64,000 bases of DNA from Apostichopus japonicus (Eukaryota > Echinodermata > Holothuroidea > Aspidochirotida > Stichopodidae): NCBI RefSeq assembly GCF_037975245.1, contig NC_092571.1, forward strand, positions 7,730,501 to 7,794,500, in the 5' to 3' direction. Below, piece after piece: positions 1 through 64,000 of this stretch (its first letter is position 1; every line of letters begins with the position of its first letter). Under the pieces are notes generated by a model, which made no database searches, was not told where the DNA came from, and saw only the letters and a program-made list of their open reading frames with translations. The translations under genes and the position numbers were made by a program.

Positions 1-68
1 AGTCCAGTACATAATGTCCAGGGACATTTCTGGGGATACTTTGAATCCTGGGACTAAACATGAAACCT

Positions 69-81
69 GGGGACTTTCCCC
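69..81. promoter_or_regulatory. Perfect NF-kappaB-type motif in the intron before the death-like exon
   Basis: GGGGACTTTCCCC contains the classical kappaB decamer GGGACTTTCC. It lies about 150 bp upstream of the terminal death-like exon and is unchanged in the partner copy (45691-45703), although neighbouring intron bases differ. Function is inferred; loose kappaB matches are expected by chance in 64 kb. Confidence 0.35.
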
Positions 82-230
82 AAAAATCCAAAAGTCTAGT
101 CAGCTTATATATCAAGGGGTACACAATGATACATGGATATTGCATGAATTGGTTACTTTACATATCAAGGGGAAAAGAAAACTGAAATTATGAAAATGTC
201 AATTTGCTTTACTTTTGTTTGGTCTTACAG

Positions 231-565
231 GTGAACCCGTTGAAGATCAAGAACTAGCTCTCTTGGCAGCAAGTATCGCCAAACTCCATGCTAGAAAGGC
301 ATTCAATGATGTACAACTATTCTGCAGTCAGTTAGGCATACATTATAGTGTTTATAATTCAGTGTTGATGGACAAGAAGCAATCAAATAATGAAGAAAAA
401 TTATATTATGTTTTTGAGGCTTGGCTCATGGCTACTTCTCTAACAAGGAATAGCCTTTGTAAAACTCTTTCGAAATTTGATAAACTGAAAACGACAAGTC
501 TATGCAATTCATATGTAGATATTGTCCATGAACTTTTTCGTGAAAAGTCTTCGGAAAGCTCTTAG
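231..565 (+). CDS. Terminal exon with death-domain-like fold, gene cut by window start
   Basis: The exon follows a good acceptor (ggtcttacag) and opens in phase 1, reading GEPVEDQELALLAASIA and ending in SSESS and a TAG stop at 563-565. The 110 residues are all-helical in pattern: an Leu/Ala-rich first helix, FCSQLGI, a charged loop DKKQSNNEEK, LYYVFEAWLMA with the conserved tryptophan, then SLCKTLSKFDKL. The hydrophobic spacing and the central Trp match the death-domain superfamily, which forms homotypic signalling complexes below receptors. Exact subfamily is not assignable by eye. The upstream exons lie outside the window. A paralogous exon with the same phase and length lies at 45852-46186. 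The region just upstream has no usable in-frame ATG, which supports an internal splice acceptor rather than a start here. Confidence 0.72.
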
Positions 566-2290
566 ACATGCACAGAAGGAGACACAAGCCGCCCCAACCA
601 TCACCATTTGGTCTTTGTGAATGTAATAACAAACAGCAATGAAGGACTTACCTACACAGCTAGCTGCCAAAAAAATTATAATTCAAGTTTGGGAGATACA
701 GCAGATTGAAATGAATGTGCCATCACACGCCAGGCGGAAGACTTGAATAAGACTAAATATGACATCATCGAGCCACGTGTGTTTTGTGTCGTTGTGTTTT
801 CTCTTCTTTCATAACAATTTCCTGGAATGATGACAGGGTCTTGCAAACGACGAATTCTGAAATATTTAAGTTATGAACATGACCTAATGATGCCATTGCT
901 TTTTGCCGGCAGCACTGTTAACATTCTGTCTTGCAAAGATGGAAAGGAAAATGAAGAGAAAGTGACAACATTTTGGACAGAATGTCAGCCTCTCGGACAT
1001 ACCAGCAATTTTATCTTATTTTGCATAGGTGCCAACCAGTACGATTTTATCGTATTTAGTACTTTAAAACAAGTGAAATACGATAATACGATATTGCCTC
1101 TTGAAAATACGATTTTTCATCTTTAAAAAAAAATATATAATAATTTTTTTTTTTTTAATGGAAGTGGAATCACATTGAAACATGTACAAGTAACACCCCA
1201 AACCACGACAAACACGTTGAACAACGAGCCCACATGGGCGGGAAATACGCGGAATCAGCAGCTTTACAATTTTTTCATTAAATGTAAATGAAAAAGCAAA
1301 CATTTTACTTGCCTGTTCTTACCAGTAAAACATTTTTCTGACATTTTATTGGCCCGGGCCAGTGGTAGTGACAAGTTTTTGTGAAAATCTGATTTTTCTC
1401 TCCAAAATATGATTTTTTAGGATATCCAGTCTATTTTTGTGTGTCAAGATGTTGGCATCTCTTATTTTATCTCTTATTTTTATTCTTTCATAATAGCAAT
1501 CTTACTTTTCTTTTTTCTGACAAAACAATTTTGATTACATTTTCTACTCAACAAAAGTCTTTCAAGAGTTTATCCTTTTGTCTTACAATGAAAGTGTACT
1601 TCCCAAAAACCTTGTACTTAAAATTCCATTGCTAGATATTTCTTGAAGGATCACAATGTAACACTTAATCTGAAGAGAGCAATATTCCACATTGTTAGTT
1701 GCAGATCCCAACCCCATATATCATCTCTAGTCACAGATATGCTCGATTGAATGTTATCGATACAGAGGCGGTAAACTCTCCCCTACTCTAGAAAAGTGGA
1801 GATCGCATCAGGTGGTCTCTGACATCATCATCATGGGAGATGTACTCCAAACGCTTTACTTTCTTATTGTAAGACTTTGTTTTGGTGGAGTAATCTTGGA
1901 AATGTGATACAATTGGAGTGTTAACTTAATTGTCAATACTCTCTGTTTTAAGTTAGAATTTTATCAAAATACTTTATTTTTTAGGAATATTATTATCCTG
2001 TTTTGGTTAAATGATTTATTCAACCCCCCCCCCCCCCAAAAAAAAAAATCACATTTTCTGCTCATGATGACATCACTCAATCTGGTTCTGCCTGATCAAT
2101 TTACAAACTTTACAATTTGTTAAGTTCATATCTTTATAAAATGTTAAGAAGCTGTGATTTTGACTTTAAGATACAGAAACTATCTAGCAAGTCTGGTAAA
2201 CAATTTCAGCCACAACAATACCCTGTTAATTCATTTCATTCCTACATATGAAACCACTAGTTGACAGTGTTGCAGTTCTCAAAAGGTTTT
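566..2290. other. Noncoding 3' flank of the death-like exon
   Basis: No gene supported. This probably holds the 3' UTR and downstream sequence. Open frames here (827-1126, 1441-1635) have no recognisable domain. A C/A homopolymer run lies at 2024-2048. From about 830 onward it is almost identical to 46445-47910. Confidence 0.6.
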
Positions 2291-2291
2291 G

Positions 2292-3640
2292 GTACTTAAG
2301 TACTTTCTGCAGGTACTCAGTACTTGGGGTACTTGGTATTCAAGTACTTTCTGCACGTACTCAGTACTTGGCGTACTTGGTACTCAAGTACTTTCTGCAG
2401 GTACTCAGTACTCGGGGTACTTTGTACTCTCTGCAGGTTCTTTGGTACTCAAGTACTTTCTGTAGGTACTCAGTACTTGGGGTACTTGGTACTCAAGTAC
2501 TTTCTGCAGGTACTCAGTACTCGGGGTACTTTGTACTCTCTGCAGGTTTTCTGGTACTTGGTACTCAAGTATTTTCTGCATGTACTCAGTACTCGGGGTA
2601 CTTTGTACTCTCTGCAGGTTCTCTGGTACTTGGTACTCAAGTACTTTCTGTAGGTACTCAGTACTTGGGGTACTCAAGTACACTCTGCAGGTACTCAGGG
2701 TACTTGGTACTCGAGTACTTTCTGTAGGTACTCAGTACTTGGGGTACTTGGTACTCAAGTACTTTCTGCAGGTACTCAGTACTCGGGGTACTTTGTACTC
2801 TCTGCAGGTTCTCTGGTACTTGGTACTCAAGTATTTTCTGCATGTACTCAGTACTTGGCATACTTGGTACTCAAGTACTTTCTGCAGGTACTCAGTACTT
2901 GGGGTACTTTGTACTCTCTGCAGGTTCTCTGGTACTTGGTACTCGGGGTACTTTCTGTAGGTACTCAGTACTTGGGGTACTCAAGTACACTCTGCAGGTA
3001 CTCAGGGTACTTGGTACTCAAGTACTTTCTGTAGGTACTCAGTACTTGGGGTACTTGGTACTCAAGTACTTTCTGCAGGTACTCAGTACTCGGGGTACTT
3101 TGTACTCTCTGCAGGTTCTCTGGTACTTGGTACTCAAGTATTTTTTGCATGTACTCAGTACTTGGCGTACTTGGTACTCAAGTACTTTCTGCAGGTACTC
3201 AGTACTCGGGGTACTCAAGTACACTCTGCAGGTACTCAGGGTACTTGGTACCCAAGTACTTTCTGTAGGTACTCAGTACTTGGGGTACTCAAGTAATCTC
3301 TGCAGGTAGTCTCAGTACTCGGGGTACTTGGTACTCTCTACCAAGGTACTTGGTACTCAAGTACACTCTGCAGGTACTCAGGGTACTTGGTACTCAAGTA
3401 CTTTCTGTTGGTACTCAGTAGGCTACTTGGGGTACTCAGGTACTCTGCAGGTACTCAGTACTCGGGGTACTTGGTACTCTCTACCAGGGTACTTGGTACT
3501 GAAGTACACTCTGCAGGTACTCGTGTACTTGGTAGTCAAGTCTTTCTGTAGGTACTCAGTACCTTGGGTACTCAAGTACTCTCTGCAAGTACTCAGTACT
3601 CTGGGTACTCAAGTACCCTCTGCAGGTACTCGCACTCCAT
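2292..3640. repeat. GTAC-rich minisatellite, unit about 44 bp
   Basis: Tandem units combine ggtactcagtacttgggg with tacttggtactcaagtac and a spacer tttctgca. Variant units (tactcggggtactttgtact, ctctgcaggttctctgg) recur in a fixed order, so there is a higher-order pattern. The words GTAC, AGTACT and CTGCAG are self-complementary, so strands can fold locally. Long open frames exist on both strands only because stops are rare in the unit; they are not genes. The array recurs at 47912-49205 with a different unit number. Confidence 0.95.
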
Positions 3641-5289
3641 GGTGAGTTCACTGGTGATAAACTACAGGTACTCATATTCAGTATTCTAACTCGGATGATA
3701 AAGTACTTGTATAAAAATGGTGATATCAATTTTTTATAAAGAAGTCATTGGTGGAAGTAATTTGTAGAGAAGCTGTGCCAGAGCTTAATTTAAGTAGTAG
3801 ATAGGCTAGTCTTAATTTCAGTAGTAGTTAGGCTAGTCTTATTTCACAATATGATATAGCAGCCTACCATCTAAGTTTAAGCCTTGATCATCTGACATTG
3901 ATATTTGTAGATACTATATGTGGTGATTTGGTTCTTTTTTTTCTCTCTCTCTCTTGTATTTTGAACTGAAATGTTATTCATAATAGTTAGAAATCTATTT
4001 GAATATAAACTAAATATATATAACTAAATCCATTACGATTGATTGAAACTACTGTATATGCATCCATGATGTTTCATATCTTGCCAGAGCTGAGGCAAAT
4101 GGAATCTCTGCAATGGTGTTTGTGTGTGTGTGTGTGCATCATGTGCACTTGTTTTGTATTTTGACTGAGGACTTGAACAAAGGAATTCCAAGTCCTCACA
4201 AGTGGTTTCAAGGAATGACTGTCCTCAGAAGAATTATTTTGTTTAGGGATATTGTTCAAAGTTAGTATAAACGGGTTTGAACAATTGGAAATATAAAACA
4301 ATGGGGTCCTCAGTCTGAATGTATTACACGCCTTTCTTTGTGTGTCAGATGCCTTGGCTTGTAAATGCAAACAGCTCAAGACTTAGTGATAGGTGAAGAG
4401 TGAACCTCATATTTGGTATGTGGATGAACCTTTGAGAGTAGTTCAAAGGTCAAGAGTGGTCAAAGCCTGAAAACCTTGTAAAACATGGGTAATTCCAAAC
4501 CTGTGAAAAGGTCAGCTCGTGTACATGCAGTATGGACTTCAGCCAGGGTTATTATCTTGCAAACTACTCTTGTGCTGCGTATGTAATGTATTTAATGGCA
4601 AGTAATCGATGGGAGGGGTTTCCCTCTGATGATCATTAAACATGCCAAATGATCTTATTTGTTTAATACTTTGAGTTATTAAACTATCCAAGTGATATGT
4701 AGAAGAACATTTGTTAATAAATATTTATAAAAATTCGTACATGTTTCAATCAATCTTACAAGAAATTTGATAATAAATAATCAATATATTTTACACTTTT
4801 AACCCAGCGAAGTCAGGTAAAATATTACTTGATTGGGTTTTGGAATAAACCTTAAACTTTCCAAGAATTTCATTTTTTTTTTTTTTTTTTGGAGAGATAC
4901 TCTTCTATGGTTTGTTATGAAAGAGTTCTGATCATCGTTAATGATCTTATATAGCATCATGTAAACAATGTGTAAAACTCACTAGCTATTAATTAAATAC
5001 ATTTATATGAAGATAAAACATGTTTTTCTTGTTGTATTTTCGATTCAGTATCAAGTTCCTGCAAACTAGGTCGTATGCCCAGTTCACCCTTTTTTCCCAA
5101 ATAATCACCCAAAAAATTTCCTGTTATGTAGATGAATGTTCATATGTTACGTTTTTCTTTTAAAGTCCTACAAAAAAAATTTTTAATTTGAATAGTACAA
5201 TAGTATTTCTGTATTTCTGGCCTTCCCACAATTAGTCAAAACTCGACTCTCATAGTACACATTGGAATATACTACCCTAAACCAAAAGT
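3641..5289. other. Noncoding, with a (GT)n tract
   Basis: No gene supported. It contains (GT)n near 4121-4136, a poly-T run near 4871, and the segment about 4110-4320, which is recognisably similar to 34690-34860 upstream of the death-domain exon at 34925. That suggests the two death-exon regions share ancestry beyond the exons. Confidence 0.5.
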
Positions 5290-5585
5290 ATAATAATAGT
5301 AATAATCAGTAGTCATTTTTACAATGTTTAAGCGACCACAAATGTGGGAGAAACACTCAAGGTCTTATTAATTTACAACTTACACGTCGGGTGGCTTCCA
5401 ATTTAACATTTGAACTCAAATTTGGAATCTTTTCAACTTAAAAAGTCAACCGTAGATCGCTCTTGTATGTACCACCCACCTTGTCATGGTCCGCCCGGGA
5501 GTCAAACCCCTGTCCTCCCGATTGCTAAGACTCATTGTTTCAAAAACCACCGCCTTTATCCGCTCGGCCACAGCAACGGTGTATT
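5290..5585 (-). mobile_element. tRNA-derived SINE (Leu/Ser-like head)
   Basis: On the minus strand the head reads like a type-II tRNA, with box A TGGCCGAGCGGATAAAGGCG (near 5555-5575) and box B GGTTTGACTCC (near 5497-5507). The body runs down to an AT-rich tail near 5290. A body fragment with the same words (taagcgaccacaaatgtggg) sits alone at 43025-43132, which shows it is dispersed. It is present in both duplication copies. Confidence 0.7.
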
Positions 5586-5737
5586 TTTAGTTATTCTGGT
5601 TAAACAACTGGTATCATTATGTTAAATCGGTCCTGTTAATTATTTACATAATATTAAAAGGTATGAAATACTTACAAGGGTATGTTCCCCGCATCCCCCA
5701 GTCTCCCCTTCCCCCTTTTTGTTGTTATGGATATACC

Positions 5738-6104
5738 CATAAGCGTAGGAGGCGGGGGCTGCAGCGCCCCCCCCCCCCCCAGCCAAATATTTTTGTGAAA
5801 ATTCCGGCAATATGCTGAGAATTTTTCGGGCACCTACTGAAAAAAATTGCATTTTTTTCAATGGTTAAACTAATAGTATTATTATCATCATTATTGTAAC
5901 GACTTCCCCCAAAATTATTACCTATATGGAAGGGTAATAACACGACAAATGATTGTATGAAATTGGCATGCGATGTAATAACCGATGCATGCCTGTATAT
6001 GATATGCATTTTAACATGTTGTACGTAAAATTTTGGTTATATTTTTTCGGGCAAGTCGTTACAGCCCCCCCCCCCCCCAATCAAATTGGGCTCTTACGCC
6101 TATG
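5738..6104. mobile_element. Short MITE with CATAAGCGTAGGAG / CTCTTACGCCTATG ends
   Basis: The ends are imperfect inverted repeats: CATAAGCGTAGGAG against CATAGGCGTAAGAG read from the other end. C-runs lie just inside both ends. The termini belong to the same family as 22346-22774 and 52424-54005. It is present in both copies (51315-51669). A clean target duplication is not visible. Confidence 0.6.
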
Positions 6105-6374
6105 GAAAGGCTATACCCCACGGCAGTGGTGTGTATTTTGAGCTGGACGATTTTTAAATAGAGGCATCGGTAATATAATGTAGGCCTATACCATTTAATC
6201 AGTGAGAGGAAAATCCTGTAATAAATATTTCCAAAACATTATAATAAAAAAGAGACGTTTACAAAATCGAATGCAATCATGATAACTACTTTTGCAATCA
6301 TTAATTACTTTTTTATTTAATGTGAATGCTCCGTTGACTTTTTGCAATTATTTTCAGTTACGTACGTAACGATC

Positions 6375-7895
6375 CCTATCCTAAAGGTGCGCCAAATCTT
6401 TTTTGTGTTACTTAAATTAGACTTAGGTCTTCACAGTTTGGTATTCGTTATATCGGCGTAAAACTTTGGAATTCCCTCCCTTCTACTATTACCGGTTGTA
6501 AAACTCTGAACACCTTCAAAAAAACGTCTTAAAGAGTATCTTATATCAAACTATCATTGATTTTGTATATCCTTTCATTGCCATCTGTTACGTTGGAATG
6601 CGAGAGGTCTCGATAATTAATTTTTAACGAGACACAAGCCTGGGTTCGTTTCCGTAAGGAACACAGACAAATTGACGAGTCTAGAGAATCTAAATGAGAA
6701 CGTAAACTATATTGAACAATGGATTTCGAACCAACAACAACACGTGGTAATTACAAATATATAGAAAATTACTCACAAACTTAACAAGATAGGATACACT
6801 TTAAAACACGCTGGTCTCTTCCAACGGCGATATCCCTCAGCGGCCACGACCTCGATGACGACGATTCTCGGTCCGTTGTACCGCAAAATTCACTGGTCCT
6901 CGACGATGTTTCTCTCGATCCCAGAAACAGCAGTCACCTTCTTTCCGGCGATGCTCCAAAATAGAAGACGGACTTCCAGCCACAATCGAGTGAAGCACAA
7001 GTCGAACTTCTCGCCGACTAAATATTACCAGATTCAGTCCAAAATCAACTTTATAGCCACCAACTCCTGGCGTAACGAACTTCCTCAACGGAGACAGAAA
7101 TTCTTCACCTTCTCCGAAATAAAGACTGAAAAGCTGTAGTTTCACAGCAAAGTCCTCTTCAAATTTCTGAATGGAAGTGTAGAATCAATCTTAGTATCGA
7201 TATCTCACTCCTTCAGAAACTACTGGCAGTTAAGCACTGACGATATATAGTAGAATGGTATAATATGTGTCGTCACTTGTATTCGTTCAGAAACTGACAA
7301 ACTCTCCGATCTGGGCGGGTTTTTATACGATTCGCCATGTCAATAATCCTCCAGATCTTTCTGGATACACCTGAGTAACAACGCGACCCGGTTTCACTAT
7401 TCGCGGAAGTCCTTTGCATATCTCGCGAGCATTGCAGAGAATCCACGAAGTGGCGTGCACAGCTTACACGCGATTTCACGTAAACCAACGTTAACCCGAG
7501 ACCAGCGTGTCATCATAAGGAATATACCAGAACAATCGTGTATTATAACATTCTGACACGGTAACCCGACCTAATTTCTCAAATAATGATTGTCACGTAG
7601 GCCATTTCAAAGACTTTCTATATAATAACATTAGGTTCCTCACTAGCAGTAACTAGCGTTAGGCTACAATGGGCCCTCGTAACACCATCTTTGTTCTGTT
7701 TTCTCTGTAAACTTAAACTTTATATATATATATTTTATTTGTCAAGGGGTGTCAACGTAAACAAGCTCTACAGAGAGCTTCTTGTTGGCACTCCTCAATC
7801 TCTATATTCTTCTTGTACAGTTACCCGCATCTATTGTCAAATTGCATACTTTAATACAAGAGATAGAAATAAAGTTTTATGAATTGAATTGAATG
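6375..7895 (+). mobile_element. 3' end of a CR1/L2-like LINE, split by a solo LTR
   Basis: Frame from 6425 reads RSSQFGIRYIGVKLWNSLPS and continues to a stop at 6530-6532. This matches the motif (..R..GpKiWNSLP..) near the C terminus of reverse transcriptases of the CR1/L2 kind. An upstream in-frame stop and a frameshift in an A-run show decay. The tail ends in repeats of GAATTGAATTGAATG at 7881-7895, as in such LINEs. The 1.1-kb LTR at 6586-7684 interrupts it here but not in copy 2 (51783-52226). Confidence 0.65.
6586..7684. mobile_element. Solo LTR of a retrotransposon (1099 bp)
   Basis: The insert begins TGTTACG and ends CGTAACA, the TG...CA form of an LTR, and is flanked by a perfect 5-bp duplication CCATC (6581-6585 and 7685-7689). 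Copy 2 carries the uninterrupted empty site near 52006-52016. No internal gag or pol remains, so this is an LTR-LTR recombination product. The TGTTACG terminus is common in Ty3/Gypsy-type LTRs, but that assignment is tentative. The open frames inside on both strands are not recognisable genes. Confidence 0.85.
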
Positions 7896-8502
7896 AGGAG
7901 AAACATCGAGAAGTCTGCCTTGGTTTGACCAAGAATTATATTCTTATATTTAATTATGCATTTGCTAGAAATTGGTAATTTTAACACAAATAAAGGCGCA
8001 TTAAAATATTCATAACTATAACTGTACGGTAAGCGCATGTTTGAATATAAATTAGTTGAATACTTAGGTTTTAATAACCCTCTATACAGAGATTGAAACA
8101 TTTGATTGAGTGACCAAAATACAAAAATAATTCCAAAACTTTATTGAACATGATTCCAGTGTAGTATTTAATTCTGAATTTATGACAGTGAATTCAAAAT
8201 TTAGTGTAGTTTTTAAACCAGCCATGTGACGTAAGTTGCAACACAGAATTCTGTCTTCCTTTTGAAATGCAATTCGTGATACCTCCCCTTACCACAGTTG
8301 CTCGCATCACCCCAGTTTCACCCCTCCCCACCTCGTTCAGCTGCCGTATAACGAAACTTAAACCCAGCCCTTACGTTCAAATTTCATATATTTGGGTAAT
8401 ATTAGGCTAACTTAAAATTCTAAATTGTCCGTGCGGTTCGCAAATGCAATGGGAAACTCTAGCATGTATTTCTGTGTTCCAGTGTAAGGGTAAGTGTTTG
8501 AA

Positions 8503-8970
8503 GTAGCATACGCCCATTAAAAGCCCCATTGACTTACACACTAAATCACAAAAGTAATGTGGTCTCTAAGTCTAGATAGAAGTTTTTACTAGCTAAACGC
8601 TACCCATCACCGGGTAGCTGACAAATTGGCCTTTCATGGCACCATCAATTTTTTTATCATGACCGTGTAGAATTTTTGCTATCCGAGCGGGAAGTTTTCG
8701 TCACTTGTAAACAAACCTCTTCACTCAGTGGTAAACAAATTTCCTTTGCTGCTCCTGGGAGGACTAAAGGGGTCTAAAATTGCCTCGATTGACCTAATTT
8801 TCCCACCACATGTACTTCCATTCATGCTCTTCAACATGCAAGCCACAAAAAACTAGAATATGATTGATAACAGGTCACAAAAGATGTTCTCCTGCTGCTT
8901 TTTGGCACTTTTCCTGAGATAGGAGAACAATCGAGCGGATTGATATAGACTCTAATAGGAGTATGCCACC
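8503..8970. mobile_element. 468-bp insertion with short inverted ends, copy 1 only
   Basis: Copy 2 reads straight through (gtttgaactactgcagg near 56385). Here 468 bp sit between two TTGAA direct repeats (8498-8502, 8971-8975). The ends are inverted relatives: GTAGCATACGCCCATTA against GTGGCATACTCCTATTA. It has no coding potential, so it is a nonautonomous DNA element of unassigned superfamily. Confidence 0.75.
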
Positions 8971-9095
8971 TTGAACTACTGCAGGCCTGCAGCTTTAAAG
9001 TTACTCTTTCTCACATGTGATTTAAAGTTGCTCAGTACTAATATACTATAGAACAAGAATGTCTCAAAATCCAATAACTTCCGGTGGCTTCTCCC

Positions 9096-9921
9096 CAGCG
9101 GCTTAACGCCTATGGGCTCGGACGGGGCAAACCCAGGTGCCCCGACCAAAGGGGGCCCGCTGCACTGATGTACAGAACTTAGAAGAGGGGTATTTTTTTT
9201 TCTTTTCTTTGTGAAACGGCACGTTGTCGTTGGAAAGGAAACTATAAACGAGACAATGGACATATTTTTAGGTGCGTGAATACGTTCGTCATAAATCATA
9301 TGCCACTGCAACTGCAAATCTCGTATCCAGCTTCTTTCCGCGCGACTGACTCAAGAGCCTGAGGTACACACTGGAACTTGATAGGCTACGCTGGTACATA
9401 TTATAGCGAAATCTAATCGATATGTTTGCTGACAAGAAGGCCAGGCTCAGTAAATTCAAGCCCTAGTCTTTCCAAGTTCTCGGGAACTTGGATACCATTT
9501 GTCCACAGGAGTTACGCCACGGGTGGAAATATACATGTTTATGTTAATTGGACATTGGTCATTTGGTCTTATTGTCCTTTCAATCTCTTAATGTATTCTA
9601 GCTTTGCAACACATGTTTTCATGTTCCCAGTATGACAGACAAGGCGAACCAAAAATGTGTCTATGAACGCAGATTTTCCCCAAAATCTCAGTCGATAAAA
9701 TCACCACGAAATGTGCCATATACGGCTTAGATTGCACAAGAGAGCTTGAAGAACCCCAGAGCCTCCAGGGCCCTAAGGCGGGCCCTGGACCCACGCCTTT
9801 GGGACTTCGCGCTCCGCGCTCGTGATGTGCGCTGCGCGCAAATCGGTTGATTCTCCGCAGCAGCCAGGGGGCCCTTCCATCCCTGGACCCAGGGGCGCCC
9901 AGACTCATCGTTACGCCGCTG
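9096..9921. mobile_element. Nonautonomous hAT-like element, 826 bp, 8-bp target duplication
   Basis: The element starts CAGCGGCTTAACG, ends CGTTACGCCGCTG, and is flanked by CTTCTCCC at 9088-9095 and 9922-9929. Copy 2 has the empty site (ggcttctcccactgg near 56508). The GC-rich interior near 9770-9890 lacks a transposase. The left terminal sequence is related to that of 13051-14633. An 8-bp duplication and CA..TG ends fit hAT. Confidence 0.85.
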
Positions 9922-9978
9922 CTTCTCCCACTGGACCAACACCAGTAATTTGAAACAAATTTAACCATCCCCCCTCAG

Positions 9979-11503
9979 CAGGCGCGGGTCAAGAGGGGGT
10001 CCATGGGGTCCGGACCCCCCCTGCTCTTGGCAACAACAAAAAAAGAGAAAAAAAGAAAAAGAGAAAAAATAATTACATTAAACGCCAATTTCAAACATGT
10101 AGGACGTCAGAAGGGCGGTTATCCTTACAAGTCAGCCAGGTGTGTCTTTTCCGTCATATGAACTATAGTGTGCACGCGTGCTACACGTGCCAGAAATGCC
10201 TAAAAATCTCAATTTTATAGACGATATAGTAGCAATCCGAAGGGATATTGATGCCAGGTTTACCCTTTGGTACCAGGGTGCCCTAGACCTCGCCAAGGAG
10301 CTGGATGTCGAAGAAGCTAGACCTCGGGCGAATGGAAGGAATGCATACTGGGCAACGTATCCAGCTGAGACCCCAAGGGATGATTTCAAACAAGCAATCG
10401 CCATACCATTTGTAGATGATGTTTGTTCCCAAATGAAGGAACGTTTCGCCACCGACTCCAACGGTGCAATATTAGCACTATTTACCCTAATTCCTTCAGT
10501 GATGATAAATGTGGAGGTATCGGAACTCCCAAAAGTTGTAGAGGGTCTAGTCATGTACAGAGATGATTTGCCCCGGTTCAAGAGCCTCCGCACAGAATTG
10601 GAAGTATGGCACTCCAAATGTAAGAACATGCAGAATCCGCCAGATTCACTGTTGCGAGTACTGCACACATGTAACAAAGACCTTTTCCCTAATTTGGTGG
10701 TACTTCTACAGATCGCATGTGTCATTCCGGTGACAAGCTGTGAAGCAGAGAGATGTTTTCTGCGGTGAGAAGGCATAAAACTGTTCTCCGATCAACAATG
10801 GGCCAGGAACGTCTCACAGCTCTTGTTCTCATGAACACGTATTATAACACTCCTTTCGACACTGACGAAGTGGTCCGAAAGTTCATTGAGAAACATCCAC
10901 GGGACCATGGCGTTTGTTCTCTCCAATCTACCATGAATAGATCAATAAAACTAGCTAACTCGTACTGATGCAGATACATTTCGAGTGGGCTTTTGTAGGT
11001 GCTTTGCAAGGCTAAATTGAAGGGGGTTCCCCTGTTGTACTTAAATATCCAAGAATTTCACGATGGATAGAGGGAAACCCACTCCCCTTAGACCCTAGGA
11101 TCACTGGAGGCCAAACTCCTCACCCTTCCAGAATCCTGGATCCGGCCCTGCATCAAACAGTGGTGACGGGACGGGAGGGGGATTGGGGGCTAAAGGCATT
11201 ATGATTTTAGTATCATCTCAACTCATCTGATATGTATTACCATATTTCATAGATTGTTTTTCTTCTCATCAATTGAGAAATTGCAGACATGAGATCCATA
11301 TTTTCAGACTAGATACATGCAGCTTAGAATACTCGGGAAGTGCCGTTTCCGGCCATCTGGGGGGGGGGGGGGGGTTTGTAAAGCCAAAAAATTTATGGTA
11401 CGCTCCGCGCCAACCGATGGTGGCGCTCCGCTTAGGTAGTCTTACGTTCAGGCGCGGCTGGACCAGTCAGACCCCCCTGTCACAAATCCTGCATCCGCCC
11501 CTG
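9979..11503 (+). mobile_element. Decayed hAT-type element carrying a transposase fragment, copy 1 only
   Basis: Left end CAGGCGCGGGTC and right end GGATGCAGGATT-type (CATCCGCCCCTG) are imperfect inverted repeats. The flanks share CTCAG (9974-9978 and 11504-11508), and copy 2 shows an uninterrupted site (cccctaaggatgtgcg near 56568). An internal alternative right end (GGATCCGGCCCTG to 11150) suggests that a second element was inserted behind the transposase. The recurrent GGTGGCGCTCCGC module lies at 11340-11440. Confidence 0.65.
10178..10966 (+). pseudogene. hAT transposase C-terminal half, frameshifted
   Basis: Two overlapping frames make one protein remnant. Frame one (10178-10770) carries PRANGRNAYWATYPAETPRD and PFVDDVCSQMKERF, and ends IPVTSCEAERCF before breaking. 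Frame two (from 10753) continues FSAVRRHKT, LRSTMGQERLTALVLM. SCEAERxFS...LRSTMG..RL is the hallmark of the hAT C-terminal dimerisation domain, as in the vertebrate P52rIPK/ZMYM-like group. The break is consistent with loss of one T in a short T-run near 10756-10759. The N-terminal zinc finger and first catalytic part are absent, so it is not functional. It could be a relative of the transposase that moved the CA..TG elements around it. Confidence 0.85.
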
Positions 11504-11760
11504 CTCAGGATGTGCCATTTGACATTTAATTCTATTAATTTTTTTGCCCAGGAAGGACCGCACTCTCTACCATGTAGGAGACGGTTTCAATGACCCCGGG
11601 GCCTCACCCCTATAATTTATAAAATCATGTGTTCGCCTCTGGCCCTCTTATGAAGGTTTGTGCCCGTACCTTAATAAGCTAGTTGAGGATCTTCTGAAAT
11701 GGACCCAGCCATGCACACCACCCCCCCCCCCCCACGTACGGGTCAAGTACAATGCATCGA

Positions 11761-12314
11761 GTTTAATAAATCTGGAGGATTCATGTCAATTGGGCGCGCG
11801 AGTACTATGCATGGAGGGTCATGTGATGTGTTCCAGGGTGGTATGAAACTGAAATTTCTCTGTAGCAGTTCGAGGATAGTGTTAGTGTCTTCGTGAAAGA
11901 TTTGCACCGGGACATGGGAACTAACGGCGTAAGAAGGTACTATGGGACAGAACAAGTACAGATACATTGGTCTTGCAGCGGGAAATGTCGAAAAGGATTG
12001 TTGAACTGGACGTGTTGCTGTGGAGAAATGTTTAGTTCAGTGCTACGACGGAATTCTCCATGGAACAGAGCCTAATGCTGCTCAACGGGAATATAGCTAT
12101 CACGTTAGGCTACAGGCACGGTTATTGCTAGGTAACGGGTGTCGTCTGCTGCTCTAAGCACGCATACACATTTACGTACTAGTTGGGTGAAATCATCATG
12201 CGTAATGGGGAGAGTAATATATTAGTACCACCCTGGAACACATCACATGACCCTCCATGCATGGTACGCGCGTATGCGCGTATTTACTGTGTGATAGTTC
12301 TCCAGATTTATTTA
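11761..12314. mobile_element. Element with long, near-perfect inverted arms
   Basis: The segment 11804-11845 (core GCATGGAGGGTCATGTGATG) recurs inverted at 12226-12267 with about 1 mismatch in 41. The outer parts also pair more loosely (TTTAATAAATCTGGAG against its inverse at 12300-12314). The loop is about 370 bp with no coding content. It resembles a foldback/long-TIR MITE. It begins where the segmental duplication match ends. Confidence 0.65.
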
Positions 12315-13050
12315 ACTTGATGATATAAATATTCAAAGGGTGCAAACAACAAAATTTCACTTCACTACACTATGAACCCCTAATCGTGGCTTCATGCTCT
12401 CTAAAGTAGCTTAAATGATTAAACAATTCACTCTGAATGTCATGACAAAGCCATCTAAGCATCATTTTATAATAAACAGTTGAAATTACAGTTAATAACC
12501 ATGCAGTATGCATGAAATGATTTTCCAACGCTCACAAAGAACGTGCACGTGTAAACGACAGTATGATAACAAGGCCTAACTTACGCCGAATGATCGATAA
12601 CAAGTGCATGTAATAAAATTTTCAATTACTCATAAAATAATGTAAATAACCTTTACCTACAGTGCCACTTAATGTTTGTAACTCACCATTAATAACATGC
12701 TCAATGCAGGCTTCAATCAAAGAACGATTAATCACCGAAATTACATCATAAAAGCTTACACGACTTCTCGGGTACTGAAAGTTATCAGGTCATGGCAATT
12801 AAGGGCGCGATTAAATAATATAAAGATAACATAAAGAAAATAGGTTAATACTACATTTACAATCGGGTTGTGTATAAGTGACGTCTAAAGGTCGTGCACT
12901 GACCTACATGGAGTGTGACCACTCCCGACTTTGCAATTTCCCAAGATCCAAGAAATCCCAAGGGTACTGTACTCTATGGATATCTAGAAGCCTTCAGTGT
13001 GTAATGAACATGAAACTGTGCGTCTTTCGATATGAAAAGAATGTGGGGCA
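12315..13050. other. No gene seen
   Basis: AT-rich noncoding sequence. I see no long open frame, domain or repeat structure. Confidence 0.5.
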
Positions 13051-14633
13051 AAGTAGCGTAACTCCTATGTGCTCGGACCGTGCTGAGCCGGTGGCCCCGA
13101 CCAAAAGGGGGCCCGCTATACCGATGCACAGAAAAGGGTACCTCTTTGGATAGGGAGGGCCCGTTTTACTGGGTAAGAAAAACTCATGCAAGACTGAACA
13201 AGACAATATACATATTTTCACGTGATACTGTACAAATCATGACGGGCATCATGATCATGGGCTCATTGGGTAGTATGGAGCTAGTTTTGTTATTTATTAT
13301 TAGAATGAAAACAAAGTATATAATCAGAGATGCCAAGGTCAGATGTTTTTTAGGCGGGGGGAAATTGTCTGGTGCTGTTGGTTACGTACACCATCTAAGC
13401 GGAGCGCCACCATGGCCGGGTTGGCGCGAAGCGTACAAGAAAATTTTGGGATCTTACGGCCTCTCAGATGGCCGGAAACATCACTTCCCGGGTCATCTAA
13501 GCTGAATCTATACTGTCTCCATATTTGTATTGTGTCTATTTTCTTTCATTCCAGAGGAAAAAATATCTTGAAATAAAAAAAATCTCTGAAATTTTGCGGA
13601 CGCTGTAGCGTTCACGTGTGTCGTAACGGTATTATTTTTCACGAATCGTATAGGTAACGTTGCTTTCAGCCGGGCATATTTAGCACGATCGGCTTTGAGT
13701 AATTTCCGATCCTGGCGGCTGAGATAATTCGCATTTTGGTGTGATGAAATGAATTTCACGCTAGCAATGATACACTTTCACATGGAAAAACTCCGTGGGC
13801 CTACAATGCGGGAGATTCTTCAAAAATGCGGGAGTTTTTTGGAAAATGCGGGAGATTCGGACAGGTGGGCGGGTGAGCGGGAGACGACCCGAAAATGCGG
13901 GTGACACCCGCCCAAAGCGGGTGACTTGGCAGCACTGTATAATTTAAAACCCAATTCCAGCCAATGTTGTACTGAGTACAACATCGGGACATATGCTTTT
14001 TGAACAATTCTAAAACAATAACCCAATACACCAACAGACTTGAAACTACGTTCATTTAAAAAAGAAGGCAGGGCTTTCATATAAATATAATAATAGAAGG
14101 TAAGAATAAAGATGCCTACGGTGTATCTGGTAAGTAAAAATCACAGGAAATTAGGCTTAGATGGAGACAAAGTTAGGCTTACGCTTAGGTTTGATTACTG
14201 TATTTGTACAATAGTCTCCATTATATACTCCATACAGTATGGGGGGTGCACTTGCCCACCCCCGCCTTGGAAAATCAAAAAAAAAAAAAGTATTCGACAT
14301 TTTAATGATTCCCCAACCAACAGTTCTCTAGTTATGTTCATTGCATACGGACCAATAATGCATTACTGAAATTATTGAAAGCCAAAATCCTAAAATAACC
14401 AATGTGTAAATGCAACTTGAACGGAAAATGTCTTTTCCGACGATTTATTTTTTGGCAAAAAAGAAAGCCAAGAGCCCCCCCAAAAAACCCGCTTAGATAG
14501 TAGTAAGTAGTGTGTTGAACCTATATGATCTACTGACCCACCCCTTGTAAACATTTCTGAGGACGCCCTTGCTTGGACCCCCTGATAGGGGGCCCTTTGG
14601 GCCAGGAGCCCCCGGCTCACTGTTACGCCACTG
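13051..14633. mobile_element. Nonautonomous hAT-like element with nested repeats
   Basis: Left AAGTAGCGTAAC and right GTTACGCCACTG are inverted relatives. The flanks GTGGGGCA (13043-13050) and GTGGAGCA (14634-14641) match 7 of 8. The left 100 bp resembles the 9096 element (GGCCCCGACC, GGGGGCCCGCT). An inverted copy of the GGTGGCGCTCCGC module lies at 13391-13415, and G-runs near 14240 mark another nested fragment. No transposase. Confidence 0.6.
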
Positions 14634-14649
14634 GTGGAGCATTGCGCAA

Positions 14650-15300
14650 GGTATTTATTTCAGTCTCATTTCAATTATTCGAAATTTGAAGCAAACAGCA
14701 TTGTGTGGTGTTCGCCTTCGGAAATATCTGGTATTTTTTCATTTCCTTCAACGAAGTTTTATAGTAGGGCCGTTATAAGAGGTTTTAATATTTGTACACC
14801 AATAAATTAACTATGTCTTAATTTTCGAAAATTTCCTGACCACCATTCTCCATCATACTTCCCTCTACTCGTGCAATTTTGTCCGGTCTGTTAGGGGTTG
14901 AAAGAGGTTTTCCTATATTAGTTGTCCATAGATGAAATTGTGCAATATTATGCGTATGTTTTGAAGTGAATTTATTCACCATAATTGTGAATTTTCAAAT
15001 TCTGAACAAATAATGGACTTAAAACCTTGAAAAATGGGGCATACTGGTATTGTGGGCCGCGACGTAGGTTCACCTACAAAAAGCAATGATCCACAGGATG
15101 ATGCGATGAGGTCGAACATGATGTGTGACTGGTGACAATCTTCAAAAAGGTTATGGATGAAAAAAAAAACTATTGGGAAATTCTTGGTTCTCAGGCAAAA
15201 GTGTACATCTGGTTGGTCAAGCCCGAGAAGTTCCATTTCCAGTGATATGGGGGGTATCAAAACCAGAAATTCCCCCCCCCCCCGGGTTAGAAAATCCTGC
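14650..15300. repeat. Copy of a composite dispersed repeat
   Basis: Words such as ggaaatatctggtattttt, tcaacgaagttttat and gtgactggtgacaatcttca are shared, in the same order, with 22790-23244 and 55425-55780. It ends with ggttagaaaatcctg, like 28480-28493 and 55965-55977. Three diverged copies of one family in this window. Confidence 0.7.
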
Positions 15301-17489
15301 TTACGACAACGCAAATATCTACAAAGAAAAGCGAGATGTCTATGTCCAATAATAGTAAACAAGAGCAGCAATGCAGCTGTATCTCCATCTATATTATTTC
15401 CACCGATGTAAAATGCTATTGAAACATTTCTTGAGAAATAAATCAAGGTGATCCGTCTCAAGTGTCTCGTCTGGTTGAACTATCAGTGGTTTTTCATCGG
15501 TATCCATGCAAATCACCAGTTCCAGAGCAAATGAGCCTACAACTATATAGCAAACCATGTCAATATAGCTGCTGCGGTTAATAAGATATACTTCCTGTGA
15601 ACTTTGATGATAATTACCAAATTTGCTCCAATGACCTCATGTACCAAGTTTCATGTTGATCTAACAATTACGGTTTATTTCAATGTCTAGAGTGAGGTTA
15701 TATATAGAATAATCAATGCTCTGGGTTTAATACAAGCGAAGCCAGAGTGCATCCAGCGATAGCATTAAACACAGAGCGTTGATTATTTGTTAGATAACCT
15801 CACGATAACACCAATCAAATTTGAGGATTCTATTCAAGCATGAATGAATGTCTAGTAAAATGACCTCCCCTTTTTGCAGCAAGAAATGTTGGCTAAAGGT
15901 ACCAAGTTTCATGCTGATCCAACAATATCTAGTAATTTGACCTCAAATTTTCAGCATTTTCAACATATTAACATGTACAGAAATGACATAGTCGTAATTG
16001 TTTGTTTTATAGGCTCGTTTTATTTCAACACTATTGTAGAAATGGCTGATAGAACTATAAACATAAAAATAAGGAAGAACAAATGATGTAAAAGGAATAT
16101 AAAAAGAAACTTAAACAATAACAATGTCATAGTCTGTCTAAAGACTAAATGGCAGGAATGTGTTGGAAATTACATGTCGACAAGGTGATATAAATTTGTT
16201 AGTTGAAATACAGGTGACTTTTGGAGCACACATTATAAATAAGTACTATTTTGGGGGAAAGAATCGGTTGAGAAGACTGGGGAAGTATAAAATGATATGT
16301 TGTGAAGGTAAAAGCCCCCCTGCGGTTTGTTCTCTCTGAATAAATATCATGCACAGCCGCCACTGATTGTGGACCTATCCACCAAATATGAAGTTTGACC
16401 ATAGCTGTGCTTCATGTGGAAAAATTAATTTGAACCTCTCTTATTACTGGATTACTGGAACAATAAATAAACAATAGGGGTAGACTACTTCCTTGAGGCT
16501 GCCCAAGATAATGAAAGGTATATGTGAATACTGCACGTAATAACCAGAAATCTGTAAACACCGCATTTTTGAATGGTGGTGTTCACAAACAGAATGAGGT
16601 CACTACTAACGTTGTCTGGTAGGCTTCTTATCGAACCGTATGTAGAAAGTTTCATTGTTGTACACTTGCTTAAGATACTCATTTTTGCGAAAAAATACCA
16701 TTTATCTAGATTTACTGAATTGTTACATGGCATGTTCAACAGAAGTCAAGAATACAGGTTTTGTAGAACCTGTATTCATACCTACAGGAGGACATCCTGT
16801 CACACAATCATGATTGCATAGATACTTTGAGCCTTTGGCAAGGAATACAAAATAATTTATTTTGAAATAGACAGTTTGATAAGACTGGAATTATGATATG
16901 TAGTGAATAACTTCAGTAAAAACTTTGTACATGAATATTTTTCACTTTGTATTTACACAGCTGTCTTTTGCATATAGTTTCAAAATGAAGAAGTGTATTA
17001 CATGTTATGGAAAACCGTGTCTAATGGAACAGTAATAGTTTGTAAAAACGAATGTTTAATCTGATTATATAGATGACCAAATAACAGGAGCTACTTTTGT
17101 AAAAACAAATAACGGCTGGTCATGAGCAAAATTGCACTACGTTTCGCCCCTTCAGAATTTTCGTACCACACAAACGTACCAAACCACCTACCAATGCCAT
17201 CAAAACAAGTTTGATCAAAATCGGATATGCAGTTGCCGAGATATTGACATTTTAGAGAATTCGCTCTAAGCCTTGCCCACTCATAAATATTCATGATATT
17301 GGAACCAAAATAAATAGAGATCGTCTACTAATGATGGGCAACTTCTGTACCAAGTATGACCTCAATCCACTTTTGGAGTGCCAAGAAAACCTACTTACAA
17401 GCTTTGTGTCACACACACATGTCACATAACCATACACGCACACACACACATGCACTCATGATTGCATAGATTCCTACGGCTCGAGCCCC
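15301..17489. other. Noncoding, with a dispersed 'aagtttcatg' repeat
   Basis: No gene supported. Segments at 15590-15960 repeat the words accaagtttcatg, gatccaacaat and tttgacctcaaat, which recur at 18380-18700 in the other orientation (aacatgaaacttggta). That marks a dispersed repeat family. (AC)n lies near 17408-17455. Confidence 0.45.
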
Positions 17490-17906
17490 TGGTTGTCAGT
17501 TTCTTATTTTGACTTGCTAAATATACACCTGTACCAACAGGGTAAACTGTTTATCTTTGACTTTATTTTCTATTGTCAATTGACATTGAAGCGGAGTCAT
17601 GTTAATAAGGTCAAAGCCAGTGACTTCGAGAAGACTGGGATTATACAGATGACCAAATAACGGTCAATCAGGGGACAATTTTGTCCAGAAATAACCTCTA
17701 GTCATCAGTTTCTTATTTGGACTTTCAACTATACTGCTGTAGTAACAGGATACTCAAACTGAATCTTCTTGACCTTATCTCCTTCCACTGTCAATTGACA
17801 TTGAAGCGGAGTCATGTCAATAAGGTCAAGGCCAGTGACTTCAAGCAGACTGGAAGGTAGGTCGAAGGTGTTCCCGCACTCTGTGATGATGGAGATATTG
17901 TCTAGT
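17490..17906. repeat. Tandem duplication of a minus-strand terminal exon (about 205 bp)
   Basis: About 17500-17640 and 17695-17850 align as direct copies. The shared core, tcaattgacattgaagcgg followed by agtcatgt and ataaggtcaa, is nearly identical. Both copies keep an open minus-strand frame with residues MTPLQCQLT. Only the copy at 17729-17906 keeps a convincing acceptor. Confidence 0.75.
17729..17906 (-). CDS. Probable terminal exon of an unrecognised minus-strand gene
   Basis: On the minus strand a pyrimidine-rich acceptor (ctcaaatttcag) precedes an open frame, in phase 2, of 58 codons reading LDNISIITECGNTFDLPSSL, then LLEVTGLDLIDMTPLQCQLT and ending EYPVTTAV and TAG at 17729-17731. The peptide looks like beta-strands with two cysteines, as in a secreted domain, but I do not recognise the family. 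A near duplicate of the exon lies directly downstream (about 17500-17640: ELTGFDLINMTPLQCQLT-like), with a changed C terminus. That conservation of reading frame across a duplication supports coding. Upstream exons are uncertain. Confidence 0.5.
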
Positions 17907-18239
17907 CTGAAATTTGAGAAGAAATAAAAGTAAATAAACTAGGGCAGATGAATTTGTTTCCTAGGTAAAGGAAAACACTCAAGATAATGTGTCTCCTTCT
18001 AAGGACAGGGAGAAGGTTGTCGGACACAGTTCGGAAGGTACACTTGCATGTTTACTGATAATCATCCATCAGCAAAAGGTGACAGAGGCATGTTTGGAGA
18101 AGTTTCAAGCTGAAATTCAAATCAAGTTTTACTGTCCCCTGGTCAGAGCAGATATGATGTGAACCAGGGTACATTTTTAGTTGCGGGAGAGCAGCTTAAG
18201 AAATCATCATGTCTCTCCTTCTATATTCTGTTCCTTTTT

Positions 18240-18730
18240 CTTTTGTTCCTTGTTCGTAACAAACGTCCATAACTCAAAAAGTATTGAATGGAATTGGATC
18301 AAACTTGATACATATGTTAGGTATGTGTCATAGATCAAAACTCTTTGGGCCCTATAAATGTTTAGGCCCTGGCATTTTTGGGGCTCAAACTAGACATTGC
18401 TGGATGAACATGAAACTTGGTACATGTAGTCCACAAGTCGTGCTGGGATGGTTCGGTAGTGCCGTTTGGCCGTGACGTTTTGTATCCCGCATGGCGGATC
18501 ACGTAAAAAGCACATTTCGTGCTGAAAATTCCGAGGGTCCCCAGGGGTCATTTGAGGTCAAATTACCAGACATTGTTGGATCAACATGAAGCTTAGTACA
18601 TTGTGCTGAAAATTTGCAAGTCAAGTTTTTGCTCACCAGAAGCAAATTACTAGACATTGTTGAATCAACATGAAACTTGGTATGAACATGTAACTTCGTA
18701 CATATAGTCAACATTTGGTGGCAACTATTT
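18240..18730. repeat. Dispersed repeat block with 'aacatgaaacttggta' words
   Basis: Three or more diverged copies of a short unit (gacattgttgaatcaacatg, aaacttggtac, cattttgaggtcaaat) occur in a row and again at 15590-15960. The 42-bp stretch 18468-18509 (tgacgttttgtatcccgcat onward) recurs inverted at 31145-31186. This is old, interspersed, noncoding sequence. Confidence 0.55.
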
Positions 18731-19299
18731 CGAAGGTAATTTGGAGGCCATCAATTAAGAGTCTTATTGAAAATATAGGGCCATGGCCCTGGCCACAAAA
18801 GACCCTTAGTTGACCTTTGATCTTAAATTCATGAACAACCTGAAAGTAACACTTCCACAATAATATCGTGACAAATCCTGAACATTGTACCATGAAATCT
18901 GTAGGTATGAGCTAAAAATGATATATATGAATCTTGGTTCACAGAGTTTCATTTAATGCTTGAATTTGAGTGAATTTGAGGTCACCAGATTATGAACAAA
19001 TCACACAATATTGTTGAACATTCGAGTGATTGTTAATGGTCCGCAAATAACCAAGATATTTCTGATTGTTTTACAGAAAGTGAAAACAAAGGTAACGGAA
19101 GGCTGTTTTTTCTTCCAAAACTTTCAATTTGCTGTTAACCTACAACTGAACCATATCTGATTTTAACTTGAATAGTAGGGTGGTGTTTTGTTCAAATTTC
19201 TATTACATATGGTGATTCGTGAGGATGTCAATTTTCTTGTAAGGAAGGACACTAATGCTCATGTGTGATGAGGAAATTATCTATGTCAATTGAACTTAC

Positions 19300-19357
19300 T
19301 CTTGTTATCTATGCCAATGATGGTGTAGGTTGCTTCGGCTGAAACTTTTCCTGTTAT
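19300..19357 (-). CDS. Possible internal exon of the same minus-strand gene
   Basis: Between an acceptor (ttcttcacag) and a perfect donor (GTAAGT) on the minus strand, 58 bp read ITGKVSAEATYTIIGIDNK in the only open frame. The exon ends in phase 1, while the terminal exon at 17906 needs phase 2. A direct join therefore fails, and at least one more exon between 18000 and 19280 would be needed. No homology recognised. Confidence 0.4.
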
Positions 19358-20139
19358 CTGTGAAGAAATTGGAAAATAGTTGTCATGAGCATTTTTTTTC
19401 ATGTGCTTATGGTTTACTGGTTTTGATTGTTGAGTTAGCTTTATAATTTGTTGTATTATATTATAGACAGGAGCTGAAAGGCACAATTGAATTTTGATAC
19501 TGAAATTTGTAGGGTCATTTGACTTGGTTTGGAATGCATTGTTCAGGGTTGTGCACAATAGAGAGGGCAGAATATTAGTACTATAAGAGCATGCAGTAAA
19601 ACTTTCGCAAGCTTTTAAATCAAGATAAGATAAACTTATTCTTATGGCTCATTAGGTTTTTTTAATTAACACTTACAGATTCTCAGGAGTACAGATTACA
19701 AAGACTACATAAGACTCTTTCATTAAAGTCATATATACTACAATGGGTGTAAACAAGTTAATGTGAGAAAATGTAGTTTGTCACCACACTGAAATCACTA
19801 CAATACTTTAATAAACTTCTTTTGGAAAAAATCATTTAAAAAATAGTATTTTTCAACAGACTTCAGCATCACTCCGTAATGATGTGCAAATAGTTTATTA
19901 GTATGTACATCACATTGGAGTCTATATATTTTGAAGAAAAAAGTTAAAAATTAACCTGGCAGGTGGTAGTCTCCAAAAATGTGTCGGGCGGCCATTTAAA
20001 AAATTAAAGAAGGGCCTCCTAATTTTTTTTTCTCACTTGGTCTAAACAGAGACAATACAAACTGAAATAAACATCTTTCAAATATTGGCATTTTTTCCTT
20101 GTATCCCAGAAACTTTTTCATAGATATGTTGAAAATTAT
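19358..20139. other. No gene seen
   Basis: AT-rich noncoding sequence with no recognised element. Confidence 0.45.
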
Positions 20140-20640
20140 TCTAAGTCTGAGGGTCCCAGGCAGAGTGCTTATTAGATGGCTTTAATTCCATCGTTTTCAT
20201 TGCGGCCTATTTTTTATACAAACAAATGTTAAAGAAAATTTTAAGTCGGAGGGGAGTAAGGATAGTGGCTACGATGGCTTGGTTTTCCTTTCTGCCTATC
20301 CTTTTGCATTCTATTAAAGACCGAGGGAAGTAGAAAATGTGGCTACCATGGCTCTGATTGCATCGGTCTCATTTCTGCCTATCTTTTAATAAAGAAAAAT
20401 GTGAGGGGAGTAGAAAGAGTGGCTAGATGGCTCCAATTCCAGCATTCGAATTTCTGCCTATCTTTTGATACAGAAAAATGTTTAAAAATTGTTTAAATCT
20501 GAATGTGTAGGAAGTGTGGCTAGGGTGGGTCCAGTTGCATCTTTCTCATTTGTGTGTATCATTTTGTACAGGGAACAGTAGAAAATAATTCCGAGTCAGA
20601 GGGAAGTAGGGATAGTGGCTACGATTGCATCGTTATCAAG
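20140..20640. repeat. Degenerate tandem repeat, unit about 105-110 bp
   Basis: Five to six diverged units share gaggggagta, agtggctac, atggct, attccatcg and tttctgcctatctttt in the same order. Divergence is high, so the array is old. Confidence 0.7.
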
Positions 20641-21506
20641 AACGTAGCCATTTAAGAATGCAGCCACCTAGCAGCCACCTAGGCCTACAGGGTGCAGGTA
20701 AATTGTGGCGGGGTATTAATGCAACTAGGCCTGGCTGGAGCCTTTATTACATATATTTGAACTGGTAGGTATTTATTTTTCTCATGCTGAAATATTACGA
20801 AAATGAAGGTGTTCAGACTATGCATTGTTCCTAACTTCGCATTACTCTTGCTGTAATATATTACTTACGAGTACAACTAGCCTAGTACTAGTAGTATTAC
20901 TAAATGGACCCTACACAGTTTAGAAACAGAATATGAGAGGATTTTCAACCATTCCACTGAGGAAATACCCGTGTGAAACAAAATTCACCCTTCATTTGAT
21001 CTGCTCAGCAGATATCAATTGTGAAAGTTTCGGAAATTCCGGTAAATTTTTTACGGAAATTTTTTTATTTTCTGTACAGGAAAATATTGGCTCAGCCTAG
21101 CCTATGTCTAGGTAGACAATGTCGGAGTATAATTCGAACGGCCAACTAAAATGGTGGCCAAAAGTTGATAGGCATTAAATATTTGAAATAGACTGGTCTA
21201 ATTCTTACCTTCAATTCATAATATATTCATTTTATTCACCGAAAATTGTGGTTGATTGGTAAAAGTGTTGAGTTTTGCGAGGTTCCATTCTAGCCTAGTT
21301 AACACAATGTTGAAATACCTGACGGAAATATTTTTCAAAGGTCATTTTTTGTGGGAAGATCGTAAAATTTTGTGACCTAACATTGAATTTATTTATGATT
21401 TTATTACATATTTGAAAACTGGTAGGTTTTAATTTCCCTTGCTGTAATATTACGAACATGAGGGTGTCCGATCTTAGCAGAGTTCCTAACTTCGCAATAC
21501 TGTATA
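20641..21506. other. No gene seen
   Basis: Noncoding, AT-rich sequence, with no structure recognised. The composite element starts at 21507. Confidence 0.45.
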
Positions 21507-22345
21507 CAGGCGCGTATCCGGGGGGGGGGGCGTTGGGGGCACGCGCACCCCGGGTCAGGAAAAGAGGAGAGAAAAAAAAGAGAAGAAAAAGGGAAAAGGA
21601 GGGGGGAAAAAGGAAAGGAGGAGAGGAAAAAGGGAAAAGAAAAAGAACAAGAGAGAAAAACCAGAAAAGGAGGGAGTAGAAGATAGCCAAGACCTCGGGA
21701 AGAGAAAGAGGAACAGTCATAGTTAAAGCGCTGATCCCTATTATATACACAGGGTAGCCAGTGACAGATCAAGGATTACGGAGCGGGTGTGCGCCTCACC
21801 CTACCCCTTACACCGACAACTCCATTTTTGAAGTTTCCATTTTCCCTCTCTCACTAATGTATCTATATAAATACTATATATGGTTATCACAACGCGTGTG
21901 TGTGTATGGACGCCTTAAACAATTGTACGATTGTGCTATATGGAACCAACTGTGGCTGGTCTTGAACTCGACCGAGTCGTCGGGGAACATGACGCATTTC
22001 GGGAAGGGGGCGACCGCCCCCCCCCCCCGAGCAAATTTTCTTTTTGACATCGCTAGTAATTTCAAAATAGACAATGCTTAGATGCAACTTACAAGGCCTG
22101 GGAAGTGTCATTTCCAGCGATCTGGGAGGCATTTTCGGCCAAAATTTTTATTGTACGCTTCGCGCCAACTCATGGTGGCGCTTCGCTTAGATAGTTTGCC
22201 TACCGGCTTCGCCCCTCCCTTGGCAATTACTCGCTACACGCCTGTACGAATTTGTAAAGCAAAGAGCAGATATAACATCGTATCAGTGAGCATTGAAATG
22301 CATGTTCCACGATGAACAGCCTCAAAAACTGTCTATGTGTGTAGT

Positions 22346-22774
22346 CAAAGGCGTAAGAGCCCAATTGGATTTGGGGGCTGTAATGACTTGCCCGAAGAAA
22401 AGCCCGGCAAAATTTTTCGCGCGCGTTCAATATATCGATGCCACTATCATACAAGCAAGCATCGGTCATTACATTGCATGGCATCGTGTACCTTACGGTC
22501 CGTGAAAGTTACACAGTATACCGCCGGATGCTAATGTAAACAACGAAATGTAGATGGAGAAAAAGCATACAGATCCATTTATGTCAAAACTCTCTTTTAC
22601 AGTAGTTATGTCGGCCAAGCTTAGAACTTTATTTTAATTACCAAGGAGATCATTTTTAAGCTATTCGTTGCTATTTATTTTTCTTTAAGTAGGTTCCCGA
22701 AGAAAATGGGAAAAATTTGGTTGCGGGGGGGGGGGGGGCTGCAGCCCCCGCCTCCTATGGGACCTACGCCTATG
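22346..22774. mobile_element. Nonautonomous hAT-like MITE, 429 bp
   Basis: It starts CAAAGGCGTAAG and ends CCTACGCCTATG, with a perfect 8-bp duplication TGTGTAGT at 22338-22345 and 22775-22782. The related repeat near 55403 has an uninterrupted site (gatgtgtgttgtgttcgg), which confirms the insertion. There is a G-run next to ctgcagcccccgcc near the right end. Confidence 0.88.
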
Positions 22775-23399
22775 TGTGTAGTGTTCGGTTTCGATATACC
22801 TGATATCGGAAATATCTGCTATTTTTCATTTCCTTCAACCAAGTTTTATAATAGCCATTATAAGAGGTTTTAATAGGCTATTTGTACACCAATAAATTAA
22901 CTGTGTCTGAATTTTCAAAAACTTTCCTGACAAGCATTCTTCATCATACTTTCCTCTACTCGTGCAATTTTGACCTGTCTGTTAGGGGTTGAAGGAGGTT
23001 TTTTCTATATTGGTTGTCCATAGATTGAATTTTGTGCAACTTTATGGGTATGTTTTGAAGTGATTTTATTCACGAGAAATGTGAATTCTCAAATTCTCAA
23101 CAAATAATGGGCTTAAAACCTTCAAAAGTGGGGCTTTTGGATATTGTGGGCCGTGACGTAGAATCACCTACAAAAGCAATGATCCATAGGACATGCAATG
23201 AGGTCGAACATGATGTGACTGGTGACAATCTTCAAAAAGGTTATGGGGTAGCGTGCATAGTATACGACCGTTTAACACATTTTGCTTTCCTACTTTCGCG
23301 AAACGAAATAAAAAAATATTTTTTAGTTTATAATACAGGATTGTTGCATATACTATTGATTATTAAAAAGAATTAAAATATTGTCTTTTGTACTTGCAG

Positions 23400-23512
23400 T
23401 ATACCACAAAATATATTTGATGATATTTCATGGGCAGAATACGACCGCATGAATGCAGAATTCGACCAGCATTATTCACGATTCGACCACCTAATATATA
23501 TACATGAATAAT
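23400..23512. repeat. Subterminal CGACC-word repeats, left side of the pogo-like element
   Basis: aatacgaccgcatg, aattcgaccagc and gattcgaccacc occur within about 70 bp. Matching words (tattcgaccgc, ttattcgacctcc) lie at 27830-27905 near the other end. Clustered subterminal motifs are typical transposase-binding sites; binding is inferred. Confidence 0.55.
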
Positions 23513-25200
23513 GATGTTAGCCTGTTAATTTATGGCCAGCCGTTTTCTCTCTTTAAACCATTACCAAACTATGAAACAAAGAGGGTGTAGCAGGGAGGGA
23601 GGTGGTTAGGTAGGGAGGAGGTTAGGTACATGGGAGGCAGACCCCCACTTTTTGCTACACTTATTTCACAGTGAAGATGACTTTATGTGCCCCCCTCCCC
23701 ATTGGAGATAAAAGTTTCAGAAAAGAGAGATCGATACAGAATGTTCAAGTAAGTTACTTGGTAGTGCACTCCTTTCCCCACTTTGCTTTACCCCCCCCCC
23801 CCCCATTGAAAAATGGGCTCCGTCTTCCCTGTATAGTGTGCTATTATTTTACCAAAATATGACAATATTTGTACTTGGTTCATCAAAAATATCGGTATTT
23901 CTATTCTTTATATTTCATGCCTCTATTGTTGCACGTTTTTATTTGTTACTTAATGCTTTTTGAGTAATTAAGGGGTATAGTTTTCTCCATTTTCATGCTA
24001 GGAAAATCACGAGTACATGTATGCTAATATAGAAAAGGAACTGAAAGACATCAATACACTTTCAATTTTATTGAAAATAATAGCTGAAATATGCAGAGAA
24101 ATATTGGAACAAAACATTAACTGTACGTTAAGAAAGAGATATCAAGTATCAAAAATTCAGTGCATAGGCCTATAATAGGTCAACTTTGATCTTAACGAAG
24201 ATCAATTATATTTAAAGGTTTATATGTATAAAAGTTCATATGGTAAATGGAAATGAAATGTAGTAATATTGAATTATTGATGAATACAATTATCATATAG
24301 TAAAGAGTTTTGAAGAACAACCGACACATTTTTCAATCATTAATTATAATTATTCTGATTTGTAATTCTGTTTGTTATATTGAAAGGGATATGCCATCAA
24401 AATGGAATACAGCTGCAAAGTTTGGAAAGAATATCATTGGAAGAAATTTGCTATGCTTAATAAAAAAAGTCAATTATTTAATTAATATAAATTGATTGAA
24501 TACCCCCATTATATAATTGCAGAAAAATGTGATGAAAGAAAATTATTAAATATTTTTTGCATATCAAATATTGTGCATATCAAAGGAATTGGAAATTTCA
24601 AGCATTTATATTAATTTCAGTAAGTATAAGCATTTCAATTAATTGGACAGAAAATTTAATATGAATGATAAAATATAAAATGGAACCTGTTTTTTAAACA
24701 CCAAGTTTGACAATAATAACAATAACATCAAATAATAACATTCATTTATAAAAAGTTTTTTATAACAACGATGAATCTGAAATTTATTGCACAACGAAAA
24801 TGCATTATGCACCAGTATTTTTAGACTAACATTTATTAATAACCTGGCAAGATACGTACGCAGCGGTAAAAAAATGACTTTCAAAAAAGAATGAATGAAA
24901 ATAGAAAAATAATATATATTGAGGTGTAAAGTTTATTGCCAGTATTTGTTCAGGAATGTAGAAGTAAAATAATTGCCAGTAGATTACTAAAAACTGGAAA
25001 AATAGAAACAAATGAAAAAGAATTTTAAAAAGAAAAATAGGTGTGGAAGAATAAGCCCCTTATTGACTTCGCGCAGTGTTCGAAATCTGTGGGAAAAAAA
25101 TCAGAATTTGCTATGATAAAACCCGTAAAACCCATTTCAAACAGTGCTTATGCCCCCCCCCCCCCCACCTTACAATTCTCTGAATGTGCCCCTCAATGAA

Positions 25201-25632
25201 CTACTTTTCCATGCAATGGTCGCACTGCCATTCCAGTTCACTCAGCTCAGTGTCAGACAGCTCTGCTGCATCCATTATGTCTGTGCATTCCTTGTGGAAC
25301 CATCTCTCACAAAATTCGCAACCAATCCAGTTATCATCGTCGTCCTCGTACGGCTTCTTACATTTTGCACACATGTTTTCATCAATTTCTCTCTGCTCAT
25401 CTACTTCCTCGGTGGTGCGTTTTCTTTGTGGTGTCTTCTTTGTGGCTTCATTCTTTGCCTTCTTTGCAGCTCTTTTTTTCACGGTTTATTCGCTTCCGTG
25501 TTTCTTCGATTTCTTTTTCCCTCTTTTTATCCTCCAAGTACTGAATAAATACTTTGCCGGATATGGCATGAGGGAGCGGCTTACGTTTTTCATTTTGGGG
25601 GCGACCTGGTTGAGCGGTGGGGTATCTCAAGT
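25201..25632 (-). pseudogene. Frameshifted C-terminal tail of the transposase with a PHD finger
   Basis: Two frames follow the DDE exon. The first (about 25451-25632) is a charged, coiled-coil-like linker with ISGKVFIQYLEDKKREKEIE. It breaks in an A7 run near 25472-25480. The second (25201-25482) is a PHD finger with the C4HC3 pattern: CAKC, GCEFC, HKEC, then CDHC near the end, plus the usual aromatic WFH. PHD fingers bind histone H3 tails, and such tails are known on some invertebrate pogo-like transposases. Two indels separate it from the catalytic exon. Homopolymer sequencing error is an alternative for the second one. Confidence 0.8.
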
Positions 25633-26909
25633 GCTTAAAACAAGTGCCTCACTTACGTTTGTTCGCTTTTTCGCCGCTGGAGATGGAGTAGTGATGGCGT
25701 GGTGATGGTCGTCAATGGTATTGCTACTAGTTGCTGCCTGGAAGTTATCGGTATTTATACCAGTTGCTGCCTGGACTTCATCAGTGGTGTTGCTACCAGT
25801 TGCTGCCTGGATGTTGTTGGTGTTGCTACCATCAGCTTGGAGTTTAATTTTTTTCCATGCGTTGTATAAGGTATCAGTGTCAAAATCGTAGCCTTCGTTT
25901 AGGCGTCGCTTGAATAGCCATACCTTTTCTTCCGTCATGGATTCTTCTAACACTCTCAGTGCCGTCTCATATGCTGTACTCTTCTTGGCGATACTGCATC
26001 CTGCTGCAAGGACGGCTGTCGTACCTGTTTGGGGTGTAGAGTCAGGACTCTTAAGAAAGATACTTGATGGTATCAGCTTGTCCCTGTCAAATCTGCCAGA
26101 GTCCAGAGGGAAAAGACCAGCTGATTCGAAACCGTTATTTGCGTTTTTCACCGTACTGGCGCTTTTCCATGCCCCCGCGAATACTGATGCAAACTGCATT
26201 TTAGTTATAGTCTGACCTACATGGTTTGCTTTCCATGTTTTGGTGTGTATCTTCCATGCAGATTTGAGGCTCTTAAAAAGTGATAAATCACATGGCTGCA
26301 ATACGTGTGAGGAATGTGCCGGTAAGCAATAAAGGATCACCTCATTTTCGGCACAGAAGGTGGCCGTAGCGTAAGTCACATGAGACGAGTGGCCGTCAAT
26401 GAAGAGGACTATATCAAAAGGTATCTTCTTTTGCTGCACCTCCGGAACAAAGTGGTTAGTAATCCACTCATAGAAGACCTCACTGTTCATCCAGCCATTT
26501 CCGATTCTCCCAACACACCACGTGTCAGGGGCACCGTCGAGTGGATTGTACCGAAATCTGGTGTTTGGAAAAATCAGCATAGGTTCGATGTAGAAACCAG
26601 CCGCATTCATCTGGTGCTTATCACTGTTACTAAACTGGTACACATTTTTGGTTCCTCGTGGGGCGAGAACCTTCTCTGCTTTTCCTACCAGCGGAAAACC
26701 GCTCTCGTCACAGTTGAACAGACGACGGGGATCACTAAGGATTTCTTTACCATCTATTATTTCATCAGATGCCATGAATTCTTCAAACTTTGCAAACCAC
26801 TCTTCCAGTTTACTGCTACTTAGCATTGCCCTTTCCTTCCCCAGAGCCTCGCCTGCCCTCTCCGAAATTTTCGGGTGACGTCTCATAAACGCTCTTACCC
26901 ACTGAGGAC
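25627..26909 (-). CDS. Pogo-like transposase, exon 2 (DDE catalytic domain)
   Basis: From the splice acceptor the frame reads GPQWVRAFMRRHP and runs 427 codons to a stop at 25627-25629. Counting from the internal ATG at 26886, the catalytic acids are D60 (RLFNCDESGFP), D164 (VLFIDGHSSHVT) and D200 (VLQPCDLSLFKSLK). All three are present, with 35 residues between the second and third. This cut-and-paste domain integrates the element. The C-terminal part has a four-fold repeat of about 13 residues (QAATGSNT and variants). The frame stops where a +1/-1 shift would continue into LRYPTAQPGRP and the PHD tail, so the full enzyme is broken. Confidence 0.9.
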
Positions 26910-27025
26910 CTGAAAAAGAAGAATTAGTTTATTAATATTAGACTGAAAATGTGTTGTGAATCTTCTTGAAGTTTAAGATCTCTATATTTCATTGACTTTC
27001 TCCACCCACTCCCTCGTCTAGTTAC

Positions 27026-27374
27026 CTGGCATATTGTCTTTGAACGGGTTTTTTCTCCCATCGTCATCAAGTATTTTCTTGACCGTTAGACATAGCTCTC
27101 TTCTGGTTTGGCCATAGCCTATCTTTGACATACTTAATAACCATTTTTCCAACCACGTCTCTTCTTCAGGTGTCATTACTGGTTTTGGCCCCTGTGTAGT
27201 ATAGACGGGACGTCTGCCACTCAACTTATCCAGCAGGGTCGTCTTGGGAATGTTGTACTGTTTTGAAGTAGCTCTAACACTATTGCCCCCATTTTGTATT
27301 TTATTTAAGGCCTCTACCAGATTTTCTTGTGAATAGGCCCTGTAGGGAGGTCGTGGCCTTCGAGCTCTCAACAT
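27026..27374 (-). CDS. Pogo-like transposase, exon 1 (Psq-type helix-turn-helix)
   Basis: The exon begins with a true ATG (27372-27374) and reads MLRARRPRPPYRAYSQENLV. A Psq/CENP-B-type helix-turn-helix follows at residues about 12-55, with key words ALNKIQNGGNSVRATSKQY and IPKTTLLDKLSG. This domain binds transposon ends. The continuation (EEETWLEKWLLSMSKIGYG) resembles the second DNA-binding helix bundle of the family. The exon ends NMPG, where the donor CCAG|GTAAC joins in frame to the acceptor at 26909 and restores the usual P..WVRAFMRRHP motif. Without splicing the frame ends at once, so the 116-bp intron (26910-27025) is well supported. Confidence 0.85.
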
Positions 27375-28538
27375 CTAAGAATACAATATATAAAAGAATT
27401 GCTCAATTATATTATATAATGGATATTACTATGATTGTCTTCATCATAAATTTCATAAAAAATAGTACATCACGTTTGTGTTGCAATTGGAGGGGGGAAT
27501 TTGGGGAGGGGAGGGGGGGCTGGGGATGACACTCTATTTATCAATTTTTGCGGAATACAATTTGAAGAGAATGTAACCTCGAAAAACCTTTCGGATAATA
27601 CTCCATACTAATTCATACCGTTGATAACAATCAACAAAACGTGTGGCCATTCTAGAATACCTAGCAGTTTAAAATAACTATATGATTCACATCATGATCC
27701 TAAATCAATATTTAACATGTGAAATTAGTTCATTGAGTTTGCTTTATCCTAAAAAGTTCTTAACTTAGTAGGAAATTAACTGTTTTCGAATGGTCGAATA
27801 AAATACACGATGTATTTTTATGGTTTAAGTATTCGACCGCACAAATTTTACTGCGGTCAAATATTGGATAGCTCCATAATTTTATAATCTATTATTCGAC
27901 CTCCTACCAAAGTAGAGGGCGACAATCATTTCACTGAGTTTTCTTGGCGGCAACAGACGTATTTAAACTAGATCGTAATTGTGACGAATTTTCATGCTTA
28001 AAAACGGGTGTTGGCGGGTAAAAGGAGGTACTAACTAACCATAAATTCTTACAACACAATTTAAGAAAAGCTAGTGAGTGAAAAGTTGTACATATCTCGA
28101 GTATTTCAGATCCAAAAAATTCTTGTTTTTCGCGCAACTGGGTAACACTGGTAAGTGATATGAAGGCAACGGTTATAGCTGTACTGTGTTGTACGAGTAT
28201 ATATATAAATTTGGCTGCTTACGTATATTACGTAATGATTACTAATTAGCGGACGAATAGTGGATATAGGTCGAATAATGTGCACGTTACCCCTGGATGG
28301 AAAAAAAAATTGGGGGAAATACTTGGTTCTCAGGCAAAAGTGTACGTCTGGTTGGTCATTTTCAAGCCCAAGAAGTGCCATTTCCCGTGATCTGGGGGGT
28401 ATCAAAACCAGAAATTTTCTTGTACGCTCCGCGCCAACTGATGGTGGCGCTCCGCTTAGATAGTAATTCGCGCCCCCCGGGTTAGAAAATCCTGGATACG
28501 CGCCTGGTATATAGGCCTAGGCTAGGCCTAGTAATAAT

Positions 28539-30884
28539 TAGGGCTGTGTCATTCCGGTTAATTCACTAACCGGTTAACCGCTTCTATTAACCGAACGGTT
28601 AACGTTTAAACGTAACCCGTGTTGTTGCCTCAAAATAAGCGCCGAATATCAGAGTTATATAGCTCAGATTATAATTCCGAAAGAGCGCCACCACTTTTGA
28701 TGCGGAAGTACATTCTCAAAATAGCGCTGCAAGTATCGTTTTTTCGTAACGCGTATGTCAAGAATTTGGTTGTATTTGCTTAGTTTTGACGATCGTTGCA
28801 TTGAAAAAGACGAATCGCGCGTTTTCATGAAGTTTTAAACAGATTTTTGTTTCTCTTTCAGTTCATCGGTAACTGTTACAGAGATATTTGAAGCAAATAT
28901 GTCCTCGTTAATTGCGTAGCCCCTACTGTAACAGCGCAGGCATTGTATGGCAGTTATAAGCCTAATATTACTAGGCCTACTTAATATTGGCATTGTGTAT
29001 TGAACTTAGCGATCATATGGAGTGTTGGACTACAAGGCTTTCACCAGCTAGGCCAAGGTTAGGAAAGTTGGTTGTTAGGAAGCGATTACTACAGAAGTGT
29101 ACGGTAGTAGGGCTAGGCCTACGCAATTACAAGTACAACAATGGGTCACAGATATATTGAATTTGTGCATTGTGGCGGGGTAGGCAGAGGGTTGGGGGAA
29201 GTGTGGAAAACATTGTAAAATTTCCCGCGAACACCCTGTCGATTTCCCGCCGGAGTTCGCGCAGCAAACACAATTAGCACGCGTAGCATAATGGCGTGGG
29301 GTAGTCCCCCGGTGGGGTCATGTGGTGGAACCCCTTGTGGGGGTCCAGGGTAACGTTAACGCCCCGGAAAATTTGGCGCGTCTGTCGATAAAATATTCGC
29401 AGCTGTGGATGCAAAATACTGACAACTTTTTTAATTTAAATTGTCACGAAACTGATGAAAATTTTGAAATGACAAGTTAGAATAGCCATATTTTGTTATA
29501 AAATGAAAAGAGATCTATCTGTCTTACAATCATTAAAAAGTTTAACTTAAAAAAAACATGCGATTTTATGAAACAACGTTCGGCAAAGCCCCATTCCTAG
29601 ACTGCCTAACAATAGCTTGCACTATACTACAACTACGGTAGGCTACATTTTCCAAGGTACCATGCCAAACAACTGTGAGCCCATCCCCTGTCTAACACCT
29701 GTTGTTAACAATTTTTTGGGCATGTTGCCAAGGAACGTTTCATGGTCTAGAATTAATAAGGTCAGTCAGTAAAGGTTCGGTTAAGTTATGAGAATTATTA
29801 TCTTAGACGTTTAAGAAAAGTAGGTAAAATATGATCCCCGTAACAGCTAGGTAAGTAAAACAGGCAACTGACTCCTCCGCATGAACAAAACAATCGATCC
29901 ACATGATACATGAAAGTAAACCTTGTAATCACATGTTTAAGGCCACATGGCACGATTAACTAAATGCTTAATATTGTTTCCATGTTCTTGTAGAAAACGT
30001 AAACTTCGCAATATACAATTAGTTGTGTTTTTGTAGTTACGTGAGATCCGTAACCGACGAGGTGGTTAGGCTATTTGCTATACACTAAACTATGGTAGGA
30101 TATTATTTTCTCCGTAATTTTGGAAATTCTAGAAAATACTTTTTCGCCGCTTAACACCAGATGTGTTCTTACGTTTTATTAATAATTGGGTGTACTAGAG
30201 CCTTGTTTACATGACATTAGTTGCATTTAGAACGATATGCCAGTTTCGCGTGAATTTTTCGAAAGTTTTTTGCTCGATCTTTCGTAAAATTTGAAAGGTG
30301 TACCAACTTACTTTTCGTATACAACTGGTTATTTCTCTACTGATTTTCAGAGTTTTTTTTAGTCAAGTGTATACGTTGTGCATTGAGAATAAACTTATCG
30401 CGAATGCAAGAAAACGATGCGGGGATTTCCAGCAGACAAATGTTTTCTTTGTGGGATTACTGAGTCTGTTGAATGGAATCCCGCACCTTAGAGGGAACAC
30501 TGAACTGAAATTACATCATAATAAAGAAAACGTTTACTGCTTAAATACAATATAAATTTGAAAGGATTAGATGCAGACTCGCCACGTTGTCGAACGGGGT
30601 AACAATAGGCGCTTCACGGGTCTCATACCGCTTGATAATCCCTTCAATCGTACCGCCAATCTTAAAAATCTTTTGTATGGATGCGTGATAAAGTTTGCAA
30701 TTGTTATGTGATTTTCGGCAAGCAAATGTTGCGGTCTATTTCGGGAATAAAGTGATGTGAAGACGCGCCGTTGCGACTGCGTAATTGGCATTACAAAAAC
30801 GGTTAAACTTATACGATGTACGGCGGACGTTTATCCGGCCGTTCGGTCGGTTAACCGGTTAACCGTTTAACCGTTACAGCCCTA
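28539..30884. mobile_element. hAT-like element, 2346 bp, with 8-bp target duplication
   Basis: The terminal TAGGGCTGTG... and ...CAGCCCTA are inverted repeats, flanked by a perfect GTAATAAT at 28531-28538 and 30885-30892. Words built on CCGGTTAACCG cluster in the subterminal 60 bp on both sides. The interior shows no recognisable transposase (the frames at 30298-30555 and 30567-30791 have no motif), so it is nonautonomous. It sits 32 bp from the end of the composite element. Confidence 0.9.
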
Positions 30885-30892
30885 GTAATAAT

Positions 30893-32846
30893 AGACTAGT
30901 ACAAATCAGCCTTAACTTAGACCTACGCTAGGTCCACTGTACTAACGGAGTAAAGTTAGATCGAACACAGTGGCGTACCAAAATTCATATTATTATCATT
31001 TAAATATTATCATTAAATACTTACTAAATAAATAGACTTACCGCTTTCTTTTACTGGCGAGTTGGATTTGGTAAATATGGAACGCAAATACCAATATTCT
31101 GCTGCACTAGATCTATCTAAGTGTGGAGAGTTGGGTTTGGTGTGCTTTTTACGTGACCTGCCATGCGGGATACAAAACGTCACGGGTGGTACGAGCACGT
31201 GCACAGTCTAGACGGAAATACACGCAGCGCTGCAGGCTTGCACAGCAGTTCTATTGATTTTTACCCCAAACATCCAGCATATCGACAAGCGCTCGTCCAA
31301 TCACAATAGGAATCATAAATTCAACCAATGACATTGCCTTATTACTGCATGATCACCGTGTGTTTTTATCTAATTATCATAAAGACAGGGAGTTGAATTT
31401 AAAAGTACAGGTCACGATACAAAATAATAACACTATATTCACCGATGTAATTGAGCAAATGGTTACGTCTACATCGCAATACCTTTAAGTACCATGCCCT
31501 GTATTAAAAATCACCTAAAAAATTACGGAAAACGTACCAAAAGTATGTTTTCTGATCATTTTAAAATGTTATCAATAAGTAACATTTAAGTGTCATCTTG
31601 TGATGTACGCTACGATGAAATTTCACATCAAACAGACATTTGGGTAAAAACTAGTAGGCATTTAAAGAGCCCTCAGACTGAAAACGATTGGTGTGAGATA
31701 ATCTCCATATATGTAATATATGGAGATAAATATACTACACATAGATGAATATACGCACTATGACCCTATGATGTCATACTACAACACAGACAACAATATA
31801 TTGTATTGCTACCCGTAGTATGCCTATCCATACCACTGATCTACACTAACAGATCAGTGATCCATACACACATTGCTCGTTGCTATACATAGTTATGACT
31901 TTCAATTGACTGTTAAATTCGTTACGTTTTATTTATTCAATTTTTATTTGGACACAAGTCACTACTATACTTTGTCAGAATATTCTTCTTGATTTAGGTA
32001 CTAATTTAGAATCCGTAACATCCGATATCCGACAGGCTAAAAGAGGGCGCTCTTTTTGATGGGATGGGCGTTTTCGGATTCTCTAAAGTCAGGCCTTGAT
32101 TTATTTTTACTTCCTGATCTGAATCAGTTTCTTAGGACAGTTTTGCGCAGAACTCCGATTGTGACACTGTGGAAAACTACCAGGAATTTCCACGGTAGAA
32201 GTCATGGTAGGAATTGTGTGTAGGCTTATACTTCCATGAACCAATCACTCGTCACGGCAGAGACATCTATTGTTTACATGGTAAGTCAGATCATGGAGGT
32301 AAAAACAGATGTTTTTACCTCCATGGTCAGATGATTACATTACCATCCAACCTAACTAACTGTATCAGGTTTACATGTAGCCCTATATATTGGCTTACAA
32401 CGTAGATCTTCACTTCATGCATGTGATAACACAAGTTGATCTGTTGTAAACGATGAATTTCGACTTCTTTGAGGGTTGACACAAAAAACTGACCTAAAAC
32501 ATTTATATTCTGTGATATTCGTACCACAGGTTCCATACAGTTAATGATTTGTAATCAACAATAGGTCTTTTTTTTTTAATAACATATGTTTTGTTAATTT
32601 TCAACAAAAAGGGCATTTAATATAATTAACAACAAGCCATTTATCATTATGAAAATGGGACAGGTTACCTAACCCTCCTGCCCCCTAATGGCGGGAATTT
32701 GTTTTATGAAAAAGAAAGCAGCACGGTTTTTTTTTAAATATTTTTCTTTGGGAGGGGGGGGGGGAATAGGAAAGCAGTCAATGGGATTTGTTACATTCTT
32801 TTTCCATTTTTCTCCCTCAGATCACAACTGACGTAAATATAGGAAA
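30893..32846. promoter_or_regulatory. Upstream region of the death-domain gene
   Basis: No coding exon supported. A CpG-richer stretch lies near 31140-31220. A kappaB-like GGAATTTCCA is at 32183-32192. A perfect hairpin is at 32292-32325. Palindromic AT words lie near 31700-31730. An acceptor (ctccctcag) at 32820 precedes 26 bp of 5' UTR before the ATG at 32847, so a noncoding first exon and the promoter must lie further upstream. Its place is not identifiable by eye. Confidence 0.35.
32292..32325. other. Perfect 34-bp hairpin
   Basis: The 16-bp arm CATGGAGGTAAAAACA, a 2-base loop, then the exact inverse arm. No terminator or element context is evident. Confidence 0.8.
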
Positions 32847-32909
32847 ATGGCAGGTAGCGATGTGCAAGACCAAGACATTACTGCAGTAGCTTCTAAATCC
32901 CTTCTACTG
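32847..32909 (+). CDS. Death-domain gene, first coding exon
   Basis: After an acceptor (ccctcag at 32812-32820 region) and a short leader, an ATG opens a 21-codon frame MAGSDVQDQDITAVASKSLL, ending in CTG before GTTTGA, a weak donor. It ends in phase 0, which matches the phase-0 start of the death-domain exon at 34925, and the joined peptide supplies the missing first helix of the domain. There is no signal peptide, so the product is cytosolic. The intron (32910-34924) contains a complete hAT-like MITE (33113-34454). Confidence 0.65.
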
Positions 32910-33112
32910 GTTTGATAATTGATTCCTCGTTTCCTTATTTTTATTTATCACTCATTTCTCAACTTCTTTATATTCAATTCTTTCACCCAAATATATGACG
33001 TATATCATGTGTTCTGTTGAGAACCGTAGAGTATGGACACGTTACTTACTTAAAGCATGGAACACTCTTAATTCAAGGGATCAGCTTACAAGTGTGGCCT
33101 GAGCCACGTGAG

Positions 33113-34454
33113 CATGGGCGGGATTACAGGGGGGCAAGAGGGGGCATTTGCCCCCCACTTTTCCCCAAATCTTAGTTCACTTTTTTGTCGTTTTGCAGAC
33201 AAATGTGCACAACCCTAATCGAAATTATTCCCCCACAACAGCTCTATCAAATAGGCCTATTTGTTTCGAATTTAAGTCGAATTTGTGTTTAAGATCGTAA
33301 CATGTAGCATGCAGAATAACTGGAGCTGGAGCTAGCACATGGTTCGCAGCACAGGTTAGGAATCCTGGAGCTAACACACTAGCGATTCAATTCTGCATGT
33401 GATGAATCCGTGGCATGTGCTACAGTGCTAGCTTCAGAAATTGATTTTCAACGTTGCTGCTCTACTGAGCGCATTGAATAACTAAATCCAGAGAAACGAT
33501 TTAAAAAAGCCAGATTTGCATATTGGGTATATCAATAATCAAATTCAAAACACTGACACATGACACCCCCCCCCCCCGGTGTCATTCAACAATATGCAAT
33601 GGCAATGCCGATGTAATTTCTTTACTGCTCGAAATCACCCCTCCTCGACTTCAGTGGCGACGGAACTGGTGGACTTGAGGGGCTTATCCCCCATGAAAAA
33701 AGTGGGGGGGCGGTAAAGGTATGTTCAGCCCCAATATTTGCCAAGTGCTCCAAGAAGTGGGGACCGCGGGGAGAATTTCGAAGTGGGTGTTGAACATATT
33801 CTTGATCCGTCCAAATGCATACTAATAATTTTAGGGGGAAAGAACTGTCGTCTAGATGCGATTTATTGTCACCAGAGGTGTCATTTTTGCTGATCTAGGA
33901 TTTCCTTTTTGCTTAAATTTCGATGCGCCGCGCCAACTGATGGTGGTGCACCGCCTAAATAATGACGTATTAGCTTCAGTTGTACATCACCATATAAGTT
34001 CTTCTATCCGTCCTCCCTAAATTTAAACACGTTCATGAATTGTTTAGATGCAATTTAAAGCCTATATGGGTGTTAATTTTACCGATCTAAGGGTACCATT
34101 CATCGAAAATTTCGACGCGATCCTTGTCAACCGATGATGGCGCTCCGCTTAGATAGTGACGTATAACAAAAGTTGCACATCACCATCTGACCATATGTTC
34201 TACTATCAATCCTCTTCAAATTTTTAAACAATAATTAACTATCTAGATACAAATTGTAGACATGAGATCCATATTTCAAGGATGGGTACATGCAGCTTAG
34301 AGCACTCGGGAAGTGCCGTTTCCGGCCATCTGGAGGGTTTGTAAAGCCCACAAATTTCTTGAACGCTCCGCGCCAACCGATGGTGGCGCTCCGCTTAGAT
34401 AGTCTTGCTGGCAGGTTTGCCCCCCCCACTTTCACAACTCAAATCCCGCCCCTG
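33113..34454. mobile_element. Intronic nonautonomous hAT-like element, 1342 bp
   Basis: It starts CATGGGCGGGATT and ends AATCCCGCCCCTG, with a perfect 8-bp duplication CACGTGAG (33105-33112, 34455-34462). The interior carries three successive diverged copies of the GGTGGCGCTCCGC module (about 33845-33962, 34030-34162, 34255-34405). No coding content. It lies wholly inside the first coding intron of the death-domain gene. Confidence 0.92.
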
Positions 34455-34924
34455 CACGTGAGGGATAAGTTTCTCGATACTTAAATACTGTCAGATTGAT
34501 TTCCTGTTAAGTTTTTACAACAACACGCTCTGTGAACATACCGGGTGTCCTAATCTCCACCCCTCCCACTCCCCTCTCATATCTTGCAGAAGATAGAGTC
34601 ATGACGATAAACTGAGAGTGTATGTGGCCTCACATGATTTCCCTTCCCCTCCACATCTCGCTGCATATGTATAGTCCTATATCATGGGTGTGTGTGTGTG
34701 GGTGCGTTTGCTCTTGTTCTGTAATCTGAATGAGGAATTCCAAGTCCTCAGACTTCATTTCAAAAGATTCACCACATCTTCAGAAGAATTCTTTTGTGAT
34801 AGGCTAATGCTAACGTTAGGGTACGTAGATTCCAACAATGAAATAAACAATAGTCTGAATGTAAAGGAGACCTATATGTGTGTGTGTTTGAAATGTGTTT
34901 CATGCCAATTATCTCAATTTTCAG

Positions 34925-35182
34925 GAGTTGACAGATCAGCTTCAGGAGTGGAAATTCCTTGGAAGACAACTAGGACTGACTGATGGAGAAACTGTTGATA
35001 TTGAACGAGATAACAGAGAGAGCAAAGAAATGAAATATCAGACACTGCTACAATGGAAGCAGAAATTTGGGAAACGAGCAACCATTGGCAAGTTAGCCGA
35101 AGCTCTGAAGAAGGCTGGCAGAACAGATTTAGCAGATTATGTTATGCAAGGTGGATCTGCATCATTCTTTTCAAATAAATAA
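34925..35182 (+). CDS. Death-domain exon
   Basis: The acceptor attttcag opens the frame in phase 0: ELTDQLQEWKFLGRQLGLTD, then ETVDIERDNRESKEM, YQTLLQWKQKFGKRATIGKL, AEALKKAGRTDLADYVMQ. This is a classical death domain: the EWK..GR.LGL.. helix, the LLQWK tryptophan and the L..ALKKAGR.DLA final helix are all present. Such domains assemble by self-association in apoptosis and NF-kappaB pathways. The frame ends SASFFSNK and TAA (35180-35182), with AATAAA overlapping the stop. Alternatively CAAG|GTGGAT at 35148-35149 is a phase-1 donor that would join the domain to the downstream cassette exons. With exon 1 the short form is about 106 residues. Confidence 0.9.
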   Translation, partial: ELTDQLQEWKFLGRQLGLTDGETVDIERDNRESKEMKYQTLLQWKQKFGKRATIGKLAEALKKAGRTDLADYVMQGGSASFFSNK

Positions 35183-35262
<80 letters not shown>

Positions 35263-35290
35263 TTATATATTTATATATATAATATATGTA
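35183..35290. repeat. (AT)n microsatellite
   Basis: An almost pure AT tract directly after the death-domain stop codon, extending as ATTTAT variants to about 35290. Confidence 0.97.
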
Positions 35291-36354
35291 ATATATGTGT
35301 GCGTATGCGTGTGTGTATATGACACTTGCTCGTAAACGTCCTAACTTCAGAGAGATTACTTGGATACATTTCATATTTGGTATGTAGCTTCCCCTTAGGT
35401 AAAACTGCTTTGACATCGTTATTGGTATTGGTGAAAGGTCAGCAAGGGTCAAAGTCAGAAACCATTGTTCACACAATATTTCAATTAGTAGTTATTAAGT
35501 AATTATTAAGTTAAAGGAAGTTCGAACTTAGCATGTTGCTTGCCGTCGGTGAGAAGACGATCTGTAGTGTTTTTTGAGGTCAACAGGGAAAAATGTGTGA
35601 AAGTCTTGTAAACATGATATCTCAAGGAGGGTTGCCCTGTGTAGTCCATATATTTTGGCATGTGGATTTCCTGTAATAACTGCATCAACCCTATTGTTTG
35701 TGGTGGAGGTCAAAGGTCATTTAGGATCAGCAGAGGGCAAAATGCGAATATATCAAGAGTGCTATTTCTTCAGAACAAGAACCAAAACATGAAAGGAGCT
35801 CATATATGCATGGAATAATAGCCTTGTGTATTGTATAGTTTATACACAATTTGATGTAGGTCAGAGTTCATTTAAGGTCATTAGGTGTCAGTAAGCCTTC
35901 TTGAACACAATGTAAATATGACTTTTCCAGATAGATAGAAAAGAACAGAAGCTGGTTTGTATGGCATGGCTTCTCTATGATGAGTACAAGAACCCTATTG
36001 TTTTTGGTGGAGTGTACAGGTCATTTGGGTTCTGCAGAGGTTAAACTCTGGGAATTTTAAACCTGCATCATGGAATATCATATTGGTACATGAAATTCCA
36101 TGAAGAGCCCAGTAATTCTTTTAAAAGTCAAAGGTCATTTGAGGTCAGCAATGGAGATGTGTAAAAACCTTATAAAAGCACTGTAGCTGGATAATTTCTT
36201 TTCATATTGAGACTCCTAATTTACTTCATTTGCATTCCAACCCCTCCACCCCCCCCCCTTCCTTCTTATCTGCTCTATCTATATTGATCCAATACTATCA
36301 TACATTTATGCTGAAGTGCTGGTCAAACTTTGTTATTAATAGTCCTCCAGAGGC
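35291..36354. other. Noncoding, with dispersed 'aaggtcatttgaggtcag' words
   Basis: Repeated words (aaaggtcattt, gaggtcagca, ccctattgttt) recur several times at irregular spacing, as in an old dispersed repeat. No exon is supported. In the long transcript model this is intron. Confidence 0.45.
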
Positions 36355-36576
36355 GAGTCGGGCCCTTGGGACCATTATGTTACTGCACTTCTCACTTTTG
36401 TGAAGTTTATTTTGACAATGAGAATATACTATTCGTTGTCCTGCATTTTCCCAGGGTTCCTGGATATATTCCTGGCTCCCCTGTATATTTTCCCTGGATC
36501 CCTCATGAGGCCTGGGAATGTAGCTCGGTCTCAATGCCCCACTCACCAGATCTGTCTCTCTTTCGTGTACATACAG

Positions 36577-36621
36577 AACAACGAATTCGTGATGCAGAAC
36601 TGCTACAAGTGCCGCTGAATG
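36577..36621 (+). CDS. Cassette exon 1 (45 bp, phase 1-1)
   Basis: acatacag precedes and GTAAGT follows. The phase-1 frame reads QRIRDAELLQVPLN and ends in a single G, like every other cassette in the gene. Its length is a multiple of three, so it can be included or skipped without shifting the frame. It encodes linker sequence after the death domain. Confidence 0.6.
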
Positions 36622-36883
36622 GTAAGTCCTAGACTCCGTTTTCCTTTGATATCCAGAGTCCTCAAGAGATAATTCAGGCCCTTGGGACCCATTATGTTAC
36701 TGCACCTCTGTCACTTCTGTGAAGCTTATTTTGACAAATGAGAATATACTATTCGTTGTCCTATATTTTCCCAGGGTTCCTCCATATCTTCCTGGCTCCC
36801 CTGTTTATTTTCCCTGGACCCCTCATGGAGCCCTGTCTCAATGCCCCTCTCACCAGATCTGTCTCTATTTCATGTACATACAG

Positions 36884-36922
36884 ATGAAGGTGATTGTGGA
36901 GCACAACCACGACAGGCTAATG
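36884..36922 (+). CDS. Cassette exon 2 (39 bp, phase 1-1)
   Basis: acatacag precedes and GTTAGT follows. The frame reads EGDCGAQPRQAN. It is the counterpart of cassette 1 in the tandem duplication. Its start and end resemble the later array exons (NGDP..., ...GAN), which suggests common origin. Confidence 0.6.
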
Positions 36923-36925
36923 GTT

Positions 36926-37570
36926 AGTCCTCTTTCAGTTTTCCTGTTCCTATGACAACAAACATACATATCTAAGATTTCAAACTGCCTGGATCAATCA
37001 CGTTTGCAGATCACATCACTGTGCTGGAAACTTATTCCATTCGTGAGCCACAAATTTGTCTGAGAGGATTTGATGCTTTTTTAAATTTCTTCCAAGCTTT
37101 CTCAGTCTCTCTAAAAACAACAAATTTGCAAACTAAAGGGACACCCTTTACAGATAATTTTCACTAACACTTTTTCTAAATTAGTATGAATCAAATACAA
37201 AAATTCAGTTGGAAAATGTTTAGAAATTAGCTTTAAACATGAAAATTGACTATATAGGCCACCGAGCGTGGAAAATCTTTCTCGTCCAATGAGCATGTAA
37301 CCTGATCTCACATGATCTCATCTTCATGTCCTTTGTGTGCTTAGACTATTAAACCTGTAACTTTAGTATGCTAAAAAAGATCTCCCATCCCGAGAAATAC
37401 TGGAATTCATCCCTAATATTATGGGAACTTAGATTAATTGGTATCGGTGAGTAAGCGTTTCTATTTGACATCATTATTTCATCATTCTGTAATAAATCAT
37501 TAACATCTAAGCTAGTTAATGGCAATTCCCCCCACCCCCCCTATTTTTTTCCTTTAGTTGATCAGATTAA
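36926..37570. other. Intron, nothing recognised
   Basis: AT-rich sequence without repeats or exon signals that I can support. Confidence 0.4.
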
Positions 37571-37576
37571 GACAGG

Positions 37577-40345
37577 TCACGTATCTTGTTCAGCATTTCA
37601 CTAACACGATAGACAGTGCTGGTCTGTTGAGATATTCTCTAGTGTACAGTAGCATCACTGCAGCCAGGCTGTGTGAGAGGTCATGTATCTTGTTCAGCAT
37701 TTCACTAACACGATAGACAGTGCTGGTCTGTTGAGATATTCTCTAGTGTAGCATCACTGCAGCCAGGCTGTGTGAGAGGTCATGTATCTTGTTCAGCATT
37801 TCACTAACACGATAGACAGTGCTGGTCTGTTGAGATATTCTCTAGTGTAGCATCACTGCAGCCAGGCTGTGTGAGAGGTCATGTATCTTGTTCAGCATTT
37901 CACTAACACGATAGACAGTGCTGGTCTGTTGAGATATTCTCTAGTGTAGCATCACTGCAGCCAGGCTGTGTGAGAGGTCATGTATCTTGTTCAGCATTTC
38001 ACTAACACGATAGACAGTGCTGGTCTGTTGAGATAATCTCTAGTGTAGCATCACTGCAGCCAGGCTGTGTGAGAGGTCATGTATCTTGTTCAGCATTTCA
38101 CTAACACGATAGACAGTGCTGGTCTGCTGAGATAATCTCTAGTGTATCATCACTGCAGCCAGGCTGTGTGAGAGGTCATGTATCTTGTTCAGCATTTCAC
38201 TAACACGATAGACAGTGCTGGTCTGCTGAGATAATCTCTAGTGTATCATCACTGCAGCCAGGCTGTGTGAGAGGTCATGTATCTTGTTCAGCACTTCGCT
38301 AACACGATAGACAGTGCTGGTCTGTTGAGATAATCTCTGGTGTAGCATCACTGCAGCCAGGCTGTGTGAGAGGTCATGTATCTTGTTCAGCACTTCGCTA
38401 ACATGATAGACAGTGCTGGTCTGCTGAGATAATCTCTGGTGTAGCATCACTGCAGCCAGGCTGTGTGAGAGTTCATGTATCTTGTTCAGCATTTCCCCTA
38501 TACGATAGACAGTGCTGGTCTGCTGAGATAATCTCTGGTGTAGCATCACTGCAGCCAGGCTGTGTGAGAGTTCATGTATCTTGTTCAGCATTTCACCTAT
38601 ACGATAGACAGTGCTGGTCTGTTGAGATATTCTCTGGTGTAGCATCACTGCAGCCAGGCTGTGTGAGAGGTCATGTATCTTGTTCAGCATTTCACCTACA
38701 CGATAGACAGTGCTGGTCTGTTGAGATAATCTCTAGTGTAGCATCACTGCAGCCAGGCTGTGTGAGAGGTCATGTATCTTGTTCAGCACTTCGCCTACAC
38801 GATAGACAGTGCTGGTCTGCTGAGATAATCTCTAGTGTAGCATCACTGCAGCCAGGCTGTGTGAGAGGTCATGTATCTTGTTCAGCATTTCACTAACACG
38901 ATAGACAGTGCTGGTCTGTTGAGATATTCTCTAGTGTAGCATCACTGCAGCCAGGCTGTGTGAGAGTTCATGTATCTTGTTCAGCATTTCACCTATACGA
39001 TAGACAGTGCTGGTCTGTTGAGATATTCTCTGGTGTAGCATCACTGCAGCCAGGCTGTGTGAGAGGTCATGTATCTTGTTCAGCATTTCACTAACACGAT
39101 AGACAGTGCTGGTCTGCTGAGATAATCTCTAGTGTATCATCACTGCAGCCAGGTTGTGTGAGAGGTCATGTATCTTGTTCAGCATTTCACTAACACGATA
39201 GACAGTGCTGGTCTGTTGAGATATTCTCTAGTGTAGCATCACTGCAGCCAGGCTGTGTGAGAGGTCATGTATCTTGTTCAGCATTTCACTAACATGATAG
39301 ACAGTGCTGGTCTGTTGAGATATTCTCTAGTGTAGCATCACTGCAGCCAGGCTGTGTGAGAGGTCATGTATCTTGTTCAGCATTTCACTAACATGATAGA
39401 CAGTGCTGGTCTGTTGAGATATTCTCTAGTGTAGCATCACTGCAGCCAGGCTGTGTGAGAGGTCATGTATCTTGTTCAGCATTTCACTAACACTATAGAC
39501 AGTGCTGGTCTGCTGAGATAATCTCTAGTGTAGCATCACTGCACCCAGGCTGTGTGAGAGGTCATGTATCTTGTTCAGCATTTCACTAACACGATAGACA
39601 GTGCTGGTCTGCTGAGATAATCTCTAGTGTAGCATCACTGCACCCAGGCTGTGTGAGAGGTCATGTATCTTGCTCAGCATTTCACTAACACTATAGACAG
39701 TGCTGGTCTGCTGAGATATTCTCCAGTGTAGCATCACTGCAGCCAGGCTGTGTGAGAGGTCATGTATCTTGCTCAGCATTTCACTAACACTATAGACAGT
39801 GCTGGTCTGCTGAGATATTCTCTAGTGTAGCATCACTGCAGCCAGGCTGTGTGAGAGGTCATGTATCTTGTTCAGCATTTCACTAACACTATAGACAGTG
39901 CTGGTCTGTTGAGATATTCTCTAGTGTAGCATCACTGCAGCCAGGCTGTGTGAGAGGTCATGTATCTTGTTCAGCATTTCACCTACATGATAGACAGTGC
40001 TGGTCTGCTGAGATATTCTCTAGTGTAGCATCACTGCAGCCAGGCTGTGTGAGAGGTCATGTATCTTGTTCAGCAATTCACTAACACGATAGACAGTGAT
40101 GGTCTGTTGAGGTCTTCTCTAGTGTAGCATCACTGCAGCCAGGCTGTGTGAGAGGTCATGTATCTTGTTCAGCATTTCACCTACATGATAGACAGTGCTG
40201 GTCTGCTGAGATCTTCTCTAGTGTAGCATCACTGCAGCCAGGCTGTGTGAGAGGTCATGTATCTTGTTCAGCATTTCACTAGCATGATAGACAGTGCTGG
40301 TCTGCTGAGATAATCTCTGGTGTAGCATCACTGCAGCCAGGCAGA
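37577..40345. repeat. 99-bp minisatellite, about 28 units
   Basis: The unit runs from gtcatgtatcttgttcagca through atagacagtgctggtctg to catcactgcagccaggctg. I count 28 starts of the gtatcttg(t/c)tcag word. Units differ by a few bases, and variants are grouped along the array. The unit is 33 codons long. On the minus strand many units contain TAG (cta/g at the agtgta position), while units at about 38240-38690 carry CAG and read open as SHSLAAVMLHQRLSQQTST. It lies in the intron between cassette exons 2 and 3. Confidence 0.96.
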
Positions 40346-40487
40346 ATACTAGGTACATATTTTACGAAGCATATGTGAATCATGCTGGAATTACATTTTT
40401 TTGGAATATTAAATTAGCTTATTAGATTGAGCATGTGTTCCATTCATCAGTGCAGTCAAGCATTTAACCTAGTTATCCCCTTCACAG

Positions 40488-40571
40488 ATAATGGAGATCC
40501 TGCACACCGCCATCTGTTGGGGGCAGAAGGGAATGGGGCAACAACGCCAGCCAATCCTCGGGGAGCAAATG
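40488..40571 (+). CDS. Cassette exon 3 (84 bp), array copy A
   Basis: Acceptor ttcacag, donor GTTAGT, phase 1-1. It reads NGDPAHRHLLGAEGNGATTP then ANPRGAN. Proline-, glycine- and asparagine-rich, so a flexible linker. Confidence 0.65.
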
Positions 40572-40828
40572 GTTAGTCGCAGATGTTAAATTTCCTGTGT
40601 CTTTATCGCAAGTGTATAAATAAAGCCTCACTCTGTATTATAAACACAAATATGCCCAATATCAACCCTACACTGTCTTTTGGCACTATTTGGTAGTCAA
40701 TTACATAATCATGAAATCATGTTTATTCTGGCATTATATATTTTGGAACAAAAGTAATTACCTAATAGATATTGCATGTGTTTCGTCCATCACTAGTGAA
40801 AGGTTTAACCTTCTTATTCCATTCGCAG

Positions 40829-40906
40829 TTTATGGAGATACTCCACGTTGCCCTCTGTTGGAAGGGAATGGGGCAACAGTGCCAGCCAACCCTCAGGGAG
40901 CAAATG
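40829..40906 (+). CDS. Cassette exon 4 (78 bp), array copy B
   Basis: Acceptor attcgcag, donor GTTAGT, phase 1-1. It reads YGDTPRCPLLEGNGATVPAN then PQGAN. It lacks 6 bp (GGGGCA) present in copies A and E. Confidence 0.65.
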
Positions 40907-41162
40907 GTTAGTCGCAGATATTAAATTTCCTGTGTCTTGTCTCAAGTGTATTAATAAAGCCACTCTTTGCATTATAAACACAAATATGCCAATATCAACC
41001 CTACACTGTCTTTTGGCACTATTTGGTAGTCAATTACATAATCATGAAATCATGTTTATTTTGGCATTATATATTTTGGAACAAAGATAATTACCTAATA
41101 GATATTGCATGTGTTTTGTCCATCACTTAGTGAAAGGTTTAACCTTCTTATTCCATTCGCAG

Positions 41163-41240
41163 TTTATGGAGATACTCCACGTTGCCCTCTGTTGGAAGGG
41201 AATGGGGCAACAACGCCAGCCAATCCTCGGGGAGCAAATG
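41163..41240 (+). CDS. Cassette exon 5 (78 bp), array copy C
   Basis: Same signals and phase as copy B. It reads YGDTPRCPLLEGNGATTPAN then PRGAN. Confidence 0.65.
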
Positions 41241-41497
41241 GTTAGTCGCAGATGTTAAATTTCCTGTGTCTTTATCGCAAGTGTATAAATCAAGCCTCAC
41301 TCTGCATTATAAACACAAATATGCCAATATCAACCCTACACTGTCTTTTGGCACTATTTGGTAGTCAATTACATAATCATGAAATCATGTTTATTCTGGC
41401 ATTATATATTTTGGAACAAAGATAATTACCTAATAGATATTGCATGTGTTTTGTCCATCACTTAGTGAAAGGTTTAACCTTCTTATTCCATTCGCAG

Positions 41498-41575
41498 TTT
41501 ATGGAGATACTCCACGTTGCCATCTGTTGGAAGGGAATGGGGCAACAGCGCCAGCCAACCCTCAGGGAGCAAATG
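41498..41575 (+). CDS. Cassette exon 6 (78 bp), array copy D
   Basis: Same signals and phase as copy B. It reads YGDTPRCHLLEGNGATAPAN then PQGAN. Confidence 0.65.
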
Positions 41576-41822
41576 GTTAGTCGCAGATGTTAAATTTCCT
41601 GTGTCTTTGTCTCAAGTGTATTAATAAAGCCTCACTATGTATTATAAACACAAATATACCAATATCAACCCTACACTATCTTTTGGTACTATTTGGTAGT
41701 TAATTACATAATCATGAAATCATGTATGTTCTGGCATGGAACAAAAATAACAACCTACTAGATATTGCATGTGTTTCGTCCATCACTTAGTGAAAGGTTT
41801 AACCTACTTATTCCATTCACAG

Positions 41823-41906
41823 ATAATGGAGATCCTGCACACTGCCATCTGTTGGGGGCAGAAGGGAATGGGGCAACAGCGCCAGCCAACCCTCAGGGAG
41901 CAAATC
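41823..41906 (+). CDS. Cassette exon 7 (84 bp), array copy E
   Basis: It starts like copy A (NGDPAHCHLLGAEGNGATAP). The last exon base is C instead of G (AATC|GTTAGT), which weakens its donor and changes the codon formed across the junction. It may be used less. Confidence 0.55.
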
Positions 41907-42155
41907 GTTAGTCATAGATGTTAAATTTCCTGTGTCAAGTGTATTAATAAAGTCTCACTATGCATTATAAACACAAATATGCCAATATCAACCCTACACT
42001 GTCTTTTGGCACTATTTGGTAGTCAATTACATAATCATGAAATCATGTTTATTCTGGCATTATATATTTTGGAACAAAAATAATTACCTAATAGATATTG
42101 CATGTGTTTCGTCCATCACTTAGTGAAAGGTTTAACCTCGTTATTCCATTCATAG

Positions 42156-42226
42156 ATAAGTCAGAAGGAAAAGCTGAAGCTCCTCAAGTGGTTGATCTAG
42201 TTAATGACAAAAATGGTTCATCCTAG
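42156..42226 (+). CDS. Alternative terminal exon with stop
   Basis: After the acceptor tccattcatag the phase-1 frame reads KSEGKAEAPQVVDLVNDKNG, SS and TAG (42224-42226). The upstream intron belongs to the array, so this exon is a diverged array member that became a terminus. It gives a linker-only C terminus. To reach the downstream death-like exon this exon must be skipped. Confidence 0.55.
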
Positions 42227-42710
42227 ATGTTCAACTTGATGTGTATTTGTCTTCATAGTTTAAGCCTCATTATGACATTTTGGCCCAAACTGATTGTACA
42301 TTGTACAGTGTTTGTCAGTGAATGCAATTGGTTGTTGTTGCCAATATACGTTTTGCTCGAGAAAAGCTGGAAATCTCTCATCTTCCGATTCCCTCCCTTC
42401 ACTTTCTCTACATAAGTCAAAGAAATAGTCTCATATCTCGATATTACCAACCTTCATTGGGAGAAATGCTTTGCTTAGTTTAAGTGTTTGTCCAAATACC
42501 CTGTCCGGTGTTAGTTTTGTATTTTGAAGTTTCATATTGCTAACGGTAAAGGGATTCATTTTCAAAGGGGTTGTTACTTCATTGAGTTGATTATATCCCA
42601 GAAGCTTTCCTCCTCATGTGTAAAACTATTAATCTATCTAACTTATTTGGTAAAGAAATAATTTTATCATTGATGCTAAAGAAAAATTTAATTCTTACAT
42701 TTGTTTCTAG

Positions 42711-42746
42711 TAATCCAAACGATCTCTCTGGGACCTTCCCAGTCTG
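42711..42746 (+). CDS. Cassette exon 8 (36 bp, phase 1-1)
   Basis: Acceptor ttgtttctag, donor GTGATG (weak). It reads IQTISLGPSQS. The length is the same as the next two cassettes. Confidence 0.45.
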
Positions 42747-43024
42747 GTGATGAAAGTGCAAGATATGGTATATTTCAATTTTCATATTATCTTAAAATTT
42801 AGTTTACTATCATCCATGTCAAATTGTCAACATTGATACCAAAAGATCTCGTTTGCAAGTGAAACATACTATATAGGCATGTAATAACTTTACTAAGGCA
42901 TGTTACACGATCTCATATACAACAATTAACAGTTTTCCATGTGATGCGTCTTTGGAATTCCTGAGTTTCCAAGTTAAAATTGTTTGTGTCAAGAAATATT
43001 AAGGTGGTACAGTGTCTTAAATCT

Positions 43025-43132
43025 GGTAATCCATAATAATAATCAGCAGTTATTTTACGACGCTTAAGCGACCACAAATGTGGGAGAAGCCCGCAACGGC
43101 TTATGGATTACAACTTACACTTAATGCAGATC
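43025..43132 (-). mobile_element. SINE body fragment
   Basis: taagcgaccacaaatgtggg, the following gagaag, and ttacaacttacac match the body of the SINE at 5290-5585. The tRNA-like head is missing. Confidence 0.65.
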
Positions 43133-43453
43133 ATTAAGTTAGATATTCATGTTGGATGATTAAGAATACCTTTATCCGTCACAGCTTTAATATGTGTGGA
43201 CCCTAGCAGCTCAATGTAATAATGCTGTGTCTGATTGACAAATTTGTTTGATGAATGTGAATCAATTTTGCTCACATTTGATCAATATTGGTTCCATTCA
43301 TTGGCATTTTAACGCTAATGAGTAGCGACCGAACACAACAGTTTGGAAACATAGTCAGAATATACTACTTTAGAGGTATAAAAAAACTGAAAGAGTAGAA
43401 CTGTTGTTGAGATTTTAATATTTATATTACATCTTTCCATTGTCCATCTTCAG

Positions 43454-43489
43454 TAAATACGCCGCGACGATGGAACATAGGACCATCAG
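43454..43489 (+). CDS. Cassette exon 9 (36 bp, phase 1-1)
   Basis: Acceptor atcttcag, donor GTGTGT. It reads NTPRRWNIGPS in phase 1. Confidence 0.5.
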
Positions 43490-44615
43490 GTGTGTATGAT
43501 TGGTGCAATTCTTTTTATTTTGTGATCTTCTCAATCAAGTTACTCATGTCTTCAAAGGGATTTTATTGTCTATGTTCCTTCTTCTTTTTTCCTCATACAA
43601 CTAAAACTTTCGACTCTTAAGAATACCACATAATTTGTAACAGCCAACAATTCATTTTTACGACAACATTTGGAGTTACAATCTCTCTAGTGGGTCAAAA
43701 TCATTCTTACCTGTGAGCTATAAAACAGATTGCAGTGAAATATATGCTCCTGTTTTCTTCCCACAGTGACATGACTGTTGCTGCCACGACCTACAGTATA
43801 CAGTATCTCAATTTTCAGATTAGCAGAGAGTGTACAAGTTATATTCCTTGAATGTCAATAATGTCCTTACCTGAAGGAGCAAGAAAAAGAATGTCAAGAA
43901 TAACAAATTAACACTTTTGAACATGGATATGACATCACAGCTACACTGTGTCCAGACAGCCCAAATTATTGCTAGGGGCACTGCTATCACTGGGTCCTGC
44001 TTCCCAGAGAAAACCCTTTGTAGGCATTAACAGTACGGTAACAATATTACAGACCATTGACCTAAATGCATGTAGTGCAACTAAACATGTAGCACTTTGA
44101 TTTATAATGGAGCATCAGAGACGTCAAATGAAATATATTAACCTAATTGAAGAGAATTATCGGTGTTATAAAAGCCAATAAGTAGGATCGAGAGTCCCAA
44201 TCGCTTCTTCGTAAAGTCATTTGACCACTGGTCTGTGAATACTGTAAGTCAACTTACAAACGTTAATGAGTAGAATGAGAAAGTACAAGTTGTTCGTCAA
44301 TGTAAGAACATTGGAATTGCAAAATCTCCGTTGAGATGTTTTCAAGTGTTATTTCGACATCTGTATGTTTGGCAAATAGGCATCAGTAAAGTGTGTCTCT
44401 GAGTTGTATGCGGCCCACCTAGATCGGATGTGTGGAAGTTAAGTGAATCTGTGACGTCACAACCGTGGTTTCGTAGTGTAACAAACTTTGGGACATTTTC
44501 TCATGTACGTTCGACGATGGCTACTCTATTGCTACTTTGCCGTGAAAATGAAAAACCATTCCCGTATTTTTCTTCTCTATATTTTTATACCTGTCTCTGT
44601 TCTCTCCTCATTTAG

Positions 44616-44651
44616 ATCAACAATGGCAATTTGAACTAGAGGAATTAGGGG
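44616..44651 (+). CDS. Cassette exon 10 (36 bp, phase 1-1)
   Basis: Acceptor ctcatttag, donor GTAATT. It reads QQWQFELEELG. Its final G plus the GT of the next exon makes the glycine that opens the death-like exon at 45852. Confidence 0.5.
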
Positions 44652-44935
44652 GTAATTATGTTTTTCATAACAATTGTAAAGTATTTCATTTTGCAAAACA
44701 GCTCTCAAATTGAATTGGCTCTTTTGTATTAATTGGTATTATTATTACACCACATCATACCCATAAGATTGCAAATCCCAGCCTTGACTGCTCAAGGGTT
44801 TTTTCCAATAATGAAAATTCATCACAAATGTTAATTCTGGTTTGCTGTTGATTTAATATGTAGTCATGTCAAAAGACTTGTTTTAAAAACCCAAAATTTC
44901 CAGGTTACATCAACCTGTGAGTTATGGTGAGGGTG

Positions 44936-45005
44936 TTGTGGTCAAATGGCTAAGGCAATGGACTGAATGATTTAAGCATTGCAAGGTTTGAGTCCTCTAT
45001 TTTGA
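44936..45005 (+). mobile_element. tRNA-derived SINE head
   Basis: GTTGTGGTCAAATGGCTAAG resembles box A of a Leu/Ser-type tRNA and GGTTTGAGTCC (44985-44995) is a good box B. It is not a functional tRNA because pairing of the stems is lost. Confidence 0.55.
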
Positions 45006-45690
45006 AAATCTGATATCTCAAACAAAGTGAAATTTAAGTTTGGGTTTATATATTTTATGATATTTTCATTGACTTGCTAACATCATGACCATGAATTTGT
45101 GAGACACCCATGCTTGATCATTATCTCATCCAGGGTTCAGGCTTACTGGATGTTCTTCGGGCATCCTAGACTTTGAAAGGTTTTCTAGACATTATTTATC
45201 CAAACAAGATCAATGTACTATGTATGTTATGACTTAACTACTTTTAATGTAAATAAACTGTGCGTGTCGTCGAGACAACCTAAGGTTGTTCAAACAACGA
45301 CATTGACTGTCTATTCAGTTCCATGTTAATGGGAGATGCAAACCCAATCATTTATTTACCTATGTTTCAAATGCTAGTTTTTTTTTTGTGGTCGAAGATC
45401 CAATGCCAAAAAACTTGAAAGTAGCCGGAAGTCTCAATTTATCAGTTATTGCATCATGTAATTTACTGAGTGAGCTGCGGTATCTTTATGGTACATAATG
45501 TCTGCTTACATAGAAGTGGGTGCTTTTCTCTTTTCTATTTTTCAAAGGGAATGCCAAACATATAAAATTGAAATTTCATGGCCCTTTTACAAATTTGGGG
45601 TTATTCCTGTTACAGTAAATATAGTCCAGTACATAATGTCCAGGGACATTTCTGCGGATACTTTGAATCCTGGGACTAAACATGAAACCT

Positions 45691-45703
45691 GGGGACTTTC
45701 CCC
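45691..45703. promoter_or_regulatory. NF-kappaB-type motif, copy 2
   Basis: GGGGACTTTCCCC is identical to 69-81 and has the same distance to the death-like exon. Intronic; function inferred. Confidence 0.35.
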
Positions 45704-45851
45704 AAAAATTCAAAAGTCTTGTCAGCTAATATATTACGGGATACACAATGATACATGGATATTATATGAATTGGTTACTTAACACATCAAGGGGGGAAAA
45801 TACTGAAATTATGAAAATGTCAATTTGCTTTATTTTTGTTTGGTCTTACAG

Positions 45852-46186
45852 GTGAACTTGTTGCAAATCAAGAACTATCTCTCTTGGCAACCAGTATTGC
45901 CCAACTCCATGGTGGAAGGGAATTAAACGATGAACGACTATTCTGCAGTCAGTTAGGCATAGATGATAGGGTTTATAATCCAGTGTTGATGGACAGGAGG
46001 CAATCAAATAATGAAGAAAAACTATATTATGTTCTATATGCTTGGCTCATGGCTACTTCACTAACAAGGAACAGCCTTTGTAAAGCTCTTTTGAAATTTG
46101 ATAAAGTGAAAAAGACACGTCTATGTAAATTATATGTAGATATTGTCCATGAACTTTTTCATGAGAACTCTTCGGATAGCTCTTAG
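45852..46186 (+). CDS. Terminal death-like-domain exon of the 32.8-46.2 kb gene
   Basis: The acceptor ggtcttacag opens in phase 1: GELVANQELSLLATSIAQLH, then ERLFCSQLGIDDRVYNPVLM, EEKLYYVLYAWLMATSLTRN, and ends SSDSS with TAG at 46184-46186. The helix pattern and central Trp match the death-fold family. By hand alignment it differs from 231-565 at about 31 of 110 residues and about 42 of 335 bases, with only about six silent changes, while much of the noncoding flank is over 99% identical. Variable positions crowd into the first two helices and the final one; LYYV..AWLMATSLTRNSLCK is unchanged. It would give the gene a second death fold, separated from the first by the cassette-encoded linker. 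Confidence 0.72.
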
Positions 46187-47911
46187 CAATGCATTAAGGA
46201 GACACAAGCTGCAACCATCACCATTTGGTCTTTGTGAATGGAATAACAAACAGCAATGAAGAACTTACCTACACAGCTTGCTGCCAAAAAAATTATAATT
46301 CAAGTTTTGGAGATACAGCAGATTGAAATGAATGTGCCATCACACGCCAGGCTGAAGACTTGAACAAGACTAAATATGACATCATCGAGCCACGTGTGTT
46401 TCGTGTCATCGTGTTTTTTCTTCGTTCATAACAATTTTCTGGAATGATGACAGGGTCTTGCAAACGACGAATTCTGAAATATTTAAGTTATGAACATGAC
46501 CTAATGATGCCATTGCTTTTTGCCGGCAGCACTGTTAACATTCTGTCTTGCAAAGATGGAAAGGAAAATGAAGAGAAAGTGACAACATTTTGGACAGAAT
46601 GTCAGCCTCTCGGACATACCAGCAATTTTATCTTATTTTGCATAGGTGCCAACCAGTACAATTTTATTGTATTTAGTACTTTAAAACAAGTGAAATACGA
46701 TAATACGATATTGCCTCTTGAAAATACGATTTTTCATCTTTAAAAAAAATATATATAATAATTTTTTTTTTTTTAATGGAAGTGGAATCACATTGAAACA
46801 TGTACAAGTAACACCCCAAACCACGACAAACACGTTGAACAACGAGCCCACATGGGCGGGAAATACACGGAATCAGCAGCTTTACAATTTTTTCATTAAA
46901 TGTAAATGAAAAAGCAAACATTTTACTTGCCTGTTCTTACCAGTAAAACATTTTTCTGACATTTTATTGGCCCGGGCCAGTGGTAGTGACAAGTTTTTGT
47001 GAAAATCTGATTTTTCTCTCCAAAATATGATTTTTTAGGATATCCAGTCTATTTTTGTGTGTCAAGATGTTGGCATCTCTTATTTTATCTCTTATTTTTA
47101 TTCTTTCATAATAGCAATCTTACTTTTCTTTTTTCTGACAAAACAATTTTGATTACATTTTCTACTCAACAAAAGTCTTTCAAGAGTTTATCCTTTTGTC
47201 TTACAATGAAAGTGTACTTCCCAAAAACCTTGTACTTAAAATTCCATTGCTACATATTTCTTGAAGGATCACAATGTAACACTTAATCTGAAGAGAGCAA
47301 TATTCCACATTGTTAGTTGCAAATCCCAACCCCATATATCATCTCTAGTCACAGATATGCTCGATTGAATGTTATCGATACAGAGGCGGTAAACTCTCCC
47401 CTACTCTAGAAAAGTGGAGATCGCATCAGGTGGTCTCTGACATCATCATCATGGGAGATGTACTCCAAACGCTTTACTTTCTTATTGTAAGACTTTGTTT
47501 TGGTGGAGTAATCTTGGAAATGTGATACAATTGGAGTGTTAACTTAATTGTCAATACTCTCTGTTTTAAGTTAGAATTTTATCAAAATACTTAATTTTTT
47601 AGGAATATTATTATCCTGTTTTGGTTAAATGATTTATTCAACAACCCCCCCCCCCCAAAAAAAAAAAATCACATTTTCTGCTCATGATGACATCACTCAA
47701 TCTGGTTCTGCCTGATCAATTTACAAACTTTACAATTTGTTAAGTTCATATCTTTATAAAATGTTAAGAAGCTGTGATTTTGACTTTAAGATACAGAAAC
47801 TATCTAGCAAGTCTGGTAAACAATTTCAGCCACAACAATACCCTGTTAATTCATTTCATTACTACATATGAAACCACTAGTTGACAGTGTTGCAGTTCTC
47901 AAAAGGTTTTG
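46187..47911. other. Noncoding 3' flank of the death-like exon, copy 2
   Basis: Counterpart of 566-2290. No gene supported. A C/A homopolymer run lies near 47646-47668. Confidence 0.55.
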
Positions 47912-49205
47912 GTACTTAAGTACTTTCTGCAGGTACTCAGTACTTGGGGTACTTGGTACTCAAGTACTTTCTGCATGTACTCAGTACTTGGCGTACTTGG
48001 TACTCAAGTACTTTCTGCAGGTACTCAGTACTTGGGGTACTTTGTACTCTCTGCAGGTTCTTTGGTACTCAAGTACTTTCTGTAGGTACTCAGTACTTGG
48101 GGTACTTGGTACTCAAGTACTTTCTGCAGGTACTCAGTACTCGGGGTACTTTGTACTCTCTGCAGGTTTTCTGGTACTTGGTACTCAAGTATTTTCTGCA
48201 TGTACTCAGTACTTGGCGTACTTGGTACTCAAGTACTTTCTGCAGGTAGTCTCAGTACTCGGGGTACTTTGTACTCTCTGCAGGTTCTCTGGTACTTGGT
48301 ACTCAAGTACTTTCTGTAGGTACTCAGTACTTGGGGTACTTGGTACTCAAGTACTTTCTGCAGGTACTCAGTACTCGGGGTACTTTGTACTCTCTGCAGG
48401 TTCTCTGGTACTTGGTACTCAATTTTTTTCTGCATGTACTCAGTACTTGGCATACTTGGTACTCAAGTACTTTCTGCAGGTACTCAGTACTTGGGGTACT
48501 TTGTACTCTCTGCAGGTTCTCTGGTACTTGGTACTCAAGTACTTTCTGTAGGTACTCAGTACTTGGGGTACTCAAGTACACTCTGCAGGTACTCAGGGTA
48601 CTTGGTATCCAAGTACTTTCTGTAGGTACTCAGTACTTGGGGTACTTGGTACTCAAGTACTTTCTGCAGGTACTCAGTACTCGGGGTACTTTGTACTCTC
48701 TGCAGGTTCTCTGGTACTTGGTACTCAAGTATTTTCTGCATGTACTTGGTACTCAAGTACTTTCTGCAGGTACTCAGTACTCGGGGTACTCAAGTACACT
48801 CTGCAGGTACTCAGGGTACTTGGTACCCAAGTACTTTCTGTAGGTACTCAGTACTTGGGGTACTCAAGTAATCTCTGCAGGTAGTCTCAGTACTCGGGGT
48901 ACTTGGTACTCTCTACCAAGGTACTTGGTACTCAAGTACACTCTGCAGGTACTCAGGGTACTTGGTACTCAAGTACTTTCTGTAGGTACTCAGTAGGCTA
49001 CTTGGGGTACTCAGGTACTCTGCAGGTACTCAGTACTCGGGGTACTTGGTACTCTCTACCAGGGTACTTGGTACTGAAGTACACTCTGCAGGTACTCGTG
49101 TACTTGGTAGTCAAGTCTTTCTGTAGGTACTCAGTACCTTGGGTACTCAAGTACTCTCTGCAAGTACTCAGTACTCTGGGTACTCAAGTACCCTCTGCAG
49201 GTACT
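47912..49205. repeat. GTAC-rich minisatellite, copy 2
   Basis: Same 44-bp-based units as 2292-3640. It is about 50 bp shorter in total, with internal unit gains and losses (for example around 48190-48310 and 48740). Confidence 0.95.
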
Positions 49206-50867
49206 CGCACTCCATGGTGAGTTCACTGGTGATAAACTACAGGTACTCATATTCAGTATTCTAACTCGGATGATAAAGTACTTGTATAAAAATGGTGATA
49301 TCAATTTTTTATAAAGAAGTCATTGGTGGAAGTAATTTGTAGAGAAGCTGTGCCAGAGCTTAATTTAAGTAGTAGATAGGCTAGTCTTAATTTCAGTAGT
49401 AGTTAGGCTAGTCTTATTTCACAATATGATATAGCAGCCTAGGCATACCATCTAAGTTTAAGTCTTGATCATCTGACATTGATATTTGTAGATACTATAT
49501 GTGGTGATTTGGTTCTTTTTTTCTCTCTCTCTTGTATTTTGAACTGAAATGTTATTCATAATAGTTAGAAATCTATTTGAATATAAACTAAATATATATA
49601 ACTAAATCCATTACGATTGATTGAAACTACTGTATATGCATCCATGATGTTTCATATCTTGCCAGAGCTGAGGCAAATGGAATCTCTGCAATGGTGTTTG
49701 TGTGTGTGTGTGTGTGTGCATCATGTGCACTTGTTTTGTATTCTGACTGAGGACTTGAACAAAGGAATTCCAAGTCCTCACAAGTGGTTTCAAGGAATGA
49801 CTGTCCTCAGAAGAATTATTTTGTTTAGGGATATTGTTCAAAGTTAGTATAAACGGGTTTGAACAATTGGAAATATAAAACAATGGGGTCCTCAGTCTGA
49901 ATGTATTACACACCTTTCTTTGTGTGTCACATGCCTTGGCTTGTAAATGCAAACAGCTCAAGACTTAGTGATAGGTGAAGAGTGAACCTCATATTTGGTA
50001 TGTGGATGAACCTTTGAGAGTAGTTCAAAGGTCAAGAGTGGTCAAAGCCTGAAAACCTTGTAAAACATGGGTAATTCCAAACCGGTGAAAAGGTCAGCTC
50101 GTGTACATGCAGTATGGACTTCAGCCAGGGTTATTATCTTGCAAACTACTCTTGTGCTGCATATGTAATGTATTTAATGGCAAGTAATTGATGGGAGGGA
50201 TTTCCCTCTGATGATCATTAAACCTGCCAAATGATCTTATTTGTTTAATACTTTAAGTTATTAAACTATCCAAGTGATATGTAGAAGAAAATTTATTAAT
50301 AAGTATTTACAAAAATTTGTACATGTTTCAATCAATCTTACAAGAAATTTGATAATAAATAATCAATATATTTTACACTTTTAACTCATCGAAGTCAGGT
50401 AAAATATTACTTGATTTGGTTTTTGGAATAAACCTTAAACTTTCCAAGAATTTCATTTTTTTTTTTTTTTTTGGAGAGATACTCTTCTATGATTTGTTAT
50501 GAAAGAGTTCTGATCATGGTTAATGATCTTAAATAGCCATCATGTAAAAAACTCACTATAGCCAACAAATTAAATACATTTATATGAAGATAAAACATGT
50601 TTTTCTTGTTGTATTTTCGATTCAGTATCAAGTTCCCGCAAACTAGGTCATATGCCCAGTTCACCCTTTTTTCCCAAATAATCACCCAAAAATTTCCCGT
50701 TATGTAGACGAATGTTTATATGTTACGTTTTTCTATTAAAGTCCTACAAAATCTTTTTTTTAATTTGAATAGTACAATAGTATTTCTGTATTTCTGGCCT
50801 TCCCACAATTAGTCAAAACTCGACTCTCATAGTACACATTGGAATATACTACCCTGAACCAAAAGTA
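49206..50867. other. Noncoding flank, copy 2
   Basis: Counterpart of 3641-5289, with a longer (GT)n near 49697-49718. No gene supported. Confidence 0.5.
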
Positions 50868-51160
50868 TAATAATAGTAACAATCAGTAGTTAAATTACAA
50901 TGTTTAAGCGACCACAAATGTGGGAGAAACACTCAAGGTCTTATTAATTTACAACTTACACGTCGGGTGGCTTCCAATTTAACATTTGAACTCAAATTTG
51001 GAATCTTTTCAACTTAAAAAGTCAACCGTAGATCGCTCTTGTATGTACCACCCACCTTGTCATGGTCCGCCCGGGAGTCAAACCCCTGTCCTCCCGATTG
51101 CTAAGCCTCATTGTTTCAAAAACCACCGCCTTTATCCACTCGGCCACAGCAACGGTGTAT
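50868..51160 (-). mobile_element. tRNA-derived SINE, copy 2
   Basis: Counterpart of 5290-5585, with the same box A and box B words. One base in the box A region differs (ccactcggcc). Confidence 0.7.
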
Positions 51161-51314
51161 TTTTAGTTATTCTGGTTAAATAACTGGTATCATTATGTTA
51201 AATCGGTCCTGTTAATTATGTACATAATATTAAAAGGTATGAAATACTTACAAGGGTATGTTCCCCGCATCCCCCAGCCTTCGCCTTCCCCCTTTTTGTT
51301 GTTATGGATATACC

Positions 51315-51669
51315 CATAAGCGTAGGAGGCGGGGGCTGCAGCGCCCCCCCCCCAACCAAATATTTTTGTGAAAATTCCGGCAATATGCTGAGAATTTTTC
51401 GGGCACCTACTGCAATTTTTTTTCAATGGTTAAACTAATAGTATTATTATCATCATTATTGTAACGACTTCCCCCAAAATTATTACCTATATGGAAGGGT
51501 AATAACACGACAAATGATTGTATGTAATTGGCATGCGATGTAATTATCGATGCATGCATGTATATGATATGCATTTTAACATGTTGTACGTAAAATTTTG
51601 GTTATATTTTTTCGGGCAAGTCGTTACAGCCCCCCCCCCCCCCAATCAAATTGGGCTCTTACGCCTATG
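51315..51669. mobile_element. Short MITE, copy 2
   Basis: Counterpart of 5738-6104, with shorter C-runs. Confidence 0.6.
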
Positions 51670-51782
51670 GAAAGGCTATACCCCACGGCAGTGGTGTGTA
51701 TTTTGTGATAATTTCTTTTGAAATCATTAATTACTTTTTTATTTAATGTGAATGCTCCGTTGACTTTTCGCATTTATTTTCA

Positions 51783-52226
51783 GTTACGTACGTAACGATC
51801 CCTATCCTAACCGTGCGCCAAATCTTTTTTGTGTTCCTTAATTTAGACTTAAGTCTTCACAACTTGGTATTCGTTATGTCGGCGTAAAACTTTGGAATTC
51901 CCTCCCTTCTACTATTACCGGTTGTAAAACTCTGAACACCTTAAAAAAAAACGTCTTAAAGAGTATCTTATATCAAACTATCATTGATTTTGTATTTCCT
52001 TTCATTGCCATCTTTGTTCTGTTTTCTCTGTAAACTTAAGCTTTCATTCTATATATATATATATATTTTATTTGTCAAGGGGTGTCAACGTAAACAAGCT
52101 CTACAGAGAGCTTCTTGTTGGCACTCCTCAATCTCTATATTCTTCTTGTACAGTTACCCACATCTATTGTCAAATTGCATACATTAATACAAGGATTGAA
52201 ATAAAGTCTTATGAATTGAATTGAAT
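51783..52226 (+). mobile_element. CR1/L2-like LINE 3' end, copy 2 (uninterrupted)
   Basis: The same GVKLWNSLPSTITGCK frame and GAATTGAATTGAATG tail as copy 1, without the solo LTR. It serves as the empty-site reference. Confidence 0.65.
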
Positions 52227-52477
52227 GAGGAGAAACATCGAGAAGTCTGCCTTGCTTTGACCAAGAATTATATTCTTATTTTTCATTATGCATTTGCTAG
52301 AAATTGGTAATTTAACACAAATAAAGCGGCATTAAAATATTCATAAATATAACTGTACGGTAAGTGCATGTTTGAATATAAATTAGTTGAATACTGAGGA
52401 TTTAATAACCCTCTATACAGAGCCATAGGCGTACGAGGCGGGGGGGGGGGGGCAGGGCAGACTGCCCCCCCCCCAAA

Positions 52478-52578
52478 TTTCCAGAGGACAAGAAATTCGG
52501 GCAAAAGTCCTGAAAAATTCGGGCAGCCTAAGAGGAGAAAAAAAAGGACTTTTGCCCGAATTTCTTGTCCTCTGGAAA
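52478..52578. repeat. Inverted repeat with 34-bp perfect arms
   Basis: The arm 52478-52511 (begins TTTCCAGAGGACAAG) is exactly inverted at 52545-52578. The 33-bp loop is purine-rich. Confidence 0.9.
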
Positions 52579-52779
52579 TATATATAGCCTATATATAAAT
52601 ATGCACTAGCTTGCCCGAATCTTTTTCAAATTTTTGCCCGACAATTCCATGATTTTCTTTATTTAGCATCATGATGCCCGAATATTTCCGTGTAACACCA
52701 CCGTAAGCGCAGTTCATCTGGGCTACCACGCTTTTTGCACGATCATTTTTTTTCTACCTAGTCAATTGTATACCTGGAC

Positions 52780-53433
52780 CAAGGGCGGCGGAACCGGGGG
52801 CACAGGGGGCACGTGCCCCCCACTTTTCCTCAGGTAAAAAATGTGCCTTTTTTCTACATAAAAATTGAGGTGCCTCAAGGTAGCAAGAGGCCAGGGAACC
52901 AGAATGAACACTCGGGGAGGGCCGTTTCCGGCCATCTGAGGGGTTTGTAAAACCAAAAATTTTCTAGTACTCTCCGTGCCGACCGATGGTGGCGCTCCGC
53001 TCAGATAGTCGTGCATACAACTTTGCAAATCCTGGCTAAGCCCGTGACTTTTAATGAGTTTCTGTGGGTCAAACTCAAAGCTATTTCGAATGGTAAAAAT
53101 TTGTTAAGATATTAATAAGAAAAACAACTCTAATTCGGAAGATTCCTACATAATAAACAACTAGCATAATTTCACCTCATTTTGTCTCAAAAGAAAACTT
53201 GTTCCTTGTTTGCCAATTTGCGCATTGGATGTTGCAGTGCTAGTATGTACATATTTTCTTTGATGGGGGGGGGGGGGGTGTTGATGGAGTGATGTGTATA
53301 CGCAAATAAGATACTACAATAAGAGTTATAAAGGGTACTAAATATAAGGCTGCATCAGTTCAATCGAATTTCTGCAAAGTGCCCTTTGATATCGGTGCCC
53401 CCCCCCCGAATAAAAGTGCTTCCGCCGCCCTTG
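52780..53433. mobile_element. Nested nonautonomous hAT-like element, 654 bp
   Basis: Ends CAAGGGCGGCGGAA / TTCCGCCGCCCTTG are a perfect 14-bp inverted repeat, with an 8-bp duplication ACCTGGAC at 52772-52779 and 53434-53441. It carries the module at 52985-53009. Confidence 0.95.
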
Positions 53434-54243
53434 ACCTGGACATCCCCAACCTGAGTGTATATATAAGAAACATTTTCTTTTTCATGGATGGTGGGGGGGG
53501 GGGGGGTGCCTAGAAGTACAGGTTTATCATATTCTTTGTAATATTTTATACTTTTTTGTGTGACAAATTGCAGTCTCACCCGACACAGCGACATTATCCC
53601 GCCTACCTGTCGTTGAACAATGTATATATGTTTTTCCGGAAGTAGCTGTGTACTGTGTTAAAATAATAAATAAGGTAGCTAAATAGGAGCTTAAAAAATA
53701 TACTGTCCCATTTTTCCCCTTTAAAGTGATGTTACCATTTTTTCTTCTTATAATTTACCAAATTTTTTGGGAAGTGTAAATTTCTAAAACGTGAGATTAT
53801 AAAATAAAGAATGTTCAGATGCAACTTGCAAGGCCTCAGAAGTGCCGTTTCCGGCAATCTGAGAGGCATTGTTTGCAAAAAAAATTCTTGTTCGCTACGC
53901 GCCAACCGATGGTGGCGCTCCGCTTAGATAGTGTCACGGGAACTTTCTGGCACAAAAAGTTCTGCCCCCCCCCAAAAAAAACTGAAATGGTCCCGTACGC
54001 CTATGTACAGAGCTTGAAACATTTGATTGAGTGACCAAAAAACAAAAATAATTCAAAAAACTTTATTGAACATGATACCAGTGTAGTATTTAATTCTGAA
54101 TTTATGAAAATTTTAGTGTGGTTTTAAAACCAGCCATGTGACGTAAGTTGCAACACAGAATTCTGTCTTCCTTTTGAAATGCATGCAATTCGTGATACCT
54201 CCCCTTACCACAGTCGCCCGCCCCACCTCACCCCAGTTTCACC

Positions 54244-56192
54244 CAGTGGCGGAGAAACAGGGGGGGTTGGGGGGTTTTAACCCCCCCACTTTTTGAAGAG
54301 GGGGGGTTGGCCCACACAATCAACCCCCCCTAGTTTTTGCCAGTAATGTTCTGTTATAGCCTATGTTATGTGCTCCAAATGGCATAAAAAATCATATTAT
54401 TTAAATTTGAAATTGTTAAAGTCATTTCAACCTTTTACCTGGTAGGCTACATCAACAATTAACGACCGAAAACCGAGTTAGAATTGACCCACACATTATT
54501 TCTAGCCCCTTTCCCCTACCTGGCGCATTGGAACTTGTAGCTCATAGCGCTAACCTCACCCCACAACAGACATACACAAAATAACGTTTTGTTGCTGTTG
54601 AAAAGCTTTGGAACTGTATACACTTGCCAACTTCAACGAGGTGAAGGAAGGAAAAGAAAAAGAAGAAAGAGAGAAAAGGAGAAAAGGATGGAGTAGAAAA
54701 TACGGCAAGAAAACGGGAAGAGAAAGAGGAACAGTGACAAATTATTCGAATTTGTAAAGCAAACAGCAGATATCACATCATATCAGTGAGCATGAAAATG
54801 GCGTTCCACGATAAACAGCCTCCAAACCATGGGCGCAGATCCTGGTGAGGACAGCGGGACGCGTCCCCACCAACTTTTTCAGTAGTGGGGACATGATATA
54901 CCGTGTCCCCAAAAATTTGTCTTGACCAATAGCTGCATTTCAAGTTCCCCTGTATTAAACTTTGGCGCAGTTTGATCCAGCATTGTGCAAATGACATGCA
55001 GCAGTTCTCAATTTATTGTATTTTATCCACAGTTGTTAAATATAGGACGGAAATCACATTTGCGGCAGTCTATATTTGTTTTCTGGGAGAGGACCCCAGA
55101 CCCATCGTATATACAAAAGTCTACTTGGATTATTTGTCCCCTGATTTTCTTTCTGCAGACGCCAATATAAATATCTCCATACTAAATTTCTAAGCCATGA
55201 GATTTAAAACTTAAGGAGGTTTATAGGAGCATCATTAGGTCTGGGAAGTGTTATTTCCGGCGATCTGGGAGGTATATTTGCCCAAAAAAATCGTACGCTA
55301 CGCGCGAACCCATGGTCGCGCTCCGCTTAGATAATGTCATAGAACAGACACGCGTCCCCACCATTATCCAAGACTGATCTGCGCTCATGCTCAAAACTGT
55401 CGATGTGTGTTGTGTTCGGTTTCGGAAATATCTGGTATATTTTTATTTCCTTCAACGAAATTTTTTAGTAGCCGTCTGAATTTTCGAAAATTCCCTAACC
55501 AACATTCTTCATCATACTCGTGCAATTTTGACCCGTCTGTTAGGGTTTGAAGGAGGTTTTTCTATATCGGTTGTCCATAGATGATATTTTGTGCAACATT
55601 ATGGGTATGTTTTGAAGTGAATTTATTCAGGGGAATTGTGAATTTTCAAATTCTGAACAGTGGGGCTGACGGATATTGTGGGCCGCGATGAAGAATCACC
55701 TACAAAAGCAATGATCCACAGGATATGTGATGAAGTCGAACATGATGTGTGACTGGTGACAATCTTCAAAAAGGTTATAGATGAGAAAAAAAGTATTTAG
55801 AAAAAACTTGGTTCTCAGGCAAAAGTGTACATATGGTTGGTCAGTTTCAAGCCCGAGAAGTGCCATTTCCTGTGATCTGGGGGTACCAAAACCAGAAATT
55901 TTCTTGTACGCTGCGCGCCAACCAATGGTGGCGCTCCGCTTAGATAGTAATACGCGCCCCCGGGTTAGAAAATCCTGCATACACCCCTGGTTAAATGCAG
56001 CTTTTCAAGGCCTGGGCAGTGCCATTTACTGCAATCTGGGAGGCAATATTTGCCAAAAAATTCTTGTGCACTTCGCGCCAACTTATGGTGGCGCTCCATT
56101 TAGATAGTGAGCCAGCAGTTATGACTTTTTATTTCATCAATGGCCTGCAACCCCCCCCCCCCCCCACTTCTGACAAGAAATCTCCGCCACTG
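54244..56192. mobile_element. Nonautonomous hAT-like element, 1949 bp, copy 2 only
   Basis: Ends CAGTGGCGGAGA / TCTCCGCCACTG, with an 8-bp duplication GTTTCACC (54236-54243, 56193-56200). Copy 1 has the empty site (ccccagtttcacccctcccc near 8310). The interior is a copy of the composite repeat family (compare 21550-23244), with a nested 562-bp insert and three module copies. Confidence 0.93.
54828..55389. mobile_element. Nested nonautonomous hAT-like element, 562 bp
   Basis: Ends CATGGGCGCAGATC / GATCTGCGCTCATG, with flanks CTCCAAAC and CTCAAAAC matching 7 of 8. The related repeat at 22320 reads through uninterrupted (cctcaaaaactgtc). Confidence 0.85.
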
Positions 56193-56829
56193 GTTTCACC
56201 CCTCCCCACCTCGTTCAGCTGCCGTAAAACGAAACTTAAACCCAGCCCTTACGTTCAAATTTCATATATTTGGGTAATATAAGTCTAACAACTTAAAATT
56301 CTAAATGGTCCGTGGGGTTCGCAAATGCAATGGGAAATTCTAGCATGTATTTCTGTGTTCCAGTGTTAGGGTACAATTGAGAAGTGTTTGAACTACTGCA
56401 GGCCTGCAGCTTTAAAGTTACTCTTTCTCACATGTGATTTAAAGTTGCTCAGTACTAATATACTATAGAACAGGAATGTCTCAAAATCCAATAACTTCCG
56501 GTGGCTTCTCCCACTGGACCAACACCAGTAATTTGAAGAAGAAAAAAATAACCCCTAAGCTTCCCCCCACCCCTAAGGATGTGCGATTTGACATTTAATT
56601 TATTTATTTTTTGCCCGGGAAGGACCCCACTCTCTATCATGTTGGAGACGGTTTCAATGACTCCAGGGCCTCACCCCTATAATTTATAATATCATGTGTT
56701 CGCCTCTGGCCCTCTTATGAAGGTTCGTGAACTTCGTGCCCGTACCTTTATAAGCTAGTTGAGGATTTTCTGAAATGGACCCAGCCATGCATGCACCCCC
56801 CCCCCCCCCTCCGAACGGGTCGAGTACAA

Positions 56830-58444
56830 AACCTCATTCGCCTCTAACTCAAGTGGAAATGTCGAACTTGTCCCGCCCCTTTTGAAGCTGTACATTTTTG
56901 CTCTCCCAAATTTTTTCTCCTCCCCACCCCTCACTTCAAAAATTTAAGGGAAACAGGATTAGAACATACAAATAAATGTGCATCTCAAAATTAGAACTTT
57001 TAATTTATATGTTACTTTGATGTTACATCTCAAAAGTGGCTAAACAGAAGTCTGGCCACGCTAGCTCAGTTATTTTCTGAGGGGGAGGGGGTGGGGCAGG
57101 CAATCCTTTAAATCTGACAATTTCTTTGGGGGCGATGCCAGTTATGTGGAGTCCCTTAATTGGAACTTGAAATTATTTATGAAGGGATGTGTTTGGAAAA
57201 TATTGTGAAAATTCCGCATCTCAAAACAGTATGTTTACCCCGAGTTGATTCCAAAGTTTCCAAAACCATGTTACGTCATATCAATGTGTGCAAAGCCTAT
57301 ATGATTTCGTTGAGTCAGAAGAATTTGCAAGTGTAGTAAGGATAACAATCTATGCAAGATATCATACGTTTATGTGAGTAAGAACACACTTAAAAATAGA
57401 TAGAGGTAAATGTTAAGTCTTGTCAAAATTCGTTAAGTAAAGGTCCTACCAGAGAAACGCCCTTTGGACGCTATGTGAATATGACTAGTGTGACTTTAAG
57501 ATAGGGGGATTATAATTCTGTGCTGCGTCGGACATGAATCGTCAAAAAATTTGAAGCCATAAGAAGTTTCAGTGAAAGTGTGAGAAGCTCGCAGGCAGTA
57601 GCGTACAAAGATTTTTCTAGTTGGCAAGTTTGTATCATAAGAATAACCGATTGAGCACGCAGGCCAAATCTAAAATCCGTTCCCGAATACTTGGATACCA
57701 CCCCTTCTTACCTCCTTTCAATATGTCTGAACTTTGGGCTTCAGCCTCTTATGTAGCCTACAGTCCTAGGCTAGCCTAACGTTGCGAAACAAAATTTTAT
57801 ACCTGAGCTATTAACACATGAGCCTAGAGCTGGAATTAGATAATATAGACTTAAATTAGAGCGCGGACCGACAATACTGCCAACACATCGGCTCTGTTCG
57901 TCCACTGACCGTGCCGTCCGCCATTACCAATCGGTCAAGAAATCTCGCGGATTACATACATTGGTGTGACCCATACAGTATTTGTATAGTCTGACTTCAC
58001 TTACAGTATAGTCAGTATTGCGAAGTTTGGAACACCGCGACGTTCGGACATTCCTAAGAAGTACACGGTTTTACCATGACAATATACAGGAGTACAACAC
58101 CATTAGTACAAAAACAATGGTTTCATTAGGCATTATCAACCCATGTCTCAATGCCTGTTTCTACAATCTAGTTTCCAGCACAATTTTACACTACAAAATA
58201 CATACTCAGTCTTTCTCAACATTCAATAGTCTGGCTTAAATAGATATTCCATCTCAGTCCAAACCACCAAATTAGGTCTACAGTTTCACAACTTTAGCCA
58301 GTGCTTAGTTAAAAGGATCTTCTGGCTAAAAGCAAGTTCTCAGTGCCATTTCCAGGCTTGTGAGAGCAGTCAAATAATATTTGCTGATCAAAAATAAGCA
58401 GTAATATTGGGCCTACATGAGCTACTGTATGGAACTCATCGATC
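56830..58444. other. Between the duplication and the TNFR-like gene
   Basis: No gene supported. A CpG-richer stretch near 57860-58050 could be a promoter for the downstream receptor gene, but no core promoter motif is decisive. Confidence 0.35.
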
Positions 58445-58690
58445 CAGTGGTGGAGTGTTAGCTCAGTGGTTAACGCCGGTGCCTTTGAATCATAAGGTCC
58501 CCGGTTCGAGTCACTACCAGATTAATGTATGTCGTCCAGTTACAGAGTTGTTGACAATTAACAATTCATAATCATGGACGTTAAATATGAATGTAAGAGA
58601 CTGACTTCGGTCAGCTTGCGGCTTTGATAAGCAAATGATCAAGGCTTTTTCGCGAGTTCCTGCTTGCAGGAGGATCTAATATTCATATAC
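58445..58690 (+). mobile_element. tRNA-derived SINE
   Basis: GTTAGCTCAGTGGTTAACGC (from 58457) matches box A and GGTTCGAGTC (58503-58512) matches box B, with tRNA-like spacing. An unrelated body follows, with a small ctgcttgcag hairpin near the 3' end. The stems are too imperfect for a real tRNA. Confidence 0.7.
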
Positions 58691-59226
58691 ATACATCCAT
58701 TTTGGAGTGGTAATCAGTCATTGTTTATGTTTTTGATCTTGACTCTCTCTAAAATGCCAGAGACTTTGGTTTCTATTGGCAAACGTCAAAATCCACTGGA
58801 AATTACACTGACAAACCCCTGAATTTCGGGGCCTGCTTTGCACAGAATGTTCCTTAGGACGATATATAGTTGTACAATTATAACTGCAGTGGCCTAGAAG
58901 TTAATAGAATGCTTTGCAAAAATGGGAACCATGAAAACACATGTGTACGCAATCTCAGATGAATGTTACATTGGTTATTCGTTTCCATTTTTTCTCTTTT
59001 CTTGTGATACACGTCATAATTTTTCAAACCGCAAGCCAATTCAAAACATAAGCTCAGCTGAAACTGAAAGTGTCTCTGTTGTGAAGCATACATATATACA
59101 GTAGGTTAATTAACATATATATTGCAACAATAGACTTCATCCTTTAAACAGGTGCTTGTACCTTCATGTATTTTTTACTTTCTTTTCATTTTCTTCTTTT
59201 CTGGACAGAATTCTCTATGTTTTGAA

Positions 59227-59253
59227 ATGAATCAACACCTTTGCACTGTCTTG
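59227..59253 (+). CDS. TNFR-like receptor, exon with start codon
   Basis: The ATG at 59227 opens MNQHLCTVL, followed by the perfect donor GTAAGT. It ends in phase 0 and joins to 60747 to complete a hydrophobic signal peptide. An acceptor-like cag at 59207-59209 suggests a further 5' UTR exon upstream. Confidence 0.6.
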
Positions 59254-60182
59254 GTAAGTGATTATTGAAGGTAAAGGCCTTCCTGGGTCTTCTAAGTTTG
59301 TCACATAATTGCCAGGAAGTTGATTGTAAACATCAGGTACAAAGTTGCACAGAAGTGCACACAGTAATGTCTGACAAAGCCATTAAAAATTGTGTAAAAC
59401 TGGAATTCATTTGCATTTTTGAATGAATTATTGAAGGGAAGATTCAGTCACAGTTTGTGCAAAGCAAAGTCATTCAATTTTGCTTTCTTTTTAACGCAAC
59501 TATGGCAAGATTGTTTATATGGTTATCATGTATTTACTGCACAAAGAACGAGTCGATTACGTAGTCGACATAATGGATATTGCTTTTTCGGCATTTGTAA
59601 TTAATGGAATTCGTGTGTTATCAGACAAGAGTTTGCAGGTATCACCTCTGCCTAAATGGCATTACCCCTCATATTGCTCACGATTTCATGGACTAAACCT
59701 AAAACTTTTAAATTCTGGCTTGCCAATCCTTACAACTTATAAGTTGACAAGGTGAGGGCCTCCATGTTGAAAATTCTGCTACATCTTTTACCAGTCATTC
59801 TTCTTTGGTAAAAGTGTGTCTTGTCAAAGAAGTCATCTATCCACCCCCACACCATCGTTGCCAGTTTCGGCATTTTAAAAGCCCAAATTGATGATTTTTA
59901 TATATTTTTATTCTTGGTCATTTATTGAATGACTACCAAATTTTAGGAACATTTATAGCTGCGAATTGTTGAATTCTCCCAAAGAGTTGGTTAGAGTTTG
60001 GCTTTTATCAGGTCAATTTTTTCTAGCAGGCTTGGAGATCTTTGATATTGTATACACTACATACCCTCACCACCACTTTCAGCAACAATATACAAAAGAG
60101 GAAACTTTCATCACTCAAATAGGTTATTCCATAGTTTTGGTGATTTCTCTGCAACGTTGTTGTATACATCCAAACGTTGAGA

Positions 60183-60545
60183 GCAATTATGTGGTTAAGG
60201 CAGTGGACCTGTGATCAAAGGTTTGCAGGTTTGAGTCCTGGCCAGATTATTATGTGTGTCCTTGTGCAAAGTACTTTGCCTCCATTGCCTCTCTTCACCC
60301 AGGTGTATCAATGGGGACTTGCCAGGTAACATGTACAGTAAATATAGGTGCCTGGTGCTGGTTTGCGGCTGCACCCTATGGGAAGTCCCCCGGGGGACAA
60401 AAGATGCGGTGCACTGTAGTGCCTGGGCAGGAGAGATTGTTTGATTTGTGCACACTTTGCTGTGTGACAAGTTACTAATGACCAGTGGTAATTTGTTAAG
60501 TCATGTGAGGGGGCCTTGGCCTCAAACAATATTGTAAACCTTCAA
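60183..60545 (+). mobile_element. tRNA-derived SINE
   Basis: GTGGTTAAGGCAGTGG (60191-60206) and GGTTTGAGTCC (60228-60238) are box A and B of a Leu/Ser-like head. The body continues to about 60545. It sits in the first coding intron of the TNFR-like gene. Confidence 0.65.
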
Positions 60546-60746
60546 CTTCAAACTCATAGACCGACTATAGATAGTAGTTAGGATCTACATAAGGCATAGT
60601 GCTCTGTGTTAGACCTATAATTTAACAATGTGAAAGTATTTTGACATGGCATCTAGTGGAGCTCCTGCCAACAATTCATCAGGGCAAAATTTTATGATTA
60701 TTAATAGCAGATTTTTGATGAAGAACATATTTTCTCCTTCCAACAG

Positions 60747-60794
60747 CTGATTATAGCAGTAACATCGAATTGTGGCGATCTTGTCTCAGCTGTG
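60747..60794 (+). CDS. TNFR-like receptor, exon 2 (signal peptide end)
   Basis: The acceptor tccaacag and donor GTATGT bound 48 bp, phase 0-0: LIIAVTSNCGDLVSAV. With exon 1 this makes a 9+16-residue leader having an N-terminal polar stretch and a hydrophobic core (LCTVLLIIAV), which is expected for a secreted or membrane protein. Confidence 0.6.
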
Positions 60795-61978
60795 GTATGT
60801 CAACATTCTTTCATAAATGTGATAATTAACAGCAAATAATACTTGTTTCGTAAATGTTCTATTCATGATTGACTCCCAATACAAGCCGTGCAGGTTTGAA
60901 GTAGTTAACGAGTTCAAGTAGCTGCTTGCATTTATTGCAATGTGACTTTGCCTAACATTTACCAACATAAATGGTGGAACATTGTATGTTTCTTACATCA
61001 ATATTACATAGGATGCTTTAACTCATGGAAAAGGTGGTTACTTTTGTAAACCGACAATGTTTCATTCAGGGTTTTAGGTTGATATTGATTAGGGTGTTGG
61101 TAACTTATGGAGAAGGAGCTATGCAGGTAAGATGGATGGCATCCCACTTACAGGCTTACCGCTTGAGTTACAGAACTAAGGTATCATAAACCATGTGAAG
61201 AGCTGATACTTTTGGGATCATGATGACACAGCTCTGATTATAGTAAAGGTATTACAGTGTATGGTAATTTCCGTGTGTCCCTTTTCTGTGTTTGCTTTCA
61301 TAATGGCTACTCATACTGTTCTTATATGCATTGATAGACACTGTAGCTGCAGTGTAACCACTTTCTTTGTTGTCAATTCTAATCCACACAAACCACAGTG
61401 CAAACAACTCTATTTTTGTACAGTGAATTTTGTATGCTGAGGCTCTTTGACGAATTATGTCACCCATTTATCATGGAAATCCTATAAAAATGTCAGATGA
61501 ATTTTTCCGCACTATGAGTCAAAATAACGGCGAAACGACAAAGTTGAAGATAAAATGACATCACAGAGCCAAGTCAAAGAGACCATGATATAAAATTTTT
61601 AACCTTTAAAAGATCCATGTATAAACTGCTTGAGAAAATAAAGAGTACCACACTACTTAGTTTAGTTGTAAGTGATAAAATACAACCAGCTCTTTTTTCT
61701 ATGATAATGGTCTATTTCGGAAATTATTGCACTTAACCACAGAGGTGACCCACCCAGAAATGGAAATACTGTGAGGAAGTGGAAAATAAATTTGATTTAT
61801 TCGTATGCCTTTCCATCGACTGAAAATGTGTCATCTTGCAACCTGCTAACATTCAGATTGGTATTTTGACTATTGGTGAAGTCCTGAGTGATGCTGAGGG
61901 CATCATGCCACAGTATGATATGTGCTAACTCTATTCCTTTTTTATATTTTTAATTGTGATTTTCTTGTTCATTTCTAG

Positions 61979-62091
61979 GGATGCGACGAATTAGATTATA
62001 ATACGGACTACACAGAAGACTGTAAGGGCAGCAGTGTCACATTTGCATACTGTCCACCTGGGAAGAGATTGACAGACCCATGCGAAGGATC
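61979..62091 (+). CDS. TNFR-like receptor, exon 3 (first cysteine-rich part)
   Basis: The acceptor catttctag opens in phase 0: GCDELDYNTDYTEDCKGSSV, then TFAYCPPGKRLTDPCEGS, ending in phase 2 before GTAAGT. The CPPGKRLTDPC run is typical of TNF-receptor cysteine-rich domains. Four cysteines are present. The exon sits directly after the leader, so the CRD starts at the mature N terminus. Confidence 0.75.
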
Positions 62092-62329
62092 GTAAGTCAT
62101 CAATCGTAGGAAAGCCAGCCAAACTCAGTAATAACATCAGTTTTCGCTCAAGGCGAAGTGAAATGAAAACAGATTAGTAAAAACTATGAAACTGTAGACA
62201 GCTTGACAAGCAACTATCTGAGTTAGACATATAAAAAATTAATAGAGTCAAAGTAGACTGAAATAGCATAACTTCGGAAATGAAAGGGCTACAGAGAATC
62301 GGAGATAAACTACAGGTGCGGAAGTATGT

Positions 62330-62635
62330 AACAATTGTGCAGAAAGTGTAACAACTGTAACGAGTGTGTAATAACTGTGCAGAAGGGTGTAACAAATGTA
62401 CAGAGGGTGTATTAACTGCAGAAGGGTGTGACAAACTGTGCAGATGGGTGTAACAACTATGCAGAAGGGTGTGACAACTGTGTAGAAGGGTGTATCAACT
62501 GTGTAGAAGGGTGTAACAACTGTGTAGAAGGGTGTAACAACTGTACAGAGGGTGTATTGACTGCAGAAGGGTGTGACAAACTGTGCAGAAGGGTGTAACA
62601 ACTGTGCAAAAGGGTGTAGCATGTTTAAGTAAGTG
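62330..62635. repeat. Minisatellite, unit about 20-21 bp, in an intron
   Basis: About 14 units of aagggtgtaacaactgtgca, with variants (gtgacaaactg, tgtattgactg), lie in the intron between exons 3 and 4 of the TNFR-like gene. Minus-strand open frames here (62174-62622) are low-complexity artefacts. Confidence 0.92.
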
Positions 62636-62765
62636 GGTGTCTGAGTATAATGTTTGGGGATATTCAGAGGTTTTGTTACTGTGTAAGTGTTATGTTATAT
62701 TCATTATTTTATGCTTTCTCCATTGGAAAATCACTTGTTTATGTCCTTGATTTGTTGTTTCATAG

Positions 62766-62868
62766 ATGTGACTATTGCCCAACCGGACAGTACCAAAACA
62801 GTTATAACACCTGTGAGACTTGCAGAAACTGTACGACCCGGGCGGATTGTGACAAATGTGATGGACAC
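62766..62868 (+). CDS. TNFR-like receptor, exon 4 (second cysteine-rich part)
   Basis: The acceptor tttcatag opens in phase 2 and completes a serine codon; it then reads CDYCPTGQYQNSYNTCETCR, NCTTRADCDKCDGH, ending in phase 0 before GTAAGT. Seven cysteines in the C..CP.G.Y......C..C..C......C..C arrangement are diagnostic of TNFR CRDs, which bind trimeric TNF-family ligands outside the cell. No transmembrane segment or death domain of this gene lies in the window; the gene continues past 64000. Confidence 0.85.
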
Positions 62869-64000
62869 GTAAGTCCTAGTACAGGAAATATCTGCTCTAC
62901 TTTAGCTTCAAGGTGTAGTTTGCATTGAGTTGTATAACTCTGCACCATTGTGACTTCTCCATATTCATATTCACACACATGGACTTTAACCACATGATTC
63001 CTTCTGGGAGCTTCAGCCCCTCCCCCCCCCCAACTCTCGAACAGCATCATTGGAAGCTTATCCCCTCCCCTGGCAGACAGAAAATTTTAAAAAAATCTGA
63101 GTCTGTGGAACACAAATATATTATATGTTTGCGGTACAAGCAGTTGAAAGATTCTTCAACATTGTTTCAAATATAGTAACGTTTCGCATCTTGAGTCTAA
63201 CTAGGAGATCTGTGTGGTAAAGGTTTCATGGCTGAATTCAAATTAGCATGTTACTATAACCATTGAATCCAATACAGATTATTGTCTGTCTAACAAGTTT
63301 AATTGATGATTAATGCATTTGTTTTCTTTTTCTTTTTCATTTTCGGAACCCTTGAATCTATTGCCTCATTCCACCACTCTTATCAACACCATTTGGGGGA
63401 CGAAGGTTGTGAGTATATAGTTATCTTTCCATTAAAGCTCAGACTGACAAATGCAACACAAATTTGCAACATTTTTAAAGTTCCAGTAAGGTGTGACCTT
63501 ATTTCTCTCGAGTCCGAGGGATGTGATATTGATGTTCTTGAGGTCAAAATGTGCAAATCTTGACCTTAAGAAAGTGTGTGTGCATGATAGGCTACATTTA
63601 CATTATGAGTCAGACCCCCTCGTCAGTGTTCAGCAGTAAACTGATGTTGAACCCTTGTCTGGTTACATTAAGTCCTGTGAGATGAGCAGTGCCATTACTA
63701 AAGCCTATTACTGTTGTGTCAAATTACAAACATCAATTGGAAGTTAAAGGTCATGGCTCGTAGCTCATTCACCAGCTGCATTTACATTATAAATTTAACG
63801 CTGAGTGCAGGGTCTGATCCTCCCTCAATGCTAAGTCTCTCTCAAATCATGATGTCTGATCTGCATTTATGTTAAAAATTGCCTATTAAAGTCTCATTAC
63901 ATGTTTGCCAAATTTAAACTTCGCCTTTCAAGCTTACTGCACTGAAAGCTCATTGAAAATGACACCCTTCTATGCAATTTCCATATCAATATTCATTATT
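62869..64000. other. Start of the next TNFR-like intron, no exon seen
   Basis: I find no further cysteine-rich exon. The frame at 63303-63563 lacks an acceptor and a recognisable domain. Confidence 0.45.

Follow-up and report, generated by a model that had tools for sequence, protein, structure and literature searches.

A DNA-level chimera of a death-domain gene front and a receptor-like cytoplasmic tail in the sea cucumber Apostichopus japonicus

In Apostichopus japonicus, one putative death-domain gene carries a run of small exons between its death domain and a second, death-like domain, and all of these exons begin and end in the same phase. The locus raises the question of whether such symmetry marks a splicing switch that sets the distance between the two domains, or whether the array has another origin. 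The window analysed was a stretch of 64,000 nucleotides, in which coordinates are given below and all exons lie on the forward strand. The window gene, here called A, was compared with the paralogs B and C on the same contig and with a further gene of the family, D. The terminal exon of B lies within the window (231–565), and the remaining B exons lie upstream of it. A literature search found no publication on an HYR domain together with a death domain in echinoderms, and no title naming this gene was present among the matches listed for sea cucumber death domains or TNFR, sea urchin HYR, cassette linkers and tandem exon duplication. In the main text of PMC13228809 the terms 'death', 'HYR' and 'TNFR' are absent.

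Linker exons of the window gene

The first coding exon, E1 (32847–32909; MAGSDVQDQDITAVASKSLLL), starts with ATG, ends at a GT donor and has 71–76% amino acid identity with three other death-domain loci (L014, L015 and L016). The second, E2 (34925–35150), ends at a phase-1 donor (CAAG/GTGGAT) and encodes a death domain, as a preliminary description had proposed, with a match to PF00531 over 34925–35150 at E=1.5e-14 (54.3 bits against a curated cut-off of 22.6). Between 36577 and 44651, 11 small exons of 45, 39, 84, 78, 78, 78, 84, 60, 57, 36 and 36 bp were found. Splice sites and frame identify c45 (36577–36621), c39 (36884–36922), c84a (40488–40571), c78a (40829–40906), c78b (41163–41240), c78c (41498–41575), c84b (41823–41906), c57 (42711–42767), c36b (43454–43489) and c36c (44616–44651); c60 (42156–42215) lies in the same frame, has a weak donor (GTTCAT) and is conserved in B and C. 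The preliminary description had listed ten exons, having missed or mis-measured those of 60 and 57 bp, and of its three 36-bp exons two were recovered and the third was not found. Its account of the exon ends was accurate: each exon is of phase 1 at both ends with a length divisible by three, and all end in G before GT except c84b, which ends in C (C/GTTAGT). A single open reading frame runs through the whole array, giving 225 amino acids with every exon used, and all 11 exons can be skipped in frame, so that any subset would avoid a frameshift, as had been stated.

As a control for chance, AG..GT segments of 30–99 bp were collected from 36.3–44.5 kb. At the strictest setting (pyrimidine tract at least 0.67, donor at least 4/5) all seven segments that qualified were open in phase 1, whereas the density was 0.54 per 8.4 kb for the same strand outside this region and 0.26 for the opposite strand; five of these seven are listed exons, four of them copies of one exon. 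The loosest setting yielded 80 segments, nine listed exons among them, of which 15 were open, compared with 10.7 per 8.4 kb for the same strand outside this region and 3.2 for the opposite strand. The within-sequence contrast is real but modest, and the real proof of the linker exons is the paralog comparison, in which all seven ancestral exons are kept.

That number follows from a tandem array with a 335-bp period (4.9 copies, 91% matches by TRF), whose units 1 to 5 carry c84a, c78a, c78b, c78c and c84b. All five derive from one exon that was copied together with its intron, the exon copies differing from each other by 3–15%, so that the linker has seven ancestral exons rather than 11 independent ones. 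Additional copies of the unit were found only in A when compared with B and C, which have a single copy. The other counterparts measure 42 bp in B and 45 bp in C for c45, 45 bp in both for c39, 60 and 63 bp for c60, and 57 and 51 bp for c57, and both 36-bp exons are kept. All seven ancestral exons and the terminal exon, E13 (45852–46186), are intact in B and C, splice sites included, with length changes only in threes. Conservation in relatives had been named beforehand as a check on the array; the array passes it in both paralogs for frame, splice sites and length in threes, with drift at the amino acid level (linker dN/dS 0.94–1.18).

Total linker length is 120 amino acids in B, 120 in C and 119 in A without the extra copies, constancy being maintained through offsetting indels. 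The near-constant length of a drifting sequence offers a handle on selection for death-domain spacing. With its five exon copies the linker of A reaches 225 amino acids, nearly double, and the constant length of the family is thereby broken. Duplication of the exon could serve to multiply a short docking motif (approximately LL...GNGAT...ANP.GAN), with copy number setting binding valency rather than length. Most of this motif is kept across copies and paralogs; the near-neutral dN/dS of the linker and the differences among the copies count against such a role, which we regard as very unlikely.

Two further repeats were noted. The 96-bp stretches upstream of the 45- and 39-bp exons are 91% alike, and an intronic 99-bp minisatellite (37574–40342, TRF) has about 28 copies in A versus one or two in B and C. 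The minisatellite was considered as coding sequence and set aside, its frames being partly open on both strands and splice evidence absent.

Receptor-like paralogs and the splicing switch

Judged from their exons, B and C resemble transmembrane receptors, with Cys-rich exons, an HYR domain (E=4.1e-11 and 6.1e-12) and a TM segment. TM and juxtamembrane exons lie upstream of the linker in a single open reading frame, and the linker exons connect the membrane segment to the C-terminal domain. The Cys pattern of B and D appears TNFR-like by eye. No TNFR model in Pfam matched the Cys-rich exons of B and D, and querying the PDB by sequence with the exons of B likewise gave no TNFR; a TNFR ectodomain for B and D is suggested by appearance and has no profile support.

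The terminal domain was compared with death receptors and adaptors (TNFR1, Fas, FADD and RIPK1). For E13, which also contains the stop codon, structure prediction gave a six-helix death fold with the death domains of RIPK1, FADD and TNFR1 as the best VIA rows. Pfam returned no family at E≤1 for E13 of A and none for that of D, and one weak, unrelated row below cut-off for each of B and C; a sequence search of solved structures with E13 gave 0 matches. The second death-like domain proposed at 45852 is thus upheld by predicted fold and not by sequence profile, and the linker does consist of real coding exons running from a death domain to a second, divergent death-fold domain. B and C resemble death receptors in placing this domain behind a TM segment; they differ in that it has no Pfam match, that the Cys-rich exons match no Pfam TNFR model and that an HYR domain is present, and A differs in showing no receptor part.

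Phase 1 at both ends is likewise found in the TM and juxtamembrane exons of the two paralogs and in the HYR exon of B. Phase-1 symmetry is therefore a habit of the family and not evidence for a splicing switch, and symmetry was discarded as an argument for alternative splicing. The switchable length ruler that the preliminary description had drawn from it would have alternative inclusion of symmetric cassettes tune the distance between two self-assembling domains. The possible in-frame skipping of all 11 exons speaks for this, as does a linker that drifts freely in sequence around a steady length, and PMC9013439 ties tandem exon duplication to alternative exon choice. Against it stand the family-wide phase habit, the retention of every ancestral linker exon in both paralogs, which gives no sign that these exons are dispensable, and the near doubling of the linker in A. 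On this balance we consider the ruler unlikely. Known tandem exon duplications are resembled by the five copies in A and by gene D, which has two related copies of its own linker exon; they differ from A in that its copies can all be included in frame, so that mutual exclusion is not forced.

The 5' block and its junction with the receptor tail

Flank, E1 and the death-domain exon form a 5' donor block (32095–35296, ending in (AT)n) that matches L014, L015 and L016 at 78–85% by blastn. The match runs from 32356 in L014 and from at least 32095 in L015 and L016, the latter being near the start of the compared locus sequences, and is interrupted by a repeat (33113–34455). The E1 region was found at four places in the genome. 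A query with 30000–32300, made to follow the homology with L015 and L016 farther upstream, gave 40 matches, all of which, beyond the window itself, were to stretches repeated many times. Homology of A ends at 35153 with L014, at 35200 with L016 and at 35296 with L015, and homology with B and C begins at 35296 and 35300. An (AT)n microsatellite (35175–35296, TRF) lies at these ends of homology and is the probable fusion point. Downstream of it A shares E13 and the full set of seven ancestral linker exons with the HYR receptor family, and tblastn (E≤0.05) found no match to HYR, Cys-rich or TM exons in the window. Since homology stops at 35296 and the upstream receptor exons were not found, A is better described as a derivative of the family than as a member.

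At the DNA level, A is thus shown as a chimera of a 5' death-domain gene front and a receptor cytoplasmic tail meeting at (AT)n, and by this comparison the linker did not originally belong with the death domain at 34925, the two having apparently been joined by rearrangement. Since the partners share phase 1 where they meet, the fused frame stays open. A single genome would then show the front end of a different death-domain family taking over a receptor tail, alongside surviving members of both source families, and how a common intron phase lets a fusion stay open. The death-domain exons of L014–L016 have a donor (AAG/GTGAT) at the same place as that of E2, which reads GTGGAT in A versus GTGATT or GTGATC in the relatives, a difference that counts against a single fused gene. 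A DD-LRAT gene (C11:28.26 Mb, L014 and L055) has 5' flank, E1, intron and death-domain exon in common with A and differs in running on into an LRAT domain (PF04970, E=3.9e-8); none of the five LRAT places found in the genome is near the window gene. An MBF2 exon (PF15868, E=7.3e-16) lies downstream of the L015 death domain, with no clear phase-1 junction to the death-domain donor among the acceptors viewed, and a DD-MBF2 gene is one possibility there.

The locus could also comprise two unlinked pieces, E1–E2 as a death-domain-only gene or remnant and a promoterless, decaying partial receptor copy that owes its intact look to its youth. In favour of this, a rearrangement breakpoint marks the junction at (AT)n, and on read-through a stop occurs ten codons past E2, overlapping AATAAA, so that E1–E2 could end as a death-domain-only transcript. 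The donors of c84b and c60 are weak, and dN/dS is about 1 or higher in the linker, E2 (2.42, 1.13 and 1.92 for A against L014, L015 and L016, none significant) and E13; purifying selection on either domain or the linker is not clear from these estimates. Opposed to this, none of the 12 tail exons of A, four extra copies included, has a frameshift or stop. Under neutrality 3.27 frameshifting indels and about 0.96 stops were expected in the shared exons on the A branch and none was seen (P0=0.038 for frameshifts, stops not yet counted); over all three branches 8.24 frameshifts were expected and none was seen (P0=2.6e-4). The A-branch test alone is only moderately significant, and depending on when the fusion took place, part of this constraint may be older than the loss of the ectodomain. 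In position and phase the E2 donor also suits splicing onward into a phase-1 exon farther downstream, a pattern that the L014 DD-LRAT sequence suggests. Two separate pieces are accordingly a possible but doubtful arrangement.

We think it probable that the chimeric locus encodes one soluble bridging adaptor or decoy, with the linker most likely a constitutive or loosely spliced spacer. A death-domain front would have been joined at (AT)n to the copied cytoplasmic tail of an HYR receptor, within which one 335-bp exon unit would have expanded to five tandem copies. The predicted product is a soluble protein of death domain, flexible linker and second death domain, lacking membrane anchor and ectodomain. 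Its C-terminal domain may pair with the tails of receptors belonging to its own family, and the N-terminal one with the death domains that characterise the other. A linker whose frame is kept and whose sequence is weakly constrained would most likely serve as such a spacer.

Divergence of the terminal exon

A more specific proposal, that the protein bridges HYR-receptor tails and DD-LRAT-type effectors, that copy number and splicing set linker length, and that the receptor-side domain diversifies to separate paralog signalling, is in our view quite unlikely. E13 differs by 12–25% between paralogs and its flanks by 3–6%, about four times less. This contrast provides a handle on selection for pairing specificity in echinoderm immunity, an immune role being something that we infer. 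The dN/dS values for E13 are 0.84 (A–B), 1.75 (A–C) and 1.34 (B–C), with Fisher p of 0.68, 0.08 and 0.43. Positive selection alone is not established as the cause of the divergence, no dN/dS being significantly above 1 and the dS of the exon (0.16–0.24) also exceeding flank divergence (0.03–0.06). Diversification of the exon and homogenisation of the flanks around a protected exon would fit the pattern equally well. Nonsynonymous and synonymous changes by branch were 7:3 in A, 11:4 in B and 37.25:4.75 in C.

Exon structure of the window gene

The window spans C11:7730501-7794500, and its gene A (32847..46186) was checked exon by exon. The first coding exon (E1, 32847-32909) and the death-domain exon (E2, 34925-35150; Pfam Death, PF00531), each checked individually, are followed by 11 phase-1 linker exons and by a terminal exon (E13), predicted to encode a death fold, with its stop at 46186. 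The exons form a single open frame when every linker exon is joined, and likewise when none is included. The preliminary description had listed ten small exons, three of them of 36 bp; such exons are present, but they number 11 in the sequence, only two are of 36 bp, and exons of 60 and 57 bp lie at 42156 and 42711. With these corrections the observation is good. An upstream acceptor would lengthen the 39-bp exon to 66 bp (36857-36922) with phase 1 still open. A high-copy 1.35-kb element (33113-34455), with many genomic copies at 89-96% identity, adds to the length of intron 1.

Candidate segments between 36.3 and 44.5 kb were compared with the same strand outside. At the strictest splice-site setting, phase 1 was open in 7/7 segments, against 0.54 per 8.4 kb outside; listed exons made up only five of these seven, and copies of one exon four of the five. 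At the loosest setting, 15/80 segments were open (listed exons being 9 of the 80), against 10.7 per 8.4 kb outside. The contrast with chance in the single sequence is modest, and comparison with relatives gives the stronger proof.

Receptor paralogs and constraint on the linker

With the terminal exon as query a genome search found four places, and with the most distant of these as query five: A; its neighbour B, whose last exon occupies 231-565 in the window; C, on the same contig at 11.45 Mb; and a more distant pair, D at 11.498 Mb and another at 7.8146 Mb. Both B and C have Cys-rich exons and an HYR domain (E 4.1e-11 and 6.1e-12), together with a transmembrane (TM) exon, assigned by eye from its hydrophobicity, and a juxtamembrane exon. 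In both genes the TM, juxtamembrane, seven linker and terminal exons form one frame. Judged by these predicted domains, B and C are receptors. The Cys-rich exon is carried by both and, more weakly, by D (48% over 33 residues, E 0.016); on this basis A is regarded as derived from an ancestral receptor form. The 7.4 kb upstream of B and C (C11:7694145-7701498 and 11420001-11427360; L029, L030, L034) are 99.8% identical, against a non-coding difference of about 5% in the gene tails, which would point to recent copying or conversion.

All seven ancestral linker exons, with their splice sites, are retained in B and C. Their lengths in B/C/A are 42/45/45, 45/45/39, 84/84/84, 60/63/60, 57/51/57, 36 and 36 bp, differing by multiples of three without exception. 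In 692 bp of shared exons, 8.24 frameshifting indels were expected over the three branches from rates in non-coding sequence, and none was seen (P0 2.6e-4); on the A branch by itself the expectation was 3.27 (P0 0.038), together with 0.96 stops. The linker has a dN/dS of 0.94-1.18: its frame is maintained and its sequence loose. For E2 of A, dN/dS against its three relatives was 2.42, 1.13 and 1.92, none significant, which does not establish purifying selection on that domain either. Through offsetting indels the linker comes to 120 aa in B, 120 aa in C and 119 aa in A minus the extra copies, a hint, from three genes only, that length matters in the receptors; the expansion in A departs from this constancy.

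Symmetric exons had been read as a switchable length ruler between two self-assembling domains. Outside the linker, the HYR exon of B and the TM and juxtamembrane exons of B and C are equally 1-1; phase symmetry is therefore a family habit and does not imply regulated skipping, and the chief argument for the possible ruler fails. It does mean that exon duplication and gene fusion leave the frame unharmed.

Tandem duplication of a linker exon

The 84-, 78-, 78-, 78- and 84-bp exons of A lie inside a 335-bp tandem array, introns included, whose unit is single copy in B and C. The 245 bp following the exon diverge by 2-8% among A units and by 4-10% between A units and B or C, from which the expansion would be roughly as old as the paralog split, or younger. 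B and C may instead have lost copies. The 60 bp preceding units 2-5 differ by 24-29% from those preceding unit 1 and the exon in B and C, a pattern predicted if the copies bear the end of another intron. D has two related 75-bp linker exons (11491253-11491327 and 11495300-11495374) in surroundings 79% alike, so linker-exon duplication seems recurrent in the family.

A 99-bp minisatellite (37574-40342), each unit 33 codons long, lies in the intron preceding the array; it has about 28 copies in A and 1-2 at the same place in B and C, and that of A is open in parts, on both strands. Both A and B are followed, downstream of their last exons, by related GTACT-rich minisatellite arrays (47909-49206 and 2248-3309, respectively), which were therefore probably duplicated along with the gene.

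Chimeric origin and predicted protein

Homology of A to B and C starts at 35296 and 35300, immediately past an (AT)n microsatellite (35175..35296), and runs on through the gene. Upstream of it, A matches three death-domain loci (C11 28.26 Mb, C10 and C22) at 78-85%, E1 included; these matches, traced from 32095 or 32356 on, stop at 35153, 35200 and 35296 with a longer query. A genome search located the E1 region four times: in A and in those three loci (85-90%). By this pattern of homology A is a chimera, with the microsatellite as the putative fusion point. The sequence thus shows something beyond the preliminary description: the front end of a different death-domain family has captured a receptor tail, which carries a multiplied exon.

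At one of these loci, L014, an LRAT domain follows the death-domain exon about 3 kb on; of the five LRAT places detected genome-wide, none is near A. At L015 (with L057) an MBF2-family exon (PF15868, E=7.3e-16) comes some 1.4 kb after the death-domain exon in the A-like 5' block, in a splice phase without clear fit to that exon, and at L016 a stretch homologous to the MBF2 region also follows the death domain. Genome-wide, 150 death-domain places were scored (204 candidates), many on contig C12.

Most likely, A would make a soluble protein in which a flexible linker, as long as 225 aa where both receptors have 120 aa, joins one family's death domain to the receptor family's diverged death domain; such a protein might serve as an adaptor or decoy. 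The linker falls below the charge-hydropathy boundary, a weak measure because the folded E2 domain likewise falls below it.

Upstream of the gene, 30000-31731 holds a pair of neighbouring repeats, the first of which, reaching to about 30888, matches dozens of places at 95-100% identity, and 25627-26886 (-) holds a 419-aa ORF, DDE-type transposase-like by eye.
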